Source: an uncultured Dehalococcoidia bacterium
GTDB taxonomy: Bacteria; Chloroflexota; Dehalococcoidia; Lucifugimonadales; G958296245
Direction: 5' to 3'
NCBI GenBank assembly: GCA_958296245.1
Contig: OY282458.1
Coordinates: 1,634,777-1,698,776 of the forward strand
DNA: 64,000 nt
Under the pieces are notes generated by a model, which was not told the DNA's origin, ran no database searches, and worked only from the letters and a program-made list of their open reading frames with translations. The translations under genes and the position numbers were made by a program. Of the stretch, positions 1-64,000 are shown one piece after another (positions within the stretch are counted from its first letter, which is position 1; every line of letters starts with the position of its first letter).

Positions 1-2
1 GG

Positions 3-284
3 GTTTCCGGCATACCGACCGACTGGCAGCGCTCCGGGTACAACGTGCGGTCCAAGTCGCTGCCGCTGCTGCGGCAACTCCTCGACGCACTCGACGCGCC
101 CTTCCTACTCATCTCGTTCAACAACGAGGGCTTCATACCGACGGACAAGATGTATGCGGCGCTGAACGACTTGGGCTCCGTAGACGTCTTGGAGACGCGG
201 TACAACGCGTTCCGCGGCAGCCGTAACTTCGATAACCGGCCAATCCACGTAACGGAGCATCTCTTCCTGGTCGAGCGGAGGTGA
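3..284 (+). CDS. D12-class adenine-specific DNA methyltransferase, C-terminal part (5' end outside window)
   Basis: The frame is open from the left window edge and ends in TGA at 282-284, so only the last 93 residues are seen. The visible part matches the C-terminal end of the D12 (Dam-like) N6-adenine methyltransferase family: a helix with repeated Leu, then LLISFNNEGFI, the usual strand and turn near the family's end, then YNAFRGSRNF and a final HVTEHLFLVER segment. Such enzymes methylate adenine in a specific site, either as part of a restriction-modification system or alone. The catalytic DPPY motif would lie outside the window. I infer the function from the C-terminal pattern only. A small ORF follows six bases downstream; no restriction enzyme is visible. 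Confidence 0.72.
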   Translation, partial: VSGIPTDWQRSGYNVRSKSLPLLRQLLDALDAPFLLISFNNEGFIPTDKMYAALNDLGSVDVLETRYNAFRGSRNFDNRPIHVTEHLFLVERR

Positions 285-289
285 GACGG

Positions 290-400
290 ATGGCCCGAAA
301 GGACCAGCTAAGAGAACAGCGCGCGGGCACGGTAATAAACGTCGCCTCCAAGAAACAGGAGTCCGACGTCGAGGGCACGGCAAACGTCGGAGACCTCTGA
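290..400 (+). CDS. possible 36-residue ORF behind the methylase
   Basis: An ATG six bases after the methylase stop opens a 36-codon frame ending in TGA at 398-400. A GGAGG lies just upstream, overlapping the end of the methylase gene. The product is charged (MARKDQLREQ at the N-terminus) and has no motif I recognise. It may be a real small protein coupled to the methylase, or the start of a gene that has since been lost. After it, about 90 bases up to the nadC stop hold nothing I can identify. Confidence 0.3.
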   Translation: MARKDQLREQRAGTVINVASKKQESDVEGTANVGDL

Positions 401-494
401 GATGGCCGCTGGACGGGATGGAGACACACGACCGCCGCGCCCGTTCCCCCAGAGTGACTCAACCAGTGCCCTCTGAGTAGTTCCTCCTCGCACC

Positions 495-1355
495 CTACCC
501 GACCAGTTCCAAGCTCATGTCGAGGGCGCGCGGCGAGTGGGTCAGCGCTCCCACCGATATGAAGTCAACGCCGGTTGCGGCCACGCTGCGAACGTTGTCC
601 AAGGTGATGCCGCCGGATGCCTCGGTGACGGCCCGCCCCTGGGCCATCACGACCGCCGACCTCATCTCATCGAGGCTCATGTTATCGAGGAGCAGGATGT
701 CCGCCCTCGCGTCGAGCGCCTCCCCGACCTGCTGCAGGCTCTCCACCTCCACCTCCACCTTGACGGTGTGCGGGCAGGACTCCCGCGCCGACTCGACGGC
801 CTGGGCGATCCCGTATCCCATACGGCGCAACGCCTCGAGATGGTTGTCCTTGATCAGGATGCCGTCCCCAAGGTTGTGGCGGTGGTTCCGCCCTCCGCCC
901 ACACTCACCGCGTACTTCTCCAAGGCGCGCATCCCCGGCGTGGTCTTCCTCGTGTCCAGGACCCGCGCCGGATGGCCCGCCGCGGCGGCTGCGTACAGGC
1001 TGGCCCCGGTGGCGATTCCGCTCAAGCGCTGGAGCATATTCAGCGCCGTCCGCTCCGCCTTCAGGATGGAGGCGATTGGGCCCTCCACCTCGGCGACGAA
1101 ATCCTTGGGCTCGACCCGATCGCCGTCGCCCACGAGGGGGCGCGTCCTGACAGCGGGATCGAGGCGGCTGAAGACCAGGAGCGCAACGGACAGGCCGGCC
1201 GCCACGCCCGCCGCTTTCGACATGATGACCGCCTTGCCGCAGAGCGAGGGGGGTATGAGACCGTCGGTCGTCGGGTCTCCTGCCGACAGGTCCTCGGACA
1301 GGGCGCGGTCGACCAACTCCTCCAAGTAGGCGGGAGGCGGGAGAACGGGACTCAC
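495..1355 (-). CDS. nadC: nicotinate-nucleotide pyrophosphorylase (carboxylating)
   Basis: Quinolinate phosphoribosyltransferase joins quinolinate and PRPP to give nicotinate mononucleotide, CO2 and PPi, the last committed step of de novo NAD synthesis in the cytoplasm. Visible family signatures are ERTALN (about residues 101-106), RLSGIATG, DTRKTTPGMR (about 134-143), GGGRNHR and IKDNH, all lining the substrate site. I chose the GTG at 1355, one base after the nadA stop, because it gives the usual family length of 286 residues. An upstream ATG at 1397 would add 14 residues and overlap nadA by about 40 bases. It is the last gene of a minus-strand miaB-nadA-nadC run. No L-aspartate oxidase gene is in the window. 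Confidence 0.95.
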   Translation of the reverse strand: MSPVLPPPAYLEELVDRALSEDLSAGDPTTDGLIPPSLCGKAVIMSKAAGVAAGLSVALLVFSRLDPAVRTRPLVGDGDRVEPKDFVAEVEGPIASILKAERTALNMLQRLSGIATGASLYAAAAAGHPARVLDTRKTTPGMRALEKYAVSVGGGRNHRHNLGDGILIKDNHLEALRRMGYGIAQAVESARESCPHTVKVEVEVESLQQVGEALDARADILLLDNMSLDEMRSAVVMAQGRAVTEASGGITLDNVRSVAATGVDFISVGALTHSPRALDMSLELVG

Positions 1356-1356
1356 T

Positions 1357-2559
1357 CTAGGAGACGGCGAGCATTCGATCCAAGGCCACTCGAGCATCTG
1401 CTCTGGTCTGCTCGTCCACCTCGATGCGGTTCACCACGACGCCCTCGTTCAGGCCGTCGAGCACCCACGACAGGTAGGCGGGGTGGATGCGGTACATCGT
1501 CGAGCATGGGCAGACGACCGAGTCCAAGCAGAATACCGTCTTGTCGGGGTTCTCCTGCGCGAGCCGTTGCACCAAGCTGATCTCGGTGCCCACGGCCCAC
1601 ACGCTGCCCGGCGGCGCCTCGCTGACGGCCTTGATGATGTACTCGGTGGAGCCGTCCATGTCGGCGGCGGCGACCACCTCCATGAAGCATTCGGGGTGGA
1701 CGACGACGTTCACGTCGGGGTACCGCCTCCGGGCCTCCTCTATCTGGGAGACCTTGAACCTGGTGTGGACAGAGCAGTGGCCCTGCCAGAGTATGATCTT
1801 CGCCCGGCTCAGATCCTCTTTGGTGTGGCCTCCCAGGGGCTTGAATGGGTTCCACACGAGCATTTCGTCCAAGCCCACGCCGAGCTTCAGACCGGTGTTC
1901 CTGCCCAGGTGCTGGTCCGGCAGGAACAGGACCTGCTCCCCATGCTCGAAGGCCCACTTGAAGGTCGCCGTCGCGTTGGTGGAGGTGCATACGATGCCGT
2001 TGTTGCGGCCGCACAGCGCCTTTATGCCCGCCGTAGAGTTCATGTAGGTGATGGGGATGACCGTGTCCCCGAAAAGGTCGTGTAGGTCGTCCCAGCAGTC
2101 CATGACGTCGTCGACGTGGGCCATGTCGGCCATGGAGCAGCCTGCGGTCAGGTTCGGCAGCATCACCTGTTGGGACGGAGAGCTGAGCACGTCCGCCGTC
2201 TCCGCCATGAAATGCACGCCGCAGAACACTATGTACTCGGCGTCCCTCTGAGAAGCCGCGTATTGCGAGAGCTTGAAGGAGTCTCCTCGCAGGTCGGCGA
2301 ACCTGATGACCTCGTTACGCTGGTAGTGGTGCCCCAAGATAACCAGTCGAGGCCCCAGGCGGGCCCTCGCCTCGGCTATTCGGGCGTCTAGCTCCTCCGG
2401 CGTCCTCTTCAGGTACTCGGTAGGAAGCTTCTGCCACCGGACGCCGGCGTCGAACTCTTCCGCAAGCGTCTTGGACTTGAGCTCGTCCTCCGTTTGACAG
2501 AACGCCGACTGCTCGATCTCCGTGATTGGAATAGTTGGCTTTCGCAGCGTGGTTACCAA
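1357..2559 (-). CDS. nadA: quinolinate synthase
   Basis: NadA condenses iminoaspartate with dihydroxyacetone phosphate to quinolinate and needs a [4Fe-4S] cluster. Family motifs are LGHHYQRNEVI (about 75-85), FCGVHFMAETA, LPDQHLGRNTG and the HCSVH block. Likely cluster ligands are Cys113, Cys191 (CTSTNA) and one of Cys350/Cys352 in the CPC near the C-terminus. At 400 residues it is one of the longer NadA forms with an N-terminal extension. It starts 16 bases after the miaB stop and abuts nadC, so the three genes are probably one transcript. The NadB partner that makes iminoaspartate is not seen here. Confidence 0.95.
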   Translation of the reverse strand: MVTTLRKPTIPITEIEQSAFCQTEDELKSKTLAEEFDAGVRWQKLPTEYLKRTPEELDARIAEARARLGPRLVILGHHYQRNEVIRFADLRGDSFKLSQYAASQRDAEYIVFCGVHFMAETADVLSSPSQQVMLPNLTAGCSMADMAHVDDVMDCWDDLHDLFGDTVIPITYMNSTAGIKALCGRNNGIVCTSTNATATFKWAFEHGEQVLFLPDQHLGRNTGLKLGVGLDEMLVWNPFKPLGGHTKEDLSRAKIILWQGHCSVHTRFKVSQIEEARRRYPDVNVVVHPECFMEVVAAADMDGSTEYIIKAVSEAPPGSVWAVGTEISLVQRLAQENPDKTVFCLDSVVCPCSTMYRIHPAYLSWVLDGLNEGVVVNRIEVDEQTRADARVALDRMLAVS

Positions 2560-2575
2560 TTCGCCTCTCTCATGC

Positions 2576-3877
2576 CTACGCCGCCGCCCCTATTCGGGCC
2601 TGCAGCGACCATGGGCCGGTTGCTTCGACCGTCGCGGCCACGACCTCTCCAATGCGGTCCTCAGCTCCGACCACGTAGACTATCTTGTCATTCCGGTTGC
2701 GGCCGTGAGCCTTTCCCCGCCTGATACCCTCCACCAGAACTTCGACGTGTTGTCCTTGCAGCGCGCCGTTGATCTCGGTCAGCACCTGCTCTTGCAGGCT
2801 ATCGACGGCTCTGAGTCTGGCTTTCTTCTCCTCTGCCGGCACGTCGTCCGCGAGCTTCCGAGCCGCGATCGTACCTTCCCTCTCAGAGTAGGCGGCGGAG
2901 TGTACCTTGTCGAACCTGACGTCGCGAAGCATATCGAGCGTCCGTCCAAACTGCCGGTCCGTCTCCCCGCAGAATCCGACTATCAGGTCGGTGCTGAGGG
3001 AGACGTTGGGGATTCTGTTGCGGATCTTGTCTATCAGCCCCCTGTAGTCGTCGGCGGTGTACCCGCGCCTCATTCGGCGCAGAACATCGTCGTCGCCCGC
3101 CTGGAACGGCAGGTTGACGTGCTCGCAGACCTTGTCGAGATCGGCGACCTGGTCGATGATGTGGTCGCTCATGTCGTTGGGGTGCGACGTCAGGAACCGC
3201 ACGCGCTCCAGCCCCTCGACGCCGTTGACGGCCGACAGGAGGTCACCAAGGTCGGTCGAGCCGTCAAGGTCGTGGCCGTAGGAGTCGACGTTCTGACCCA
3301 GGAGGGTCACTTCCTTGACTCCGCGCTCCACCAGCAACTCGGCCTCCCTGACGATGTCCGCGACGGGCCTGCTGACCTCCCGGCCGCGCCGGTACGGGAT
3401 GATGCAGAAGGTACAAAACTTGTCGCAGCCGTGGATGATTGGGATGTACGCCGTTACGGCGGGCCGCGCAGTCAGCGGGCCAATGCACCCTTCGACGTCG
3501 ATGTCCATGCGTCCATTGAGAAGGTGGAACAGCGGGTCGTACTGCTGAGGCCGCATGAATACGTCGACTTGGGGAAACCGAGCGGACAGCGAGCCCGTCT
3601 GCGGCCCCACCATGCAACCCATCAGCGCGATGACCTTGTCCGGGGTACGCCTCTTGAGAGGCTTCAACGCCCCCAACATGCCGGCAACCTTATCTTCGGC
3701 GCTCTGCCTCACCACGCAACTGTTGAGCACGACGACGTCGGCATCCGTCGCGGAATCGGCCCCGACAAGCCCCAATTGACTCAGCCCGCTCTCCAGCCGC
3801 TCGGAGTCGGCCTTATTCATCTGGCATCCGATCGTCCAGATGTAGAAGCTATTCGGCGGTATGGGCGAAGGCGCCAT
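2576..3877 (-). CDS. miaB: tRNA-2-methylthio-N6-dimethylallyladenosine synthase
   Basis: This radical-SAM methylthiotransferase adds a methylthio group to N6-isopentenyladenosine at position 37 of tRNAs. Three parts are visible. An N-terminal UPF0004 domain holds the auxiliary-cluster cysteines Cys18, Cys54 and Cys88. The radical SAM core holds CDKFCTFC (Cys151, 155, 158). A C-terminal TRAM-like segment begins near residue 365. The length of 433 is normal. MiaB is more likely than RimO or MtaB because of the SCVVRQSAEDKV and LLGQNVDSYG motifs, but paralogue choice rests on memory of those families. It is first in the nadA/nadC run and lies downstream of tRNA-Ser on the same strand. Confidence 0.92.
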   Translation of the reverse strand: MAPSPIPPNSFYIWTIGCQMNKADSERLESGLSQLGLVGADSATDADVVVLNSCVVRQSAEDKVAGMLGALKPLKRRTPDKVIALMGCMVGPQTGSLSARFPQVDVFMRPQQYDPLFHLLNGRMDIDVEGCIGPLTARPAVTAYIPIIHGCDKFCTFCIIPYRRGREVSRPVADIVREAELLVERGVKEVTLLGQNVDSYGHDLDGSTDLGDLLSAVNGVEGLERVRFLTSHPNDMSDHIIDQVADLDKVCEHVNLPFQAGDDDVLRRMRRGYTADDYRGLIDKIRNRIPNVSLSTDLIVGFCGETDRQFGRTLDMLRDVRFDKVHSAAYSEREGTIAARKLADDVPAEEKKARLRAVDSLQEQVLTEINGALQGQHVEVLVEGIRRGKAHGRNRNDKIVYVVGAEDRIGEVVAATVEATGPWSLQARIGAAA

Positions 3878-3906
3878 GGGGATACCTGTGGCCGGTTAAC
3901 TCACCA

Positions 3907-3924
3907 AGCCCGCCTTGGCGGGCT
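3907..3924 (-). terminator. short GC-rich hairpin after tRNA-Ser
   Basis: AGCCCGC and GCGGGCT form a perfect 7-bp stem around a 4-base loop, about 35 bases downstream of the tRNA 3' end. No U-run follows on the minus strand, so it may only slow polymerase or protect the tRNA precursor 3' end. Confidence 0.35.
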
Positions 3925-3959
3925 CCTGTGTCAAAGGCTAAACACACTCACACTCGAAG

Positions 3960-4051
3960 TGGCGGAGGGAATGGGATTCGAACCCATGAGAGGGATTTCT
4001 CCCCCTAACCGCTTAGCAGGCGGCCGCACTAGACCTCTATGCGATCCCTCC
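3960..4051 (-). tRNA. tRNA-Ser (anticodon GCU)
   Basis: The reverse strand folds as a class II tRNA of 92 bases. The acceptor arm GGAGGGA pairs with TCCCTCC, followed by G and an encoded CCA. The T-loop is GGGTTCGAATCCC and the anticodon loop is CTGCTAA, with anticodon GCU flanked by the GCCGC/GCGGT stem. A long variable arm (GGGGGAGAAATCCCTC region) is as expected for serine. A promoter-like sequence lies just upstream. Confidence 0.97.
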
Positions 4052-4061
4052 AAAGGCTTCC

Positions 4062-4090
4062 AATATAGCAAAGATGCGACTCTCAGGCAA
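4062..4090 (-). promoter_or_regulatory. probable promoter of tRNA-Ser
   Basis: On the minus strand TTGCCT, 17 bases and TATATT (with an extended TGC before the -10) end about 10 bases before the tRNA 5' end. The same TGCTATATT -10 occurs in front of nuoA. The box resemblance is direct; use as a promoter is inferred. Confidence 0.6.
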
Positions 4091-4253
4091 TCGGTGATAT
4101 TGTGAATTCCGGCACTATTCAAGGATACGCCTCTGAAATCGGCGCCGCCCACCTTGGCATCGTTACGCTTTCACGTCTACATATAGACCTATGGCGACGA
4201 TGCCTACGGAACTTCCTACGTTTCCCCACGTATATACGTAATCCTCCCACTGT

Positions 4254-4298
4254 AACCGTTCAGACTTCGTGAGGTCCTTTCTACTGACGCAGCCCCGG
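4254..4298 (+). repeat. family B repeat, one end only
   Basis: Matches the left end of the full family B element at 13545-13722: AACCGTTCAGACTTCGTGAG, then GGTCCTTTC and ACTGACGCAGCCCCGG. The rest of the element is missing. The surrounding gap (4052-4348) holds this fragment, the tRNA promoter and otherwise nothing recognised. Confidence 0.75.
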
Positions 4299-4348
4299 TT
4301 GCGCTCACGGGGGCGGCGCTGGGCTCCCCTAACCCATGATAATTCCAC

Positions 4349-5044
4349 CTAGCCTGCTAATGACTCCCCGCCGGGCGGGAGCACCCGATGGAGCCAGGCC
4401 GTCAGGTCATCGAGCACTGCGGCGTTGATCTCGTGACCCATCTCGTATTCTCTATACTCAGGAGCATATCCCTCGCCTTTCAAGAACCGCAAAGACAGCC
4501 GGGCGGCCTCGACGGGAATCACCGCGTCCTCCTTGCCATGCGAGATGAAGATGGGGTGGTCTCTGTCTGCCGGAAGCCGTTGCCTCAGCTTGTCCGCATC
4601 CATCACCGCGCCGCTGAGGCAGACGAGGCCGCGGAAGGTCTCGCGCTTGGCCAGCCCGACGTGATAGGTCATCATGGCGCCCTGCGAGAAGCCGCCCAGC
4701 ACGGCGTTGCCCGGCCCCACGCCGTAGAAAGCCATCACCTCGTCGAAGAACGCCTCGAGCCGCTCCTCGGAGGCGCGAACGCCGCTGTCTTCGCCCCCTT
4801 CCAAGGGGTGTTTCCAAGCATAGCCCACCATGCCGTAGCCCAGCGGAATCTCGATAGGGGCGTTGGGCATTGCGTAGACGTACCCGGAGGCGTCTACAAC
4901 GCCGCTCAGGCCGGCCAGATCGCCCATGTGTGAGCCGTATCCGTGCAGCAGTATGGCCATGGGATACGAGCGTGCGGAGTCGTACCCGTCGGGCTCCACC
5001 GTAACGTATGGCAGGGTCTCTCCCTGAAAACGGCGCATCTGCAT
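4349..5044 (-). CDS. alpha/beta-hydrolase, phospholipase/carboxylesterase family
   Basis: A cytoplasmic serine hydrolase of the PF02230 type (carboxylesterase / acyl-protein thioesterase-like). The catalytic triad can be read directly: Ser120 in GGFSQGA, Asp173 in GKEDAVIP and His204 in MGHE. The HGYG at about 34-37 forms the oxyanion region. There is no signal peptide. Length 231 fits the family. A GGAGG lies upstream of the ATG at 5044. The natural ester substrate cannot be told from sequence. It stands alone, divergent from the gene at 5223. Confidence 0.88.
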   Translation of the reverse strand: MQMRRFQGETLPYVTVEPDGYDSARSYPMAILLHGYGSHMGDLAGLSGVVDASGYVYAMPNAPIEIPLGYGMVGYAWKHPLEGGEDSGVRASEERLEAFFDEVMAFYGVGPGNAVLGGFSQGAMMTYHVGLAKRETFRGLVCLSGAVMDADKLRQRLPADRDHPIFISHGKEDAVIPVEAARLSLRFLKGEGYAPEYREYEMGHEINAAVLDDLTAWLHRVLPPGGESLAG

Positions 5045-5114
5045 ACCATGTCCTCCAGACCCTCGCAGGCTCGTTCTTGCTGGTTACAGATTAACGCAAC
5101 AGGGCAAGTTGAGA

Positions 5115-5150
5115 AACTGTTCAGACTCTGTGAGGGTCTGAAGGGGAAGT
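5115..5150 (-). repeat. family B repeat, solo right end
   Basis: AACTGTTCAGACTCTGTGAG followed by GGTCTGAAGGGGAAGTC is the reverse complement of the right end of the 13545-13722 element. Only this end is present, in the gap between two divergent genes. Confidence 0.7.
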
Positions 5151-5222
5151 CTACCAAGTTGAACCAGACTGGCGGCTGCCTTAGAATCTCCTCTGAAGTT
5201 AGCGACAGGAGGGACTCCCCGG

Positions 5223-5975
5223 ATGAGCAGATTGATCGATGCCATTGAGAAGGCGGGCCTGCAATCCACTCCGCCTCTGGGGTTCGGAGCCGCGGCAGGG
5301 AGGGAGCAAGCTACACCTGACCTTACGCTTATCGAGTCGATGCGGATCGAGCACATCGACAGCCAGACCGCTGCAAGCTCGCCCGCCGACGCGATCGTGG
5401 TAGAGGGTCCAGTTCCTCCGGACGCCGTCTCCCAAGGTCTCGAAGGCAGGATTTGGGGCGTCCGGTCCCCGAGCTTCACGCTCGATCACTCCATTGACCT
5501 CATCAACAGTGGTTGCGATTTCGTCGTGTTCGAGTCGCTGGAAACCCACGCCGCATTGCTGAACGACGAGGGCCTGGGGGTCATAGCGTCGGTGAGCACC
5601 GACATGAAAGAGGAAACCGCTCGCACCCTCGCCGAGTTGCCTGTGCACGGCGTCCTCTTAACGCCCCCGCTGCGGGGGGTTCCTCTGACGATAGAGGACC
5701 TCATGGAGGTACAGGCTGTGCGAGGGCTGACGGACAAACCTCTGCTGGTGGAGGCCACGGAGGGTTTGGACTCCGCCGCGCTCGAATCGCTGCGGCTGGC
5801 AGGCGTCGACGCGCTCATCGTCGGCCATGAGTCGGGCAAGGCCGCCTGCGTCAGGGAGGCGATCCTAGCGCTTCCGCGCCGCCGGGAGCGCCCGAAGCAT
5901 CGCAGCGCCTTGGTCCCCCACCCGCCGGCCCCTACCCCGTCACCGGCCTTCGACGAGGACGAGGAAGACTTCTAG
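5223..5975 (+). CDS. protein of unknown function with barrel-like beta/alpha repeats
   Basis: I do not recognise the family. The 250-residue protein has alternating hydrophobic strands and helices (ADAIVVEG, GCDFVVFES, LGVIASVS, VHGVLLTPP, KPLLVEAT, VDALIVGHES) that read like the strands of a TIM-type barrel, so an aldolase-like or phosphate-binding fold is possible. It ends in a basic, proline-rich stretch and a very acidic DEDEEDF tail. A strong AGGAGG precedes the ATG. It is followed 45 bases later by tsaE on the same strand, so it may share a transcript with the tRNA t6A genes. The product name should stay hypothetical. Confidence 0.8.
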   Translation: MSRLIDAIEKAGLQSTPPLGFGAAAGREQATPDLTLIESMRIEHIDSQTAASSPADAIVVEGPVPPDAVSQGLEGRIWGVRSPSFTLDHSIDLINSGCDFVVFESLETHAALLNDEGLGVIASVSTDMKEETARTLAELPVHGVLLTPPLRGVPLTIEDLMEVQAVRGLTDKPLLVEATEGLDSAALESLRLAGVDALIVGHESGKAACVREAILALPRRRERPKHRSALVPHPPAPTPSPAFDEDEEDF

Positions 5976-6020
5976 CAGCCCAACATTTAGCCCAGAACCA
6001 CATCCCAATGACCGAAGCCC

Positions 6021-6512
6021 GTGAGTGAGGAAGACGCCAGAGAGTGCGTGGAGCTGACCAGCACCGGCCCTGAGGAGACCAGGCGCATAGGCCGGGCGCT
6101 GGGGGAGACGGCCCGGCCCGGGGACGTCTTCCTGCTGAGCGGCGAGTTGGGCGCGGGCAAGACCTGCCTCACGCAAGGCATCCTGAGGGGGCTCGGCTCG
6201 GACGAAACGGCTAGGAGCCCCACGTTCGTGCTGGTGTCACAGTACAGCGCCCGGCTGACGCTGTACCACGTGGACCTCTACCGCCTGGAGGGCGGCGGCG
6301 ACGTGCTGGACTTGGGCTTGGACGAGTACCTGGAGGGAGACGGCGTCACCGTGGTCGAATGGGCGGACAGGGCCATAGGGCTGCTGGGAGAGGAGTACGT
6401 GAACATCTCCCTCGAGCACGTGGACGACGAGACGCGGCGTGTGAAGGTGTCCGCGTCCGGCTCCGCCTTTGCGGAAGCGCTAGCCGCCTTGAGAACTCGC
6501 CGAGAGCCATAG
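6021..6512 (+). CDS. tsaE: tRNA threonylcarbamoyladenosine biosynthesis ATPase TsaE
   Basis: TsaE is the ATPase of the TsaBDE complex that makes t6A at position 37 of ANN-decoding tRNAs. The Walker A motif GELGAGKT is at residues 41-48, followed by the family's SPTF motif, LYHVDLYRLE and VVEWADR. It starts at GTG 6021. TsaB follows after 13 bases, so complex partners are co-transcribed; tsaD is not in the window. Confidence 0.95.
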   Translation: MSEEDARECVELTSTGPEETRRIGRALGETARPGDVFLLSGELGAGKTCLTQGILRGLGSDETARSPTFVLVSQYSARLTLYHVDLYRLEGGGDVLDLGLDEYLEGDGVTVVEWADRAIGLLGEEYVNISLEHVDDETRRVKVSASGSAFAEALAALRTRREP

Positions 6513-6525
6513 GCAGGGCTTCATC

Positions 6526-7215
6526 GTGGAACTGTCCATAGATACCTCGACACGCTACGCGTCGGTCGCGCTGTCCGATAAGGGGCATGTGACCCACGGG
6601 CTTTCGTGGCGGTCGGAGCAGAACCACTCCGTCGAGTGCGTGCCGGCCATGCGCCGTCTCATGGACCAAGCCAAGGCAACGCCAACGGACGTAGACGCCG
6701 TCTTCGTGGCCAAGGGCCCAGGAGGCTTTAGCGCGCTCCGCGTGGGTGTCAGCGTGGCCAAAGCGATGTCGATGGCGCAGGGCATTCCCCTGGTAGCCGT
6801 GGGAACTCTCCACGTCGAGGCCTACCCATATCTCGAGCTGGGGCGTCCCGTGTGCGCCGTCATCGCGGCAGGCAGAAAGCTGTTCTACGTCGGCAGGTTC
6901 GAACAGGACGCCAGCCCGTACGAAGGCGGCGCTTATGGAGTCGCATCCCCGGAAGACGTGGTCGCATCGAGCCCGGAGGGCACGCTGTTTTGCGGCGAAG
7001 CGCTCCCCGCGCTTGCCGAGCGTGGGGGCGGACTGCCCTCGGGCGCTGCTGCCAAATGCACGCCTCCGACAAGATTGCCGTCGGCCCTGGCGGCCATCGC
7101 GTACAAGCGGCTGCGACAGTCGTCCCTCGACGACGCCGAATCGCTTCAACCCATATACATCCGCGGCTCGCAGTTGGACTCGGCGCGGCGCGGCGTCCGA
7201 ATGCTAAACTCGTAG
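6526..7215 (+). CDS. tsaB: tRNA threonylcarbamoyladenosine biosynthesis protein TsaB
   Basis: TsaB is the inactive ASKHA-fold partner that scaffolds TsaD and TsaE in t6A synthesis. The N-terminus ELSIDTSTRYASVAL and the central GPGGFSALRVGVS motif (about residues 65-77) are diagnostic. Start is GTG at 6526. The C-terminal half is less conserved, as is usual for TsaB. The TAG stop at 7213-7215 is also the first triplet of a family A repeat. Confidence 0.93.
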   Translation: MELSIDTSTRYASVALSDKGHVTHGLSWRSEQNHSVECVPAMRRLMDQAKATPTDVDAVFVAKGPGGFSALRVGVSVAKAMSMAQGIPLVAVGTLHVEAYPYLELGRPVCAVIAAGRKLFYVGRFEQDASPYEGGAYGVASPEDVVASSPEGTLFCGEALPALAERGGGLPSGAAAKCTPPTRLPSALAAIAYKRLRQSSLDDAESLQPIYIRGSQLDSARRGVRMLNS

Positions 7216-7322
7216 GGCCTCGCGGAATACGGGGAGCGTAGAGGGGCAGAGCCCCCTCTCCTCCCCTCCTGTCGAGGAAGGGAGGGAGATGGTCAGGATT
7301 GGATTCTTCCGCAGACCGATAG
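7213..7322 (+). repeat. family A repeat, diverged copy between tsaB and ndk
   Basis: Left end TAGGGCCTCGCGGAATACGG and right end CTTCCGCAGACCGATAG form diverged inverted termini. The purine/pyrimidine hairpin CCCCTCCTGTCGAGGAAGG typical of the family is present. The central TCTGAGGG/CCCTCAGA hairpin and the TATAAT-like box are missing in this copy. Confidence 0.6.
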
Positions 7323-7347
7323 CATCAACGAAGGGGGCAAGAACGAA

Positions 7348-7800
7348 TTGGACAGAAGCCTGGTACTACTGAAGCCCGACGCCGTGCAGCGCGGGTTGGT
7401 GGGGGAGCTGGTATCCCGATTGGAGCGCCGCGGCCTCAAGCTGACGGCCATGAAGATGCTACAGGCCGACGAGGCCCTGGGGCGCCGGCACTACGAAGCC
7501 CACGCCGGCAAGCCGTTCTTCGCCGGACTCATCGAGTTCATCACGTCGAGCCCGTTGGTGGCCCTGGTCGTCGAAGGTCCGGGGGCCGTCCGAGCCGTGC
7601 GCTCCATCATGGGGGAGACCAGCCCGGAAGACTCGCCTCCGGGCACGATACGAGGCGATTACGCGCTGACTATAGGCCAGAATCTCATCCACGGCTCTGA
7701 CTCCGAGGAGTCCGCGGAGAGGGAGATCGGGGTCTTCTTCACGCCTGACGAGGTGCTCGACTACGATCGGGGCCTGGACCGCTGGATCACTGAATCCTGA
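7348..7800 (+). CDS. ndk: nucleoside-diphosphate kinase
   Basis: Transfers the gamma phosphate from ATP to nucleoside diphosphates through a phospho-histidine. The active-site His115 sits in NLIHGSDS. LLKPDAVQRGLVGE at the N-terminus and IRGDYA are family hallmarks. At 150 residues it is full length. The start is TTG at 7348, supported by AAGGGGG upstream. The last 14 bases overlap the convergent rsfS gene. Confidence 0.96.
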   Translation: MDRSLVLLKPDAVQRGLVGELVSRLERRGLKLTAMKMLQADEALGRRHYEAHAGKPFFAGLIEFITSSPLVALVVEGPGAVRAVRSIMGETSPEDSPPGTIRGDYALTIGQNLIHGSDSEESAEREIGVFFTPDEVLDYDRGLDRWITES

Positions 7801-8149
7801 CGGTCTCCTTTCCGGCGGACCATGCACCCTCGACGTCGTAGAACTCCCGCTCCCGAGGATGCATGACGTGGACGATCACGTCGTTGAAGTCGAGCAGCAC
7901 CCACCCGGCCTCGGCGGGGCCCTCGCGGTGGCGGAGCTTGCCGCCCCTCTGCTTTACGGCGGCCTCGACGTATTCGGCCAAGCTCTCGATCTGCCGGGGC
8001 GACTCGGCAGACATGATGACGAAGTAGTCGGTAAAGTCGCTCACGCCCCTGAGGTCCAGCATGACGATGTCCGACGCCAGCCTATCCGAGGCGACGTCCA
8101 CAATCGTCTGAGCGCAAGCGGCGGCGTCTAGCGTGACCTCACCAGCCAT
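7787..8149 (-). CDS. rsfS: ribosomal silencing factor RsfS
   Basis: RsfS (Iojap/DUF143 family) binds ribosomal protein uL14 and blocks subunit joining when nutrients are short. Family features are DIVMLDLRGVSDFTDYFVI, GWVLLDFNDVIVHV and the C-terminal REFYDVE region. Length 120 is normal. The ATG is only six bases from a TATAAT on the same strand, with no ribosome-binding site between, suggesting a leaderless mRNA. The gene is convergent with ndk and overlaps its end. Confidence 0.94.
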   Translation of the reverse strand: MAGEVTLDAAACAQTIVDVASDRLASDIVMLDLRGVSDFTDYFVIMSAESPRQIESLAEYVEAAVKQRGGKLRHREGPAEAGWVLLDFNDVIVHVMHPREREFYDVEGAWSAGKETVRIQ

Positions 8150-8155
8150 ATCCGG

Positions 8156-8161
8156 ATTATA
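8156..8161 (-). promoter_or_regulatory. TATAAT -10 box placed for a leaderless rsfS mRNA
   Basis: A perfect TATAAT ends exactly six bases before the rsfS ATG, so transcription would begin at or next to the A of the start codon. No good -35 was seen. Confidence 0.45.
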
Positions 8162-8190
8162 ACCGCACGGATGCCGCTTTGCTTGAGGCT

Positions 8191-8207
8191 ACCGCCAGCA
8201 TGGCGGT
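8191..8207 (-). terminator. hairpin just after the first glycosidase-like gene
   Basis: ACCGCCA and TGGCGGT form a perfect 7-bp stem with a 3-base loop directly behind the stop codon of the gene at 8207-9883. It has no U-run, so it is a candidate 3'-end structure rather than a certain terminator. Confidence 0.35.
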
Positions 8208-9883
8208 CAGTATGCCCACAACGGCGGGTACTTGTCCATTACGTATCCGCCTAGGCTGCGAAGCTTAACTGAACGGAAAAACTCCCCTTCGCCGTCGTCC
8301 CAGCCAGCCAGATCGTTCCTGTGGCCCAGTCTCTGGACCATGCTCCACTCCGCCCTTCGCAGATGCCGGCCCTCCGTGTCCCAAAAACAGAATCCCTCGG
8401 CCCCCTTGTCGTAAAAGTCCACGGCGTGTTGTCTGAACTGCTCCGGCGGCATGCTTCTGGGCATGACCTCGGGGCGCAGGGACACCGCGGAGTCGCCGGT
8501 GATACCGGCGAAGTACGCCACGTCGATCTCCTCGTCGCGCCAAGGGTAAGGGATGAGCGTGTCGATCAGGCCCTCGCGCACCCACGCCTCGACGTCTATC
8601 CCGTAGAACAGGTTGGCGGCCTCGTCGTTGAGCACGTGCGTTAGTATTTCGACCTTGCGCCCGCGCTCCCGCCCCCTCTCCTCCAAGGCACGGCGGACCC
8701 TCCGCGCGAACGCCGTCATGAACCCGGCCCTATAGCGGAGGTACTCCTCGTCGTCCTCCGGCAGGTCGCGCGGGTCCTTCCCCGTCTTCGCCTTGAAGCC
8801 GTCCACCAGCGGCTTCTCGTACAGCACGTAGGGCGCCCCCCTGACCCAGGTCATACACACGCCGTCGACGTCGTAGCTCGCCAGCTCCAGCAGCAGGGAG
8901 AGCACGTAGCTCTGCATACCCTCGAAGGCGTAGCTCATGCGGCCGATCTCGCGGCCGTCTATGTCGATGCAGCGCCATTCGGGATGGCGGCCCCACACCG
9001 GGCCCGTGTAGGTCCCCTCCAGCGGCGGGGCCGCCTGGAAGGCTCCCATGCGTAGCTGGGCGTTCATCTCCAGTCCCAGCTTGTGCGCGTAGCTGACGGC
9101 CTCCTCCAGCGGGTCGATGTCCTTGCCGAGCAGGATGTTGAGCGCCTCGCCCTTTACGCGGTCGAAGGGCCGCGACCTGTCCTGCGTGTCGATATTCTGT
9201 AGAGCGCCGATACGCGTCGGGTAGGTGCAAATGTCGCCGCCGCTGCCGACACACCAGAAGAGCTTCTTGAAGTCCGTATCGCGGTACGGCTCGACCATCT
9301 CCCATATCTCCTCACGGGTCGTCGGCCTCAGGTAGCCCAGGTAGTCGTCCCCCTCGCAGGCGATGCCGATCAGGGTCTTCGTATCCGTGCGCTGCCGCTC
9401 CCGCCGAACCGCCGAGACCTCGGCGTCCGACAGCGGCACGAGCTTTACGTAGGCTGGATAGGCGCGGGCGGGCCAGCCGCTCATCTGCTGCGCAAACACT
9501 ATGTCCCTGCCCGTCAGGTCTGCGTATATCCAGAAGCGCTCGTCGAAGCTGAAGTAGTCGGGCTCCTCGCGCACGATCCGCGTGAAGCAGGGGTTGTCGC
9601 TGAGGCGTACCTTGACCGTGTCCTGGTTCGTCCCGGTGCTCCACACGTCTTGGCGTCCGGTGCCCCACAGCCCGATGAAGACCGCGTGCCATCCGGTCAC
9701 GCCAAGCGGCAGCGTGACCTCCGGGGCCTCCGTCTCCGGCCCGGTGGACAGCATGACCCCGGAGAACTCCCCCGTCTCGTATGGGATGGTCTGCCAGTGG
9801 TACTTCCGGCGCCGCTCGGACAACGCAGCCGCCGGCCTGCATACGCTCAGATCAGTGACGTAGACGGCCCTAGAGTGGTCCAT
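8207..9883 (-). CDS. glycosidase-like protein, paralogue 1 of 3
   Basis: The 558-residue protein has an N-terminal part of about 160 residues that reads like a beta-sandwich (VTGWHAVFIGLW). A C-terminal part follows that resembles the GHL10/family-10-like glycosyl hydrolase TIM barrel: HPEWRCIDIDGRE near 310-322, then a helix leading to DVDGVCMTW, and LIPYPWRDEE. No signal peptide is seen. Substrate and catalytic residues cannot be assigned. It shares start (MDHS), length and motifs with the next two genes. It is the most diverged: it has GAPYVLYEKP where the others have GAPFLLYEQP. A GGAGG lies upstream of the ATG at 9883. Neighbouring lyase and dehydratase genes suggest sugar or sugar-acid use, by inference. 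Confidence 0.7.
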   Translation of the reverse strand: MDHSRAVYVTDLSVCRPAAALSERRRKYHWQTIPYETGEFSGVMLSTGPETEAPEVTLPLGVTGWHAVFIGLWGTGRQDVWSTGTNQDTVKVRLSDNPCFTRIVREEPDYFSFDERFWIYADLTGRDIVFAQQMSGWPARAYPAYVKLVPLSDAEVSAVRRERQRTDTKTLIGIACEGDDYLGYLRPTTREEIWEMVEPYRDTDFKKLFWCVGSGGDICTYPTRIGALQNIDTQDRSRPFDRVKGEALNILLGKDIDPLEEAVSYAHKLGLEMNAQLRMGAFQAAPPLEGTYTGPVWGRHPEWRCIDIDGREIGRMSYAFEGMQSYVLSLLLELASYDVDGVCMTWVRGAPYVLYEKPLVDGFKAKTGKDPRDLPEDDEEYLRYRAGFMTAFARRVRRALEERGRERGRKVEILTHVLNDEAANLFYGIDVEAWVREGLIDTLIPYPWRDEEIDVAYFAGITGDSAVSLRPEVMPRSMPPEQFRQHAVDFYDKGAEGFCFWDTEGRHLRRAEWSMVQRLGHRNDLAGWDDGEGEFFRSVKLRSLGGYVMDKYPPLWAY

Positions 9884-10057
9884 CGCCTGCCTCCGTTACT
9901 CATGACACCTTCCGAGATCACTCGTGATTGAGTTCGTCTTGTCTCCAATCAAACGGGGCTGTGTCATAACGCCAACCTATTCTTCCTCTGCTCCTCGACT
10001 GGCCCGATCACCGTTCCCAGATGGTCACAGCCCTTCCCTGCTCCCCGCTGGGGAGGA

Positions 10058-11764
10058 TTAGTACGCCCAGTGCGGGGGGTACTTGTCCAAGACGTAGCCG
10101 CCCACGCTGATCAGCCTCCTCGTAGTGAAGAACTCCCCTTCGCCGTCGTCCCACCCGGCGAGGTCGTCCTTGTGGCCGAGACGCCGGATCATGCTGTACT
10201 CCTTCTTGAATCGGTCCCGGCCGTTCGTGTCCCAGAAGCACAGCCCGTCCACACCTGCCGCGTAGTCCGCGAGTGCCCGCCGCCGGTACTCCTCCGGCGG
10301 CATCCGACGGGGCATCACCTCGTTGTAGTAGGCCACCCCGGCGCCCCGCGTCAGCTTCACGAAGTACGGCACATCGATTTCCCCGTCCTGCCAGGGATAC
10401 GATATGAGGTTGTCTATAAGACCCTCCCGCACCCACGCGGGCACGTCCAGCGCGTAGAACAGGTTCGTCTCCTCATCGTTCAGCACGTGGGCCGAGATCT
10501 CGATCTTCTTGCCGCGCCTATCCCCTATTTCGTTCATCTCCTTGCGCAGATTGCGCATGAACTCCGTCATGACCTCCGCCCGGTAGCGCAGGTACCGCTC
10601 GTCGCGTTCGTCCAGATCGCGGGCGTCGAGCCCGGTCTCCGCCTTGAACCCATCCACCAGCGGCTGCTCGTAGAGCAGGAACGGCGCCCCCCGGTTGAAG
10701 ATCGGGTTGACGCCGTCGACGTCGTAGTCGTTTGCGTACTCGCGGAATATGTCCATGACGAGCTCGCGCACGCCCTCATAGACGTAGCTCATGCGGGCGA
10801 TCTCTCGGCCGTCGAGGTCGACGCATCGCCACTCCGGGTGGTCCTCGTAGAGTGGCCCGGTGAAAAACTCCTCGAACGGCGGCGAGCACTGGAAGGCCTC
10901 CATCCGGTTGCTCACGTGGACCCGTATCCCCGCCTCGTGGCAGAACTCGATGACCTCGCGCAGGGAGTCCACGCCCCTGCCCGACAGGTCCGTGATCGAC
11001 TCGTGGATCGTCCGGTCGATTTCCCTGGGGAAGTCGGTCGTATTGGAGCCTATGATCGGGGCGGCCCTGGAGGGGTAATGCGCGGCGTCGCCTTGGCAGG
11101 CGCACCAGAGCAGGGTCTTGAAGTCGGTGTCCCTGTAAGGCTCCAGCCAGTCCCAGATCGTCTGCCTCGGGTCGTGGTGAGGCAACGAGACGTACTCGCT
11201 GAAGGCGTCGTTCATCAGTATCAGCCGTTTGGTTTCCGCGTCGGCTGCGCGGTCCGCCCGGATGGCGCCGACCTCGGCGTCCGAGAGGGGCACCAGCTTG
11301 ACATAGGCGACGTAGGCCGGAGTCGGGCCGGAAGAGGCCGCCTCAGGCGCGAAGACCACGTCCTGGCCGGTCAGGTCGGCGAACTTCCAAAACCGCTCGT
11401 CCAGGGCGTAGTTGTCTACTCTGCCCGCAGACGGCCCGGAGTAGACGGGGTCGTGGGAACCCGCCTCCGACTCCTCCCGTTCGAACCAGGTATAGCCGCG
11501 GTCTCCGGTGAGACGCGCCTTGAGCGTGGCGCGATGGATGTTGCTGTAGAGACCAAGGAAGACCGCGTGCCACCCGGAAGCGTCCAGCGAAAGCGTCACC
11601 GGCGGCGCGTCCGTCTCGGGCCCCGAGTAGATCATGGTCCCAGAAAGGCCCTCAGCCTCATATGGGACCGTCTGCCATCTGTACTTGCGGTGTCCGGCCG
11701 TAAGGGCGCTGACCGGGGTGCAGACGCCCATGTCCGTGAGATACCTCGCCTTAGAATGATCCAT
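10058..11764 (-). CDS. glycosidase-like protein, paralogue 2 of 3
   Basis: 568 residues with the same layout as its neighbours: N-terminal sandwich-like domain (ASGWHAVFLGLYS), then a barrel-like part with YRDTDFKTLLWC, HPEWRCVDLDGRE, DYDVDGVNPIFNRGAPF, HVLNDEETNLFY, and a C-terminal FWDTNGRD and DDLAGWDDGEGEF block. It carries an extra stretch near residues 100-115 missing from paralogue 1. Start ATG at 11764 follows a strong AGGAGG. A 174-base gap separates it from paralogue 1; paralogue 3 ends 40 bases upstream. Family assignment to GHL10-like hydrolases is by motif resemblance only. Confidence 0.7.
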   Translation of the reverse strand: MDHSKARYLTDMGVCTPVSALTAGHRKYRWQTVPYEAEGLSGTMIYSGPETDAPPVTLSLDASGWHAVFLGLYSNIHRATLKARLTGDRGYTWFEREESEAGSHDPVYSGPSAGRVDNYALDERFWKFADLTGQDVVFAPEAASSGPTPAYVAYVKLVPLSDAEVGAIRADRAADAETKRLILMNDAFSEYVSLPHHDPRQTIWDWLEPYRDTDFKTLLWCACQGDAAHYPSRAAPIIGSNTTDFPREIDRTIHESITDLSGRGVDSLREVIEFCHEAGIRVHVSNRMEAFQCSPPFEEFFTGPLYEDHPEWRCVDLDGREIARMSYVYEGVRELVMDIFREYANDYDVDGVNPIFNRGAPFLLYEQPLVDGFKAETGLDARDLDERDERYLRYRAEVMTEFMRNLRKEMNEIGDRRGKKIEISAHVLNDEETNLFYALDVPAWVREGLIDNLISYPWQDGEIDVPYFVKLTRGAGVAYYNEVMPRRMPPEEYRRRALADYAAGVDGLCFWDTNGRDRFKKEYSMIRRLGHKDDLAGWDDGEGEFFTTRRLISVGGYVLDKYPPHWAY

Positions 11765-11804
11765 GGAACGACCTCCTTCCGTATGCCGACTCCGTTTCCC
11801 GGGG

Positions 11805-13469
11805 TCAGAAAGCCCAGTGCGGCGGGTACTTGTCCAAGACGTACCCGCCCACGCTGATCATCTTCCGCGACCTCCAGAACTCCCCCTCGCCGTCATCCCA
11901 GCGCGCTAGGTCGTCCTTGTGCCCCAGCCGCCTTATCATGCTCCATTCCTTTCGCATCGGGTCGCGGCCGTTCGTATCCCAGAAGCACATACCGTCCGCG
12001 CCGGCGGCGTAGTTCTCAATGCCCCGTAGCCGGTACTCCTCCGGCGACATCCGGCGCGGCATCACCTCCGGGTAGAACTTGACCGGCGTGCCTCCGGTGA
12101 GGCTCCCGAAGTAGGCCACGTCGGGCTCGACGTCGCGCCACGGGTAGGAGATGAGGTTGTCTATGAGCCCCTCCTCGATCCACGCAGGCACGTCTAGGCC
12201 GAAGAATAGGTTGGTCTGCTCATTGCTCAGCACGTGGGCGGAGATCTCGAGCTTCCGGCCCTTCGTCCTGCCGATGGCGTCCACCTCCTGGCGCAGGGTA
12301 CGCATGAAGTCCGTCATGACCCCTGCCCTGTAGTGCAGGTAGCGCTCGTCGTCCTCCGCGAGATCCCGGGCGTCGAGCCCTGTCTCGGCTCGAAACCCTT
12401 CCAACAGCGGTTGCTCATATAGCAGGAACGGCGCCCCACGGTTGAATATGGGGTTCACTCCGTCGGCGTCGTATTTGCCCACCGCTTCTTTGAACATATT
12501 GAGCATCAGGTCGCGGACGCCCTTGTACGCGTAGCTCATCCTGGCGATCTCGCGTCCGTCGACGTCGACGCAGCGCCACTCCGGATGCTCGGTGTAGAAG
12601 TTTCCGGTGAAGAACTCCTCGAAGGGCGGCGAGCACTGGAACGCCTCCATCCGGTTGCTGACGTGGACCTCGACACCCATCGCGTGGCAGTAGTCGATGA
12701 CGGTCTTCATCGGATCGATGCCTTTGCCCGCGAGTATCTGGTGCGACTCGGCGTTCTGTCGGTCGCTGATGCGGGGGTAGTCGGTCGTGCTGTCCCCTAT
12801 CAGGCTGCCGTACTCCGAGATGTAGTTGAGCACGTCCCCGCCGGCGCCGGGGCACCAGAGCAGCGTCTTGAAGTCGGTGTCACGGTACGGTTCCAGCCAC
12901 TGCCAGATGTCCTCGACGGCAGTGGGCCTAAAATTGCCGAAGTTGCTGAACCCGTCGTTCATGAAGAAAAGGCGCTGTGTATCGCTGCCTGCCCTCTCGG
13001 CCTTCACGGCTTCCACTTCGGCGTCCGACATGGGAACAAGCTTGACGTAGGTGACGTATGCCGGGGTTGGCGCTCCGCCCCCCTGCTGCGCGAGCATGAT
13101 GTCCTCGCCGGTCAGGTCGGCGTACTTGAAGAACCGCTCGTCTGTGGTGAAGTTGTCCACTCGGCCGTTGGGGCCTTCTTCCCTGTCCATGGCCGAGTAG
13201 GCGGTGTCACTGGTCAGCTTGACCTTGAGCAGTGACGGCGTCCAGTTGCTCCAAAGGCCGACGAATATGGCATGCCACCCCGACACTTCGACGGGGAGGG
13301 TCACAGGCGGCGCCTCCGTCTCCGGTCCGGCAAACAGCAGGGTGCCCGACACACCTTCAGCTTCGTAGGGAGTCGCCTGCCAATGGTACTTCAGGTGCCC
13401 TGGGGAGATTGCGGCCTGTGGCAGGCAAACGCTCATATCCGAGATCATTATCGCCTTGGAGTGGTCCAT
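11805..13469 (-). CDS. glycosidase-like protein, paralogue 3 of 3
   Basis: Closest to paralogue 2, with NPIFNRGAPFLLYEQP, VSNRMEAFQCSPPFEEFFTG and DDLARWDDGEGEF in the same order. I place the start at ATG 13469 (MDHSKAI), because all three paralogues begin MDHS and AGGAG lies at the right distance. A longer frame to 13514 adds a hydrophobic stretch without such support. It is the first of the three-gene minus-strand run. The full-length family B repeat lies just upstream. The role is unknown; a role in carbohydrate uptake or breakdown is inferred from the neighbours. Confidence 0.7.
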   Translation of the reverse strand: MDHSKAIMISDMSVCLPQAAISPGHLKYHWQATPYEAEGVSGTLLFAGPETEAPPVTLPVEVSGWHAIFVGLWSNWTPSLLKVKLTSDTAYSAMDREEGPNGRVDNFTTDERFFKYADLTGEDIMLAQQGGGAPTPAYVTYVKLVPMSDAEVEAVKAERAGSDTQRLFFMNDGFSNFGNFRPTAVEDIWQWLEPYRDTDFKTLLWCPGAGGDVLNYISEYGSLIGDSTTDYPRISDRQNAESHQILAGKGIDPMKTVIDYCHAMGVEVHVSNRMEAFQCSPPFEEFFTGNFYTEHPEWRCVDVDGREIARMSYAYKGVRDLMLNMFKEAVGKYDADGVNPIFNRGAPFLLYEQPLLEGFRAETGLDARDLAEDDERYLHYRAGVMTDFMRTLRQEVDAIGRTKGRKLEISAHVLSNEQTNLFFGLDVPAWIEEGLIDNLISYPWRDVEPDVAYFGSLTGGTPVKFYPEVMPRRMSPEEYRLRGIENYAAGADGMCFWDTNGRDPMRKEWSMIRRLGHKDDLARWDDGEGEFWRSRKMISVGGYVLDKYPPHWAF

Positions 13470-13544
13470 CGCGGCATCTCCTAGAGTGAGTAGTAACGAG
13501 GCCAAGGGTAGCACACCTAATTACCCTCGTACCAAGCCCTTGGC

Positions 13545-13722
13545 AACTGTTCAGACTTCGTGAGGTCCTTTTTCGACTGGCGTAGCCCCGATAAAAGCAG
13601 ACGTCTTTAGATCCCCACCCGCCCGCCCCTTGGTAACCGGGGGCACAGCCCCCCAGACCCCCTTACAGAAGGGAGAATCTCTCTGGACTCCCCCTTTCGG
13701 GCCTCACAGAGTCTGAACAGTT
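13545..13722 (+). repeat. family B repeat, full-length MITE-like element
   Basis: 178 bases with terminal inverted repeats: left AACTGTTCAGACTTCGTGAG, right (reverse complement) AACTGTTCAGACTCTGTGAG. The interior has CGACTGGCGTAGCCCC, a GGGGGC-ACA-GCCCCC hairpin and GGACTCCCCCTTTCGG. It encodes no protein. It lies between the divergent genes at 13469 and 14025. Confidence 0.85.
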
Positions 13723-13817
13723 TCGCTCGGCCCGCAGGGCGAGGATGCGCCGGCGTTCATAGAGTATAGGCAATTGCAACGGCGGCGAGGAACCCGACGC
13801 GCGCGGCTGGACGCGCG

Positions 13818-13846
13818 TTGACTGAGGCCCAAGGCATCGTTATGAT
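13818..13846 (+). promoter_or_regulatory. strong sigma-70-like promoter for the DHDPS-family gene
   Basis: TTGACT, exactly 17 bases, TATGAT. Predicted transcription start is near 13853, so the whole family A repeat at 13865-14011 would be inside the 5' leader of the gene at 14025. Confidence 0.6.
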
Positions 13847-13864
13847 GCGGTTAGCACGGAGCAG

Positions 13865-14011
13865 TAACAGGCTGCGGTAATACGGGATGCGCAGACGGCG
13901 CAGCCCGTTGCCGGGAGTCTGAGGGCGTGTCCCTCAGACATAATCTATTCCCCTTCCTGGACGGAAGGGAGGGCTGCAAGGGAGCCGGAAGCGTTTCCCG
14001 CAGTCTGCTAA
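13865..14011 (+). repeat. family A repeat, full-length copy
   Basis: 147 bases. Left end TAACAGGCTGCGGTAATACG, right end CCCGCAGTCTGCTAA, which are inverted copies of each other. Inside are a 9-bp hairpin GTCTGAGGG/CCCTCAGAC, then CATAATCTATT, a second hairpin CCCTTCC/GGAAGGG, and GGGCTGCAAGGGAGCCGGAA. The right end abuts the AAGGAGAG ribosome-binding site of the next gene. Confidence 0.85.
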
Positions 14012-14024
14012 AGGAGAGTCGCGG

Positions 14025-14978
14025 ATGCTATCTAAGCTAGAGGCCAGAGACCGGTTCCAAGGCGTGGTGGTTCCCTTGGCCACCCTATTCAATGACGACC
14101 TGTCGCTTGACGTACAGGGCACGGCGGACAACGCCCAATGGATCGTGGACCGGGGCGCGAGGCAAGGCAACTCGGTCTTCCTGATCGCCGGTTCGGGCGG
14201 CGACTTCACCGTCCTCAATCTCGAGGAGCGCAAGCAAGTCATCGAGGCCGTGGCGAAAGTGGGCCGCGACAACGACGTCCCTATGATGGCCGGCGTCCAG
14301 AGCACGGACATACGAGACACCATCACCCTATGCCAGGTAGCCGAGGACCAAGGCGTCGAGATAGCTCAGATCAGCGGCGCCTACTACTACACGGTGCAGG
14401 CAGAGGACACGGTCGCCTGGCACGAAGAGGTCGCCAAGCACACGAATATAGGCTTCTCGGCTTATAGCCATTGGTACAGCGGGTCGAAGTACGACGTGCC
14501 CGCCGAGGTCATCGACCGGCTGCTGGAGATCCCCAACACCAACGCGGTCAAGTGGGGATCTCCCAACATAGACAGCTACGTACAGGGCCTGATGAAGTGG
14601 TCCGGGAAAGCGGCCCTCGTCAACAACGGCAGCCTTGTCATCTACGCCGCCGTGCTCGGCTGCAAGGCGTGGATCAGCCACGTGCCGAACTTCTATCCCG
14701 AGTTCTGCTGGCGGGCTCACGACCTGATGGACCAAGGCCGGTTCGGAGAAGCGCAGGAGTTCTTCCAAGGCTTCATGGCCGAGTATGGAAGGGTGCGAGG
14801 CGCCATCGGCGGCAAGACGGCAGGCGAGGGCATCTTCGTCAAGGCGGCGATGGACGCCACCGGCCGCCGCGGCGGCCCATCGCGATTGCCGTCGCGTGAC
14901 GCGGCCGTTTCGCAGGACGCCAGGGACGCCTTCAAGCGACTGGTGGAGGCCCACGCCGGGGCCCTGTCATCCGTCTGA
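14025..14978 (+). CDS. dihydrodipicolinate synthase / N-acetylneuraminate lyase family protein
   Basis: A class I aldolase or lyase of the DHDPS/NAL superfamily (TIM barrel, Schiff-base lysine). The lysine is Lys176 in NAVKWGSP, and the proton-relay tyrosine is probably Tyr147 in SAYSHW; GSGGDFTVL replaces the usual GTTGE loop. That loop difference makes true DapA unlikely. Members of this kind include sugar-acid aldolases and dehydratases. Length 317 is slightly long at the C-terminus. AGGAG precedes the ATG. It is convergent, with an 11-base gap, to a sugar-acid-type dehydratase, which fits a shared 2-keto-3-deoxy acid pathway (inferred). Confidence 0.82.
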   Translation: MLSKLEARDRFQGVVVPLATLFNDDLSLDVQGTADNAQWIVDRGARQGNSVFLIAGSGGDFTVLNLEERKQVIEAVAKVGRDNDVPMMAGVQSTDIRDTITLCQVAEDQGVEIAQISGAYYYTVQAEDTVAWHEEVAKHTNIGFSAYSHWYSGSKYDVPAEVIDRLLEIPNTNAVKWGSPNIDSYVQGLMKWSGKAALVNNGSLVIYAAVLGCKAWISHVPNFYPEFCWRAHDLMDQGRFGEAQEFFQGFMAEYGRVRGAIGGKTAGEGIFVKAAMDATGRRGGPSRLPSRDAAVSQDARDAFKRLVEAHAGALSSV

Positions 14979-14989
14979 GCCCCTCCCTG

Positions 14990-16714
14990 CTAGGCCACTA
15001 GAAAGTCGAAGTCGCAGCCTTCGTGGGCCTGGGTTACGTGGCGGCTGAACAGTAGGCCGTAGCCCCTCGTCGGCCCCGGCTTGGCAGGGGGCGCCTCCTC
15101 AAGCCTGCGCTGGATCTCCCTGTCTTCGACCTTCAGGTCGAGCCGACGCCGCGGTACGTCCATCTCTATGACGTCCCCGCTGCGCACGGCGCCCAGCGGC
15201 CCTCCTGTGGCCGATTCCGGGCTCACGTGAACCACGACGGTGCCGAAGGCGGTCCCGCTCATACGGGCATCGCTGACACGTACCATATCCCGCACGCCGC
15301 GCTCCAGCAGCTTCTTGGGCAGCGGCAAGAACCCCCACTCCGGCATCCCAGGCCCGCCGACGGGTCCGGCGTTGCGCATTACTAGAACGTCGTCGGGGCG
15401 CACGTCCAGATCGGGGTCGTCTATGCGCCGCGTCAAGTCGTCGTGGTCTTCGAACACGAGCGCCCGCCCGGAGTGCCCCAGCAGCCCGGGCGACGCGGCG
15501 CTGGACTTGATCACGGCCCCATTGGGGGCAAGGCTGCCGGTCAGCACCGCCAACCCTCCCTCCGAGCTGACCGGGTCGCCGGCCGGCCTGATCACGGCGC
15601 GGTCGTAGACCTCCGCGCCGGCCACGTTCTCGCGCAAGCTGCGGCCGGTTACGGTCAGCACGTCCCCACGTAGAAGAGGCAGCAACCCTCGTTGGACGGC
15701 GGGGACCCCGCCCGCGTTGTGGAAGTCCTCCATGAGGTACTTGCCCGAGGGCTTGACGTCCGCCACGACCGGCGTCGTTCTCGACAGCGCGTCGAACAGC
15801 CGCAGCGGGAGGTCCACGCCCACACGGCCGGCCAGGGCGCACAGATGGATAATCGCGTTGGCGGAGCCTCCGATCGCGTGCAGGGTCCGGATGGCATTCT
15901 CGAAGGCCCCTCTCGTCAGGATGGCCGAGGGCCTCAGGTCCCTCTCGACCAGGGCGACGATCCGGCGCCCGGCGGCCTCCGCCAAGCGGGCCCTTCGGGG
16001 GTCGGCGGCCGGAATGGCGGCGTTGCCCGGCAGGGCAATCCCCAGGGCTTCGCCCATAGCCCCCATGGTGGATGCCGTACCCATGACCCCGCAGTGGCCG
16101 GGGCTGCGGATGATGTTGTCCTGCAGGTCGGCCCAGTCGGCCCCGGTGATCCTGCCCGCTCTGAGCTCCTGCTCGTAGCGCCGGCAGTCCGTGCACGTTC
16201 CCAATTCCTCGCCTCGCCAGCTTGCCTTGAGCTGCGGCCCCCCGGTGACCAGAATGGCCGGCGCGTCGGCGCTGGCCGCCCCCATCAGCAGGGCGGGCGT
16301 CGTCTTGTCGCAGCCCCCGAGCAGCACTACGCCGTCCAGCGGGTTGGAGACTATGGACTCCTCGACGTCCATGCTCATCAGGTTGCGGTATAGCATGGCC
16401 GTGGGTCGCATGAAGTACTCGCCCAAGGACATCACGGGAAACTCCAGCGGGAAACCGCCTGCCTGCCAAACGCCGCGTTTGACCGCCGCCGCGAGGTCGC
16501 GCAGGTGGGCGTTGCAGTGAGTCAACTCGCTCCAAGAGTTGCAGACGCCGATTATGGGCCGGCCCTCGTAGGCCAGCTCGCTGAACCCTTGAGCCTTGAA
16601 CGCGGCGCGTCGGAGCCATCCGTACAGCTCCGGCGTATCCAGCCACTCACGGCTTCGCAGCCGCCGCTTACCCTCAGACTTCACGCCGGCGGACCCAAGC
16701 AACCCCGTGGACAT
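14990..16714 (-). CDS. IlvD/Edd-family dehydratase, sugar-acid type
   Basis: Iron-sulfur dehydratase removing water from a 2,3-dihydroxy acid. Likely [2Fe-2S] ligands are Cys58 (GVCNSW), Cys135 (GGCDKT) and Cys208 (GHCGVMG). The serine base lies in VSDARMSGTAFGTVVVH. The start (RSREWLDTPELYGWLRRAAFK) and the FLPLPKKLLERGVRDM segment look more like L-arabonate/D-xylonate dehydratases than like IlvD of branched-chain amino acid synthesis, so I do not call it ilvD. With the convergent DHDPS-family gene it could run the dehydration and cleavage steps for a sugar acid. GGAGG lies ahead of the ATG at 16714, and a family A repeat lies just upstream. Confidence 0.85.
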   Translation of the reverse strand: MSTGLLGSAGVKSEGKRRLRSREWLDTPELYGWLRRAAFKAQGFSELAYEGRPIIGVCNSWSELTHCNAHLRDLAAAVKRGVWQAGGFPLEFPVMSLGEYFMRPTAMLYRNLMSMDVEESIVSNPLDGVVLLGGCDKTTPALLMGAASADAPAILVTGGPQLKASWRGEELGTCTDCRRYEQELRAGRITGADWADLQDNIIRSPGHCGVMGTASTMGAMGEALGIALPGNAAIPAADPRRARLAEAAGRRIVALVERDLRPSAILTRGAFENAIRTLHAIGGSANAIIHLCALAGRVGVDLPLRLFDALSRTTPVVADVKPSGKYLMEDFHNAGGVPAVQRGLLPLLRGDVLTVTGRSLRENVAGAEVYDRAVIRPAGDPVSSEGGLAVLTGSLAPNGAVIKSSAASPGLLGHSGRALVFEDHDDLTRRIDDPDLDVRPDDVLVMRNAGPVGGPGMPEWGFLPLPKKLLERGVRDMVRVSDARMSGTAFGTVVVHVSPESATGGPLGAVRSGDVIEMDVPRRRLDLKVEDREIQRRLEEAPPAKPGPTRGYGLLFSRHVTQAHEGCDFDFLVA

Positions 16715-16749
16715 GCATCCGTAACCTCCAGCGCCTCAACTGGCAGTGG

Positions 16750-16883
16750 AAGCCTGTTTCTGGCTTCCCTGCAACCCTCCCTGCCCGGCCAGGAAGGGAA
16801 TGGATTATATCTGAGGGACACCCTCAGACTTCCCGGCAAAGGGGCTATGCCCTATGCCACACCCGTATTTCGGCAGCCTGTTA
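16750..16883 (-). repeat. family A repeat upstream of the dehydratase gene
   Basis: Read on the minus strand: TAACAGGCTGCCGAAATACG at the left end, hairpin TCTGAGGG/CCCTCAGA, TATAATCCATT, CCCTTCCTGGCC, GGTTGCAGGGAAGCC. The right terminus is cut short. Orientation matches the dehydratase gene that starts 36 bases further on. Confidence 0.8.
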
Positions 16884-16950
16884 GAGCGCCGGCTCCGGCG
16901 CGATACCCCCTCGAGGCGATTATCGCGGGTCTGCCCTGTTCCGAGGGAGC

Positions 16951-17622
16951 TTACGCTTCCCCGTCAGGCGCCCGGCCCTCCTCCTGAGCCATCTCGTCGA
17001 ACCGGCGAGCGGCAACGCGGATCTGGTCAGCCCTCCACCGGTTCAGGGCATCGAGCGCGGGGGGCGCCACGTAGAAGACCTGTATATCGGACGGGAACTG
17101 AACGCGGTGACTTTCCCCGATGAATAGAATGCCCGGCTCCGACTCCTTCAAGGTCTCGTCGATGCCCTTTGCGATGTGCTCGTACCGCAGGCGCGTCGCC
17201 TCCTGAAAGCCTTCCATCGCGGCGGTGAGTACTTTATGGCTCATCAGCCCGACCGATATGCACCGCTGCCAGTCCGAGCTCTCCTGCACGAGGTCGCGGT
17301 CCTCGGCAACCTCCAGCACAGCGCCGGAGTGGCAGATGGCCTGCACGAAGGAGTAACCCTTGGGATTCATCGCCTCCACCATGCTAAGACCTTCCTCGCC
17401 GCTGACGAAGACCGCTTCGTGGTACACCCGGGCGGCCTTGCCCAAAGAGCGCTCGAGGTTCTCCACGTGGTCTCGGACCTCAGACCAATAACGCTCCAGC
17501 AGGCGTTGGCCTTCCGCCGGCGCGTCGGGGCCGAGGGTGTAGATCGGGACGAGGTATAGCTTGCGGTTGCCCTGATACTGTGCCGCATCAGGCTTGGGCA
17601 TCTGAGTTACCGGTGTTGGCAT
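16951..17622 (-). CDS. conserved-looking protein of unknown function
   Basis: I do not recognise this 223-residue protein. It is soluble, without signal peptide or clear membrane segment, helix-rich in the middle and C-terminus (LRYEHIAKGIDETL, RVAARRFDEMAQEEG), with strands KLYLVPIYTL near the start and DIQVFYVAPPA near the end. A CHSGAV motif sits near the centre. I chose ATG 17622 because GGAG lies at a suitable distance; the frame extends to a TTG at 17637. It lies between two family A repeats and upstream of the dehydratase gene, all on the minus strand, so it may belong to the carbohydrate island. Confidence 0.75.
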   Translation of the reverse strand: MPTPVTQMPKPDAAQYQGNRKLYLVPIYTLGPDAPAEGQRLLERYWSEVRDHVENLERSLGKAARVYHEAVFVSGEEGLSMVEAMNPKGYSFVQAICHSGAVLEVAEDRDLVQESSDWQRCISVGLMSHKVLTAAMEGFQEATRLRYEHIAKGIDETLKESEPGILFIGESHRVQFPSDIQVFYVAPPALDALNRWRADQIRVAARRFDEMAQEEGRAPDGEA

Positions 17623-17718
17623 AGCGCTTCGCTCCAAGTATATTGCGGCGTTGGGAGCCTCTCGCTCCGCTGCGACTCTCCCCTATTACGGCTCAACCCT
17701 TCGACTGTCCTTCCCGCC

Positions 17719-17831
17719 TAGCAGGCTGTTGGACTTGTCCATCGCTCTGAGTCCTTCCCCAACCAGGAAGGGGGGTTCTCCCGGCTGAAGGGGTGGGCCG
17801 CCCCTGCGCACGTCACATTCTGCAACCGTTA
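17719..17831 (-). repeat. family A repeat, diverged copy behind fdhA
   Basis: Minus strand: CTAACGGTTGCAGAATGTGA and GTGCGCAGGGG at the left, CCGGGAGAACCCCCCTTCCT in the middle, and a right end CAACAGCCTGCTAG that inverts the family terminus. The TATAAT-like core is absent. It points toward the gene starting at 17622. Confidence 0.6.
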
Positions 17832-17873
17832 GGCGGCCAGCGCAACGCCGTGGGCGCTCCTAGCGCGAGGCGC

Positions 17874-20597
17874 TCAACACGTGGACGGGGCGCATCCGCC
17901 TGCGAGCTTTTCGATACGTACGGCGCAGACCTTGTACTCAGGTATCTTCGAGTCGGGATCGAACGCCGCATTGGTCAGGAAGTTTGCGGCATGGTCTTTC
18001 AGCTTGATGAACGGCACGAAGACCTCCCCTGAACGCATCCTGTCCGTATAGGTAACGCGCCCCTCCAGGCGCCCCCGACGGGTCGCCAGGCCGACCCATT
18101 CCCCGTCGGCCACCCCGTAGCGCACGCCGTCCTCTGCGCTGATGGCTATCTCCAGCTCGGGAGACTTGGCGAGCAGAGCGGACGCGTGTCGGGTGATGGT
18201 GCCGCCGTGCCAGTGGTAGAGGTTGCGGCCCGTGTTCAGGATCAGCGGGAAGCGCTTGTCGGGTAGCTCTTCTGCCTGCGGACCCTGTTCGAATGGCACG
18301 AACTTAGCCCTCGGCCCCCGGGGGAAGTCCGTCTCGTAAAGGAAGCGCGTACCGGGGTGACCGGGCGCCGGACACGGCCACTGAATGCCTCCCTCCGCAT
18401 CCAGACGCTCGTATGAGATGCCGGCGACGATGGGGGTTAGGGCCGCCATCTCGTCCCAAATCTCCGACGGGTGGCCGAACTCGAACTCGGCCTCGACCCC
18501 GAGGCGGAGCCGGCGGCTCATCCGTCGGGACAGGTCGCAAAATATCTCCCAGTCGGGGCGGCTCTCCCCTATCGGCTCGATAACCTTCCGAACACGTTGG
18601 ACGCGGCGCTCGCTGTTGGTGAACGTGCCGTCCTTCTCGGCGAAGCTGGCCGCCGGCAGCACCACGTCAGCCAGTTCCGCTGTCTCGTGCATGAAGATAT
18701 CCTGGACAACCAGGAAGTCCAGATTTCTGAACGCCTTCTCCGCGTGATGCAGATCGGGCTCGCTGAGCAGCGGGTTTTCCCCGGTGACGTACATCGCCTT
18801 GACGCGGCCCTCCAAAGCGGCCTCGACCATGTCGGTTACTACAAGTCCCTCCTCCGAGGGCAGGGGATAGTTGCCCCATCCCTCCCGGAACTTATCCAAG
18901 TTGCCGGCCACGCTCTGGTACCCGGGAAAGTCCGTAGGCAGGCATCCGGCGTCGCCGCAACCCTGCACGTTGTTTTGCCCTCTCAACGGCGACACTCCAC
19001 TGCCCGGCTTGCCGAGCTGTCCCGCCACCAGGGCCAGATTCAACAGGCCGTGGGCGTTGGCGGTGCCGTTGGTATGCTGAGTCACGCCCATGCCCCAGAT
19101 CAGGCATGAACCGCCAAAAGCAGGTCTTGCGTAGGCTCTCGCGGCCCGCGCTATGTCGCCCCCGGGAACGCCGGTCACACTCTCCGCATACTCCAGCGTG
19201 TACTTGTCGACGACCCGGCGCCACTCTTCGAATCCCTCGGTACGGTCGCGGATGAACCCGTCGGCGGCGAGCCCCTCGTCCAGGATGGCCTTCGCCATCG
19301 CGTTAAGCAGCGCGACGTCGGTACCCGGCCTCGGCCGCAGCCACAGTTCGGCGAAGTCGCACATCTCGATGCGCCGAGGGTTGATGACGATGAGCTTGGC
19401 GCCGCGCTCGATGACCGCACGCCGCATTCTAGCGGCAGCCACGGGGTGGTTGGAGTTGGCGTCTGAGCCGATGATGATCAGGCATCCGGCCTCTTCGTAG
19501 TCCTCATACGAGTTGCTTGTAGCCCCGCTCCCCAGCGCCTCCAGCATCGCCTCCACGGAAGGCGAGTGGCACAGCCTCGTGCAGTGGTCTATGTTGTTGG
19601 AGCCCATCACCAGCCGCGCCCATTTCTGCTGCAAGTAGCCGTCCTCGTTCGTCGCCTTGGCCGAGCACAGCGTCGCAAACTCGCTGCCTCTATAGCCGGA
19701 AAGCCGCTCGGCCACGTAGTCCAACGCCTCGTCCCAGGAAGCAGGCGCAAGCTCGCCGTTTCGCCGCAGCAGGGGCGCGGCGAGCCGGTTCTCGTGCTGT
19801 ACGAAGGAATAACCGAATCGGCCCTTGACGCATAGCATACCGAGGCTCGATTGGTTCTCGGGACTGTCCAGCATCCCGATCATCCGCTCGCGCTCGTCGA
19901 CTTGGGCAACGACACCGCAGCCCACGCCGCAGTAGGGGCACGTGGTCTCGACAGACCGTACTACGCCCTTGGGCGGGCTTTTGACGTCGATGGCCCCCGT
20001 GGGGCAGACCGAGAGGCATTGCCCACAGGTCGTACATACTGAGTCGGCCAGCGGCCTATCCATGAACGTGCCTATGCGGCTATCGCGCCCGTCGCCCAGG
20101 AAATCGATGGCGCCGATGAACTGGTGTCCGTCCTGGCAGGCCTGAACGCACCGGCCGCAAAGGATACAGTCCCGCATCGCTATGTCGAACACCGGGTTGC
20201 TGGCGTCTACGGGCTCGCGCTTCCGGCTCTCCCATCGGGACCGCGCAATGCCGTAGCGGCTCGACGCAATGCCCAAGTCCCCGTGGTCTCCGGCATTGCC
20301 TCCCGCGGCGGGGAGCATCGCCATAGTAAGCTCCAGCACCCCCCGGCGGACGTCGGCCACAGCAGGATTGTCGGTCCAAACCCTCATCCCATCCGCCGCA
20401 GGCACGGAGCACGACGCGGGAAAGCCATTCATGCCCTCTATCTCTACCAAGCACGTCCTGCAGGCCCCGATCTGCTTCATGTCGGGGTCCTTGCAGAGCT
20501 GCGATATGTAATCACCCGAGGCGTTGATGGCGTCCAACACCGAGGAGGAGTCGGGAATCCGAACCTCTCGCCCGTTGACCGCAAGGGTGATGTTCAT
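17874..20597 (-). CDS. fdhA: NAD-dependent formate dehydrogenase, molybdopterin catalytic subunit
   Basis: Oxidises formate to CO2 at a Mo or W bis-MGD centre. Domains in order (numbered from the longer TTG frame at 20624; subtract 9 for the chosen start): [2Fe-2S] ferredoxin domain with Cys44, 55, 58 and 72; two [4Fe-4S] sets (Cys153-163, CILCGRCVQAC, and Cys197-207, CTTCGQCLSVC); then the molybdopterin oxidoreductase domain with its cluster (CPYCGVGC and Cys265) and the metal-ligand Cys352 in CTRLCHSPS. It uses cysteine, not selenocysteine. The C-terminal dinucleotide-binding domain begins near 790. ATG 20597 is preferred over the TTG because AGGAA lies nine bases upstream. It is last in an operon with NuoF-like and NuoE-like subunits, the FdsGBA arrangement, so NAD is the likely acceptor. 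Confidence 0.93.
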   Translation of the reverse strand: MNITLAVNGREVRIPDSSSVLDAINASGDYISQLCKDPDMKQIGACRTCLVEIEGMNGFPASCSVPAADGMRVWTDNPAVADVRRGVLELTMAMLPAAGGNAGDHGDLGIASSRYGIARSRWESRKREPVDASNPVFDIAMRDCILCGRCVQACQDGHQFIGAIDFLGDGRDSRIGTFMDRPLADSVCTTCGQCLSVCPTGAIDVKSPPKGVVRSVETTCPYCGVGCGVVAQVDERERMIGMLDSPENQSSLGMLCVKGRFGYSFVQHENRLAAPLLRRNGELAPASWDEALDYVAERLSGYRGSEFATLCSAKATNEDGYLQQKWARLVMGSNNIDHCTRLCHSPSVEAMLEALGSGATSNSYEDYEEAGCLIIIGSDANSNHPVAAARMRRAVIERGAKLIVINPRRIEMCDFAELWLRPRPGTDVALLNAMAKAILDEGLAADGFIRDRTEGFEEWRRVVDKYTLEYAESVTGVPGGDIARAARAYARPAFGGSCLIWGMGVTQHTNGTANAHGLLNLALVAGQLGKPGSGVSPLRGQNNVQGCGDAGCLPTDFPGYQSVAGNLDKFREGWGNYPLPSEEGLVVTDMVEAALEGRVKAMYVTGENPLLSEPDLHHAEKAFRNLDFLVVQDIFMHETAELADVVLPAASFAEKDGTFTNSERRVQRVRKVIEPIGESRPDWEIFCDLSRRMSRRLRLGVEAEFEFGHPSEIWDEMAALTPIVAGISYERLDAEGGIQWPCPAPGHPGTRFLYETDFPRGPRAKFVPFEQGPQAEELPDKRFPLILNTGRNLYHWHGGTITRHASALLAKSPELEIAISAEDGVRYGVADGEWVGLATRRGRLEGRVTYTDRMRSGEVFVPFIKLKDHAANFLTNAAFDPDSKIPEYKVCAVRIEKLAGGCAPSTC

Positions 20598-20646
20598 CTT
20601 GTGCGTTCCTGCGCCGAGGCGCAAGCCGAAGGAGTGCCGAATGCCA

Positions 20647-22230
20647 TCATCTCACCGCCGACATCTCATTCCCGAAGAAGTGGAGGGCGCTGACTACCGG
20701 AGTCCCCGCGGCCTGACCGAGGCCGCACAGGGACGCCGCGCCCACCACGTGCGCCAGGTAACGCAGCTCCTCCAAGTCTCCCTCGGAGCCGCCGTTGGAA
20801 GCGATCCGGTCCAGTGCGTCCACGATGCGCGGCGTACCCTCCCTGCACGGGGTGCATTTTCCGCAGGACTCAGCCGCGTTGTAGGCTGCCATCATGCGCA
20901 CCACGTCCAGCACCTCCGCGCGGCCGTCCAAGGCAATGATCCCACCCGCTCCAAGTATCACCCCGGTGTCGTGAAGCCGCCCGGGAGCGATGGGTATGTC
21001 TAACATCGATTCTGGGATCACCCCGCTGGAAGGGCCTCCCACGGCCGCCCCTGTTAGAGTCTGGCCCGGGACCGGGCCGCCCCCAATCCCCTCTATGATG
21101 TCCCTAATCGGCGTCCCCATCGGCACCTCCACGACACCCGGCCGGCGCACCGACCCGCTGAGGCTGATGAGCTTCGTCCCCGACTCGGCGCCGCTGCCCA
21201 CTCGGCGGAATGCCTCGGCGCCCGTGGCAAGGATATAGGGCACGTTCGCCAGCGTCTCGACGTTGTTGATCACCGTTGGTTTGGCCCACAAGCCCGACTC
21301 AGTGGGAAACGGCGGCCTGAGCCTTGGCTCCCTGCGATAGCCCTCCATTGTGTTCAGCAAGGTAGTCTCTTCACCGCAGACGTAGCCCCCGGCGCCGCGC
21401 CGGACCTCCGCCGCCAGCCCAAACCCCGATCCCAAGACGTCTCCGCCGAGTAGACCAAGATCCGCCGCCTGCTCCAAGGCCAGTTGCATACGTCGGGCGG
21501 ACAGCCCGGCCTCGGCGTTGATATAGAGGTATGCCTCCGAGGCGCCCGTCGCATAGGCGGCGATGATGGCGCCCTCTACGATGCGGTGCGGGACGCCCTC
21601 CATCAGGTGCCGGTCCTTGAATATGCCCGGCTCTCCCTCCTCTGCGTTGACGACGAGATACCGCCTGTCCGACGGAACGCTGCGCGCACTCTCCCACTTC
21701 ATCGCGGCCGGGAAGTACGCGCCCCCCCTACCCCGTAGGCCTGAGGCCTTCACCTCCTCCACCACCTCCCCGGGCGTCATCGACAACGCGCGGGCGAGTC
21801 CCTCGTAACCCCCGTGAGCGACGTAGTCGTCTATGTCCTCCGAATCGATCTCGCCGCAGCCATCCAACGCCAGCCTGTGCTGCCGGGAGTAGAAATCCTC
21901 CGGCCAGGCGGCCCCTGCCGCGTGCGGACCGGCCAGCACCGCCGCCGCGTCCGCAGCGCCCGCGTTGATCAGACGGCGGTTGCCGCCGTCCGGGAGGGCG
22001 GTTATAACCTTGGGCGCTTCGAAGCAGGCGCCGTCGCATCCGGCTTGGACCACGTAGGCGGCGTCCGGCAGGCAGGCGCTGAGCGCCTCAGCGACCCCAT
22101 CCGCCCCGACGGATATAGAGCAGTGCGATACCTGAACGGCCACCCTCGCCCTGCCGTCGCGGCGAGCTTCGAGCCGCCGGGCAGCCTCGCGCCGGATCTG
22201 CTGCAAAGCGGCCTTGGCATCGCCCGTCAC
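20647..22230 (-). CDS. nuoF: NADH-binding FMN/iron-sulfur subunit of formate dehydrogenase (NuoF/FdsB-like)
   Basis: Carries FMN, NAD(H) and a [4Fe-4S] cluster and passes electrons between formate dehydrogenase and NAD. An N-terminal thioredoxin-like region of about 120 residues precedes the NuoF core. FMN/NAD motifs are GLRGRGGAYFPAAMKW and NAEEGEPGIFKDR, then GAGGYVCGEET. Cluster cysteines are Cys456, 459, 462 (CGKCTPC) and Cys502. The start overlaps the NuoE-like gene by four bases, and the catalytic subunit gene starts 49 bases after its stop. No second nuoF is seen near the nuo operon, so it could in principle also serve complex I; genetic linkage favours the formate dehydrogenase. Confidence 0.93.
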   Translation of the reverse strand: MTGDAKAALQQIRREAARRLEARRDGRARVAVQVSHCSISVGADGVAEALSACLPDAAYVVQAGCDGACFEAPKVITALPDGGNRRLINAGAADAAAVLAGPHAAGAAWPEDFYSRQHRLALDGCGEIDSEDIDDYVAHGGYEGLARALSMTPGEVVEEVKASGLRGRGGAYFPAAMKWESARSVPSDRRYLVVNAEEGEPGIFKDRHLMEGVPHRIVEGAIIAAYATGASEAYLYINAEAGLSARRMQLALEQAADLGLLGGDVLGSGFGLAAEVRRGAGGYVCGEETTLLNTMEGYRREPRLRPPFPTESGLWAKPTVINNVETLANVPYILATGAEAFRRVGSGAESGTKLISLSGSVRRPGVVEVPMGTPIRDIIEGIGGGPVPGQTLTGAAVGGPSSGVIPESMLDIPIAPGRLHDTGVILGAGGIIALDGRAEVLDVVRMMAAYNAAESCGKCTPCREGTPRIVDALDRIASNGGSEGDLEELRYLAHVVGAASLCGLGQAAGTPVVSALHFFGNEMSAVR

Positions 22231-22733
22231 GGCAGCGCCGACCCCGGCAGCAGCTCGTTCACCGCCTCAGGGGTCGCCCTGCCCACCCACCGACCGTCCA
22301 CCTCCACAGCAGGCGCCATGGCGCACAGGAAGCCGCAGGCGGCCTCCTCCACGGTCGCAACGCCGCCCCCAGGGTTCTTCCGAAGCCAGGACGCGATCGT
22401 TTCGAGCAGACCCGAGCTTCCACTCATCCAACAGGTTATCCCGGTGCAGACCCTGACAAGGCACTCCCCGGCCCCTTCCAACCGGAGTTCGGTGTAGCTG
22501 GTAGCCGCGCCGTAAACCTCGCTCACGGGTACGCCGAGATACCAGCCGACGACCTCCATAGCCCAGTCGGGCAGATGGCCGAACTCGTGCTGAAGGAAGT
22601 GCAGCGCGGGCAGAAGCTGGCCGCGTTGTCTGGGGAACCTCTCCCGCAGGGCTGCTCGCAACTCGCTCTGCCGCTGCCGCTGCAATGGAGTTACGGGCCT
22701 CGCCCCGCCGCTCCGCTCACGTTCTGACCGCAT
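22227..22733 (-). CDS. nuoE: [2Fe-2S] thioredoxin-like subunit (NuoE/FdsG-like)
   Basis: Small electron-transfer subunit with a helical N-terminus and a thioredoxin-fold C-terminus. The four cluster cysteines are Cys96 and Cys101 (CTGITC) and Cys133 and Cys137 (CGFLC). I use ATG 22733 (168 residues). The longer frame to 22865 runs back into a dispersed repeat and has no support. TATAAT ends six bases before this ATG. It is first in the nuoE-nuoF-fdhA set with a 4-base overlap to the next gene. Confidence 0.92.
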   Translation of the reverse strand: MRSERERSGGARPVTPLQRQRQSELRAALRERFPRQRGQLLPALHFLQHEFGHLPDWAMEVVGWYLGVPVSEVYGAATSYTELRLEGAGECLVRVCTGITCWMSGSSGLLETIASWLRKNPGGGVATVEEAACGFLCAMAPAVEVDGRWVGRATPEAVNELLPGSALP

Positions 22734-22739
22734 GGGGGG

Positions 22740-22745
22740 ATTATA
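22740..22745 (-). promoter_or_regulatory. TATAAT -10 box placed for a leaderless formate dehydrogenase mRNA
   Basis: TATAAT ends exactly six bases before the ATG at 22733, with only a G/C run between on the coding strand. An imperfect CGAT/ATCG palindrome lies just upstream. No clear -35. Confidence 0.45.
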
Positions 22746-22870
22746 TACGATGCGAATCGTGAGAGGCCTCCCTATTCCCGCAGCGCCACCTACTGTCGTT
22801 CGGCTCCCCGAGGGCGCCGCTTTCTCATACATACATCTACCAACCTGCTGCACCTGACCCGCCAACCTGT

Positions 22871-22973
22871 CATTCCGAGCGCAGCGAGGAATCTAGGGGC
22901 TATGCCTACAGACGACGTCGTCTTGGGCGCAACGGCTTTAGATTCCTCACTCCGCTGCGCTCCGTTCGGAATG
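22871..22973. repeat. palindromic intergenic repeat with CATTCCGAGCG arms
   Basis: The left arm CATTCCGAGCGCAGCGAGGA plus ATCTA recurs inverted at 22940-22973, where the arm is 9 bases longer. A central spacer of about 44 bases separates them. The motif is of the kind often scattered in bacterial genomes that, when translated, gives SEESK...AALGMTG. Only one copy is in this window. Confidence 0.7.
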
Positions 22974-22984
22974 GAGTACTTCAC

Positions 22985-23330
22985 CTCGATGTAGGCCGCC
23001 GCAGCCGCAGCTTCCTTCTCGGCCTTGTCTTTAGCAGCGAGAGCCTTGAGCCTCTGGGCCCTTTCTTGTGCGTTCTTTTTTCTGTTAGTCATGATAGTCT
23101 CACCCTTCTTGACTACCTCAGGGTACTTGTCCCCGTGGAACTCCTTCAGAAGAGCGTGATACTCTTTTCTAGGCATCATGAATTCGGATACGCTCACATT
23201 GTGAAGTACTTCCCATATCCTGGAATTAGACACTCCACACTCAACTGCGAGCGTCAACTCCACGACGAGGTTTCTCACCAGACATGTCCTTGAAGATCTT
23301 GCGGATCTTATCTCCATTAAGCTTGGTCAC
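22985..23330 (-). pseudogene. frameshifted small HTH-like gene, probable remnant
   Basis: A perfect AGGAGG six bases before GTG 23330 opens VTKLNGDKIRKIFKDMSGEK and then stops after 29 codons. In a second frame the same stretch continues as LTLAVECGVSNSRIWEVLHN, a helix-turn-helix-like segment, then a lysine-rich tail (KKNAQERAQRLKALAAKDKA) that runs into the palindromic repeat. One frameshift near 23270-23285 would join them. Base composition is visibly more AT-rich than the neighbours, which points to acquired DNA. It may be a dead regulator gene; a programmed shift is less likely. Confidence 0.4.
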
Positions 23331-23484
23331 TTTACACCTCCTACGTGCTCCGCACGCCAACCGGGTCGGCATGAGGAAATTCTGCACGCAACACGGCGAA
23401 TTAGGGGAAGCTCCTTCGTTTTCATCAACCGGCGCCAGTGTTCAAGGGATGTTCCGGCATTGGGATGATTCCGCGCAAGTTCGT

Positions 23485-25344
23485 TCAGCCGCTTTCGCGT
23501 GATGACGTGCAGGACATATCCCTGTCAACCACGTCCCCCAACTCCAGCTCTCGCACCTTTTCGCCCGGTATCATTCCATCCTCGCCCCAGCCCCGGGCGC
23601 GGTAGTAGCTCTGCACCATCATGTCTAGGTCTTCCCTGTCCAACCCAATACCCTGTGCTACGCCCGTCGGTAGCCTTTCGTCCAGTACCCTCGGCGGCAG
23701 CGTGTCGTCGTCCCGCGTCCAGCCCTCGCGGATGTTGAAGAGCTTCTTCAGGTTGTTGATGCGCTCGCCGGCCCTACGGAGGTCTTCGGAGTCGGTCGGC
23801 CAGCCGGTCAGGCGCTCGTATATCTCGGCCGATTCGGCGTAGAAGTCCTCGAATGCCTTGCGCAGGAATTTGCACCACGTCAGCGAGTCCATGACCGCCG
23901 AATAGTCCTCGCCGTCCGCCGTAATGCGTCCGCGCCGCTCGTCGGCGGACAGGCGGTCCACCCGCGCCGAGAAGTCGGCCTCATAGGCCGACGAGCGGTT
24001 GTGGCAGGCGCCCCTTGTGCTTACCGCGAGTCCCAACGCCATGGTCTTCAAGCTTCGCGGCTCGTAACCCGGCATCTCCAGGCCCTTGACGTGCATGGCC
24101 CAGTAATCCGAGCCGCGCCCCACCGCCTGCGCAGCCCGGCGTGACCCCTGCGCCAGCAGGCCGCCGACGCCCTCCCGGCGCGATATGAGGCCCAGCAGGG
24201 CAAGTACGGACTCGGCGTCGCCGAACCGAGGGAGCGGCCCGGAGGTGTCATCGCCCGTCAGGGCGCCGCGCTCCACGCTCTCCATCGCCCACGCCAAGGT
24301 CACGCCCGCACTGATCGTATCCATCCCCAGTTCGTCGCACGCGTGGGAGGCGCGCAGCAAGTCGTTCGGATCACCTATGCCAACGAGGGGGCCCAGCGCG
24401 AAGGCGCTCTCGTACTCCAGGCGTCCCTCCGACCGCCCCCTGTCGTCGTTGACGGCCATGACGTGCTCGCAACCTATGGTGCAACCGGAGCAGTGGGCCG
24501 TCCTGACGCGGTGAGCCTGCACGTACTGTTCGCCGCTCACCATCTCGGCGCCGTCGAAGGTGGACTGCTGGAAGTTCCTGGTGGGCAGCGCGCCCAGCCG
24601 GTTGAAGACCGAGACGTTCGCCACGGTCCCCATCGTCCGGTACTTCTCGGTCGCCGGACCCAGGCTGCGGCGGGTCAGGTCGCGGGCGGCGTTCCGCAGC
24701 CATAGGGGGTCGGACGCCTGCGCGGGCTTCGATCCCCGTACCGCGATGGCCTTCAAGTTCTTCGACCCCATCACGGCGCCCGGTCCCGTCCTGCCGGCCT
24801 GCCGTCCGCCGTCGTTTGCGATGCTGGCGTAGAGCACCCCGCGCTCTCCGGCCGGCCCTATACAGGCGACCCGCGACCCTTCGCCGCACCGCGCCTTGAC
24901 CGCCGCCTCCGTTTCCGACGTACTTAACCCCGCCATTTCCGAGGCGTCAAGGAAATCGACGCCGGCGTCGGTGACCTCGAGCAAGGTTAGACGTCCGGCC
25001 CTGCCGATGACCACCAGGGCGTCCGAGCCCGTCTTCTTGAGCTCTGTGGCAAGGTAGCTCGATGACAGCGAGTCGCCGATGAATCCGGTCAAGGGTGACT
25101 TGGTGACGACGGCGAACTTGCTGGAGGTGGTCAATTTGCTGCCGGCCAGCGGGCTTGTCGCGAATATGAGCGGGTTCTCACCGGAGAGCGGCGCGGCGCC
25201 CGCGGGACAGTGGCGATAGAGTAGGTAGGTCCCCAATCCGATGCCGCCGATGAACCGGCGCAGAACGCTCTCGTCCAGTGGCTCGCGCCACACCGCCCGC
25301 GTCGTCAGATCGACCACCGTTACCCGGCCGTGGTATCCGTACAC
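23485..25344 (-). CDS. aor: aldehyde:ferredoxin oxidoreductase (tungsten pterin type)
   Basis: Member of the AOR family, which oxidises aldehydes to acids (or the reverse) with W- or Mo-bispterin and a [4Fe-4S] cluster, using ferredoxin. Cluster ligands are Cys285, Cys288, Cys292 (CSGCTIGC) and Cys491 (LTWCKF). The N-terminal pterin-binding domain has GGIGLGTYLLY and ATSPLAGSK; GRTGPGAVMGSKNLKAI is a family signature. Length 619 is normal. It is last in a minus-strand run after a MoaD-like protein and Moco genes, the context typical for AOR. The aldehyde substrate is unknown. Confidence 0.93.
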   Translation of the reverse strand: MYGYHGRVTVVDLTTRAVWREPLDESVLRRFIGGIGLGTYLLYRHCPAGAAPLSGENPLIFATSPLAGSKLTTSSKFAVVTKSPLTGFIGDSLSSSYLATELKKTGSDALVVIGRAGRLTLLEVTDAGVDFLDASEMAGLSTSETEAAVKARCGEGSRVACIGPAGERGVLYASIANDGGRQAGRTGPGAVMGSKNLKAIAVRGSKPAQASDPLWLRNAARDLTRRSLGPATEKYRTMGTVANVSVFNRLGALPTRNFQQSTFDGAEMVSGEQYVQAHRVRTAHCSGCTIGCEHVMAVNDDRGRSEGRLEYESAFALGPLVGIGDPNDLLRASHACDELGMDTISAGVTLAWAMESVERGALTGDDTSGPLPRFGDAESVLALLGLISRREGVGGLLAQGSRRAAQAVGRGSDYWAMHVKGLEMPGYEPRSLKTMALGLAVSTRGACHNRSSAYEADFSARVDRLSADERRGRITADGEDYSAVMDSLTWCKFLRKAFEDFYAESAEIYERLTGWPTDSEDLRRAGERINNLKKLFNIREGWTRDDDTLPPRVLDERLPTGVAQGIGLDREDLDMMVQSYYRARGWGEDGMIPGEKVRELELGDVVDRDMSCTSSRESG

Positions 25345-25348
25345 CGGC

Positions 25349-25666
25349 CTACCCTCCCGCTTGGCTGGAGAACAGCAGTATCCGGTCGCCGGGCTTCAGC
25401 GCGACCACGCCCCCCTCCAGGAAGCGGGTGCCGTTCAGATTGAACACGTAGCTCCCCATCAGTCCGGCCTCGTCTTTCCGCACCACGCCCCCTACGAGGC
25501 AGGGAACGACTTCGGCGAGCGACGAAGCGAGAGCCTGGATACCGCAGAAGCCGGGTACTGCTATATCGACCTCACGCCGCCCGGCGAGCAGCTTGGCGTT
25601 TCCGAACAGCTCCACTGTTACGCTCACCGCTGGGACCACGGCTGCATCCCTCGGAAGCTGGACCAT
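25349..25666 (-). CDS. MoaD/ThiS-family small sulfur carrier
   Basis: 105 residues with a ubiquitin-like pattern: VSVTVELFGNAKLLAG at the first strand, a LKPGDRILLF strand near the end, and a C-terminal Gly-Gly, the site where such carriers are adenylated and thiocarboxylated. It lies four bases from the aor gene, and a dedicated MoaD-like protein next to AOR is a common arrangement, so a role in the tungstopterin dithiolene is likely. ThiS is less likely from context. Confidence 0.82.
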   Translation of the reverse strand: MVQLPRDAAVVPAVSVTVELFGNAKLLAGRREVDIAVPGFCGIQALASSLAEVVPCLVGGVVRKDEAGLMGSYVFNLNGTRFLEGGVVALKPGDRILLFSSQAGG

Positions 25667-25675
25667 CGTAGTTAC

Positions 25676-26293
25676 CTATACCCCTGCCGCGGCTAACTCC
25701 CTGGCGCGGTCGAGGTCCTTCTGGGTGTTGACGTTGAAGAAGCTGAGGCGCTCCGGGTCCAGCTCTTCTACGAGGGCCTGCGGCGCCCACGCTACCCGGA
25801 CCGCATCAAAGAACAGCGCTATCTTCAACTCGTTCGACTTCAGGCGCTCCTCGATACGCGGGAGACACGTCTTGGAGTACGCGGCGTGAGTGGGCTCGGG
25901 GCGCCCGTCCAAGACGGGAACGACCGCGTCGTGACCATCCCTGCGGGCCAAGATCTCGGCCCATAGGCCTGTATTGAGAAAGGGCATGTCACACGCAGCG
26001 ACCAGCCCCCACTGCTCCGAGCAGGCTGACAATCCCGTAAAGATGCCGCCAAGCGCCCCGGATCCGGGGTAGCGGTCTATCACGACCCGGGCAGATTCCG
26101 GGATCGGAAGCGTTCGGGCTCTCTCAGCGTCGTTGACGACCACCACGGCGTCGCCGGTGACTTGGGACAGTCTATCCAGCACCCTGAGCACCAGCGGCTG
26201 ACCGCCAATTTCCTCCAGAGCCTTGTTACGGCCCAACCGTCTGCTCATGCCTCCCGCCAATACGATGGCGGAAGCGCCTGTCTCCCGCGTCAC
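25676..26293 (-). CDS. mobA: molybdenum cofactor guanylyltransferase
   Basis: Joins GMP to molybdopterin to form the MGD cofactor used by DMSO-reductase-family enzymes such as the nearby formate dehydrogenase. The nucleotidyltransferase signature IVLAGGMSRRLGRNKAL is at the N-terminus, and PGSGALGGIFTGL and AACDMPFL follow. I place the start at GTG 26293 because GGAGG lies six bases upstream; an ATG at 26317 would add eight residues without such a site. It lies 9 bases ahead of the MoaD-like gene. Confidence 0.9.
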   Translation of the reverse strand: MTRETGASAIVLAGGMSRRLGRNKALEEIGGQPLVLRVLDRLSQVTGDAVVVVNDAERARTLPIPESARVVIDRYPGSGALGGIFTGLSACSEQWGLVAACDMPFLNTGLWAEILARRDGHDAVVPVLDGRPEPTHAAYSKTCLPRIEERLKSNELKIALFFDAVRVAWAPQALVEELDPERLSFFNVNTQKDLDRARELAAAGV

Positions 26294-26335
26294 GTCGCCC
26301 CTCCGTAGCCAAACCATACCATAACGAGCGTGCGG

Positions 26336-28276
26336 CTACGCTACCTCTGCGACTACCTCGCCCAGCGTCGCAGTGTCGTAACCTCCGCTCTCGTCGATCT
26401 GCCGCCGAAAACCGTCGCTCCTTATCACCGCCAGCACGGGCGCGAGCAGCTCGCTCCGGTAGAAGTCCGAGGGTATGATCAGATCGAACTGTTCAGACCG
26501 CAGGGGAACGAAGCCGAGCCCCAGCGCCCGGGCCGCGGATAGTACCCCGAGGCCGGCGTCGGCGCCGCCTCCTGCCACGGCGGCGGCCACGGCCAAGTGT
26601 GTGTACTCCTCGCGGTCGTACCCGCGAATGCCGCTCGCCGCCAGCCCGCTCCCGGCGAGCATGTGATCGAGGAGGACCCTCGTACCGGAGCCGCGCTGCC
26701 TGTTGACGAATCGCACGTCCTTGCGGGTCAGGTCGGCCAACGAGGTCATCTGCTTCGGATTGCCGGCGGGGACTATCAAGCCCTGGATTCGGCGTACCAG
26801 GTTCATCAGCACGACGGGCATCCCGGGCAGGTAACGCCGCACGAACGGCAGGTTGTACTCCCCTGTCTCCTCGTCCATCAGGTGACTGCACGCAACATGA
26901 GACTCGCCGCGCCTCAACGCCAGGAGGCCCCCCAGGCTTCCCACGTTGGAGGAGGCGATGGACATGTCCGGGCGGACCCGTCGGAGCTCGCTTGCCAACA
27001 GGTCTATGACCACGTCGTGGCTGCCTATGATCACCAGCCTGTTATCCAGCTCCTCCGCGGGGCTGGAGAGCTCGACGGTTACCTCCTCTCCGGCAGCTAT
27101 CCCTTCCGAAAAGCGCGGAATGCGAACCAGGCCGTCAGCCTTCACCAGCGACGTTATCACCCCAGCGCCGCGCAGGATGGGGGCCGCGACCATCTTGCCG
27201 CCGACCCGCCCTGCCCTGACGCGCAGGTACTCGTCCTCGCCGAGTGGCGAGGAGACTTTCCGCGCCATGGTGGCCCGGATCTTCGCCCGGACGCTGGCGG
27301 GGACGCCGAGCTTCATCTCGATCAGAGGCTTGAGGAACAGCTCCGACGTAATGGCGGCCGAGACGGGGTACCCCGGGATCCCCAGCAGGGCCTTGCCGTT
27401 TCCGACTCCCAACACCACCGGATGCCCCGGACGGATGGCCACACCGTGCACGACCAGCCTGCCCAGAGATTCGACCACCCGGGCCGTGTAGTCCTCAGAC
27501 CCCGCCGACGAGCCGGCGTTCACGACGACGACGTCGGCCTTCTCCGCCGCGCCTGCGACGCTGGCCCGGAGCAGTTCGACGCTGTCCGGGACCGGGTCGA
27601 GCCTCAGCGGCGACCCGCCCCAGTCGGAAACCATACCGGCCAGCATGAGCGAGTTGAACTCCGGCACCTGCCCGGGACTCCTCGCCTGCCCGGGTGGGAC
27701 TATCTCGTTCCCGGTAGGAATGATGGCGACGATGGGCCGTCGACGCACCGCCGCCTCCGTCAAACCGGCGGCGGCGCACGCCGCAACGTCGTGAGGCTTG
27801 AGTCGGTGGCCCTGAGCCAGCAGCAACTCCGTAGCTACAATATCCTCACCGAGCGGGCGGACGTGCTGGTAGGGAGCAACAGGAGAATATATCTCGACGG
27901 CCCCTGTACCTGTCTCGTGAACTACCTCGATCATCACCACGGCGTCGAAGCCCTCTGGGATAGGGTCTCCCGTGTCAACCCATACCGCCTGCCCGCCAAC
28001 CCGCAGCGTTACGGGCGAGGCCTCCGAGGCGCCCACCGTGTCCCTCGACCGTACCGCCGCCCCGTCCATGGCCGCGGCGTCGTAATGGGGCGCCGACCTC
28101 TTCGCCCATACCGCCTCGGCGGTCACCCGGCCATTAGCCTCGTCGAGCGCGAGGGCTTGAGGTGGAGTAGGCTTCAGCGCCCCCGCCTCCGCCAACGCCG
28201 AATGGAAGCGGCGCACCGCCTCATCCAACGGGAGGTCCTCGAGATAGTATCGACGGCCGGGTGCGTGACCGCTCAT
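26336..28276 (-). CDS. molybdopterin molybdotransferase with C-terminal PBP-like domain (MoeA-PBP fusion)
   Basis: Residues 1 to about 410 form a MoeA-type enzyme (AMDGAAVRS, DTGDPIPEGFDAVV, IPTGNEIV, NAGSSAGSEDYT, GIPGYPVSA), which inserts Mo or W into molybdopterin. Residues from about 425 to 645 form a periplasmic-binding-protein-like domain of the type found in ModE-like or LysR-type regulators (VIIGSHDVVIDLL, NRQRGSGTRVLLDHML, GVLSAARALGLGFVPL). There is no signal peptide, so this domain is cytoplasmic. It may sense or supply oxyanion, which is inferred. A second, ordinary moeA follows directly upstream in the operon; two MoeA types are often split between Mo and W enzymes. Confidence 0.9.
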   Translation of the reverse strand: MSGHAPGRRYYLEDLPLDEAVRRFHSALAEAGALKPTPPQALALDEANGRVTAEAVWAKRSAPHYDAAAMDGAAVRSRDTVGASEASPVTLRVGGQAVWVDTGDPIPEGFDAVVMIEVVHETGTGAVEIYSPVAPYQHVRPLGEDIVATELLLAQGHRLKPHDVAACAAAGLTEAAVRRRPIVAIIPTGNEIVPPGQARSPGQVPEFNSLMLAGMVSDWGGSPLRLDPVPDSVELLRASVAGAAEKADVVVVNAGSSAGSEDYTARVVESLGRLVVHGVAIRPGHPVVLGVGNGKALLGIPGYPVSAAITSELFLKPLIEMKLGVPASVRAKIRATMARKVSSPLGEDEYLRVRAGRVGGKMVAAPILRGAGVITSLVKADGLVRIPRFSEGIAAGEEVTVELSSPAEELDNRLVIIGSHDVVIDLLASELRRVRPDMSIASSNVGSLGGLLALRRGESHVACSHLMDEETGEYNLPFVRRYLPGMPVVLMNLVRRIQGLIVPAGNPKQMTSLADLTRKDVRFVNRQRGSGTRVLLDHMLAGSGLAASGIRGYDREEYTHLAVAAAVAGGGADAGLGVLSAARALGLGFVPLRSEQFDLIIPSDFYRSELLAPVLAVIRSDGFRRQIDESGGYDTATLGEVVAEVA

Positions 28277-28285
28277 CCCAGAGGC

Positions 28286-29518
28286 CTAGAAAGGTTGAAC
28301 GTCAACGTCTTCGCCGGCGTAGAGGCCGCCCTTATCCAGAGGCACGATCACGGTCCCATCGGCTCGTACCATGGTGTAGATGAGGTTGGACTTGCCGAAG
28401 CTCGGCTCAGCGTAGAGGACCCCGCCGCGCCGCGCCAACTTCACGTGCACGTGGTCTTCCCGCCCGGCCTGCGACGGCAGGTCGCGCGTCAGGCGCGCCG
28501 ATACCGCGCCCGGCGCCGGCGGGTCGGAGAGGCCGCTCAGGGCGTATATCGTTGGCCGCACCAGCAACTCGAACACCACCATGGCCGATACGGGGTTGCC
28601 CGGCAGTCCGAAGACAGGCTTGCCCCCCACCAGCGCCACTATGGTGGGTTTCCCCGGCTTGTGGGCCAGCCCATGCACCAGGACCCCCGGCTTTCCGAGG
28701 CTGGCGATCACCTCCGCCGTCATGTCGCGGCTGCTGACCGAGCTGCCCGCCGAGAAGACGAGCGCGTCGCCCCTGTCCAAGCCCTCCTTGGCCGCGCGGC
28801 GTTGTGCCTCGTAGTCGTCGGCGACCAACCCGATGGGCACAGGCGCGCCGCCAGCCTCCCGGATGAGACCGGACACCGTGTAGGTGTTCACGTCGCGGAC
28901 CTGGCCGGGGCCAGGTTTCGAGCTCGGAGGCACCAATTCATCTCCGGTAGATACGATGGACACCCTGGGCCTGGCCGTGACCTCCACGGTCGTGATCCCT
29001 AGAGCCATGAGCCCGCCGACGTCCTGAGGCCTGAGCAGGTGGCCTGCAGGCAAAATGCGGCTACCGGCGCGCACGTCCTCGCCGGGCTGAATGACGTTCT
29101 CGCCTGGAGCCACCGGACTAAGCACCTCTATCGTGCGGTCATCGACCGCCTGCGTCTGCTCTACCATCAACACGGCGTCTCCGCCGCGGGCAAGCATACC
29201 GCCGGTGAACGTGCGCGCCGCCTCCCCGGCCCCGATCGACACGGAAGGCGCCCTCCCCATAGCCACCTCTCCGGCCACCGTCAGATAGGCCGGTTGCCCT
29301 TCGGCAGCTCCGAAGGTGTCGGAGGCTCGCACCGAGTAGCCATCCATAGCAGACCGTGGGAAGGCGGGCAGGTCCTCCGGTGACGTCAGGCTGCCTGCGG
29401 TGACGCGCCCCACCGCTTCGGCAGTAGGCGCGATCTCCACCTTGGGGCGATGGCGCAACCGGGCAGTCAGTGCGCCGAGCGCGTCCCCTGAGGGCAGTAC
29501 GTTGAAGAACTCGGTCAT
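28286..29518 (-). CDS. moeA: molybdopterin molybdotransferase
   Basis: Standard 410-residue MoeA, which uses adenylylated molybdopterin and molybdate (or tungstate) to form the cofactor. Motifs are SAMDGYSVRA, VSTGDELV, SAGSSVSSRDMTAEV, GLPGNPVSAMVVFE and the C-terminal domain IV. I use ATG 29518 (MTEFFNVLP), the typical start, not the upstream frame to 29629, which would run into the fhs gene. A CATAAT ends six bases before this ATG. It lies nine bases upstream of the MoeA-PBP gene. Confidence 0.93.
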   Translation of the reverse strand: MTEFFNVLPSGDALGALTARLRHRPKVEIAPTAEAVGRVTAGSLTSPEDLPAFPRSAMDGYSVRASDTFGAAEGQPAYLTVAGEVAMGRAPSVSIGAGEAARTFTGGMLARGGDAVLMVEQTQAVDDRTIEVLSPVAPGENVIQPGEDVRAGSRILPAGHLLRPQDVGGLMALGITTVEVTARPRVSIVSTGDELVPPSSKPGPGQVRDVNTYTVSGLIREAGGAPVPIGLVADDYEAQRRAAKEGLDRGDALVFSAGSSVSSRDMTAEVIASLGKPGVLVHGLAHKPGKPTIVALVGGKPVFGLPGNPVSAMVVFELLVRPTIYALSGLSDPPAPGAVSARLTRDLPSQAGREDHVHVKLARRGGVLYAEPSFGKSNLIYTMVRADGTVIVPLDKGGLYAGEDVDVQPF

Positions 29519-29524
29519 GTTGCG

Positions 29525-29530
29525 ATTATG
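29525..29530 (-). promoter_or_regulatory. CATAAT -10-like box six bases before moeA
   Basis: Same spacing to the start codon as at rsfS and nuoE-like genes, fitting a leaderless transcript for the moeA run. Weak on its own. Confidence 0.35.
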
Positions 29531-29600
29531 CCGCCGCCGGCCATGAACCATGAGAGGCGCGGGGCATCTTCCGGAGCGCCGCCCCGCGCAGGGGAGGTGT

Positions 29601-31223
29601 CTACAGCCCCAGGACGCGGCCCTCGTCATCGATGTCCAAGGAGCGGGGCGTGCTCGGCAGCCCCGGCATCGTCACTATGGAGCCCGAAATAGGGTATATG
29701 AACCCGGCTCCCACGGACGCCCTCACGTCGGATACTCGGAACGTGTACCCGGTTGGCCTGCCCTTGAGACGCGGCTTATCTGAGATAGACAGGTGGGTCT
29801 TCGCTACGCACACGGGCAGCGTTCCCCACCCGAGCTCGGCGAACGACCTAACGCGCCGTCTAGCCGCTGCGCTCCATTCAACGCCGTCGGCGCAGTACAC
29901 CTGCCGGGCCAGCGCCAGGACCTTTTCCTGCGTCGCGGCGTCCTCCGGGTACAGGTACTTCACTCCCCCGGCTGGCCCGTCGGCCGCTTCGACTACCGCC
30001 TGGGCTAGGTCGATCCCGCCCTCACCGCCCCGCCCGAAGACGTCGCTCTCTACAGTCGCATGAGCCCCGGCAGCCTCCGACCGGCTCTTCACGATCGACA
30101 CCTCGCCCGGCGTATCCGTCGGAAAGCGGTTGATCGCCGTGACCACTGGCAATCCGAACGACCGAATGACCCCGACGAGGTGTTCGACGTTTGCCATGCC
30201 CTCGGAGACCGCCGTTTCGTTGGGTGTATCCAACTCGCGGCGGCGGACCCCTCCATGGGACTTGACGGCCCTTACAGTCGTGACCAGCACCACCGCGCTG
30301 GGCTCCAAGTCGTTGAATCGGGCCTTGATGTGCATGAACTTCTCGAATCCCAAGTCGGCTCCGAATCCGGCCTCGGTCATCACGTAATCGCTGTGGCCCA
30401 GCGCAAGCCGGTCGGCGACCACCGAACTGCACCCGTGGGCGATATTTCCGAACGGCCCCGTATGCACGATAACCGGCTGCCCCTCCAGGGTCTGCACCAA
30501 GTTGGGCTGAATCGCATACCTGAGCAGCGCCATCATCGAGCCCACGGCGTCAACGTCACGCGCCGTGACGGGGCCACCGTCATTAGCGAATCCCACGACG
30601 ATTTTGGACAGGCGCTCCCTCAGATCGTCGAGACCGGACGCAAGGGCCAGGACCGCCATGACCTCAGACGCAGTGACGATGTCGAATCCTGACTCTCTGA
30701 TCGGGGCGTTGTTAGCCCCCCCGAGGCCGGTAACGACGGAGCGCAGCGCCCGCTCCTCCACGTCGACCACGCGCCGCCAGGTGATCCCGCTGGGTGCAAA
30801 GCCCTCGACCTGGCCCCGTTGGGCCGCGTTGTCGGTCAAGGCCGATAGCAGGTTGTGCGCCGACGCCACCGCGTGCGCGTCCCCGGTGAAGTGGATATTG
30901 ATCTCGTCCTCGGGCACGACACGGGCCGCGCCTCCACCCGTGCCCCCGCCCTTGATGCCGAAGATCGGCCCCAAGGACGGCTCTCGGAGCGCGGCCATTG
31001 CCCGATGCCCCAGCCGGCCCATCGCTTGCGTGAGGCCGACTGTCGTTGTGGTCTTGCCCTCGCCCGCGGCCGTAGGAGTCATACCGGTCACCAATACCAG
31101 TTTGCCCCTCGGTCCGTCTTTGGGAATAGCGTCGAGGCTGATCTTGGCCTTGAAGCGGCCGTGCGGGATGAGAGCTTCCTCATCGAGGCCCATGGTTCGG
31201 GCTACGTCGCCTATAGGTAGCAT
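29601..31223 (-). CDS. fhs: formate-tetrahydrofolate ligase
   Basis: Makes 10-formyl-THF from formate, THF and ATP, the entry of formate into folate C1 metabolism. The ATP-binding loop is TPTAAGEGKTT (about 49-59), and EPSLGPIFGIKGG, HFTGDAHA and GANNAPIRESGFDIVTASE are conserved. Length 540 is normal. A GAGGAG lies before the ATG at 31223. It is first in the run that continues with moeA genes and ends at aor, close to the formate dehydrogenase operon, so formate is the shared metabolite. Confidence 0.96.
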   Translation of the reverse strand: MLPIGDVARTMGLDEEALIPHGRFKAKISLDAIPKDGPRGKLVLVTGMTPTAAGEGKTTTTVGLTQAMGRLGHRAMAALREPSLGPIFGIKGGGTGGGAARVVPEDEINIHFTGDAHAVASAHNLLSALTDNAAQRGQVEGFAPSGITWRRVVDVEERALRSVVTGLGGANNAPIRESGFDIVTASEVMAVLALASGLDDLRERLSKIVVGFANDGGPVTARDVDAVGSMMALLRYAIQPNLVQTLEGQPVIVHTGPFGNIAHGCSSVVADRLALGHSDYVMTEAGFGADLGFEKFMHIKARFNDLEPSAVVLVTTVRAVKSHGGVRRRELDTPNETAVSEGMANVEHLVGVIRSFGLPVVTAINRFPTDTPGEVSIVKSRSEAAGAHATVESDVFGRGGEGGIDLAQAVVEAADGPAGGVKYLYPEDAATQEKVLALARQVYCADGVEWSAAARRRVRSFAELGWGTLPVCVAKTHLSISDKPRLKGRPTGYTFRVSDVRASVGAGFIYPISGSIVTMPGLPSTPRSLDIDDEGRVLGL

Positions 31224-31303
31224 CAGACTCCTCGTTCGGACTGAGACATTCTAGCACAGAGACGCCGTACGGATACCGAGCCCGCCGCGACCCGCACGGA
31301 TGA

Positions 31304-31401
31304 AACTGTTCAGACTCTGTGAGACCCAAAGGGAAAATCCAGAGAGGGTTCTGGGGGCTGTGCCCCCAGTTACCAAGGGCGGGCGGGGATCAAAGACGGC
31401 G
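31304..31401 (-). repeat. family B repeat, truncated copy
   Basis: Starts AACTGTTCAGACTCTGTGAG and continues with AATCCAGAGAGGGTTCTGGG and the GGGGGC-TGT-GCCCCC hairpin, then ACCAAGGGCGGGCGGGGATC. This tracks the full element at 13545 in reverse; the far terminus is missing. It fills the gap between fhs and larC. Confidence 0.8.
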
Positions 31402-31422
31402 TGTATAACGAGTCCGGCGCGG

Positions 31423-32616
31423 CTATCCCGTAGGCCGGGGCAGAAGAACCCGGCCAGCCTGTTCTTGGACAGCCCGATAGACGTCCTGAATCGGCAGGCC
31501 CTTCTCCCTAGCTATGCGGCTGCAGTCGTCGTACTCCGGCGAGACCGAGACGCTGACTCCATCCAACTTCTTGACCTTTACAGCCATTCGCCCCAAAGAG
31601 GTCTGAACGGCCACGACTTCACGCTCGGCCTCGTACCGGGAGACCGGACGGACACGCACGCCGAGCGTAGAGGTTTCCCTCAGGATCAGGTCGGCTAACG
31701 CCGCCTCCAGGCTCGCGGGAGCCAGCGCGCTGATCATCGTGCCCGGTCTGTTCTTCTTCATCTGCACAGGCGTGAGCCACACGTCGCGGGCGCCTGCGGC
31801 GAACAGCCTCTCTTGTACGTAGCCCAGATGCTCGGCGCTCATATCGTCGATGTTCGTCTCGATTAGGGTCATGTTTGTGGTTCGCGGCGCGCCCTGCTCC
31901 TCGCCCAACCAGAGCGCGAGCACGTTGGGATAGGCGGAGGGGTCCCTCGTACCGAGGCCGTACCCGATCCTGTGAAGCGTGAGGGCCGGCTGTCTGAACG
32001 CCGCCAAGGTTGTCATGAGCGCTGCGCCCGTGGGAGTGACCATCTCGCCGGCCTCGCCGTCGCCCCCCGGCGGCGGGACGACGGGCGCGTTGGCCGTGGA
32101 CATCAGGAGGGCCGTTACGGGCGACGGCGCCGGCAGAAGGCCGTGTTCCGTCTCGACCATGCCGGAGCCGGAAGGGAGGGCCGAGGAGTATACCCTCTCG
32201 ACGCCAAGGGCCTCCAGACCAACGACGACCCCGACGACGTCGGCCAGCGTATCAAGGCTTCCAAGCTCATGGACGCGAGCCCCGCCCGCCGGGGAACCGT
32301 GTACCGCGTCCTCAGCCTCCGACAGCCTACGGAGCACGGCGGCCGACTTGTCCACGACCGACCGGGGAAGCCGCGAGCCTCTCAAGGCGAGCTCCATCTC
32401 GGCGAGATGCTGGACGCGGCCCCGGGCCGAGACGTGGACGCGCGTACCGGCTACCACACCCCTACTCTCGGACGCAGGTTCTACCCTGAGACCATCTATG
32501 CCGAGGAGAATCAGCGCCCGGTTGATCTCCTCCGGGGGGGCGCCGCAGTCGATCAGAGCCCCCAACATCATGTCGCCGCTGACCCCCCCCACGCATCTGA
32601 AGTATGCGCTCTTCAA
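31423..32616 (-). CDS. larC: nickel-pincer cofactor nickel insertion protein LarC (DUF111 family)
   Basis: LarC inserts nickel into the pyridinium-bisthiocarboxylate pincer nucleotide used by LarA-type racemases. Signature stretches are GGVSGDMMLGALID at the N-terminus, HELGSLDTLADVVG, GSGMVETEHGLLPAP, TPTGAAL and ETNIDDMSAEHLGY, then a ferredoxin-like C-terminal domain with VRPVSRYEAER. I place the start at TTG 32616: it overlaps the radA stop as TTGA and has AAGGAGGG at the right distance. No larA, larB or larE is in the window, so its client enzyme must lie elsewhere. Confidence 0.92.
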   Translation of the reverse strand: MKSAYFRCVGGVSGDMMLGALIDCGAPPEEINRALILLGIDGLRVEPASESRGVVAGTRVHVSARGRVQHLAEMELALRGSRLPRSVVDKSAAVLRRLSEAEDAVHGSPAGGARVHELGSLDTLADVVGVVVGLEALGVERVYSSALPSGSGMVETEHGLLPAPSPVTALLMSTANAPVVPPPGGDGEAGEMVTPTGAALMTTLAAFRQPALTLHRIGYGLGTRDPSAYPNVLALWLGEEQGAPRTTNMTLIETNIDDMSAEHLGYVQERLFAAGARDVWLTPVQMKKNRPGTMISALAPASLEAALADLILRETSTLGVRVRPVSRYEAEREVVAVQTSLGRMAVKVKKLDGVSVSVSPEYDDCSRIAREKGLPIQDVYRAVQEQAGRVLLPRPTG

Positions 32617-34016
32617 TTCGCTCCCTCCTTCACGGGCGGCGGCGGGATCGAGAAGGCCGACCGCAGGGCTTGGCGTAACGTCGATACCTGGCGCGTCCTG
32701 AAGCCGCCGGAGACAGGCGCGGCGCGCTTGCCCGCCGGGGCGATGCACGTCTGCAGTCCCAGGCGGGCTGCCTCAGCGACCCGCCTCTCCAGTTGCGGCA
32801 CCCCACGGACCTCCCCGCTGAGCCCAAGCTCGCCCACGGCGGCCAGATCGGGGTCGATCGACGCGTCGCGGACGCTCGATACGATGGCGAGCGCCATGCC
32901 CAAGTCGGCCCCGGGGTCTGTGACTCTCAGCCCGCCGGCCACGTTGACGATCACGTCCTGGTCCGCTAGCGGCACGCCTGCGCGGCGAGTCAGAACGGCG
33001 CATACCATCAGCAGGCGGTTGTAGTCGAGCCCGGTTGCGACCCTCCTGGGCGCCGGCAGCATCGAGCGGTTCGTGAGAGCCTGAATCTCTACGAGGAGAG
33101 GCCTGGCGCCCTCCAGGTTGGGCACTATGACCGATCCGACCCCGGCGGCTGACCGCTCCGACAGGAACTCCTTGGACGGGTCTTCCACGTCCCTCAGACC
33201 GCCTTCGCCCATCTCCAGGACCCCCACCTCGTTGGTTGAGCCGAATCGGTTCTTAACGGCTCTCAGCAGCCGCCAAGAACCGATTGGGTCCCCCTCCATG
33301 TAGAGGACCACGTCTACCATGTGCTCCAGCACCTTGGGACCCGCTACGTCCCCGCTCTTGGTGACGTGGCCGGTGAGGACGATGGGGACGTCCGCCGCCT
33401 TGGCCCATTCCGTGAGTGCGCGGGTGGTCTCTCTGATCTGGGCTACGCTCCCGGCGGGCGAGGATATAGCCGGGTCGTGCATGGTCTGGATCGAGTCTAC
33501 GACGACCAGGGCCGGCCGTATCGCGTCGAGCCGGGGCACGACCTCATCCACTCCGGTCGCCTGCAGGAGGAAGAGGCGCTTACCGGAAACACCCAGCCTG
33601 TCGGCCCGCATCCGTATCTGGGCCGACGATTCTTCGCCGGACACGTAGACGACCTCACGGCCAGTACCCGCCACGTCCGCCGCGACGCGAAGCAGCAGGG
33701 TGGACTTGCCGATCCCGGGGTCTCCTGCGACCATCGTGAGCGATCCGGGCACGATGCCGCCGCCGAACACCCGGTTCACCTCCCTCAAGCTGATTTCGGC
33801 CTTGGGAAAGCGGCCGGCGTCAACCTGGGAAAGTTCCTCTGCCTGGGCGGCCGTCCCAACGACCCGGGAGCGGGCCTTGCCGCGGCTCCGGGCAGCCCGG
33901 ACCTCGCCCAGCGAGTTCCACTCTCCGCAGGAAGGACAGCGCCCCTCCCACTTGGGCGTCTCATTGCCGCACTTGTCGCAGACGAACACCGGCTTGCCGG
34001 CGCCAGCATTGGTCAT
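32613..34016 (-). CDS. radA: DNA repair protein RadA
   Basis: RecA-like helicase that helps branch migration in recombination. It has an N-terminal zinc finger (Cys13, 16, 27, 30), a Walker A GDPGIGKST (about 98-106), the RadA-specific KNRFG motif, and a C-terminal Lon-protease-like domain. Start ATG 34016 gives 467 residues, close to the family length; a longer frame to 34055 is possible. Its stop overlaps larC by four bases and clpC lies 108 bases upstream, so clpC-radA-larC may be read together. RadA next to ClpC is a frequent arrangement in bacteria. Confidence 0.95.
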   Translation of the reverse strand: MTNAGAGKPVFVCDKCGNETPKWEGRCPSCGEWNSLGEVRAARSRGKARSRVVGTAAQAEELSQVDAGRFPKAEISLREVNRVFGGGIVPGSLTMVAGDPGIGKSTLLLRVAADVAGTGREVVYVSGEESSAQIRMRADRLGVSGKRLFLLQATGVDEVVPRLDAIRPALVVVDSIQTMHDPAISSPAGSVAQIRETTRALTEWAKAADVPIVLTGHVTKSGDVAGPKVLEHMVDVVLYMEGDPIGSWRLLRAVKNRFGSTNEVGVLEMGEGGLRDVEDPSKEFLSERSAAGVGSVIVPNLEGARPLLVEIQALTNRSMLPAPRRVATGLDYNRLLMVCAVLTRRAGVPLADQDVIVNVAGGLRVTDPGADLGMALAIVSSVRDASIDPDLAAVGELGLSGEVRGVPQLERRVAEAARLGLQTCIAPAGKRAAPVSGGFRTRQVSTLRQALRSAFSIPPPPVKEGAN

Positions 34017-34124
34017 ACGGCAGGCGCCGCGATCAAGGTTGCCCGCCATTCGCACCGACAGCCGAAGGGAAGGAACCGCGAGGAGGCCGGGATGGCGGTC
34101 TCAACGCACCCAAAGGAGGGAGGG

Positions 34125-36590
34125 CTACGCGGACCCCACGGCCAGAGGTGATTCTACCTTGACGACAAGATGGTCGTCCTCGACGTCTATGACCGCCGTG
34201 TCGCCGGGCTTGAACTCCCCGTTCAGGATCGAATCCGACAGCTTGTCCTCCACGTTGTCTTGAATGACACGGCGCAGTGGGCGGGCGCCAAAGTGGGGAT
34301 CGAATCCCTTGTCCCTCAGCCATCCCTTGGCGCTGTCGGTCACTTCAAGGCCCACGCCCTTCTCGAGGAGGCCGCTGGCTGCGTCCTTGAGGTTCATATC
34401 AACGATCTGGTGGATATGCTCCTTATTCAGCGCGTGGAACACGACCGTCTCGTCGATGCGGTTGAGGAACTCAGGCCGGAAGAAGCGCTTTATCTCGTCC
34501 AAGACGTTGGTCTTCATCCGCTCGTAATCGGCCTTGCCCTTCGCGGCGCCCTCGACGTTGAGGGAGAACCCCAACATCCGGTCCTGCCGGATCAGATCCG
34601 AGCCTATGTTGCTGGTCATAACGATGATGGCGTTGCGGAAATCGACCCTGCGCCCCTTTGAGTCCGTCAAGTGTCCATCGTCGAAGATCTGCAGAAGGAT
34701 GTTGAACACCTCCGGGTGCGCCTTCTCGATCTCGTCCAGAAGTATCACGCAGTAGGACTTGCGCCTGACGGCCTCGGTCAGCTGCCCGCCCTCGTCGTAT
34801 CCTATATACCCGGGCGGCGCGCCCACGAGTCTGGCGACCGAATGGCGTTCCATGAACTCGGACATGTCGATACGGACGACCGCCTCCTCGCTGCCGAACA
34901 AGAACTCGGCGAGCTTCTCTACTAGGTAGGTCTTGCCCACCCCCGTAGGGCCGGAGAATATGAATATCCCCGTCGGCCTCTTGGGGTTCTTGAGGCCCGC
35001 GCGGGCCCTCCTGACAGCCTTCGACACCACGTTGATAGCCTCGTCCTGCCCGGCAACGGCGTTGTGAAGCTCCTCCTCCATGTGGATGAGACGCTCCGTC
35101 TCGCTGGCCGACAGGCGGGTCACGGGGATGCCCGTCCACATACTGACCACCTCGGCGATGTTCTCCTCGGTGACCACCGGGGCATCCTGTCCCTTCTCCT
35201 CCTCCCACTCCTTTTCCAAGGCGCTCAGCTTCTCGGTCAGTTTCGCTTCCCGGTCGCGCAGCTCCGCTGCGTACTCGTATTGCCGCGAGGAGATCGCCTC
35301 GTCCTTCTCCCGGCGAACGCTGTCCAGCATCTTGGAGACCTCGGAAACCGAGAGGGGAACGGTGCTGAAGCTGATGCGGACCTTGGAAGCCGCTTCGTCG
35401 ATCAGGTCGATGGCCTTGTCGGGCATGAACCGGTCGGGAATGAAGCGGGAGGCGAAATGCGCCGCGCTCGTGAGGGCCTCGTCGGATATCGTCAACCCGT
35501 GGTGGTCCTCGTACCGCCCCTTGACGCCGCGAAGGATGTCCACCGTCTCCTCATCCGACGGCTCCTCCACCGTGACGGGTTGGAAGCGGCGCTCGAGTGC
35601 CGGGTCGCGCTCGACGTATTTCCTGTAGTCGTCCATCGTGGTCGCGCCGATGCACTGGAGCTCTCCCCTAGCGAGCGAAGGCTTCAGTATGTTGGCGGCG
35701 TCGACGGCGCCTTCCGCCGCGCCGGCGCCGACCATGGTGTGAATTTCGTCGATGAATAGGACGCAGTTCCCGGACCCGCGGATCTCCTCGACGACCTTCT
35801 TGAGCCGCTCCTCGAACTCGCCCCGGTACTTCGTACCGGCCACCAGCGAACCCATGTCCAGCGTCACTAGACGCTTCCCCTGAAGCGTCGAGGGCACCTC
35901 GTTGCTGGCGATCCGCTGGGCGAGCGCCTCGACTATTGCCGTCTTGCCCACCCCGGGTTCCCCGACCAGAACGGGGTTGTTCTTGGTCCTACGGCTGAGT
36001 ATCTGCGTGACTCGCTGTATCTCTTTCTGCCGCCCCACCGTGGGATCGAGCTTCATGGACTGAGCCGCGGCCGTGAGGTCGACGCCAAGCTGGTCCAGCG
36101 TTGGGGTTCGCGTTCCGGTCTTGCCCCCGCTCTGGGAGTGCTGCACCGTACGGGTCAGTATGCTGCTGGTCTCAGCCCGCACCTTGTCCAAGTTGACGCC
36201 CAAACTCTCCAGGACGCCGGCAGCCACCCCCTCGCCCTCTCTCATGAGCCCGATCAGCAAGTGTTCCGTGCCGATGTAATGGTGGTTGAGCCGACGCGCC
36301 TCGTCCACGGCCAGTTCGATCACCTTCTTAGCCCTGGACGTAAGCCCTATCTCTCCGGCCGTGGACTTCTCCCCGCGGCCGATTATGAACTCCACTGCCG
36401 AGCGTACCTTGCCGAGCTCCACCCCCAAATTGGAGAGCACCTTGGCAGCCACGCCGTCCGTTTCGCGCACGAGACCGAGCAGGATGTGCTCCGTGCCAAT
36501 GTAGTTGTGATTGAATCGCTGCGCCTCTTCTTGAGCGAGCGACAACACCCTACGAGCTCTTTCGGAGAATTTCTCGAATCTACTTGTCAT
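34125..36590 (-). CDS. clpC: ATP-dependent Clp protease ATP-binding subunit ClpC
   Basis: HSP100 unfoldase that feeds proteins to ClpP. Two Clp-N repeats (about 1-145) precede AAA+ domain 1 with Walker A GEPGVGKT (210-217). A UVR-type coiled linker (about 430-465, [14 protein letters not shown]) follows, then AAA+ domain 2 with GPTGVGKT and the small C-terminal D2 domain. The UVR linker and the 821-residue length mark it as ClpC rather than ClpA or ClpB. AGGAG lies upstream of the ATG. The clpP gene is not here. Confidence 0.96.
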
Positions 36591-36634
36591 GTAACGCCTC
36601 TCCTGCTTGGAGTACCCGTGCCAGCAGGACGCCG

Positions 36635-37873
36635 TCAGTACCCTTCTTCATCTTCCGCCTGTCTGAGGCTCAGCCCCAAACGCCGGCGCTCCGGCTCGAT
36701 CCGAAGTATCTTCAACCTCACCTTGTCGCCTTCCCCCACGACCTCTTGAGGGTGGTTGATGACCCTGGAGGCCAACTCCGATATGTGAATCAGGCCCTCC
36801 ACCGACCCCTCTACTCGCGCGAATGCCCCGAAGTCCGTGAGCTTAGTCACCGTCGCGTCGACTATGTCGCCCACCTTGTAGCGTTCGTTGATCGTCTCCC
36901 ACGGCTCGGGTTGAAGTCGCTTCAGGCTGAGTGCGATCTTCCGGTTCTCCGCGTCTATCCTCAATACGTATACGTCGACCTCGCTCCCGACGCTGACGAT
37001 CTCATCGGGCGATCGGACCGTGCCCCAAGACAGTTCCGATATGTGGACAAGGCCGTCCGCCCCGCCCAGGTCTACGAACGCGCCGAACGTGCTGATGCCG
37101 GTGACTCTGCCTCGGCGCACCTCGCCCACCGATAGGTCCTCTATCAGGCGGGCCTTGCTCTGGTCCCGAAGGGCCTGCATGACTTGGCGTTCGGACAGGA
37201 TCGCGCGGTTGCGTCCGCGGTTCACTTCGAGCACCTTCAGGGAGAGCATCTTCCCAACATCGTCAGGCTCCTTCGGCGGCGCGCTGTCCTGCGCTCCCGG
37301 AGCCTCGGCGTCTCCAGCCGGCTCGCTCGGCTCTTCTCCGGGCTCGGCCCCTTCCGGGCCGCGCCGCGCCGCAGGCTCATCCTTGGTCTCAGCACGCCTC
37401 GCCTCTCTGATATTGTCGCGGGAGACGGACACCAGCTGGGACATGGGGACGAACCCCTGCACGCCCTCTACCTCTACGATGGCGCCGCCTCTGTTGAATC
37501 CGAGGATTTTGCCTTGGAGCTGTTCGCCGGACTCCCGCGCCTTGTCCAGTGTACGCCAGCCGATCTCCCCCACCGCCTTGTCGATGGACAGGATAGCCGC
37601 GCCCTCGGAGGTCTCTCCGCGGACCACGAGCGCGACAACCTCATCCCCCACCTGCAGCTTCTCCAAGCCCTCTGCGCCCAGAGTCCTCATCTCCCCCGGC
37701 GGTACTATCCCCTCGGCCTTGTGACCGATGTTGAGGAGGATGCCGTCCGGGTCGGCCCGCATCACCAAGCCCTCCACCACGTCCCCGCGTCTCAAGGGCT
37801 TCATGGATTCCATCGAATCCAGAAGCTCGCCCATGTCCTGGGCGTTGTCGGGGTCTTCTGAAATTGAGTCCAA
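36635..37873 (-). CDS. rpsA: S1-domain RNA-binding protein (30S ribosomal protein S1-like)
   Basis: Four S1 repeats can be read, at about 28-98, 115-235, 248-320 and 333-405. The last two have the classic TFGAFVDLG..GLVHISELS pattern. S1 repeats bind mRNA on the ribosome. The second repeat is interrupted at about 159-207 by an acidic, proline- and glutamate-rich insert (GAEPGEEPSEPAGDAEAPGA). The start is TTG 37873 with AGAGGTAGG upstream. The stop lies 44 bases before clpC on the same strand. At 412 residues it is shorter than the six-repeat proteobacterial S1 and close to Gram-positive-type S1. Confidence 0.9.
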   Translation of the reverse strand: MDSISEDPDNAQDMGELLDSMESMKPLRRGDVVEGLVMRADPDGILLNIGHKAEGIVPPGEMRTLGAEGLEKLQVGDEVVALVVRGETSEGAAILSIDKAVGEIGWRTLDKARESGEQLQGKILGFNRGGAIVEVEGVQGFVPMSQLVSVSRDNIREARRAETKDEPAARRGPEGAEPGEEPSEPAGDAEAPGAQDSAPPKEPDDVGKMLSLKVLEVNRGRNRAILSERQVMQALRDQSKARLIEDLSVGEVRRGRVTGISTFGAFVDLGGADGLVHISELSWGTVRSPDEIVSVGSEVDVYVLRIDAENRKIALSLKRLQPEPWETINERYKVGDIVDATVTKLTDFGAFARVEGSVEGLIHISELASRVINHPQEVVGEGDKVRLKILRIEPERRRLGLSLRQAEDEEGY

Positions 37874-38108
37874 GACTAGCCTACCTCTGCGTACGATCTG
37901 GAGCCATTGCCGACGTCATCATATGGTTGGCCTTCATTATATGGCTGCTTCTCAGGGAGTGTAAAGGTGGGGATAGGCCAAATCCGCCCGGAATCATCAA
38001 GCAGCTCCATTATATGGGAGCCCCTGAGGGGGGAGCGCGTCAGGGCAAAATCCCTCCTCAGCACCGTAGCACACTGTATCACACGCCGCATCCGCCCGAG
38101 AAACTCGT
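37874..38108. other. intergenic stretch between divergent rpsA and nuoA genes
   Basis: More AT-rich than its surroundings, with CATTATATGG motifs repeated near 37934 and 38009. It must hold the promoter for the minus-strand rpsA-clpC run, but no clear -35/-10 pair could be chosen. No ORF is credible. Confidence 0.4.
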
Positions 38109-38359
38109 AACTGTTCAGACTTCGTGAGGTCCTTTTCGACTGGCGTAGCCCCGGATAAAGCAGATGTCCTTAGATCCCCACCTGAGATCCTCACCTGCCC
38201 GACCCCTTTGTAACCGGGGGCATAGCCCCCAGACCCCTGCCAGAGGGGAGAACCGATGCTACCTCTCTATGTATATGAGCCCCCGGTCCCCAGCCCCCCC
38301 TGCTGGAGGGAAGAACCTCTCTGGACTCCTTCCTTCGGGTCTTACAGGGTCTGAACCAG
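38109..38359 (+). repeat. family B repeat, long copy upstream of the nuo operon
   Basis: 251 bases. Left end AACTGTTCAGACTTCGTGAG and interior CGACTGGCGTAGCCCC match the 13545 copy. The right end (GGGTCTTACAGGGTCTGAAC) is diverged. The interior is longer than in the 178-base copy, with a duplicated GATCC...ACCTG segment and an extra CTCTATGTATATGAGCC stretch. Confidence 0.75.
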
Positions 38360-38378
38360 CTCTGAAACCCCTCGAAGC

Positions 38379-38408
38379 TTGAAAGACCCCGATAGCCTAT
38401 GCTATATT
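38379..38408 (+). promoter_or_regulatory. probable promoter of the nuo operon
   Basis: TTGAAA, 18 bases, TATATT with an extended TGC before the -10. Predicted start near 38415, about 30 bases ahead of the nuoA ATG. The TGCTATATT -10 is identical to that of tRNA-Ser. Confidence 0.6.
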
Positions 38409-38444
38409 CCGGCCCAATCACAGCTTGGAAGGCCTGCAACAGCC

Positions 38445-38840
38445 ATGCTTGACGACTACTTTCGGCAATACGGTCTGATCGCCGTCTTCCTCGGCCTGGC
38501 CGTAGCCGTCCCCTCCGGGATGCTGGTGACCTCCTACGTCCTGTCCAAAGTGGGAGTTCGTCCGCAGAAGCCTGACGCGATCAAGCGCGCCATCTACGAA
38601 TGCGGATTCGAGACGCTGTCCGGGACGTGGAACCGGTTCAACTTCAGGTTCTATAGCATCGCCTTGATGTTTGTCATCTTCGACGTGGAGGTGGTGTTCA
38701 TCTTCCCCTGGGCTGCCAGCTTCGGGGTGCTGTCCAGCCAGTTTGGCGCCTTCATTCTCGTGGAGATGGCAGTCTTCATCGCCATACTGCTGGTCGGGTG
38801 GCTGTACGCTTGGCGCAAAGGTGCGTTGGAGTGGAGCTGA
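38445..38840 (+). CDS. nuoA: NADH-quinone oxidoreductase subunit A
   Basis: Membrane subunit of complex I with three transmembrane helices ([54 protein letters not shown]). The loop [20 protein letters not shown] carries the conserved Cys of the quinone channel, and [11 protein letters not shown] is the family signature. I use ATG 38445 (131 residues). The frame extends to 38379, but that part overlaps the promoter. First gene of the nuo operon; nuoB starts two bases after its stop. Confidence 0.95.
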
Positions 38841-38842
38841 AC

Positions 38843-39469
38843 ATGGCCCCCGACGGCTCCGGTAAGCCCGAGGCCGGGATTCCCCTGTACGCAACGACCC
38901 TGGAACTGGACCGCGCGGAGGGCGAATACGTTAACCGTCTCAAGTCCAACAACACCGAGCCGCTCGCCGAGCCGATCATCGAGGTGCCGGACGACCTGCA
39001 GCGGAACCTAGCCGTCACTTCGATCGACGCCCTCCTTAATTGGGGGAGGAAGTCCGCCGTATGGCCGTTATCGTTCGGCCTCGCGTGCTGCGCCTTCGAG
39101 ATGATGGCCAGCGGGATGTCCCGGTTCGACCTGGCGCGCTTTGGGATGGAGGTGTTCCGCGCCTCCCCCAGGCAGGCGGACCTGCTCATCATCGCGGGAA
39201 CGGTGACTTGGAAGATGGCCCCCGCCATTGAGAGGGTATACCGGCAGATGGCGGAGCCCAAGTGGGTCATCTCGATGGGCGTCTGCGCCACCAGCGGAGG
39301 CCCATACTACGAGTCCTACAGCGTCGTGCCCGGCGTCAACCACATAGTGCCGGTCGACGTGTACGTTCCGGGATGCCCTCCCCGACCCGACGCCCTCCTA
39401 TACGGCATCATGCAGTTGCACGACAAGATCAGGCGCTATTCACTGCGCGGCAGAGCAGCGGGCGGGTGA
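38843..39469 (+). CDS. nuoB: NADH-quinone oxidoreductase subunit B
   Basis: Holds the N2 [4Fe-4S] cluster next to the quinone site. Ligands are Cys82 and Cys83 (LACCAFEM), Cys148 (GVCATSGG) and Cys178 (GCPPRP). Start ATG 38843 has GGAG upstream; an earlier GTG at 38798 would lie inside nuoA. The N-terminal extension of about 55 residues is longer than in many NuoB proteins. It ends in TGATG overlap with nuoC. Confidence 0.96.
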
Positions 39470-39912
39470 TGACCAGGGAGCTGGCGGGGGAAGAGCTTGC
39501 AGCGCGGATCAATGAGGCAGTCCCCGGCGGCGCCCTCCGGTGGAGCGGCGGCGGCGTGTGGGTCGAGTCCGACAAGCTGCCCGCTGTTGCGGCCTTCCTC
39601 AAGAATACGCCGGGCCTTGATTTCGCCTGCCTCCGCTCCGTGAGCGCGGTGGACTACGTCGAATACTTCGAAATCGTCTACCACCTCCTCTCCATGCGGC
39701 GGAACCAGTCCGCAGTCGTCAAGGTACGGTCTTACAGCCGCTCCGAGCCCTCGGCGCCCTCCATGGTGGACATATGGAAGGGGGCCGAGCTTCAGGAGCG
39801 GGAGGTGTGGGACCTGATGGGCGTCCACTTCGAGGGGCATCCGAACATGAAGAGGGTGTTGCTCTGGGAAGGATTCGAGGGGCACCCCCTGCGCAAGGAC
39901 TTCGTCAGGTAG
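39469..39912 (+). CDS. nuoC: NADH-quinone oxidoreductase subunit C
   Basis: Peripheral-arm subunit (30-kDa type). VWDLMGVHFEGHPNMKRVLLWEGFEGHPLRKD at the C-terminus, here split over about 120-147, is the family signature. ATG 39469 overlaps the nuoB stop (TGATG) and gives 147 residues, close to the minimal family length. A longer upstream frame is a shadow of nuoB. Separate from nuoD, not fused as in some enterobacteria. Confidence 0.93.
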   Translation: MTRELAGEELAARINEAVPGGALRWSGGGVWVESDKLPAVAAFLKNTPGLDFACLRSVSAVDYVEYFEIVYHLLSMRRNQSAVVKVRSYSRSEPSAPSMVDIWKGAELQEREVWDLMGVHFEGHPNMKRVLLWEGFEGHPLRKDFVR

Positions 39913-39921
39913 CATCCATCC

Positions 39922-41025
39922 ATGGCTATCAAGACCGAGCCGATCACCATCAACCTAGGGCCGCAGCATCCCAGTACTCACGGCGTGTTCAGGATGCGCG
40001 TCACCTTCGACGGCGAGGTCGTCGTAGACCTCGAGCCGGTATTCGGCTACCTCCACAGAGGCACCGAGAAGCTGGCCGAGGAGCGCAGCTACGTCCAAGT
40101 CGTCACGCTCACCGACAGGCTCGACTACGAGTCCAGCATGACCAACAACTTAGCCTACGTCCGCGCCGTGGAGAAACTGGCCGGCATCACGCCGCCCGAG
40201 CGCGGCCTGTACCTCAGAGTAACCGCCTCTGAGCTTCAGCGCATCGCCAGCCACCTGATAACGATCGGATTCATGCTCCAAGAGCTGGGGGTCTTCGCCA
40301 CCGTCCTTATGTATTGCTTCAGGGAGCGGGAGCGCGTGCTGGACATGTTCGAGATGCTCTGCGGCGCTCGAATAACGCTCAGCTACATGCGCCCCGGGGG
40401 CGTCACGCAGGACGCCCCTAGGGAGTTCTGGCCGGCCCTCGACGACTTCCTCAAGCAGATGCCCGGCTACATCGACGAGCTCGAGGAGCTCATCTCCCAC
40501 AACGAGGTGGTGCTCGCCAGGATGCGCAACGTCGGTATCCTGCCTGACCATCTCGCGGTCGACTCGTCGATAACCGGGCCCGTGCTGAGGGCCAGCGGCG
40601 TGCAATGGGACCTGAGGAAGGCCGCCCCGCACGAGGTCTACGACCGCATGGAGTTCGACGTACCCATAGGCGCCAAAGGAGACACCTTCGACAGGTACTT
40701 GGTACGGATTCAGGAGATGCGGCAGAGCCTGAGGATCCTCGAGCAGTGCAGAGACCAGATCCCGGAAGGCCCCATCAAGACTGAGGAGCCATACTTCATC
40801 AGGCCGCCGGCGGGCGAGGCCTACGCCTTCGTGGAGTCTCCCAAAGGGGAGCTTGGCTTCTACCTAATCAGCGACGGTGGCATCTCCCCCTACCGGTGCA
40901 AGATCCGCTCGCCTTCATTCATCAACCTGACCGCTCTCAAAGAGATGACCGTAGGCTCCAAGATGGCCGATCTCATAGTCATATTCGGCAGCCTCGCCGT
41001 CAACATGGGTGAGGTGGACCGCTGA
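39922..41025 (+). CDS. nuoD: NADH-quinone oxidoreductase subunit D
   Basis: 49-kDa subunit forming the quinone pocket with NuoB. LGPQHPSTHGVFR (about 12-24) lies at the N-terminus, and GYLHRGTEKL, TDRLDYESSM and the C-terminal GSLAVNMGEVDR are conserved. Nickel-binding cysteines of the related hydrogenases are absent, so it is a complex I subunit rather than a hydrogenase. Length 367 is normal. The stop overlaps nuoH (TGATG). Confidence 0.96.
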   Translation: MAIKTEPITINLGPQHPSTHGVFRMRVTFDGEVVVDLEPVFGYLHRGTEKLAEERSYVQVVTLTDRLDYESSMTNNLAYVRAVEKLAGITPPERGLYLRVTASELQRIASHLITIGFMLQELGVFATVLMYCFRERERVLDMFEMLCGARITLSYMRPGGVTQDAPREFWPALDDFLKQMPGYIDELEELISHNEVVLARMRNVGILPDHLAVDSSITGPVLRASGVQWDLRKAAPHEVYDRMEFDVPIGAKGDTFDRYLVRIQEMRQSLRILEQCRDQIPEGPIKTEEPYFIRPPAGEAYAFVESPKGELGFYLISDGGISPYRCKIRSPSFINLTALKEMTVGSKMADLIVIFGSLAVNMGEVDR

Positions 41026-42233
41026 TGTGCAGCGAGCCCACGGGGGGCATTCTAGACTTCTGCAGCGTCTACCGCCTGTCCGCCGGGCTGCTGCCCTCCG
41101 GGGCGGAATGGGCGGCCTTCGCATTGGCCGCGGTCTTCCTCGCCTTCATCGTAATCAACGGCGTCGTGGCCGTAACCGCAGGCTACACGTGGTTCGAGAG
41201 GCGCGTCATAGGCCGCTTCCAAGCGCGGATAGGCCCCAACAGATGGGGGCCGTTTGGCCTACTTCAGCCGCTGGCGGACGTCGTCAAGCTGATGACCAAG
41301 GAAGACCTGGTGCCCGAAGAAGCGGACCGCCCGGTCTTCAACCTGGCGCCGGTGGTCCTGCTCGTGCCGGCGCTGGCGGTCGTGGCGTTCATCCCGTTGG
41401 GAGAAAACAGCTTCCTCGGGAGAGTCAACGTCGGGGTGCTGTTCATCCTTGGGATCACCGGCCTGAACACGTTCGGCATCTTCATGGGCGGCTGGGCTTC
41501 GAGGAACAAGTACGCCCTGCTGGGAGCCATGCGCGGCGTAGCCATGCTCATCAGCTACGAGGTGCCCATGGCCTTGGCGCTCGCCGGCGTGGTCCTGACG
41601 GCGGGGTCCATGGCCCTGAGCGGGATAGCCGAGGCGCAGGCTGTGCCGTTCGCCTTGGTGCAGCCCCTCGGATTCTTGGTCTTCATGATCGCGGCGTCGG
41701 CGGAGATGAGCCGCGCGCCCTTCGACATGATCGAGGCCGAGTCCGAATTGGGATCGGGCTACCATACCGAATACAGCGGAATGAAGTTCGCCGTGTTCCA
41801 ACTCGCCGAGTTCATGGCCCCCGTGGTAAACTCCGTCATCGCCACCGTGCTCTTTCTGGGCGGCGCCGAGGACGTCGGCCCCATCCCGGGCCAGGTCGCC
41901 TTCGTAGCCAAGGTGTTCCTGCTCGTGTTCTTCTTGCTCTGGGTGCGGACCACCTGGCCCAGGCTCCGGGTCGACCAGATCATGGCCTTCGCCTGGAAGG
42001 GCCTGCTCGCCTTGGCGCTGGTCAACACGTTCGCCGTCGCCACGGAGATGTGGCTTCTGTTGGGCGCGGATGCGCAGTTGGAGACCCGGGACCTCTGGAT
42101 AATGACCGCGGCGAACTGGGTCGTTGCGATAGCGGCGGTCGTCGTGGTCGCCAACCTGATGGGTCAGAGAAAGATCAGACCGGAGGCGCCGGTACCGTCG
42201 CCCCTGGCGAAGATGGCAGCGGAGGCAGACTGA
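41025..42233 (+). CDS. nuoH: NADH-quinone oxidoreductase subunit H
   Basis: Membrane subunit with about eight to nine helices that links the quinone site to the proton pumps. GRFQARIGPNRWGPFGLLQPLADVVKL (about 65-91) and EMSRAPFDMIEAESELGSGYHTEYSGM signatures are clear. The C-terminus adds about 45 residues, with a last helix near 360-385. Start ATG 41025 overlaps the nuoD stop. Confidence 0.96.
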   Translation: MCSEPTGGILDFCSVYRLSAGLLPSGAEWAAFALAAVFLAFIVINGVVAVTAGYTWFERRVIGRFQARIGPNRWGPFGLLQPLADVVKLMTKEDLVPEEADRPVFNLAPVVLLVPALAVVAFIPLGENSFLGRVNVGVLFILGITGLNTFGIFMGGWASRNKYALLGAMRGVAMLISYEVPMALALAGVVLTAGSMALSGIAEAQAVPFALVQPLGFLVFMIAASAEMSRAPFDMIEAESELGSGYHTEYSGMKFAVFQLAEFMAPVVNSVIATVLFLGGAEDVGPIPGQVAFVAKVFLLVFFLLWVRTTWPRLRVDQIMAFAWKGLLALALVNTFAVATEMWLLLGADAQLETRDLWIMTAANWVVAIAAVVVVANLMGQRKIRPEAPVPSPLAKMAAEAD

Positions 42234-42234
42234 C

Positions 42235-42903
42235 ATGTACGGACTGGGGATGGTCAGAAGCTTGGCAGTCACTCTCAAGAATCTCGTGCTTCCCGGGCGC
42301 ATGTTCACCGTCCAGTACCCCAACCGCCGCATAAACGTCTTCGATCTAGCCAAACGCTCGGGATCCAACGTACTCGCCTACTCTCTGAAGAATCCCAAGC
42401 CAGCCCTCAAGGCGCTGATAGGACTCGCCTCGGTGGAGGACCGGCTGCCGCAGCACCCCAGATTCAGGGGGCAAGAGTTCACCTGGTACGAAGAGCGTTG
42501 CACCGGTTGCGCGAGCTGCGCCAAGTACTGCCCGCTGGGCATCATCCGCATAGTCACCAGCCCCAGCGGCGCCTTCATGCAGGAGGGCGAGAAATACGAT
42601 ATCGACGTGTTCGACATCGATATCGGAAGGTGCATGTTCTGCGGACTTTGCGTCGAGGCATGCCCATACGACGCGCTGCACATGGGCAGCGGCTTCGAGG
42701 AAGGCAGCTACAGCCGGAGCCAGTTGGTGATCGACGTCGAGCGGCTGAAGAAGGCGCCGAAGCTCCCCAGCGTCTGGTTCAGGCCGCAGATGGAGAGCGC
42801 AGGCTATGACCCGCACGCGGGGGTGGAGCTTGACTGGCGCGGCGCAGGCCGCCACGAGAAGCCCAGCGTCCACGACCAAGAGGAGACGTGGGCCAAGCGA
42901 TGA
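42235..42903 (+). CDS. nuoI: NADH-quinone oxidoreductase subunit I
   Basis: Ferredoxin-like subunit with two [4Fe-4S] clusters: Cys89, 92, 95 and 99 (CTGCASCAKYC) and Cys133, 136, 139 and 143 (CMFCGLCVEAC). It passes electrons toward NuoB. In the absence of NuoEFG in this operon it would be the outermost iron-sulfur subunit encoded here. Its end overlaps nuoJ by ATGA. Confidence 0.96.
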   Translation: MYGLGMVRSLAVTLKNLVLPGRMFTVQYPNRRINVFDLAKRSGSNVLAYSLKNPKPALKALIGLASVEDRLPQHPRFRGQEFTWYEERCTGCASCAKYCPLGIIRIVTSPSGAFMQEGEKYDIDVFDIDIGRCMFCGLCVEACPYDALHMGSGFEEGSYSRSQLVIDVERLKKAPKLPSVWFRPQMESAGYDPHAGVELDWRGAGRHEKPSVHDQEETWAKR

Positions 42904-43508
42904 CCTTGGGAGCGGGCACAGAAGCAACGTTTGCCACGACAGCCGTATTCTGGATAACGGCGGCATCCACGATCATCGCCGCTCTCGCCGTGGTGCAGCT
43001 CAGGAACCTCTTCAGAGCTTCGCTCTTCCTCGTCGTATCCCTAGTTGGGGTCGCCGCGATGTTCATCCTTCTGCGGGCGGAGTTCTTGGCGGTCGTACAG
43101 ATCCTCATCTACGTTGGAGCGGTCTCGGTACTGATCATATTCGCCGTATTGATGACAAGGGACGTCACGGACGGCAGCCCCTCGAATAGGCTCCGGCTCC
43201 CGGCGGGCGTGCTGGCCCTGCTCTTCCTCGCGTGCAGCGTGTTCGTGATACTGAACACGGACTGGGCCCTGCTGGAGGACAGGCTCCCGGCCGATAGCGC
43301 CTCCAAGCAGTTGGTGGATCTGTCCGGAAACGCGATTGGGGCCGACCGCGCCGCAGCCGTCGAGCAGGAGGTCGTGGAGGTCTACTCCAACACTGTCCCC
43401 AGAGTGGCGGGTCTGCTCCTGTCCGACTACGTGCTCGCGTTCGAGGCGGCGTCTGTGCTCCTGCTCGCAGCCCTGATAGGCGCCATCGCGCTGGTGCGGG
43501 AACGCTGA
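42900..43508 (+). CDS. nuoJ: NADH-quinone oxidoreductase subunit J
   Basis: Membrane subunit with five predicted helices. FLAVVQILIYVGAVSVLIIFAVLMT, here around 60-84, includes the family's pi-bulge helix. ATG 42900 overlaps the nuoI stop (ATGA); a GTG 12 bases upstream is an alternative. A longer periplasmic or cytoplasmic loop of about 50 residues lies between helix 4 and helix 5. Confidence 0.93.
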   Translation: MTLGAGTEATFATTAVFWITAASTIIAALAVVQLRNLFRASLFLVVSLVGVAAMFILLRAEFLAVVQILIYVGAVSVLIIFAVLMTRDVTDGSPSNRLRLPAGVLALLFLACSVFVILNTDWALLEDRLPADSASKQLVDLSGNAIGADRAAAVEQEVVEVYSNTVPRVAGLLLSDYVLAFEAASVLLLAALIGAIALVRER

Positions 43509-43511
43509 CCC

Positions 43512-43850
43512 ATGAACCTGGAGAGCTTCCTGATCGTCGGCGCGGCCATATTCGCCATCGGCTTGTACGGCGTGCTCTCGAAGCGCAACGCCGTCACGGT
43601 GCTCATGGGCTTGGAGCTCATGTTCAACGCAGTGAACATCTCCGCCGTCGCTATGTCCAGGTACATAGTCCCCGCCAGAATCGGGAGCGCAGGAGAGATG
43701 CTGCCTCAGTTGCTAACAGGGCAGGTCTTCGCGATCTTCATCATCACGGTAGCGGCTGCCGAAGTTGCGCTCGGAGTAGCCATCGTCATCGCAATATACC
43801 GGAACAGGGAAACGGTGTTCGTAACGGACGTCAACGAGATGAGACGCTAG
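43512..43850 (+). CDS. nuoK: NADH-quinone oxidoreductase subunit K
   Basis: Small membrane subunit with three helices and the conserved membrane glutamates in VLMGLELMFNAVNI and VAAAEVALGVAIVI. Length 112 is slightly long. The stop TAG at 43848-43850 is the first triplet of a family A repeat. In most genomes nuoL follows directly; here the repeat and a small gene intervene. Confidence 0.95.
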   Translation: MNLESFLIVGAAIFAIGLYGVLSKRNAVTVLMGLELMFNAVNISAVAMSRYIVPARIGSAGEMLPQLLTGQVFAIFIITVAAAEVALGVAIVIAIYRNRETVFVTDVNEMRR

Positions 43851-43985
43851 CAGACTGCGGAAATACGGTTGCGCAGAGAGGCGCCGGGGGTCTGAGAGCC
43901 TGCCGAAGGGAACGTCCCTCAGATATAATCTACTCCCCTTCCCTGGCAGGAAGGAAGGGCTGCAAGGAAGCCGGAAGCGTCTGCA
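43848..43985 (+). repeat. family A repeat inside the nuo operon
   Basis: Left end TAGCAGACTGCGGAAATACG begins at the nuoK stop codon. TCTGAG...CCCTCAGA, TATAATCTACT, CCCTTCCCTGGCAGGAAGG and GGGCTGCAAGGAAGCCGGAA follow. The right terminus is degraded (GTCTGCA). Same orientation as the operon. Confidence 0.82.
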
Positions 43986-43997
43986 GGACGGAAGCGA

Positions 43998-44192
43998 ATG
44001 TGGGTCGATTACAAAAAAGCTCCTACGCTGCTAATCGCCGAGATGTGGAAGGACGTCTTGGAGGGAGAGGGCCTGCCCACGAAGATCCTTCCGGAGGGGG
44101 ACATCCTCTCCTGGGGCGAGCGGGCGCCGTTCCGAATACTGGTCCCTCGGGGTCGAGAGCACGTGGCCGACGAGATACTGCGGAAGCTATAG
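43998..44192 (+). CDS. small DUF2007-like protein between nuoK and nuoL
   Basis: 64 residues. The pattern APTLLIAEMWKDVLEGEGLP, then a short loop and FRILVPRGREHVADEIL, resembles the DUF2007 fold (short beta-alpha-beta-beta-alpha proteins of unknown function, sometimes called signal-transducing). It lies 12 bases behind the end of the family A repeat and four bases before nuoL, so it should be co-transcribed with the operon. Whether it has any role in complex I is unknown. Confidence 0.7.
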   Translation: MWVDYKKAPTLLIAEMWKDVLEGEGLPTKILPEGDILSWGERAPFRILVPRGREHVADEILRKL

Positions 44193-44196
44193 CCGG

Positions 44197-46149
44197 ATGA
44201 TATCTGAGCTCTGGGTCTGGCTCATCCTGCTCTTGCCCTTGGGGTCGTTCGCCCTGATCGGCTTGATCATCCGGCCCTTCTTGGCCCGCCACTCGAAGCT
44301 CGCCGGGCAAGTGACTGTCGGGGCGATCGGCGCGTCGTTCCTGTTGTCGCTGTGGGCGCTCGGATCGACGATAGCAGACGGAGCTAGGGCGGAGACCTGG
44401 TCTTCCTATAAGTGGCTTTCCGTTGGCAACTTAGAGATCGACGTGGGGATACTGCTCGACCCGCTAACGGCTCTCATGCTCGTCGTCGTCACCGGAGTGA
44501 GCCTGCTGGTCCAGATATACTCTACGGGCTACATGAAGGGCGATCCGGGATACGCACGGTACTTTGCCTTCATGTCGCTGTTCACAGGCTCCATGGCTGG
44601 GCTGGTCATCGCCAGCAACATCGTGCAGCTATACATCTTCTGGGAGCTGGTCGGGCTGTGCTCCTTCCTCCTCATTGGATTCTGGTACGAGCGTCCAGCC
44701 GCAGCCGCGGCCGCCAAGAAGGCCTTCATAATCACCCGGCTAGGCGACTTCGGCTTCCTGTTGGCGATCCTCTACCTGTTCCTAAACGCCGACTCCATTC
44801 CCGGCAATCCCCTGGACATCAGCAACCTTACGAACCAGCTTCCACTCGCCATCGGCGCCGGCACAGTTGCGGCTTCGGTGGCCACGTGGGCCGGCCTGGG
44901 AATCTTTGCGGGGGCCGTAGGCAAGTCAGGGCAGTTCCCCCTACACACGTGGCTGCCCGACGCGATGGAAGGCCCTACCCCTGTCAGCGCCCTCATCCAC
45001 GCGGCTACGATGGTCGCCGCCGGCGTGTTTCTGGTCGCCCGCTTCTTCGATCTGTTTGCCTCATCCGAGGTCGTCATGAGCACCGTCGCGGCGGTCGGGG
45101 GCTTCACCGCCCTGTTCGCGGCTACCATGGGGCTGGTCAACAACGACATCAAACGCGTCCTTGCGTACTCCACGGTGAGCCAGTTGGGGTACATGATGTT
45201 CGCGCTGGGGATAGGCGCCTACGGGCCAGCGGTATTCCATCTGTTCACGCACGCGTTCTTCAAGGCGCTGCTCTTCCTGGGCGCGGGCAGCGTAAGCCAC
45301 GCCAGCGGCACCTTCGACATGCGGTACATGGGAGGGCTCCGCAAAGTAATGCCGTGGACGTACCACACGTTCCTGCTTGGGGCCCTGAGCCTCTGCGGCA
45401 TCTTCCCGCTGGCGGGTTTCTGGAGCAAGGACGAGATCCTGGCCCACGGGCTGTCGTCCGCGAGCATCGGCCAAGTCGTCGTATGGCTGCCGATAGTGGC
45501 TGCCGCGTTGACCATCCTGTACACCGTCCGCGCTATCTCCATGACCTTCGAAGGCGAGTTCCGGGGCGGCGCAGACGCCGCCGAAGATGCCCAACCTCAC
45601 GGCGGCGGCGTCCATCTGGCGGAGTCGCCGCCGGTCATGGTAGCCCCCCTGGTGATCTTGGCCGCAGCCACCATCTTGGGCGGGTGGCTGATCAATCCGA
45701 CCACGGGCCTCGGCGTAATCGAAAAACACTGGCTGGCACACTTCCTGAACACCAAAGGGGCGGATGTAAACTTGCCCCTCGCCGTCATATCCACGGTGCT
45801 TTCCGCCGCCCTATTCCTGGCCGCCCACCACCTGTTCACAAAGAGAGCGGCAACAGCGCGGCGGCTGAGCGAGAGGCTGAGTCCCGCACACATGCTCCTA
45901 TCTAGGAAGTACTACTTGGACCATCTCTATGAGGACGTGGTTACTGTCAGGGGCTTCTACGGCGGGGCCGCCCGGTTGCTGGACTGGGCCGACAAGGCCG
46001 TGGTGGATGGCGTCGTCCGCATGATAGACCGTTTCGGCAGGAACATCGGCAGAGCCATCGCCCTGCTCCAGACAGGGCAACTCCAAGGCTACGGCGTGGC
46101 CATCTCGGTTGGCGTCTTGGCGATGGTGGGCATCTACCTGTTCTTCTAA
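44197..46149 (+). CDS. nuoL: NADH-quinone oxidoreductase subunit L
   Basis: Largest proton-pumping subunit, 650 residues, with about 15 helices and the long amphipathic C-terminal helix. LHTWLPDAMEGPTPVSALIHAATMV is the antiporter-family signature, and FWELVGLCSFLLIGFWYERP carries the key membrane glutamate. The conserved lysine of the pump is in the following helices. It starts four bases after the small gene. Confidence 0.96.
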   Translation: MISELWVWLILLLPLGSFALIGLIIRPFLARHSKLAGQVTVGAIGASFLLSLWALGSTIADGARAETWSSYKWLSVGNLEIDVGILLDPLTALMLVVVTGVSLLVQIYSTGYMKGDPGYARYFAFMSLFTGSMAGLVIASNIVQLYIFWELVGLCSFLLIGFWYERPAAAAAAKKAFIITRLGDFGFLLAILYLFLNADSIPGNPLDISNLTNQLPLAIGAGTVAASVATWAGLGIFAGAVGKSGQFPLHTWLPDAMEGPTPVSALIHAATMVAAGVFLVARFFDLFASSEVVMSTVAAVGGFTALFAATMGLVNNDIKRVLAYSTVSQLGYMMFALGIGAYGPAVFHLFTHAFFKALLFLGAGSVSHASGTFDMRYMGGLRKVMPWTYHTFLLGALSLCGIFPLAGFWSKDEILAHGLSSASIGQVVVWLPIVAAALTILYTVRAISMTFEGEFRGGADAAEDAQPHGGGVHLAESPPVMVAPLVILAAATILGGWLINPTTGLGVIEKHWLAHFLNTKGADVNLPLAVISTVLSAALFLAAHHLFTKRAATARRLSERLSPAHMLLSRKYYLDHLYEDVVTVRGFYGGAARLLDWADKAVVDGVVRMIDRFGRNIGRAIALLQTGQLQGYGVAISVGVLAMVGIYLFF

Positions 46150-46202
46150 ACAGACCGCAGGAAAGGCGCTCCCCGGAGGGAGCAAGTCAGACAGGGGGAT
46201 AG

Positions 46203-47729
46203 TTGGACTCGACCGGATCGGGCCTTCTGAGCGCAGTAGTCTTTCTGCCGCTGGCAGCGGCGGCGATCATAGTCCTGGCAGCGCGGGGCGATAGAGCCGT
46301 GCGACAGTTGGCGGGCCTCGCGGCCCTGGCGGAGCTGGCGCTTAGCGGCTTCGTCTTCATCCGGTACGACCGAAGCGGCGACCGCTATCAGATGGTCGAC
46401 AGGGTGACCGACTGGATACCCATCGAGACGTTCCAAGTCCAGTACTTCCTGGGGGTGGACGGACTGAGCGCGCCGCTGGTGCTGCTTACCGGCATCCTGG
46501 GCATGGCCGCCGTCTTTGCCTCCTGGGGAATCAAGCATCGAGTCCGCGAGTACTTCGCGTGGCTGCTCGTGCTCCAGACCGCCGTGATGGGGGTCTTCAC
46601 CTCCTTGGACCTCATCCTGTTCTTCCTGATGTGGGAGCTCGAGTTGATCCCGATGTTCTTCCTCATCGCGGTATGGGGAACCGGACGCCGGGAGTACTCG
46701 GCCATGAAGTTCCTGGTATTCACCTTCTTGGGCAGCGCCTTCATGCTGGTGGGCATCTTGGCGCTGTTCTTCACCGAAGGAATCAACACGTTCGACATGA
46801 CGGAGCTGCCCGCAGCCATTCGGGCCACCACGGACTTCGCGGCGCCCATCGGGCTGATCTTCACGCTTCTGTTCATCGCATTCGCAGTCAAGCTCCCTGT
46901 TTGGCCGTTCCACACCTGGCTTCCCGACGCACATACCGACGCCCCGACCGCCGTGAGCGTCCTGCTGGCCGGCGTCCTGCTGAAGATGGGCGGCTACGGT
47001 ATGATTCGCATCTCCGTGGAGATGTTCCCGGACGTGATCAGGGACGCGGCTTGGCTGCTGGTCACAGCCGGGGTGGTAAACGTCCTATACGGCGCGGCGG
47101 TAACCATCCGGCAGACCGACTTGAAGCGCCTGATCGCCTTCAGCTCCGTCAGCCACATGGGTTACGTGCTCGTGGGCATATCGGCTGTGGCCGGCGCCGG
47201 GGCTCTCCCCGCCGTCGGCCTGACGGGCGCCGCAATGCAGATGTTCACGCACGGCACGATCACGGGGCTGCTGTTTCTGCTCGTCGGCCTCGTCTACGAC
47301 AAGGTGCATACCAGATACATACCGGACATGGGCGGATTGGCCGGACGGATGCCGGTGCTCGCGGTGGCCTTCCTCATAGCCGGACTCGCCTCCCTGGGGC
47401 TGCCGGGGACGAGCGGCTTCGTATCGGAGATACTGGTTTTCATGGGCGCATTCCCTGTCTGGGGATGGGGTACGGCGCTAGCAGCGTTCGGGATAGTGAT
47501 CACCGCCGGATATATACTGTGGCTGCTTCAGCGCACCTTCTTCGGCCCAAGAATTGAGCGCTTCGGCAACGTCCGCGACGCGACCCCCCTTGAGATGGCG
47601 CCTATGGCTGTCCTAATCGCCGCGATACTTGCGGTGGGAGTCTACCCATCTTTCATATCAGACGTGTTCAGGGACGGGATCGCGAACGTCATCGGCGGAG
47701 CGGCCTCAGCGGCTGCCGTCGCTCCGTGA
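46203..47729 (+). CDS. nuoM: NADH-quinone oxidoreductase subunit M
   Basis: Antiporter-like proton-pumping subunit with about 14 helices. FFLMWELELIPMFFLIAVWG and FHTWLPDAHTDAPTAVSVLLAG are diagnostic, as is KMGGYGMIRI. The start is TTG 46203 with AGGGGG upstream. It is 53 bases behind nuoL. Confidence 0.96.
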   Translation: MDSTGSGLLSAVVFLPLAAAAIIVLAARGDRAVRQLAGLAALAELALSGFVFIRYDRSGDRYQMVDRVTDWIPIETFQVQYFLGVDGLSAPLVLLTGILGMAAVFASWGIKHRVREYFAWLLVLQTAVMGVFTSLDLILFFLMWELELIPMFFLIAVWGTGRREYSAMKFLVFTFLGSAFMLVGILALFFTEGINTFDMTELPAAIRATTDFAAPIGLIFTLLFIAFAVKLPVWPFHTWLPDAHTDAPTAVSVLLAGVLLKMGGYGMIRISVEMFPDVIRDAAWLLVTAGVVNVLYGAAVTIRQTDLKRLIAFSSVSHMGYVLVGISAVAGAGALPAVGLTGAAMQMFTHGTITGLLFLLVGLVYDKVHTRYIPDMGGLAGRMPVLAVAFLIAGLASLGLPGTSGFVSEILVFMGAFPVWGWGTALAAFGIVITAGYILWLLQRTFFGPRIERFGNVRDATPLEMAPMAVLIAAILAVGVYPSFISDVFRDGIANVIGGAASAAAVAP

Positions 47730-47745
47730 TACAGGTGGATAGCTG

Positions 47746-49251
47746 ATGACACTAGGCGATCTGTACCTAATATCACCCGAGCTGAGCCTCGCCTCTTTAG
47801 CGCTGCTCCTCCTTCTCCTGGACCTCGTGGTCTCCCGCAAGGGTTTCCTGGCAGCCTTGGCCGTGGTCGGCTTGGTCGTGCCGTTGGTACTGAGCGTTGC
47901 GCTCTGGCTTGGGCTCGACTCCACCGGCCCGGAGCCCGTGAATACCGGCGTCCTGGCTAACACCCTGCTCGTGGACAAGTTCAGCCTGTTCTTCAAGTTC
48001 CTCGTCATCGGGACCGTGGCCGTGATATTCCTGATGTCAGGCGAGTACGCCCGGAAGTTCCAGCGATTCCAGACCGAGTACTACGCGCTGGTCCTGCTCT
48101 CCGCCACCGGCATGATGCTGCTCGCTTCCACCATAGAGATGATCTCGATCTACATATCGCTGGAGCTTTCGGCGCTGCCGCTCGCCGCGCTGGCGGCGTT
48201 CCGGCGCGACAGCCGCTCCTCCGAGTCCGGGATGAAGCTTCTGGTGCTTAGCGGCGTCAGCTCGGCTCTTCTGCTATACGGCATGGTGTTGGTCTACGGG
48301 TTCACGGGCAGCACCATGCTCAGCGACGTAGCGGTCAAGCTGGACGGCGTCGTCTTCAGCGGCGGGCAGCCCTTCGGCAGCTATGCTCTACTGTTGGGCA
48401 TCGTCCTGATGGTGGCGGGGTTCGGCTTCAAGATCACGGCGGCGCCGTTCCAGATGTGGGCACCGGACGTGTACGAGGGCGCCCCGACGCCGGTGACCGC
48501 CTTCCTGTCCGTGGCCAGTAAGGCGGCGGGATTCGCAGTAGTGCTGCGGGTCTTCTACGTGGCATTTCCGGCGGAGGCCCTGAGCCTCCAGTGGGCCACG
48601 GTGTTCGCCGCCCTAGCCGTTCTGTCGATGACCGTCGGCAACCTCGTCGCCATAGTCCAGACCAACATCAAGCGAATGCTCGCCTACAGCACGATAGCCC
48701 ACGCCGGCTATCTGCTCATTGGAGTGGCCGCCGTCGCGGCCAGGGCCCCGGCCGGCAGCGGCGACGCGGGTCCATCCGGCGTACTCTTCTACCTCGGCGG
48801 ATTCGCCGTCATGAACCTGGCCGCCTTCTCGGCAGTCATTGCCATATCCAACCGGACGGGCAGCGACCTCATCGAGAGCCTCGCGGGCATGGGCCGCAGA
48901 GCGCCCGTCCTTGCGGGTGTGCTCGCGTTTGCTCTGGTCTCGCTCACCGGCGTCCCTCCCACCGTGGGTTTCATGGCCAAGGTGTACATATTCGGAGCAG
49001 CAGTGAACGCCGGCTTGGCCTGGCTGGCGATCGTCGGAGTGGTCAACAGCGTAGTCTCCGCCTACTACTACCTCAGGGTCGTCAAGGCTATGTACATGTC
49101 GCCGGCGCTCAGCGACGAACCGCTGGCGCCGGAGCCGCCTCTCCGCATCGCCCTTCTGGGGACCGCCGCCGCCGTGCTGCTCTTCGGCATATACCCCAAG
49201 TGGCTGCTGGACCTGGCCCTGACCGCGGCGCAGGCCCTGCACCTGTCTTGA
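47746..49251 (+). CDS. nuoN: NADH-quinone oxidoreductase subunit N
   Basis: Third antiporter-like subunit, 501 residues and about 14 helices. YISLELSALPLAALAAFRR, FQMWAPDVYEGAPTPVTAFL and KRMLAYSTIAHAGYLLIG are family motifs. Last nuo gene; nadK follows 11 bases later. Confidence 0.96.
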   Translation: MTLGDLYLISPELSLASLALLLLLLDLVVSRKGFLAALAVVGLVVPLVLSVALWLGLDSTGPEPVNTGVLANTLLVDKFSLFFKFLVIGTVAVIFLMSGEYARKFQRFQTEYYALVLLSATGMMLLASTIEMISIYISLELSALPLAALAAFRRDSRSSESGMKLLVLSGVSSALLLYGMVLVYGFTGSTMLSDVAVKLDGVVFSGGQPFGSYALLLGIVLMVAGFGFKITAAPFQMWAPDVYEGAPTPVTAFLSVASKAAGFAVVLRVFYVAFPAEALSLQWATVFAALAVLSMTVGNLVAIVQTNIKRMLAYSTIAHAGYLLIGVAAVAARAPAGSGDAGPSGVLFYLGGFAVMNLAAFSAVIAISNRTGSDLIESLAGMGRRAPVLAGVLAFALVSLTGVPPTVGFMAKVYIFGAAVNAGLAWLAIVGVVNSVVSAYYYLRVVKAMYMSPALSDEPLAPEPPLRIALLGTAAAVLLFGIYPKWLLDLALTAAQALHLS

Positions 49252-49262
49252 CCGGCTGACAC

Positions 49263-50138
49263 ATGACCAAACGGCATCTCATCGGACTTGTCCACAATGC
49301 CTTGGTGCCGGAGACAAGGCGCGCCGCCGAGGTGTTGGCCGACAGGCTCGGGCGCGGCTCGTGCTGGATTGCCTCAGCCGGAGAGCTGGGCGCCGGGGAG
49401 CTGGGCGCAGCGGACCTATCCGACACCTCGGTCATCATCACTGCCGGCGGCGACGGTACGATCTTGAGGACCGTCCGGGCAGCCGCCCCCCACTCCATAC
49501 CTATCCTCGGCGTCAATCTGGGCCGTGTGGGCTTCATGACGGAGTTATCCGTCGATGAGGCCGCCGAGAAGATACCCTCCTACCTGGACGGCTCCCGCAG
49601 GATAGAAGAGCGCGCGATGCTGCGCGCGACCGTGGAGCCGGTGAGAGGTGATGGCATGACCTCCGCGATCGACGCCCTGAACGACGTGGTCGTCAGCCGA
49701 GGCGCCGTGCCTCAACTCCTAGACGTCGACGTTAGAGTCAACGGCGTGCGTCTCATAACGTACCGCGCCGACGGGGTGATCATCGCTACCGCGACGGGCA
49801 GCACCGGCTACGCTCTGTCCGCCGGAGGCCCCATAATGTATCCCGAGGCCGAAGACGTCCTGATACAACCGCTTGCGGCTCACATGAGCCTGCAGAGCGG
49901 GATCGTCGTGCCCGGAGACTCAGAGGTCCAGCTTAGCGTAGAAGCCAGCTCCGAATTCGTACTCACCACGGACGGCCGCACCGACGCGGAGCTCACCACG
50001 GGCGATGTCGTGAAGGTGAAGCGCAGCCCCTACGTAGCCCGCTTCCTGCGCGCAGATCCGCCTGCGGCCCTCTACTCCTCGTTGACTCGGAAGCTTGGGG
50101 TCAGGGGTCTTGCGGATAAGCCGGGAGCAGCCCCTTGA
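49263..50138 (+). CDS. nadK: NAD kinase
   Basis: Phosphorylates NAD to NADP. GGDGT (62-66), the NDVVVSRG segment, and GVIIATATGSTGYALSAGGP are the substrate-binding signatures. Length 291 is typical. It is co-directional and tightly spaced with nuoN and the Nudix gene, so it is probably made with complex I. Together with nadA/nadC and the transhydrogenase it forms a pyridine-nucleotide theme in this region. Confidence 0.95.
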   Translation: MTKRHLIGLVHNALVPETRRAAEVLADRLGRGSCWIASAGELGAGELGAADLSDTSVIITAGGDGTILRTVRAAAPHSIPILGVNLGRVGFMTELSVDEAAEKIPSYLDGSRRIEERAMLRATVEPVRGDGMTSAIDALNDVVVSRGAVPQLLDVDVRVNGVRLITYRADGVIIATATGSTGYALSAGGPIMYPEAEDVLIQPLAAHMSLQSGIVVPGDSEVQLSVEASSEFVLTTDGRTDAELTTGDVVKVKRSPYVARFLRADPPAALYSSLTRKLGVRGLADKPGAAP

Positions 50139-50157
50139 AGCAAGCGGCAACGGCGCC

Positions 50158-50709
50158 ATGAAGAGCGAAGAGACCCTGTCGAGCGAGAGTGTCTTCGAAG
50201 GAAAGGTGGTGCGGCTCCGCGTCGATACGGTACGGCTGCCCACCGGACGTTCCGGCGTGAGGGAGGTGGTCGAGCACGGCAAGTCCGTCGTCGTCGTACC
50301 GGTCGGAGCCGATGGCAGCGTGCTGCTGGTGCGGCAGCACCGCTACCCGATCGGCGGCGCGGTCCTGGAGGCGCCGGCGGGCGGCGTCGACGCCGGGGAG
50401 ACGCCCTACGAGTGCGCCCAAAGGGAGCTCCGCGAAGAGACCGGGCGCCATGCGGGAACACTCCGCAATCTCGGTTGGTTCTGGGTGAGCCCCGGCTACT
50501 GTACCGAGAAGATGCACGTCTTCCTCGCCACCGACCTGACGCACAGCCCGCTGGATCCCGATGAGGACGAGGCAATCGAGATCGTTACGCTGCCCGCCGC
50601 GCAGGCCGTCGAGCAGGCAAGGTCGGGGCACCTCCATGACGGCAAGACGATAGCGGCTCTGCTCATGGCGGCCCCGGCATTGGCCGCGCCGTGCAGCAGC
50701 CCCGCCTAG
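50158..50709 (+). CDS. Nudix hydrolase, ADP-ribose pyrophosphatase type
   Basis: The Nudix box is complete at about 75-97 (GGVDAGETPYECAQRELREE with G, E, R, E, E and G in place), so it hydrolyses a nucleoside diphosphate linked to another group. The APAGG just before the box and PGYCTEKMHVFLA after it are typical of ADP-ribose pyrophosphatases. I start at ATG 50158, 19 bases after nadK; the frame extends to 50095 inside nadK. Linkage to nadK supports ADP-ribose or NAD breakdown products as substrate. Confidence 0.88.
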   Translation: MKSEETLSSESVFEGKVVRLRVDTVRLPTGRSGVREVVEHGKSVVVVPVGADGSVLLVRQHRYPIGGAVLEAPAGGVDAGETPYECAQRELREETGRHAGTLRNLGWFWVSPGYCTEKMHVFLATDLTHSPLDPDEDEAIEIVTLPAAQAVEQARSGHLHDGKTIAALLMAAPALAAPCSSPA

Positions 50710-50759
50710 CCGCGCCGCCGCCGGGAGAGGCCATAGACGACCCGGGCTAAAGGAGTGAG

Positions 50760-51188
50760 CTAGCCGGCGCGCCCCCACAGGATATGACCCACCTGCTCCT
50801 TGCCCGCGATCAGCATCAGGGGGGTGGTGAGCAGCAGTCGGTCCCCTTCGAGTTGGACGAAGCGCCGGGGCGACGTCCCTACCCTGTTGGGGAAGAAGGC
50901 CACCTCGACGTGATGCAGCACCGAATCCCCCTGTACCTCATACCGGCCGCAGTAGGAAACATAGCTGTCCGCCGCAGCAAGCTTCTCCTCGTCGGTCCCG
51001 CCCCGGAAGTCCCCATCGGCGTAGCTCCGCCGCCCCGACGTCATCATGGACACGGACATGAACCCATCCTCAGTGTACGTGATGAACCCGACGGCGTCCC
51101 GGCCCAACGGGAAGCTTACCGACCCATCCGAGGCGCGCACCTCATACGACAACAAGCGCCAAGTCCCGATAATCTCGCTGCGTTGCAT
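50760..51188 (-). CDS. lipocalin-like domain protein
   Basis: The 142-residue protein begins IIGTWRLLSYEVRASDGS and continues VGFITYTEDGFMSVSMM, the pattern of the bacterial lipocalin-like family (PF13924 type), a small beta-barrel of unknown ligand. FVQLEGDRLLLTTP is near the end. No signal peptide. I place the start at ATG 51188 because GGAGG lies nine bases upstream; the frame stays open to 51395 but without similarity. It is convergent with the Nudix gene. Confidence 0.8.
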   Translation of the reverse strand: MQRSEIIGTWRLLSYEVRASDGSVSFPLGRDAVGFITYTEDGFMSVSMMTSGRRSYADGDFRGGTDEEKLAAADSYVSYCGRYEVQGDSVLHHVEVAFFPNRVGTSPRRFVQLEGDRLLLTTPLMLIAGKEQVGHILWGRAG

Positions 51189-51420
51189 CTCTATCGCCTC
51201 CGCCCCGACCGGCCAGGCGCCGCTCATTCCAGATTCCCCAACTTCGTAGGGGCAGCGGTTGGGCGGAGCGGCAGACGCCCTAGGAAGCCCCTCGTCTCGA
51301 AGTTGACCAAAATTTCCGCTCCCATCATCATACCGTGAAAGCCGGTATCCGGTCCCAGCGTCGACAAGCCGCGGCCCCAGCCCTCGACAGAGCAACCGGC
51401 TTCACTGGCAGGCACACGGT
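51189..51420. other. gap between lipocalin-like gene and trkH promoter
   Basis: About 230 bases. Two copies of a GCCGGT/ACCGGC-rich motif occur (near 51338 and 51395), but no gene, tRNA or clear repeat is visible. It may carry the lipocalin-like gene's promoter. Confidence 0.3.
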
Positions 51421-51450
51421 TTGACACCGGCTTTCGGCCGCCCATAGAAT
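51421..51450 (+). promoter_or_regulatory. probable trkH promoter
   Basis: TTGACA, 18 bases, TAGAAT. Predicted start near 51457, which puts the full family A repeat (51482-51629) inside the trkH leader. Confidence 0.6.
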
Positions 51451-51481
51451 CTTCCCGCATCCGAACCGCCACAACTTGAGC

Positions 51482-51629
51482 TGACAGACTGCGGAAATGA
51501 GAGGGCGCCCAGGATGGCACGGCCCCTCTGCCGGGTCTGAGGGTGTCCCTCAAATATAATCTGTTCCCCTTCATGGCCATGAAGGGAGAGATGGACGGAA
51601 GCCAGAAGCTGTTTTACGCAGCCTGCTAA
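51482..51629 (+). repeat. family A repeat in the trkH leader
   Basis: 148 bases. Left TGACAGACTGCGGAAATGAG, right TTTTACGCAGCCTGCTAA. TCTGAGGG/CCCTCAaA hairpin, TATAATCTGTT, then the perfect palindrome CCCTTCATGGCCATGAAGGG. The right end is seven bases from the trkH ATG. Confidence 0.85.
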
Positions 51630-51636
51630 GCAAGCT

Positions 51637-53082
51637 ATGGAAACCCCCAAGGACGACGCAAGGCGAGAATGGACGCCAAGGCCCGCCGACCGTGTGGTCC
51701 GCCACCCCAGGCGGGCGCAGACCAGCCCCGTGCGTCTCACCCTGACGGCCCGCCGTGTCCAGTTGAAGGCCTTGGCGTCGCCTCTGATCCTCATCTACGT
51801 ATTCCTCGGCCTCGTGGCCATTGGCACGGTTCTGCTCGCGTTGCCATTCGCCAACACGGAAAACGGCTTTACGCCGTTCGCCGATGCACTTTTTACCGCC
51901 ACCTCGGCAGCCACCGTCACCGGTCTGGTCACAGTCGAGTCCGCCACCTACTGGTCGCGTTACGGCCAAGCGGTGATTCTGGTGCTCATGTTCGTCGGCG
52001 GCCTGGGGATAATGACCATGGCCACCTTCCTGCTGATCCTGTTCGGCCAGCGAATGCCGCTGACCCACAGGTTGGTCGCGAGGGACAGCCTTCAGATCAA
52101 CCAGCTAGGCGGCTTGGCAAAGGTTACCGTCGTACTGGTAAGCGTCGCGACGGTTATGCAGGTGGTGGGCTTCATCGCCCTCCTCCCCAAGCTGTCAATA
52201 CTCTACGGGCCAGGTGAGGCCGCGTGGCAGTCGCTATTCCAAGCAGTATCTGCCTTCAATAACGCTGGCTTCGTCATCCTACCCGATTCCGGCAGCCTAT
52301 CGGACTTCCAGGCAGATAGAGTCGTGCTGGGCGTAACGGCGGTGCTCATCTTCCTGGGCGCCATCGGATACTGGGTCATCCTGGACGTCATAAAGCTCCG
52401 CAGGTTCTCGCTACTGCCGCTGAACACCAAGTTGGTCATCATAATGACCGGGGGGCTCATCCTGTTCGGCGCACTGGTCTTCTTCTTCTCCGAACTGAAC
52501 ACCACGTTGGAAGGGCTTTCCGTAACGGATAAGGTAATCGTGTCGGTGTTCGAGTCCATCAGCGGCCGGACCGCCGGATTCTCGACAGTCGACTACGGCG
52601 AGACCAAGCAGAACACGAACTTCTTCTTCACCAGCATGATGTTCATCGGCGGTGCGTCCGGATCAGTGGCAGGCGGCATAAAGATCAACACCCTCGCCGT
52701 CATCCTGGTTGCCGTGTTTTCGACCGTGAGAGGCATGCCGCACGCCACGGCCTTTGGAAGGGAGATTGCAACAGGCCAAGTGCAAATTGCCATGACGGTG
52801 GGAGCGCTGGCGACGGCTTTCGTCTTCGTGGTTGCCCTGGCGCTCGCTTACCTGGAACCGGACTTCACGTTCATCGACCTGCTATTCGAGGCCGTCTCGG
52901 CGGCCGGAACGGTCGGCCTGAGCACCGGGCTAACCGGTCAGCTATCCCCCTGGGGCCAAGGGGTCCTAACCGCGACCATGTTCTTGGGTAGGGTCGGGCC
53001 GCTGACACTGGCGCTTTACATGGCCACGCGCAGAGAGACAGCCCGATATCGCCATGCACAGGAGAGGATAACGCTGGGCTAG
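51637..53082 (+). CDS. trkH: TrkH-family potassium uptake channel subunit
   Basis: Membrane channel for K+ with four P-loop repeats; the selectivity-filter glycines are seen in TVTGLV, NNAGFV, RTAGFS and GTVGLS. About 8-10 helices, 481 residues, with a charged cytoplasmic N-terminus of about 45 residues. NTKLVI and the GGASGSVAGGIK loop are typical. TrkA-type partners follow. No clear ribosome-binding site precedes the ATG, which sits at the edge of the family A repeat. Confidence 0.94.
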   Translation: METPKDDARREWTPRPADRVVRHPRRAQTSPVRLTLTARRVQLKALASPLILIYVFLGLVAIGTVLLALPFANTENGFTPFADALFTATSAATVTGLVTVESATYWSRYGQAVILVLMFVGGLGIMTMATFLLILFGQRMPLTHRLVARDSLQINQLGGLAKVTVVLVSVATVMQVVGFIALLPKLSILYGPGEAAWQSLFQAVSAFNNAGFVILPDSGSLSDFQADRVVLGVTAVLIFLGAIGYWVILDVIKLRRFSLLPLNTKLVIIMTGGLILFGALVFFFSELNTTLEGLSVTDKVIVSVFESISGRTAGFSTVDYGETKQNTNFFFTSMMFIGGASGSVAGGIKINTLAVILVAVFSTVRGMPHATAFGREIATGQVQIAMTVGALATAFVFVVALALAYLEPDFTFIDLLFEAVSAAGTVGLSTGLTGQLSPWGQGVLTATMFLGRVGPLTLALYMATRRETARYRHAQERITLG

Positions 53083-53101
53083 ATACGCCGTCGCACTCTT
53101 T

Positions 53102-53230
53102 TGACGGCTGCGGAAATGCCGGGGCGTGCAGAGAGGCAGATCCCCTCGCCGGGAGTCTAAGGGTGTCCCGCAGACTTTAATCCATTCCCCTCCCCTGCAA
53201 GGAAACCGGAAGAGTCCCCCCAGCCTGATA
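53102..53230 (+). repeat. family A repeat between trkH and trkA
   Basis: Left TGACGGCTGCGGAAATGCCG, core GAGTCTAAGGGTGTCCCGCA then GACTTTAATCCATT, and GCAAGGAAACCGGAAGAG; right terminus CAGCCTGATA. The second hairpin is partly lost. Confidence 0.75.
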
Positions 53231-53277
53231 ATCGCCCCGGGAACGAGACAGGAACATCGAGGAAACACCGCCCCCCA

Positions 53278-53307
53278 TTGGCTTGGTAAGCCCGGCTTCT
53301 GTATAAT
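53278..53307 (+). promoter_or_regulatory. possible trkA promoter
   Basis: TTGGCT, 18 bases, perfect TATAAT preceded by TG. It lies about 70 bases before the trkA start and downstream of the family A repeat. Confidence 0.5.
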
Positions 53308-53375
53308 TCGCAGTGCCGAGGCGCGGCCCGGGGGAATCGCCCCTGTCAGCCCGTAACGGTAGGAGAGCGACTCGT

Positions 53376-54044
53376 TTGAAGAAGAACGTAGCCGTGATTG
53401 GCCTTGGCCGTTTCGGCTCGGCCGTATCAACGGCGCTGTACAACATCGGCCACGACGTGCTCGCGATGGATACGGACGAGAGCCGGGTCCAAAGTATGAT
53501 GGGCCAGGTCACCTACCCCGTTACAGGCGACGCCACGAACGAGCAGGTACTCCGCGAGTTGGGGGTCCCGGACTACGACGCGGCAGTCGTAGCCATCGGC
53601 TCGGACGTCGTGAGCAGCGTCATGGCCTGCGTACTGCTCAAGACGATGGGAGTCGCGTATATCGTAGCCAGGGCCAACAACGACCTTCACGGCAACACCT
53701 TAGAGCGCATCGGCGTGGACAAGCTCGTTCACGCCGAATCGGAGATGGGGACGCGCATGGCGCACAACCTGTTCAACCCCGTCGTCCAGGGGTACATCGA
53801 ACTGGCGCCCAACTTTGGTCTGAGCCGGTTGCCGGCGCCGCAGCGGTTCGTCGACAAGACGCTCAAGGAGCTGGGCTTCTCCGGCCCAAGGGACCGCTAT
53901 GGCTTGGCCGTACTCGCCGTCAAGCGCCGCAAGGACATCATCCTGAATCCCGACGTCAACGAAAAGCTTCGGGCCGGCGACGTCCTGGTTCTCGCGGGAA
54001 GCGACGATCGCCGCGACGAGGTAATGGACACCCAGGCATCCTGA
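53376..54044 (+). CDS. trkA: TrkA-type K+ regulatory subunit (RCK N and C domains)
   Basis: Cytoplasmic gating ring for TrkH. The N-domain Rossmann motif is VAVIGLGRFGSAV, followed by DTDE at the end of strand 2 (nucleotide 2'-OH recognition). The C-domain (about 135-220) carries LAVKRRKDIILNPDV and AGDVLVLAGSDD. I start at TTG 53376 with AGGAG upstream (222 residues); the frame extends to 53313. The single N+C unit fits the KtrA/TrkA half-size type. Confidence 0.92.
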   Translation: MKKNVAVIGLGRFGSAVSTALYNIGHDVLAMDTDESRVQSMMGQVTYPVTGDATNEQVLRELGVPDYDAAVVAIGSDVVSSVMACVLLKTMGVAYIVARANNDLHGNTLERIGVDKLVHAESEMGTRMAHNLFNPVVQGYIELAPNFGLSRLPAPQRFVDKTLKELGFSGPRDRYGLAVLAVKRRKDIILNPDVNEKLRAGDVLVLAGSDDRRDEVMDTQAS

Positions 54045-54088
54045 CCCCTGACCGCTCGTCCGTGGCGGGTCCCGCACAGTGACTATAC

Positions 54089-54583
54089 GTGCGCAATAGG
54101 AATAAGACCAAACGAAACGGCCTCTCGGCCTTGCTGGCAGTCGTTGACGGTCAGAGCTCCGACGATGGAGCGGTCGACTTGGCGTTCAACCTTCTCGACC
54201 AGCACAACGGCCGACTATATATCCTGTACGTCATCGAGGTGAGCAGACAGCTCCCCATAGACGCGGAGATACCCGACGAGACCGCCCGCGGCGAGGAGAT
54301 TCTTCAGCGGTGCCAGGAGCGCGCGTCTAAATTCAGATTCGAAACCCAGGCCGAGATCCTGCAATCGCGCCAAGCGGGCCTTGCGGTCGTGCAAGAAGCA
54401 GTGGACCGCGGCGTTGACGCCATCGTGCTGGGCGCGCCCTACAAATACGTCCACGGCTCATTCTCGCCCGGAGACACCGCCACCTACGTCCTGAAGAACG
54501 CCCCGTGCCGCGTCGTCCTCTCTCGCGACATGGTGCCCAGCACGGCAACCGGCAACGGACAGGGGACCCCCGCGCCCCGGTAG
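54089..54583 (+). CDS. universal stress protein (UspA family)
   Basis: A 164-residue alpha/beta protein with strand LLAVVDGQSSDDGAVDLA, ILYVIEVS and the closing VDAIVLGAPYKYVHGSFSPG and LKNAPCRVVL. The C-terminal nucleotide loop (G-x-G..GS) is only partly conserved, so ATP binding is uncertain. The start is probably GTG 54089. It sits within the Trk cluster between TrkA-like genes, and UspA proteins next to K+ transporters are a known association. Confidence 0.82.
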   Translation: MRNRNKTKRNGLSALLAVVDGQSSDDGAVDLAFNLLDQHNGRLYILYVIEVSRQLPIDAEIPDETARGEEILQRCQERASKFRFETQAEILQSRQAGLAVVQEAVDRGVDAIVLGAPYKYVHGSFSPGDTATYVLKNAPCRVVLSRDMVPSTATGNGQGTPAPR

Positions 54584-54596
54584 AGAAAAGTCCCTT

Positions 54597-55040
54597 ATGT
54601 TCCCCTTCAACCACATACGGCCCGGGAGCCTGCGTATCGTAGCCATGGGCTGCGGAGGCCTCGGCTCTGCCGTCGTGGCGTCCCTGTCCGAGCACGGCCA
54701 CACCATCCACGTACTGGACACGAATGCCTCGGCGTTCGACGGCCTGCCCAAGTCGTCTATCGAAGGCGGCGGAATCGTAACGTGCGTTGGCGACGGAACG
54801 GTGGTCCGCGACCTGATCAAAGTGTCTGCGCCTGTTGCGGACGTCTTCATGGCGCTGTCCGGCAGCGACACGAAGAACGCCCTCGCCGCCCAACTCGCCA
54901 AGCAGATATACAGCGTGCCCAGAGTGATATGCCGCGTCGACGACCGCGCCTTGTGCGAGATGTACGAAGGCCTTGGCCTGATCACCGTAAGCTCCACCAC
55001 CCTCGCCGCGAAAGCCGCCGTGCAGGCGCTGGGCGTATAG
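54597..55040 (+). CDS. TrkA-N domain protein, short form
   Basis: 147 residues, Rossmann domain only: IVAMGCGGLGSAVVASLSEH at the N-terminus, DTNAS at strand 2, then ALSGSDTKNALAAQLAK. No RCK C-domain. It is close in layout to the next gene, and the pair may form a hetero-oligomeric regulator. It has a GxGGxG glycine loop (GCGGLG), so nucleotide binding is plausible. It starts 13 bases after the stress-protein gene. Confidence 0.85.
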   Translation: MFPFNHIRPGSLRIVAMGCGGLGSAVVASLSEHGHTIHVLDTNASAFDGLPKSSIEGGGIVTCVGDGTVVRDLIKVSAPVADVFMALSGSDTKNALAAQLAKQIYSVPRVICRVDDRALCEMYEGLGLITVSSTTLAAKAAVQALGV

Positions 55041-55044
55041 CGGA

Positions 55045-55713
55045 ATGCACGCTGTGATCGTTGGCGGCGGCAAGGTCGGGGAAGCGGTGGCCCGCTGGCT
55101 TATTTCAAACGGCCACGAAGTAACCGTCGTCGACGAAGACCCCGCCGTATGTGATGCGCTCGACGAGTCTCTGGGCAGCATCTGCGTCAACGGCAACGGT
55201 ACGGATGCTTCTATCCTGACCCAAGCCGGGACCAATCGGGCTGACGTGCTCATAGCGACCACCCGCCGCGACGACGTCAATATGGCCTGCTGTCAGCTTG
55301 CTAAGCAACGCTTTGGCGTCGATAGGTCAATCTCCATTGCCAGTAGCCGAGACCACGTCGACCTCTTCAGCTTTCTCGGAATCGACGCGCCCATAGACGT
55401 TGTTGAATTCCTGGTAAGGCGAATCCAAGAGGGGCTGACCCTACACGGCCTCGTCCAGCTGATGCAGCTCCCCGATGACAAGTCCCTGGTCTACTTGAGC
55501 ACCCCCCTGGGTCCCGGCACGGAAGGCAGGCCCGTAGCCGACCTGGACCTGCCCGAAGGCGTCCTGCTCTCCCTGGTAGTGGGCCGCGACGGCAACATCT
55601 TCATCCCCGGGGCCGACGCCGTGCTTCATCCCGGCGACCACGTCATCGCCGTCACCCCCGTCCACCATGAACGAGATCTCCATGAAATCATGATCGAGGG
55701 AAACGAAGAGTGA
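55045..55713 (+). CDS. TrkA-type K+ regulatory protein, second full-length copy
   Basis: 222 residues with an N-domain (AVIVGGGKVGEAVARWLIS, VVDED) and a C-domain with LSLVVGRDGNIFIPGADAVL and GDHVIAVTP. It lies four bases behind the short TrkA-N gene. Together with the gene at 53376, the operon has two full-length RCK proteins and one N-domain-only protein for one TrkH. Confidence 0.88.
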   Translation: MHAVIVGGGKVGEAVARWLISNGHEVTVVDEDPAVCDALDESLGSICVNGNGTDASILTQAGTNRADVLIATTRRDDVNMACCQLAKQRFGVDRSISIASSRDHVDLFSFLGIDAPIDVVEFLVRRIQEGLTLHGLVQLMQLPDDKSLVYLSTPLGPGTEGRPVADLDLPEGVLLSLVVGRDGNIFIPGADAVLHPGDHVIAVTPVHHERDLHEIMIEGNEE

Positions 55714-55771
55714 CCTTCAGTTCCCCGCCCCGTTCGGCTAGTGGCAGACCGCTCAAAGGGGGCTGACGGAT

Positions 55772-56656
55772 ATGGCTACCCCGATCCGGCCTGAGCCTAG
55801 CGATGGAATAGGACGAGACACGGCTAGGCGCAGGCTCGCCTATCTGGGCCCCGCCGGCACCCACTCTGAGCAGGCGTGCATCAGTTACGACCCGGGATCC
55901 GATACCGTCCCCTACTCGTCCATCGAGGCCGCCGCCGCCGCTGTGAACTCCGAGGAGGCAGACGAGGTGGTCCTGCCAGTCGAAAACAGCCTCGGGGGCT
56001 CGGTGACGTCGACGCTTGACCTGCTAATTCGAGAGAAGGCCCTGTTCATCCGCCGGGAGATCGTCATACCAATCAGGCATTGCCTGGTCGCGGCAGAGGG
56101 GACCCTCGCCAAGGAAATCAGGACGATATACTCGCATCCCCAAGCGCTGGTGCAGTGCCGCTCATACCTCATGAAGACCTTCCCCGGCACTCAACAAGTC
56201 GCCTCCGAGAGCACGGCGGCCGCGGTCAAGGAGATGCTGGAAGAGGGCGGTCAGGCGGCGGCGATAGCCACGGAAAGGGCCTGTTGCCTCTACGGCGCCA
56301 GGCTATTGGCCAAGGGCATCGAGGATAACCCCAACAACATGACCCGTTTCGTGGTGCTCGCCCGCGCCGACCACGCCCGTACCGGCGACGACAAGACGTC
56401 GATCTGCTTTGCCTTCGACAAGGACGTGGCGGGGACCCTCTATATGGCCCTGGGGGAGTTCGCGCGCAGAGAAATCAATCTGGCCAAGATCGAATCGCGG
56501 CCTACGAAGGAAATCCTGGGGCGCTACATATTCCTGATCGATCTGGACGGGCACAGACTGGACGCCCCCGTCGCGGAGGCGCTCGCTCAGATCAGGGATC
56601 AGACCTCGATGTTCAGGCTGTTCGGCTCATACCCCAAACATCGCATAGCCGGCTGA
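55772..56656 (+). CDS. pheA: prephenate dehydratase
   Basis: Converts prephenate to phenylpyruvate in phenylalanine synthesis. The catalytic TRF is at 191-193 (NNMTRFVVLA), LGPAGTHSEQA and ENSLGGSV are conserved, and an ACT regulatory domain (about 208-290) carries the ESRP motif at 241-244 that binds phenylalanine, so feedback inhibition is likely. No chorismate mutase domain is fused. It starts 58 bases after the Trk cluster. Confidence 0.95.
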   Translation: MATPIRPEPSDGIGRDTARRRLAYLGPAGTHSEQACISYDPGSDTVPYSSIEAAAAAVNSEEADEVVLPVENSLGGSVTSTLDLLIREKALFIRREIVIPIRHCLVAAEGTLAKEIRTIYSHPQALVQCRSYLMKTFPGTQQVASESTAAAVKEMLEEGGQAAAIATERACCLYGARLLAKGIEDNPNNMTRFVVLARADHARTGDDKTSICFAFDKDVAGTLYMALGEFARREINLAKIESRPTKEILGRYIFLIDLDGHRLDAPVAEALAQIRDQTSMFRLFGSYPKHRIAG

Positions 56657-56722
56657 GAACGCCTGCGCGGAGAATGCCCGTAATGCGTGGGAGGCGGTTC
56701 CCCGCGCCGTCTGACCGGCCCG

Positions 56723-57211
56723 CTACGCCCCGCCTGCGGGGCGGGGCTCCGGCGATGGCAAGGCCTCAGCAGCACCCTCGCCCTCCGTGCCGTCCGCGGG
56801 GCGGGGCTCCAGTGATGACGAGGCCTCAGCAGCAGCACCCTCGCCCTCCGTGCCGTCCGCGGGGCGGGGCTCCGGCGATGGCAAGGCCTCAGCAGCACCC
56901 TCGCCCTCCGTGCCGTCCGCGGACTTCCTGCCCATTCTAGCCGCTACTGTCTCTGCGACAGGCGCCATCGTGCTGCGGACCGTTTCTATGGCCGGCGACA
57001 CACGCCCGCGCATCTCCTCCACAGTCGGCGACACACCCTCGCGCAATCTTGCCGCGAGCTCCTCGGCGCGGGTGCGCCACTCCTCACTCCGTTCCACCAG
57101 CTCGGCCCGCGTCTGGGAGCCCGACTTCGGCGCCAGCAGGACGCCGACGACGGCGCCAACTATCCCGCCTATCAGGAATCCCGCCAAGAAAGAACCGCTA
57201 TCGTTTGCCAT
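56723..57211 (-). CDS. YtxH-like membrane-anchored protein with C-terminal repeats
   Basis: An N-terminal transmembrane helix (GSFLAGFLIGGIVGAVVGVLLAP) followed by KSG is the YtxH/gas-vesicle-like signature. A helical region (residues about 35-95) follows, and then three copies of a 20-21-residue repeat ADGTEGEGAAEALPSPEPRP rich in Glu, Pro and Ala. The role of YtxH proteins is unclear; stress-related in some bacteria. I prefer ATG 57211 (MANDSG), because the earlier ATG at 57217 directly abuts GGAG. It overlaps the end of the upstream gene by 14 bases. Confidence 0.82.
   Translation of the reverse strand: MANDSGSFLAGFLIGGIVGAVVGVLLAPKSGSQTRAELVERSEEWRTRAEELAARLREGVSPTVEEMRGRVSPAIETVRSTMAPVAETVAARMGRKSADGTEGEGAAEALPSPEPRPADGTEGEGAAAEASSSLEPRPADGTEGEGAAEALPSPEPRPAGGA
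56736..56918. repeat. coding tandem repeat, three units (60, 63, 60 bp)
   Basis: Units begin GCGGGGCGGGGCTCC and end CTCCGTGCCGTCC at 56736-56795, 56796-56858 and 56859-56918. The first and third are identical over 60 bases; the middle one has a few changes and one extra codon (AGC/CAG run). It encodes the C-terminal repeats of the YtxH-like protein. Confidence 0.9.
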
Positions 57212-57503
57212 CTTCATCTCCTTTTTTCTTCTTGTTGAATCGCCGCGCGAAGCTCACGACAAACGCAGCCGCTTTGCCAGCGCCTGACGCAACTCCGTTC
57301 CCAGCCTCCGCCGGGCCGATCAGCTTGCTGGAAATCGTAGTGGTCAGCTCCTCAGCGTTCTTCAGTGCCCTGCCGGCCGAATCGAGCACCGACGCCAGCT
57401 TCTTGTAGACGAGGAGGAGCGCCAACGTCGCAAACAGGAGCGCAAGGATCAGGATGAAGTCCCTGACGATTCCAACGATTTCCGCGACGTTCTCGATTGC
57501 CAG
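57198..57503 (-). CDS. small single-helix membrane protein, probable CTG start
   Basis: The open frame encodes ENVAEIVGIVRDFILILALL and then FATLALLLVYKKL, a clear transmembrane helix, followed by an amphipathic region and a lysine-rich end. The first TTG (57425) would cut through that helix. Upstream of the helix there is no ATG, GTG or TTG before an in-frame stop, but CTG 57503 has GAGG nine bases upstream, so I place the start there (102 residues). The stop overlaps the YtxH-like gene, so the two are probably translated together at the membrane. Function unknown. Confidence 0.55.
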   Translation of the reverse strand: MAIENVAEIVGIVRDFILILALLFATLALLLVYKKLASVLDSAGRALKNAEELTTTISSKLIGPAEAGNGVASGAGKAAAFVVSFARRFNKKKKGDEDGKR

Positions 57504-57579
57504 AGGTTCCGACCTCGGAAGGGAATGAACCTATCCTAGCAGCCGAACGAGGCCCGCGCAATGGGAATAAGAGAGTCGT

Positions 57580-57637
57580 GACTGTTCAGACTCGGGGCTA
57601 CGCCAGTCGAAAAGGACCTCACCAAGACTGAAAAGTT
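57580..57637 (-). repeat. family B repeat, internally deleted copy
   Basis: GACTGTTCAGACT at one end joins directly to GGGGCTACGCCAGTCGAAAA and GGACCTCACCAAGACTGAAA at the other. These are the two termini of family B with the middle lost. Confidence 0.7.
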
Positions 57638-57667
57638 AAGGTATGGGTGCAAGCTTGACAGGGTCTT

Positions 57668-58654
57668 TTAGGGATAGGGCTGTACGAGAACCCTCATTGC
57701 GCCGGCGGCGTCCCGGCGCTGCGTCAATATCCGGTGCCCGCGCTTCTCCGCCCACACGATGACGTCGTACGCGTTGAGCACGTCGGGCATCACCACCTCC
57801 ACGAAGGACTCCCTGTCACGCTCAACCTGCTCGCTCAGAGCAGCCAGAATGCCCGCACACGTCTTACCGGTGCCGTCGATGATCAGCCACCCGCCGGAAG
57901 ATCCGTTCACCGATACCCGATTCGTGGTGGGATGGACCGCAACCTCGCCGGTTTCGCGGAGCGCCACCTGGCGCTTGAACTCGGCGACCGCCTCCCAGTG
58001 GACGCCGTCGTTACGGTCGCCCTTGGAGCAGACCGCCCCCCTCACGCCAACGATGTCAGGGTTGATACGCGCCAGCTCGTCGAGGTCCTCGACCTTCAGG
58101 TGACCGGAAAGGGCGGTGCTCATCCCCAACTGCTTGCCCTCGAACACCATGTCGCGGAGACCTTGCTCCCCGATGAAGTCGAACAGGTTCCTGCCGTCCT
58201 TGGTAAGAGTGTCGATGAGGAAGCCATCGCAATCACCGTCCTTGGACAGATCGATCATGCGGTGCGGGTCGAGACCGTCATAAAGCGGATTGTCCGCGAA
58301 CAGAGACCCTATCAACTTGGTCTCGGACCCCTCCAGCGCCCTGCGCGAGGCCAGCAGCGTCTCCACCGCGACGTCGTATTCCGTCTTCATGAAGCCGACC
58401 TTGACGGAGGTCGCGTTGAGCAGCCCGGCGGCGTAGACGGCCATGGCGACCGTACCGACCTGGTTGGGGACCACACCCAGGGTAACGCTGGCGTGGTGGC
58501 CCTGGGGCACCGCTTCGCGCACCTCCTTGACCACCCAGGGGTTGGCTGAGCCGACCAATGCCTCCTGCAGGTTTTTCACGTCCACTATGTCGGCGCCGCC
58601 CTCCAGGGCCTGCAGCGCCTCTTCCAAGTTCTGAACACTCACCATGAGGATCAT
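57668..58654 (-). CDS. mfnB: MfnB-type (5-formylfuran-3-yl)methyl phosphate synthase with C-terminal TusA-like domain
   Basis: Residues 1 to about 235 match MfnB (DUF556), which makes a furan from two triose phosphates for methanofuran. From memory of the methanogen enzyme, the active-site residues are matched here as Lys27 (IVDVKN), Lys85 (SVKVGF), Asp148 and Lys152 (LIDTLTKDG). The last 90 residues form a second domain with the order of a TusA/SirA-like sulfur carrier (IIDGTGKTCAGILAAL, then a strand and WAEKRGHRI), with a Cys but not the full CPxP. Its ATG overlaps the stop of the DHDPS-family gene (ATGA). Whether a methanofuran-like compound is made is unknown. Confidence 0.85.
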   Translation of the reverse strand: MILMVSVQNLEEALQALEGGADIVDVKNLQEALVGSANPWVVKEVREAVPQGHHASVTLGVVPNQVGTVAMAVYAAGLLNATSVKVGFMKTEYDVAVETLLASRRALEGSETKLIGSLFADNPLYDGLDPHRMIDLSKDGDCDGFLIDTLTKDGRNLFDFIGEQGLRDMVFEGKQLGMSTALSGHLKVEDLDELARINPDIVGVRGAVCSKGDRNDGVHWEAVAEFKRQVALRETGEVAVHPTTNRVSVNGSSGGWLIIDGTGKTCAGILAALSEQVERDRESFVEVVMPDVLNAYDVIVWAEKRGHRILTQRRDAAGAMRVLVQPYP

Positions 58655-59646
58655 CGCACCTCTCCTATCCCGGCAACAGCCGGGCTGAGCACGGAATCGA
58701 CGGCGCAGCGCAACTGCGCCTTCTCGTCCGGCCCCAAGTCAACCAGCGGGGGCCTGACGTGACCGCCTGCCATGCCCATCAGCTCGCCCCATGCCTTGCA
58801 CAGCGACACCGGGAGCGCGCCGTTGTATCGCTTGACCGTCCGTTGCCACCACTCGTCTGAGAGCGCCTTGATGGGGCGTATGCGCTCATCGTACAGCGCG
58901 TCATCTATGCGGCCCTCCGTGGCCCGCTCGATGAACTGCACGTAGTAGTTCTCCCCCGGCCTGTCGAACCGCCAATCCGAAGTGTTGGCAAACATCACAC
59001 GCTGTTGGAACCCCATTTCCCTCCCCTTGAAGAGAATCCATTCGTCGGGGGTGCTGATGACCGCATCCCCTCCCAACAGCACGTGGGCCTCCATCGACAG
59101 CCGCCGGTCGAAGCTTGCCTCCTTTACCCCGACGACGTTGGGTATCTCGCAAATCTGCTGAAGTCCCTGGGGGTCCAGGATGATTCCAAACTGCGGGGAA
59201 TTGTAGAACATCACCGCCAAGGGCGTGTGGTCCGCAAGCAACCGGACGTACTCCAGCACCTGTTGCGGGGTCTTGGTGACGAAGTACGGGGCGCCAACGA
59301 TCAACAGGTCGAATCCCACCGCCTCCGCGTGGTCTGCCAGGGTCATCATCTCCTTTGCGGAGGTATGGGTGACGTGGGCTCCGATAGGCCATTCGCCGCC
59401 GGCCTCGTCACTGACCACGTCGTAGACCCGGACCCTTTCCTCGCGGGTCAAGCTCCAGAACTCGCCCATGCCCCAGGTGCAGCCGGCCCCGCGTGTGCCG
59501 AGGCTGCGAACGTATCGGATGTTGGCGCGCAGCCCCTCTTCGTCCAATTCGTCCTCGGGGGTAAACGGCGTGACGAGGGTGGACCACTGGCCCCGCAGGT
59601 TCTCATCCGCCCATTCGCGCGCTTCGTCCCCCGCATAGTCTGCCAT
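58651..59646 (-). CDS. DHDPS/NAL-family lyase, second copy
   Basis: 331 residues, class I aldolase superfamily: TLVTPFTPEDELDEEGL at the N-terminus, Schiff-base Lys175 in VVGVKEASFD, and Tyr148 in MFYNSP. The GTTGE loop is replaced by GCTWGMGEFWSL, so dihydrodipicolinate synthesis is not assured. It differs clearly from the copy at 14025. AGGAGG precedes ATG 59646; the open frame continues to 59754 without support. It is translationally coupled to mfnB, suggesting a shared pathway that I cannot name. Confidence 0.82.
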   Translation of the reverse strand: MADYAGDEAREWADENLRGQWSTLVTPFTPEDELDEEGLRANIRYVRSLGTRGAGCTWGMGEFWSLTREERVRVYDVVSDEAGGEWPIGAHVTHTSAKEMMTLADHAEAVGFDLLIVGAPYFVTKTPQQVLEYVRLLADHTPLAVMFYNSPQFGIILDPQGLQQICEIPNVVGVKEASFDRRLSMEAHVLLGGDAVISTPDEWILFKGREMGFQQRVMFANTSDWRFDRPGENYYVQFIERATEGRIDDALYDERIRPIKALSDEWWQRTVKRYNGALPVSLCKAWGELMGMAGGHVRPPLVDLGPDEKAQLRCAVDSVLSPAVAGIGEVR

Positions 59647-59703
59647 TCGGAGCCTCCTATACCACCCGCGCCACTCGGGCGGGCGGCGACCGCCACTGTT
59701 CCT

Positions 59704-59733
59704 ATGATATTTATTCCCACGACAGGGTGTCAA
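59704..59733 (-). promoter_or_regulatory. promoter of the DHDPS-mfnB pair
   Basis: On the minus strand TTGACA, 18 bases, TATCAT, with the predicted start about 50 bases before ATG 59646. It lies between the family A repeat and the gene. Confidence 0.6.
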
Positions 59734-59763
59734 ACGGCCCGGGGCCTCGCGCAAAGGCGTCCT

Positions 59764-59901
59764 CTATATAGTCCGAGGGGAAAACGCCCTCTGGCTCCGG
59801 TGCAGCCCTCCCCTACTACCTAAATCAGGGGAATAGATATATCTGAGAGGACACCCCAGACACCCGGCATCGGGCTCCCCCGCCTGCACTCCCCCGCATA
59901 G
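59764..59901 (-). repeat. family A repeat upstream of the DHDPS-mfnB pair
   Basis: Minus strand: GCCGGGTGTCTGGGGTGTCC, then TCTCAGATATATCTATTCCC, GGAGGGCTGCACCGGAGCC and a right end TTTTCCCCTCGGACTATA. The left terminus is degraded. The gap 59902-60050 beyond it holds the sthA promoter region. Confidence 0.7.
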
Positions 59902-59974
59902 CCCCTTCCTCGGGATTGCCCAGGATCGGGAGGAATAATCAGCGCGTATTGAGAATATATCCGCGCCTCGATGG

Positions 59975-60003
59975 TTCACCATGCCCGAGGCAGCGTGTAC
60001 AAT
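59975..60003 (+). promoter_or_regulatory. possible sthA promoter
   Basis: TTCACC, 17 bases, TACAAT preceded by TG. About 48 bases before the sthA start. Weak -35. Confidence 0.4.
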
Positions 60004-60050
60004 GCAGCGGCTTGGGAACATCCCTCCCGACGTGCGCGGACAGAGTAAAG

Positions 60051-61457
60051 ATGGCTGAATACGACTACGACATGGTGGTCATAGGATCGGGCCCCGCGGG
60101 CCAGCGGGCGGCGGTGCAAGCCGCCAAATTGGGCAAGCGCGCCGCCATCGTGGAGCGCCACAACGAAATCGGCGGCGTCATGGTCAACACCGGCACCATC
60201 CCGAGCAAGACCCTCCGCGAGGCGGTGATGTACCTGACCGGATACCGGGAACGAGGCATCTACGGCGAGTCCTACTCGGTCAAGAACGACATCACCATGA
60301 GCGACCTGACGATTCGGACCAATCACGTCATGCAGCAGAAGACGGACACGCTGCGCCATCAGCTCCTCCGGAACAGGGTCAGGCTGATCACCGCTGACGC
60401 CTCGTTCATCGACTCGCACACCATAGACTTGGCCTCGACCGACGGGAGGAACCACCAGCCGATCACCACAGACAAGGTCGTGGTGGCAGTCGGCACCTCC
60501 GCAGCGCCCCCCGACGACATGCAGGTCGACGGCAAGCTAATCTTCCTGAGCGACGACATCCTGGACCTGCCGGAGCTCCCACGCAGCTTGGCCATCATCG
60601 GCGGCGGCGTCATAGGGCTGGAGTACGGCAGCGTATTCGCGACCCTCGGCATACGCGTTACCCTCATCGACCGATACCCCAAGCTGCTGCACTTCGTGGA
60701 CGGGGAGGTGGTCGACACCCTCATGTACCACATGCGCCAGAAGAGGATGACGCTCCGACTGGATGAAGAGGTCACGTGGGCGGAGACGTTCGAGGACGAC
60801 CGCGGAGAGCACGTGAGGATCAGGCTGGTCAGCGGAAAGCAGATCGTGAGCGACGCCGCCCTGTACAGCATAGGCCGCACCGGCGCCACCAAGTCGCTGA
60901 ATCTGGAGGCCGTGGGCCTGAAGGCCAACAGACGGGGCCAACTGGCGGTGAACGAATTCTACCAGACGTCCGCGCCGAACATATACGCCGCCGGCGACGT
61001 GATCGGATTCCCCAACCTCGCGTCCACCTCCGGAGAACAGGGCCGCCTCGCTGCGTGCCATGCCTTCGGGCAGCCCGCCAATAGCGTCCCGGAGCTCTTC
61101 CCTTACGGCATCTACACCATCCCCGAAATCTCGATGGTGGGCAGGACGGAGGAGGATATGACAGAGGACGTCGTGCCCTACGAGGTGGGCAGGGCCCAGT
61201 ACCGCGAGATAGCGCGGGGACAGATAATCGGCGACGACTCCGGGCTGCTCAAGCTGCTATTCCACATCAGGACGCGCAAGCTCCTCGGCGTCCACATCAT
61301 CGGCGAGGGAGCCAGCGAGCTCGTACACATAGGGCAGGCCGTCCTCGCACTCGGCGGGACCGTCGACTACTTCGTCGATACCGTCTTCAACTACCCGACG
61401 CTGGCCGAGTGCTACAAGACGGCAGCGCTGGACGGGATAAACCGCCTGGGCGTGTAG
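60051..61457 (+). CDS. sthA: soluble NAD(P)+ transhydrogenase (flavoprotein)
   Basis: FAD-dependent pyridine nucleotide-disulfide family protein that exchanges hydride between NADPH and NAD. FAD-binding VVIGSGPAGQRAA is at the start, the second Rossmann motif is IIGGGVIGLEYGS, and NIYAAGDVIG is near the end. The redox disulfide of lipoamide dehydrogenase is gone: the positions hold Met44 and Thr49 in GGVMVNTGTIPSKTL, and GTIPSK is the SthA mark. I use ATG 60051; the frame runs to 59916. It balances NADH and NADPH pools, in line with nadK and formate dehydrogenase nearby. Confidence 0.9.
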   Translation: MAEYDYDMVVIGSGPAGQRAAVQAAKLGKRAAIVERHNEIGGVMVNTGTIPSKTLREAVMYLTGYRERGIYGESYSVKNDITMSDLTIRTNHVMQQKTDTLRHQLLRNRVRLITADASFIDSHTIDLASTDGRNHQPITTDKVVVAVGTSAAPPDDMQVDGKLIFLSDDILDLPELPRSLAIIGGGVIGLEYGSVFATLGIRVTLIDRYPKLLHFVDGEVVDTLMYHMRQKRMTLRLDEEVTWAETFEDDRGEHVRIRLVSGKQIVSDAALYSIGRTGATKSLNLEAVGLKANRRGQLAVNEFYQTSAPNIYAAGDVIGFPNLASTSGEQGRLAACHAFGQPANSVPELFPYGIYTIPEISMVGRTEEDMTEDVVPYEVGRAQYREIARGQIIGDDSGLLKLLFHIRTRKLLGVHIIGEGASELVHIGQAVLALGGTVDYFVDTVFNYPTLAECYKTAALDGINRLGV

Positions 61458-61520
61458 CCGAGCCGCAACCCCAGTGACCGCACGCACGGCGCCGCGGCCA
61501 GTATAATGTCCTGCGGAGCC

Positions 61521-62216
61521 ATGAGATTCGGAGTCGTAGTTTTCCCAGGGACTTGGAGCGACCGTGACTGCGGTCACGTACTCAAGGAGGTCTTCGGCCA
61601 GCGCGCCGACTACGTCTGGCACGAGGAGACCGACCTGTCAGCTTACGATTGCGTCCTGATCCCTGGCGGGTTCTCGTATGGGGACTACCTCAGACCTGGC
61701 GCTATCGCCCGCTTCTCCCCGGTAATGAGGGCAATGGAGCAGTTCAGCGGAGGAGGCGGCCTCGTGCTGGGGATATGCAACGGCTTCCAGATACTCTGCG
61801 AGGCTGGCCTACTGCCGGGAGCGCTCATGCGCAACGACCACCTACAGTTCAGGTGCCAGTGGGTCAACCTGCGCGTCGAGACTACGGCGTCTCCCTTCAC
61901 CAACGCCGCGGAGGCCGGGCAGGTGCTCCGCATCCCCATCTCGCACGGCGAGGGCAGCTACTACGCGGATGAACGGACCCTCCGGCGCCTGAACGAAGAT
62001 GGGCGCGTGCTGTTGAGGTACTGCACCCCGGAGGGCGAGATCACCCCTGAAGCCAATCCCAACGGCTCCCTGGGCAACATCGCGGGCATCGTCAACGAGC
62101 GCGGCAACGTCCTGGGGATGATGCCGCACCCAGAGCGCTGCTGCGAGCCGCTAATAGGCGGCGGCGACGGCGGATACGTATTCCGCTCGATACTGGAACA
62201 CGCCGCCGTATGCTAG
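61521..62216 (+). CDS. purQ: phosphoribosylformylglycinamidine synthase subunit PurQ (glutaminase)
   Basis: Glutaminase subunit of FGAM synthase in purine synthesis. Catalytic Cys86 lies in GICNGFQIL, and MPHPER near the C-terminus holds the His-Glu part of the triad. Length 231 is typical. ATG 61521 is used; a TATAAT at 61502-61507 ends 13 bases before it, so the leader may be very short. No purS precedes it. Two transporter ORFs separate it from purL. Confidence 0.95.
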
Positions 62217-62632
62217 GCATCGCCCTGTCCATATTGGCGGGCGCCGGATTCGGCGCCACCGCGGTGATCGTCCGCCTTAGCGTTCAGCATATGCGGCCCA
62301 TCACCGTGACGTTGGTCTCCATAGTCGCAGGCGCCGTAATGACCCTGGCTGCCGCGTCGGCCATCGACGGCCGGGGCATGGTCGGAGTCGCAGCCGCCGC
62401 CCTGCCGTGGTTCTTAGCCGCCGGGCTGCTGAACTTCCCCGCCGGACGCCTGCTCAACTTCACCGGCGTCTCATTGGCCGGAGTATCGCGGGCGAGTCTG
62501 ATAGTCGGCGCCACGCCGCTGTTTGCCCTGGTGCTGGCCGTCGTACTCGGGGGCGAGTCCGTGAACGCTACCACCATCGCCGGCACCCTGGCCATCATCG
62601 GCGGCCTGGCGCTCGTGTTGAGCCAGCAATGA
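62210..62632 (+). CDS. EamA/DMT transporter, first half (five helices)
   Basis: 140 residues with five predicted transmembrane helices and the EamA pattern ([50 protein letters not shown]). This is one EamA repeat; ordinary members have two in one chain. The ATG lies inside the purQ stop region, and the end overlaps the second half (ATGA). The substrate is unknown; its place between purQ and purL allows a purine- or nucleoside-related role, as inference only. Confidence 0.85.
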
Positions 62633-63117
62633 CCCGCCCTCCCACGTCCGCAGTGCGTCCGCTCATCGCGCCGCGGCGTCAGCTACTCCTTGGCTACGCA
62701 GCCGCCGTGGGCGCGGCATTCTCGTTCGCCCTGGGCGCGTTGGTCGTCCGCAAGGCCGTGACCGACTACGCAACCCCGCTGGTGGCCGCCGCATACTCGA
62801 TGATGTTCGGCTGCGCGGCGGTGACCTTGCTTGCGGGCCGAGGGGCTGTCGCCGAACTGAACAGAGCGTCTCGGGTAGGCTGGGCGCTGGCCGCGGCGGC
62901 GGGCGTGGTCTCCTCCACAGCCGCAATCTGCTTCTACTTCGCTCTGAGCGCGGCCCCGGTCGTCCTGGTGGCGCCGCTCTCCGGGACCTCCCCCCTCTTC
63001 GCCATGCTGTTCACCATCATCTTCCTAAGGAGACTGGAGAGGGTCACCCCCCGCATGATAGCCGGGTGCGTCCTGGTGGTCGTCGGCGTGGCATTTATCG
63101 CCGTCGGGCGGAGTTGA
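62629..63117 (+). CDS. EamA/DMT transporter, second half (five helices)
   Basis: 162 residues with five predicted helices and the second EamA repeat ([63 protein letters not shown]). ATG 62629 overlaps the stop of the first half (ATGA). Together the two give the normal ten-helix carrier. Either they work as a heterodimer or an ancestral single gene was split by a frameshift that created the overlap. Confidence 0.85.
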
Positions 63118-63124
63118 AGAAGAT

Positions 63125-64000
63125 ATGGCCGTGACCAAAGAGATGATGGAGGCCCTCGCCCTCTCTGAAGCGGAGTACGAAGCCATTGTGGAGCGGCTTG
63201 GCCGAGAGCCCAACGAGCTCGAGGTCGGCCTGCTCGGCTCCCTATGGAGCGAGCACTGCGGCTACAAGCACTCCAAACCGCTCCTGCGGATGTTCACCAC
63301 GGAAAGCCCCAGGCTCCTAGCGGCCCTGGGCGCGGAGAACGCGGGCGCGGTCGACATTGGCGGCGGGCTCGCCATCGTGATGAAGATCGAGTCTCACAAC
63401 CACCCGTCCGCCATCGAGCCGTATGAAGGCGCCGCAACGGGCGTCGGCGGTATCGTCCGCGACATCTTCGCCATGGGCGCCCGGCCCATCGCGTTGCTGA
63501 ACTCCCTGCGGTTCGGCCCCCCGGAAGAGGGCCGCAACCGGTATCTCCTAGAGGGCGTCGTAGCCGGCATTGCGGGCTACGGCAACTGCATCGGCATCCC
63601 CAACGTGGGCGGTGAGATTGGGTTCTCACCCTCATACTCCGACAACCCCCTCGTAAACGCGATGTGCGTAGGCATCGTCCCAAAGGACCGCCTCGTTAAC
63701 GCAACTGTCGGCGCGCCGGGCAATCTGCTGGTCCTCGTGGGCGCCGAGACCGGGCGGGACGGCATCCACGGCGCTTCCGGCCTAGCGTCCCGCGCCTTCG
63801 AGGATAGGCAAGACCTCAGACCCGCCGTGCAGGTGGGGAACCCCTTCTTGGAGAAGGTGCTGATGGAGGCATGTATCGAGGCCGCCCGCATGGACGGCGT
63901 CGCAGGCGTTCAGGACCTGGGCGCCGCGGGGTTGTCGTCAGCCAGCGCCGAGGCTGCCGACCGGGCCGGGCTGGGCGCCGCCATCGACGTCTCCAAGGCC
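63125..64000 (+). CDS. purL: phosphoribosylformylglycinamidine synthase subunit PurL, N-terminal part (3' end outside window)
   Basis: Synthetase subunit of FGAM synthase. ATG 63125 opens a frame that runs to the window end (292 codons seen). [19 protein letters not shown] at about 36-54, [38 protein letters not shown] and [14 protein letters not shown] are the small-PurL signatures, with the active-site His in WSEHC. It is the Bacillus-type short form that works with PurQ and PurS. It follows the split transporter by seven bases. Confidence 0.95.

Follow-up and report, generated by a model that had tools for sequence, protein, structure and literature searches.

Two adjacent genes, one encoding an MfnB domain joined to a TusA-like domain and the other a protein of the DHDPS family, form a strict unit that is new here; no published description of it was found in the literature searched. 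We propose, at a probability of roughly 0.4, that the two genes are a dedicated biosynthetic unit in which a two-aldolase route runs via a furan aldehyde phosphate and the cysteine of the TusA-like domain handles sulfur or an intermediate. The unit lies on the minus strand of the window (the whole 64,000-nucleotide stretch of DNA that was analysed) and is laid out as follows.

59704..59733, minus strand: promoter-like TTGACA-18-TATCAT (11/12), a consensus match only
58651..59646, minus strand: DHDPS-superfamily lyase/aldolase gene, 331 aa, first of the pair (Pfam DHDPS)
57668..58654, minus strand: MfnB-TusA fusion gene, 328 aa, second of the pair (Pfam, predicted model)
57977..58654, minus strand: MfnB / 4-HFC-P synthase domain, residues 1-226 (PF04476, MJ1099 identity, 4rc1 match)
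57896..57976, minus strand: linker, residues 227-253, the end of the last helix and then a low-confidence stretch (predicted model)
57671..57895, minus strand: TusA-like domain, residues 254-328, with Cys266 and C-A-G-I replacing CPxP (fold, Pfam, alignments)

The promoter-like site lies ~58 bp upstream of the start of the DHDPS-like gene, and a sequence matching a ribosome-binding site, AGGAGG, stands immediately 5' of its ATG. The two open reading frames overlap by four bases (ATGA, 58651-58654), exactly as a preliminary description of this DNA had claimed.

Pairing and fusion across the order

Relatives were sampled as one genome per species. The MfnB domain, the TusA-like domain and an orthologue of the DHDPS-like protein (at least 50% identity) occur in the same 32 of 59 genomes, the window's own included. 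Across 250 genomes of the window's order, MfnB is present in 118, and the DHDPS-like partner accompanies it in 116 of these and in none of the 132 MfnB-negative genomes. In the two genomes without a partner (G482 and G577), MfnB sits at the edge of a contig. In every flanked locus the partner gene sits directly upstream of the MfnB-TusA gene, with the exception of one from Dehalococcoidia UBA1123 (L006), where the upstream genes read as an HpaI-type aldolase, a carboxyltransferase and a CoA-transferase. Chance does not explain the architecture, since about half of the 250 genomes share it. Beyond the order we found none: among 400 sampled Chloroflexota genomes only two carry PF04476, and both belong to the window's order.

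In about 53 genomes of the order the DHDPS-like, MfnB and TusA-like parts are read in a single open frame, mostly of 650-750 codons (~700 residues), a count taken from the equal open-frame length reported for both halves, with six examples read directly. When 35 MfnB-TusA sequences were placed in a tree, the six fused ones fell on one branch (support 100/99), so that the triple-domain fusion probably arose once within the sampled tree and has been widely kept. The preliminary description had suggested that the fusion protein shares a pathway with the DHDPS-like gene, and the co-occurrence and the natural gene fusions now bear this out; the genetic evidence supports joint action of all three parts. 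One genome (G015) contains two copies of the pair (loci L040 and L069), and the identities of the second equal those of the G008 copies (family f9). As 10% contamination is reported for this genome, it is probably a mixed bin.

The records behind the related loci are labelled SAR202 cluster bacterium, Chloroflexi or Dehalococcoidia. The window's order includes SAR202-labelled genomes, and we infer that the window itself is SAR202, a group that accounts for 10-30% of the prokaryotes in deep-sea plankton (PMC10444878).

The MfnB domain and its DHDPS-like partner

Residues 3-226 of the 328-aa protein match PF04476 (4HFCP_synth) in Pfam with an E-value of 2e-56, scoring 191.6 bits against a gathering score of 22.4, and this is the single PF04476 match in the complete, single-contig 2.69 Mb genome. 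A PDB sequence search with the protein returned MJ1099 as its sole significant match (E 1e-42; 40% identity over 227 aligned residues), and the AlphaFold model (mean pLDDT 83.6) superimposes on the MJ1099 structure 4rc1 in Foldseek with an rmsd of about 1.6 A and a TM-score of 0.93 over the target. The MfnB identity given in the preliminary description is well founded. In the alignment, MJ1099 residues D25, K27, K85, D151, K155, D156 and R217 correspond to D25, K27, K85, D148, K152, D153 and R214, and none of the seven varies across 35 sequences. The catalytic lysines said to be all present are indeed in place; K27 and K85 of MJ1099 belong to the active site. K155 has been named a catalytic/substrate-binding residue and R217 a likely phosphate-binding residue (PMC11365854).

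Likeness to MJ1099 thus extends from the TIM-barrel fold to every active-site residue checked. The protein here differs from MJ1099 in its TusA-like C-terminal domain, in its obligate DHDPS-like partner and in a genome that lacks methanofuran pathway markers. It also falls well below both NCBIfam equivalog cut-offs for MfnB (193 bits against 341, and 177.6 against 304), so its product could differ; we accordingly call the protein MfnB-like and regard 4-HFC-P synthase activity as probable only.

The 331-aa partner belongs to the DHDPS family (PF00701, E 4e-28 in Pfam). Its Schiff-base Lys175 and its Tyr148 are invariant in 28 sequences, and Pfam and the alignments both place it among the class I aldolase barrels of the DHDPS superfamily. 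With the DHDPS/NAL/KdgD enzymes of this superfamily it shares the Schiff-base lysine, the catalytic tyrosine and a well-aligned N-terminal half, whereas its C-terminal half is divergent and its substrate specificity is not readable from sequence. The positions of DHDPS Thr44, Thr45 and Arg138 are held by Gly59, Met60 and Phe153. The phenylalanine at the carboxylate-binding arginine position is invariant among the partner sequences, a replacement that would suit a non-carboxylate aldehyde. A true DapA (dihydrodipicolinate synthase) was considered and rejected given Gly59/Met60 and Phe153 in the active site and a score of 74.5 bits against the NCBIfam cut-off of 206. The nearest NCBIfam models are of KdgD, DapA and NanA types, and with all of them the partner scores far under the cut-off. 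The partner forms a distinct orthologous group of its own, with within-group identity of at least 50%, against at most 33% for other paralogues among the matches listed.

Genomic context and the C1-carrier question

The conserved neighbours of the pair read as prephenate dehydratase, Trk/TrkA-type, UspA-like, YtxH-like, RecG-like and DAK/DegV genes, and are housekeeping genes. No conserved C1 or sulfur gene cluster was found around the pair, and adjoining it we recognised neither a cysteine desulfurase, sulfurtransferase or thiol enzyme nor a transporter or sugar dehydrogenase.

This setting bears on a catabolic reading, in which the MfnB domain would act on an organosulfur compound or a phosphorylated sugar, cleaving or rearranging it, and the DHDPS-like enzyme would take a 2-keto-3-deoxy acid in the manner of KdgD. 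KdgD-type models are the closest to the partner in NCBIfam, and non-phosphorylative sugar oxidation is known for SAR202 group I (PMC10444878). Nevertheless, we consider this reading improbable: the MfnB residues are intact, the pair occurs as a single copy per genome among conserved housekeeping genes, unlike paralogue-rich catabolic genes, and the transporter or sugar dehydrogenase that would suit such a role is not recognised beside it.

The preliminary description had instead raised a furan-based C1 carrier, citing formate dehydrogenase, formate-THF ligase and tungsten enzymes in the same window. These genes do exist: positions 17874-31223 hold a formate dehydrogenase-like molybdopterin enzyme, a NuoF-like protein, an AOR-type aldehyde ferredoxin oxidoreductase and formate-THF ligase (FTHFS), together with two MoeA-type proteins, one of which has a PBP-like domain. 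As context for a C1 carrier they fail, since the formate dehydrogenase-like, FTHFS and tungsten-type AOR genes lie 26-40 kb from the pair and are not conserved neighbours of it. FTR is the formylmethanofuran formyltransferase family. In the methylofuran-type cluster, exemplified by Azospirillum, the MfnB homologue is accompanied by a uridylate-kinase-like protein and adjoined by DUF447 and DUF6513. FTR, DUF447 and DUF6513 (MfnF-type) were each absent from all eight MfnB-positive genomes of the order that were searched, the complete own genome included, and methanogen controls were positive. We reject the C1-carrier reading on the basis of these absences. A methanofuran- or methylofuran-type carrier pathway would agree with the intact MfnB active site and with the C1 genes elsewhere in the window, but beyond the missing markers, FTHFS indicates folate-based C1 metabolism and conserved C1 genes beside the pair are absent. 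We regard such a pathway as very improbable and already largely refuted.

Nor is MfnB outside methanogens and methylotrophs the surprise that the preliminary description took it for, as homologues occur in Streptomyces, Rhizobium and others. On two Streptomyces plasmids (NZ_CP108584.1 and NZ_CP108274.1; loci L078 and L079) an MfnB homologue forms a conserved cassette with aldehyde dehydrogenase, alcohol dehydrogenase and a SAM methyltransferase. This bacterial MfnB in a non-methanofuran context looks like a furan natural-product route and, unlike the pair here, has no DHDPS-like or TusA-like part. Such non-C1 contexts make a non-coenzyme furan plausible.

The TusA-like domain and a proposed route

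Residues 254-328 take up a beta-alpha-beta-alpha-beta-beta arrangement both in the full-length model and in a model of the domain alone. Linker residues 243-253 fall below pLDDT 50 in the AlphaFold model, and the MfnB and TusA-like domains are thus predicted to be joined by a disordered linker. Because whole-model Foldseek searches were swamped by TIM barrels, the C-terminal domain was modelled by itself (pLDDT 93.6). This model matched SirA-like 3hz7 (TM 0.82/0.83, 1.5 A) and 3lvj_C, the TusA chain of IscS-TusA (TM 0.80), in the PDB; YeeD was also matched. The Foldseek E-values were modest (0.004-0.03), as expected of a 75-residue domain. Each of the 33 C-termini scanned hit the Pfam TusA family, at best with E 4e-7; the window copy by itself scored weakly (E 0.009, under the gathering score). 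A PDB profile search with the domain sequence gave chance matches only. The structure prediction proposed in the preliminary description has returned the TusA/SirA-type domain that it had read in the C-terminus.

The domain resembles the TusA/SirA/YeeD carriers (PF01206) in fold, in the position of the cysteine and in a D..G..C and D...W...GH pattern. Cys266 occupies the TusA active-cysteine position in the alignment. Every TusA-like domain sampled has this cysteine, and several Asp, Gly, Trp and His residues are likewise invariant, at a mean column identity of 60%. The domain differs from those carriers in its weak window-copy score, in never occurring apart from MfnB in the 59 genomes, and in its motif: in place of CPxP stands C-[AS]-x-[IV], both prolines gone and the cysteine kept.

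Operon and fusion tie two Schiff-base aldolases to each other, which suggests that one enzyme acts on the aldehyde that the other makes. We propose that the MfnB domain most likely condenses two molecules of glyceraldehyde 3-phosphate to a furan aldehyde phosphate (4-HFC-P), as conservation of the active-site residues suggests. The DHDPS-like enzyme, as the second Schiff-base aldolase, would then extend the furan aldehyde, perhaps by adding a 2-oxoacid of the pyruvate type. The flexible tether and invariant cysteine suggest that the TusA-like domain visits an active site, where Cys266 could deliver persulfide sulfur to the intermediate or hold the intermediate covalently. 

A somewhat less probable alternative is that the two aldolase steps proceed without sulfur chemistry, the TusA-like domain serving as a tail with a structural or regulatory role or as a docking module for aldehyde channelling between the two active sites. 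The lost CPxP prolines speak against a sulfur role, TusA-like proteins can have non-sulfur roles, sulfur genes are not recognised next to the pair, and fusion of both barrels in about 53 genomes suits channelling. However, the invariant Cys, Asp, Gly, Trp and His residues at such column identity exceed what a passive tail would need.

In about half of the sampled order genomes an enzyme seemingly able to form a furan ring bears a tail resembling a sulfur carrier and is constantly paired with or fused to a second aldolase-type enzyme; this points to an undescribed furan pathway, possibly sulfur-bearing, and not to methane-type C1 metabolism. Only tentatively do we suggest its fullest form, a new pathway, widespread in this SAR202-type order, that starts from triose phosphate and a 2-oxoacid and in which a single DHDPS-MfnB-TusA protein, or its two-gene form, makes a metabolite or cofactor that is a sulfur-containing furan or thiophene. 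Strictly paired, widely retained, fused in one lineage and with an intact furan-synthase site, the unit is a handle on a SAR202 metabolite. It would place MfnB chemistry outside C1 metabolism, and its small size makes in vitro work on the entire unit feasible.

Another non-CPxP TusA family is present in the genomes examined. At two loci (L073, G022:C1 at about 944400-945300; L074, G006:C13 at about 7750-8600) a CGxG-type TusA-like domain is fused to a MetE-like protein, and beside the fusion stand another TusA-like protein and one resembling DsrE, all named by sequence reading.
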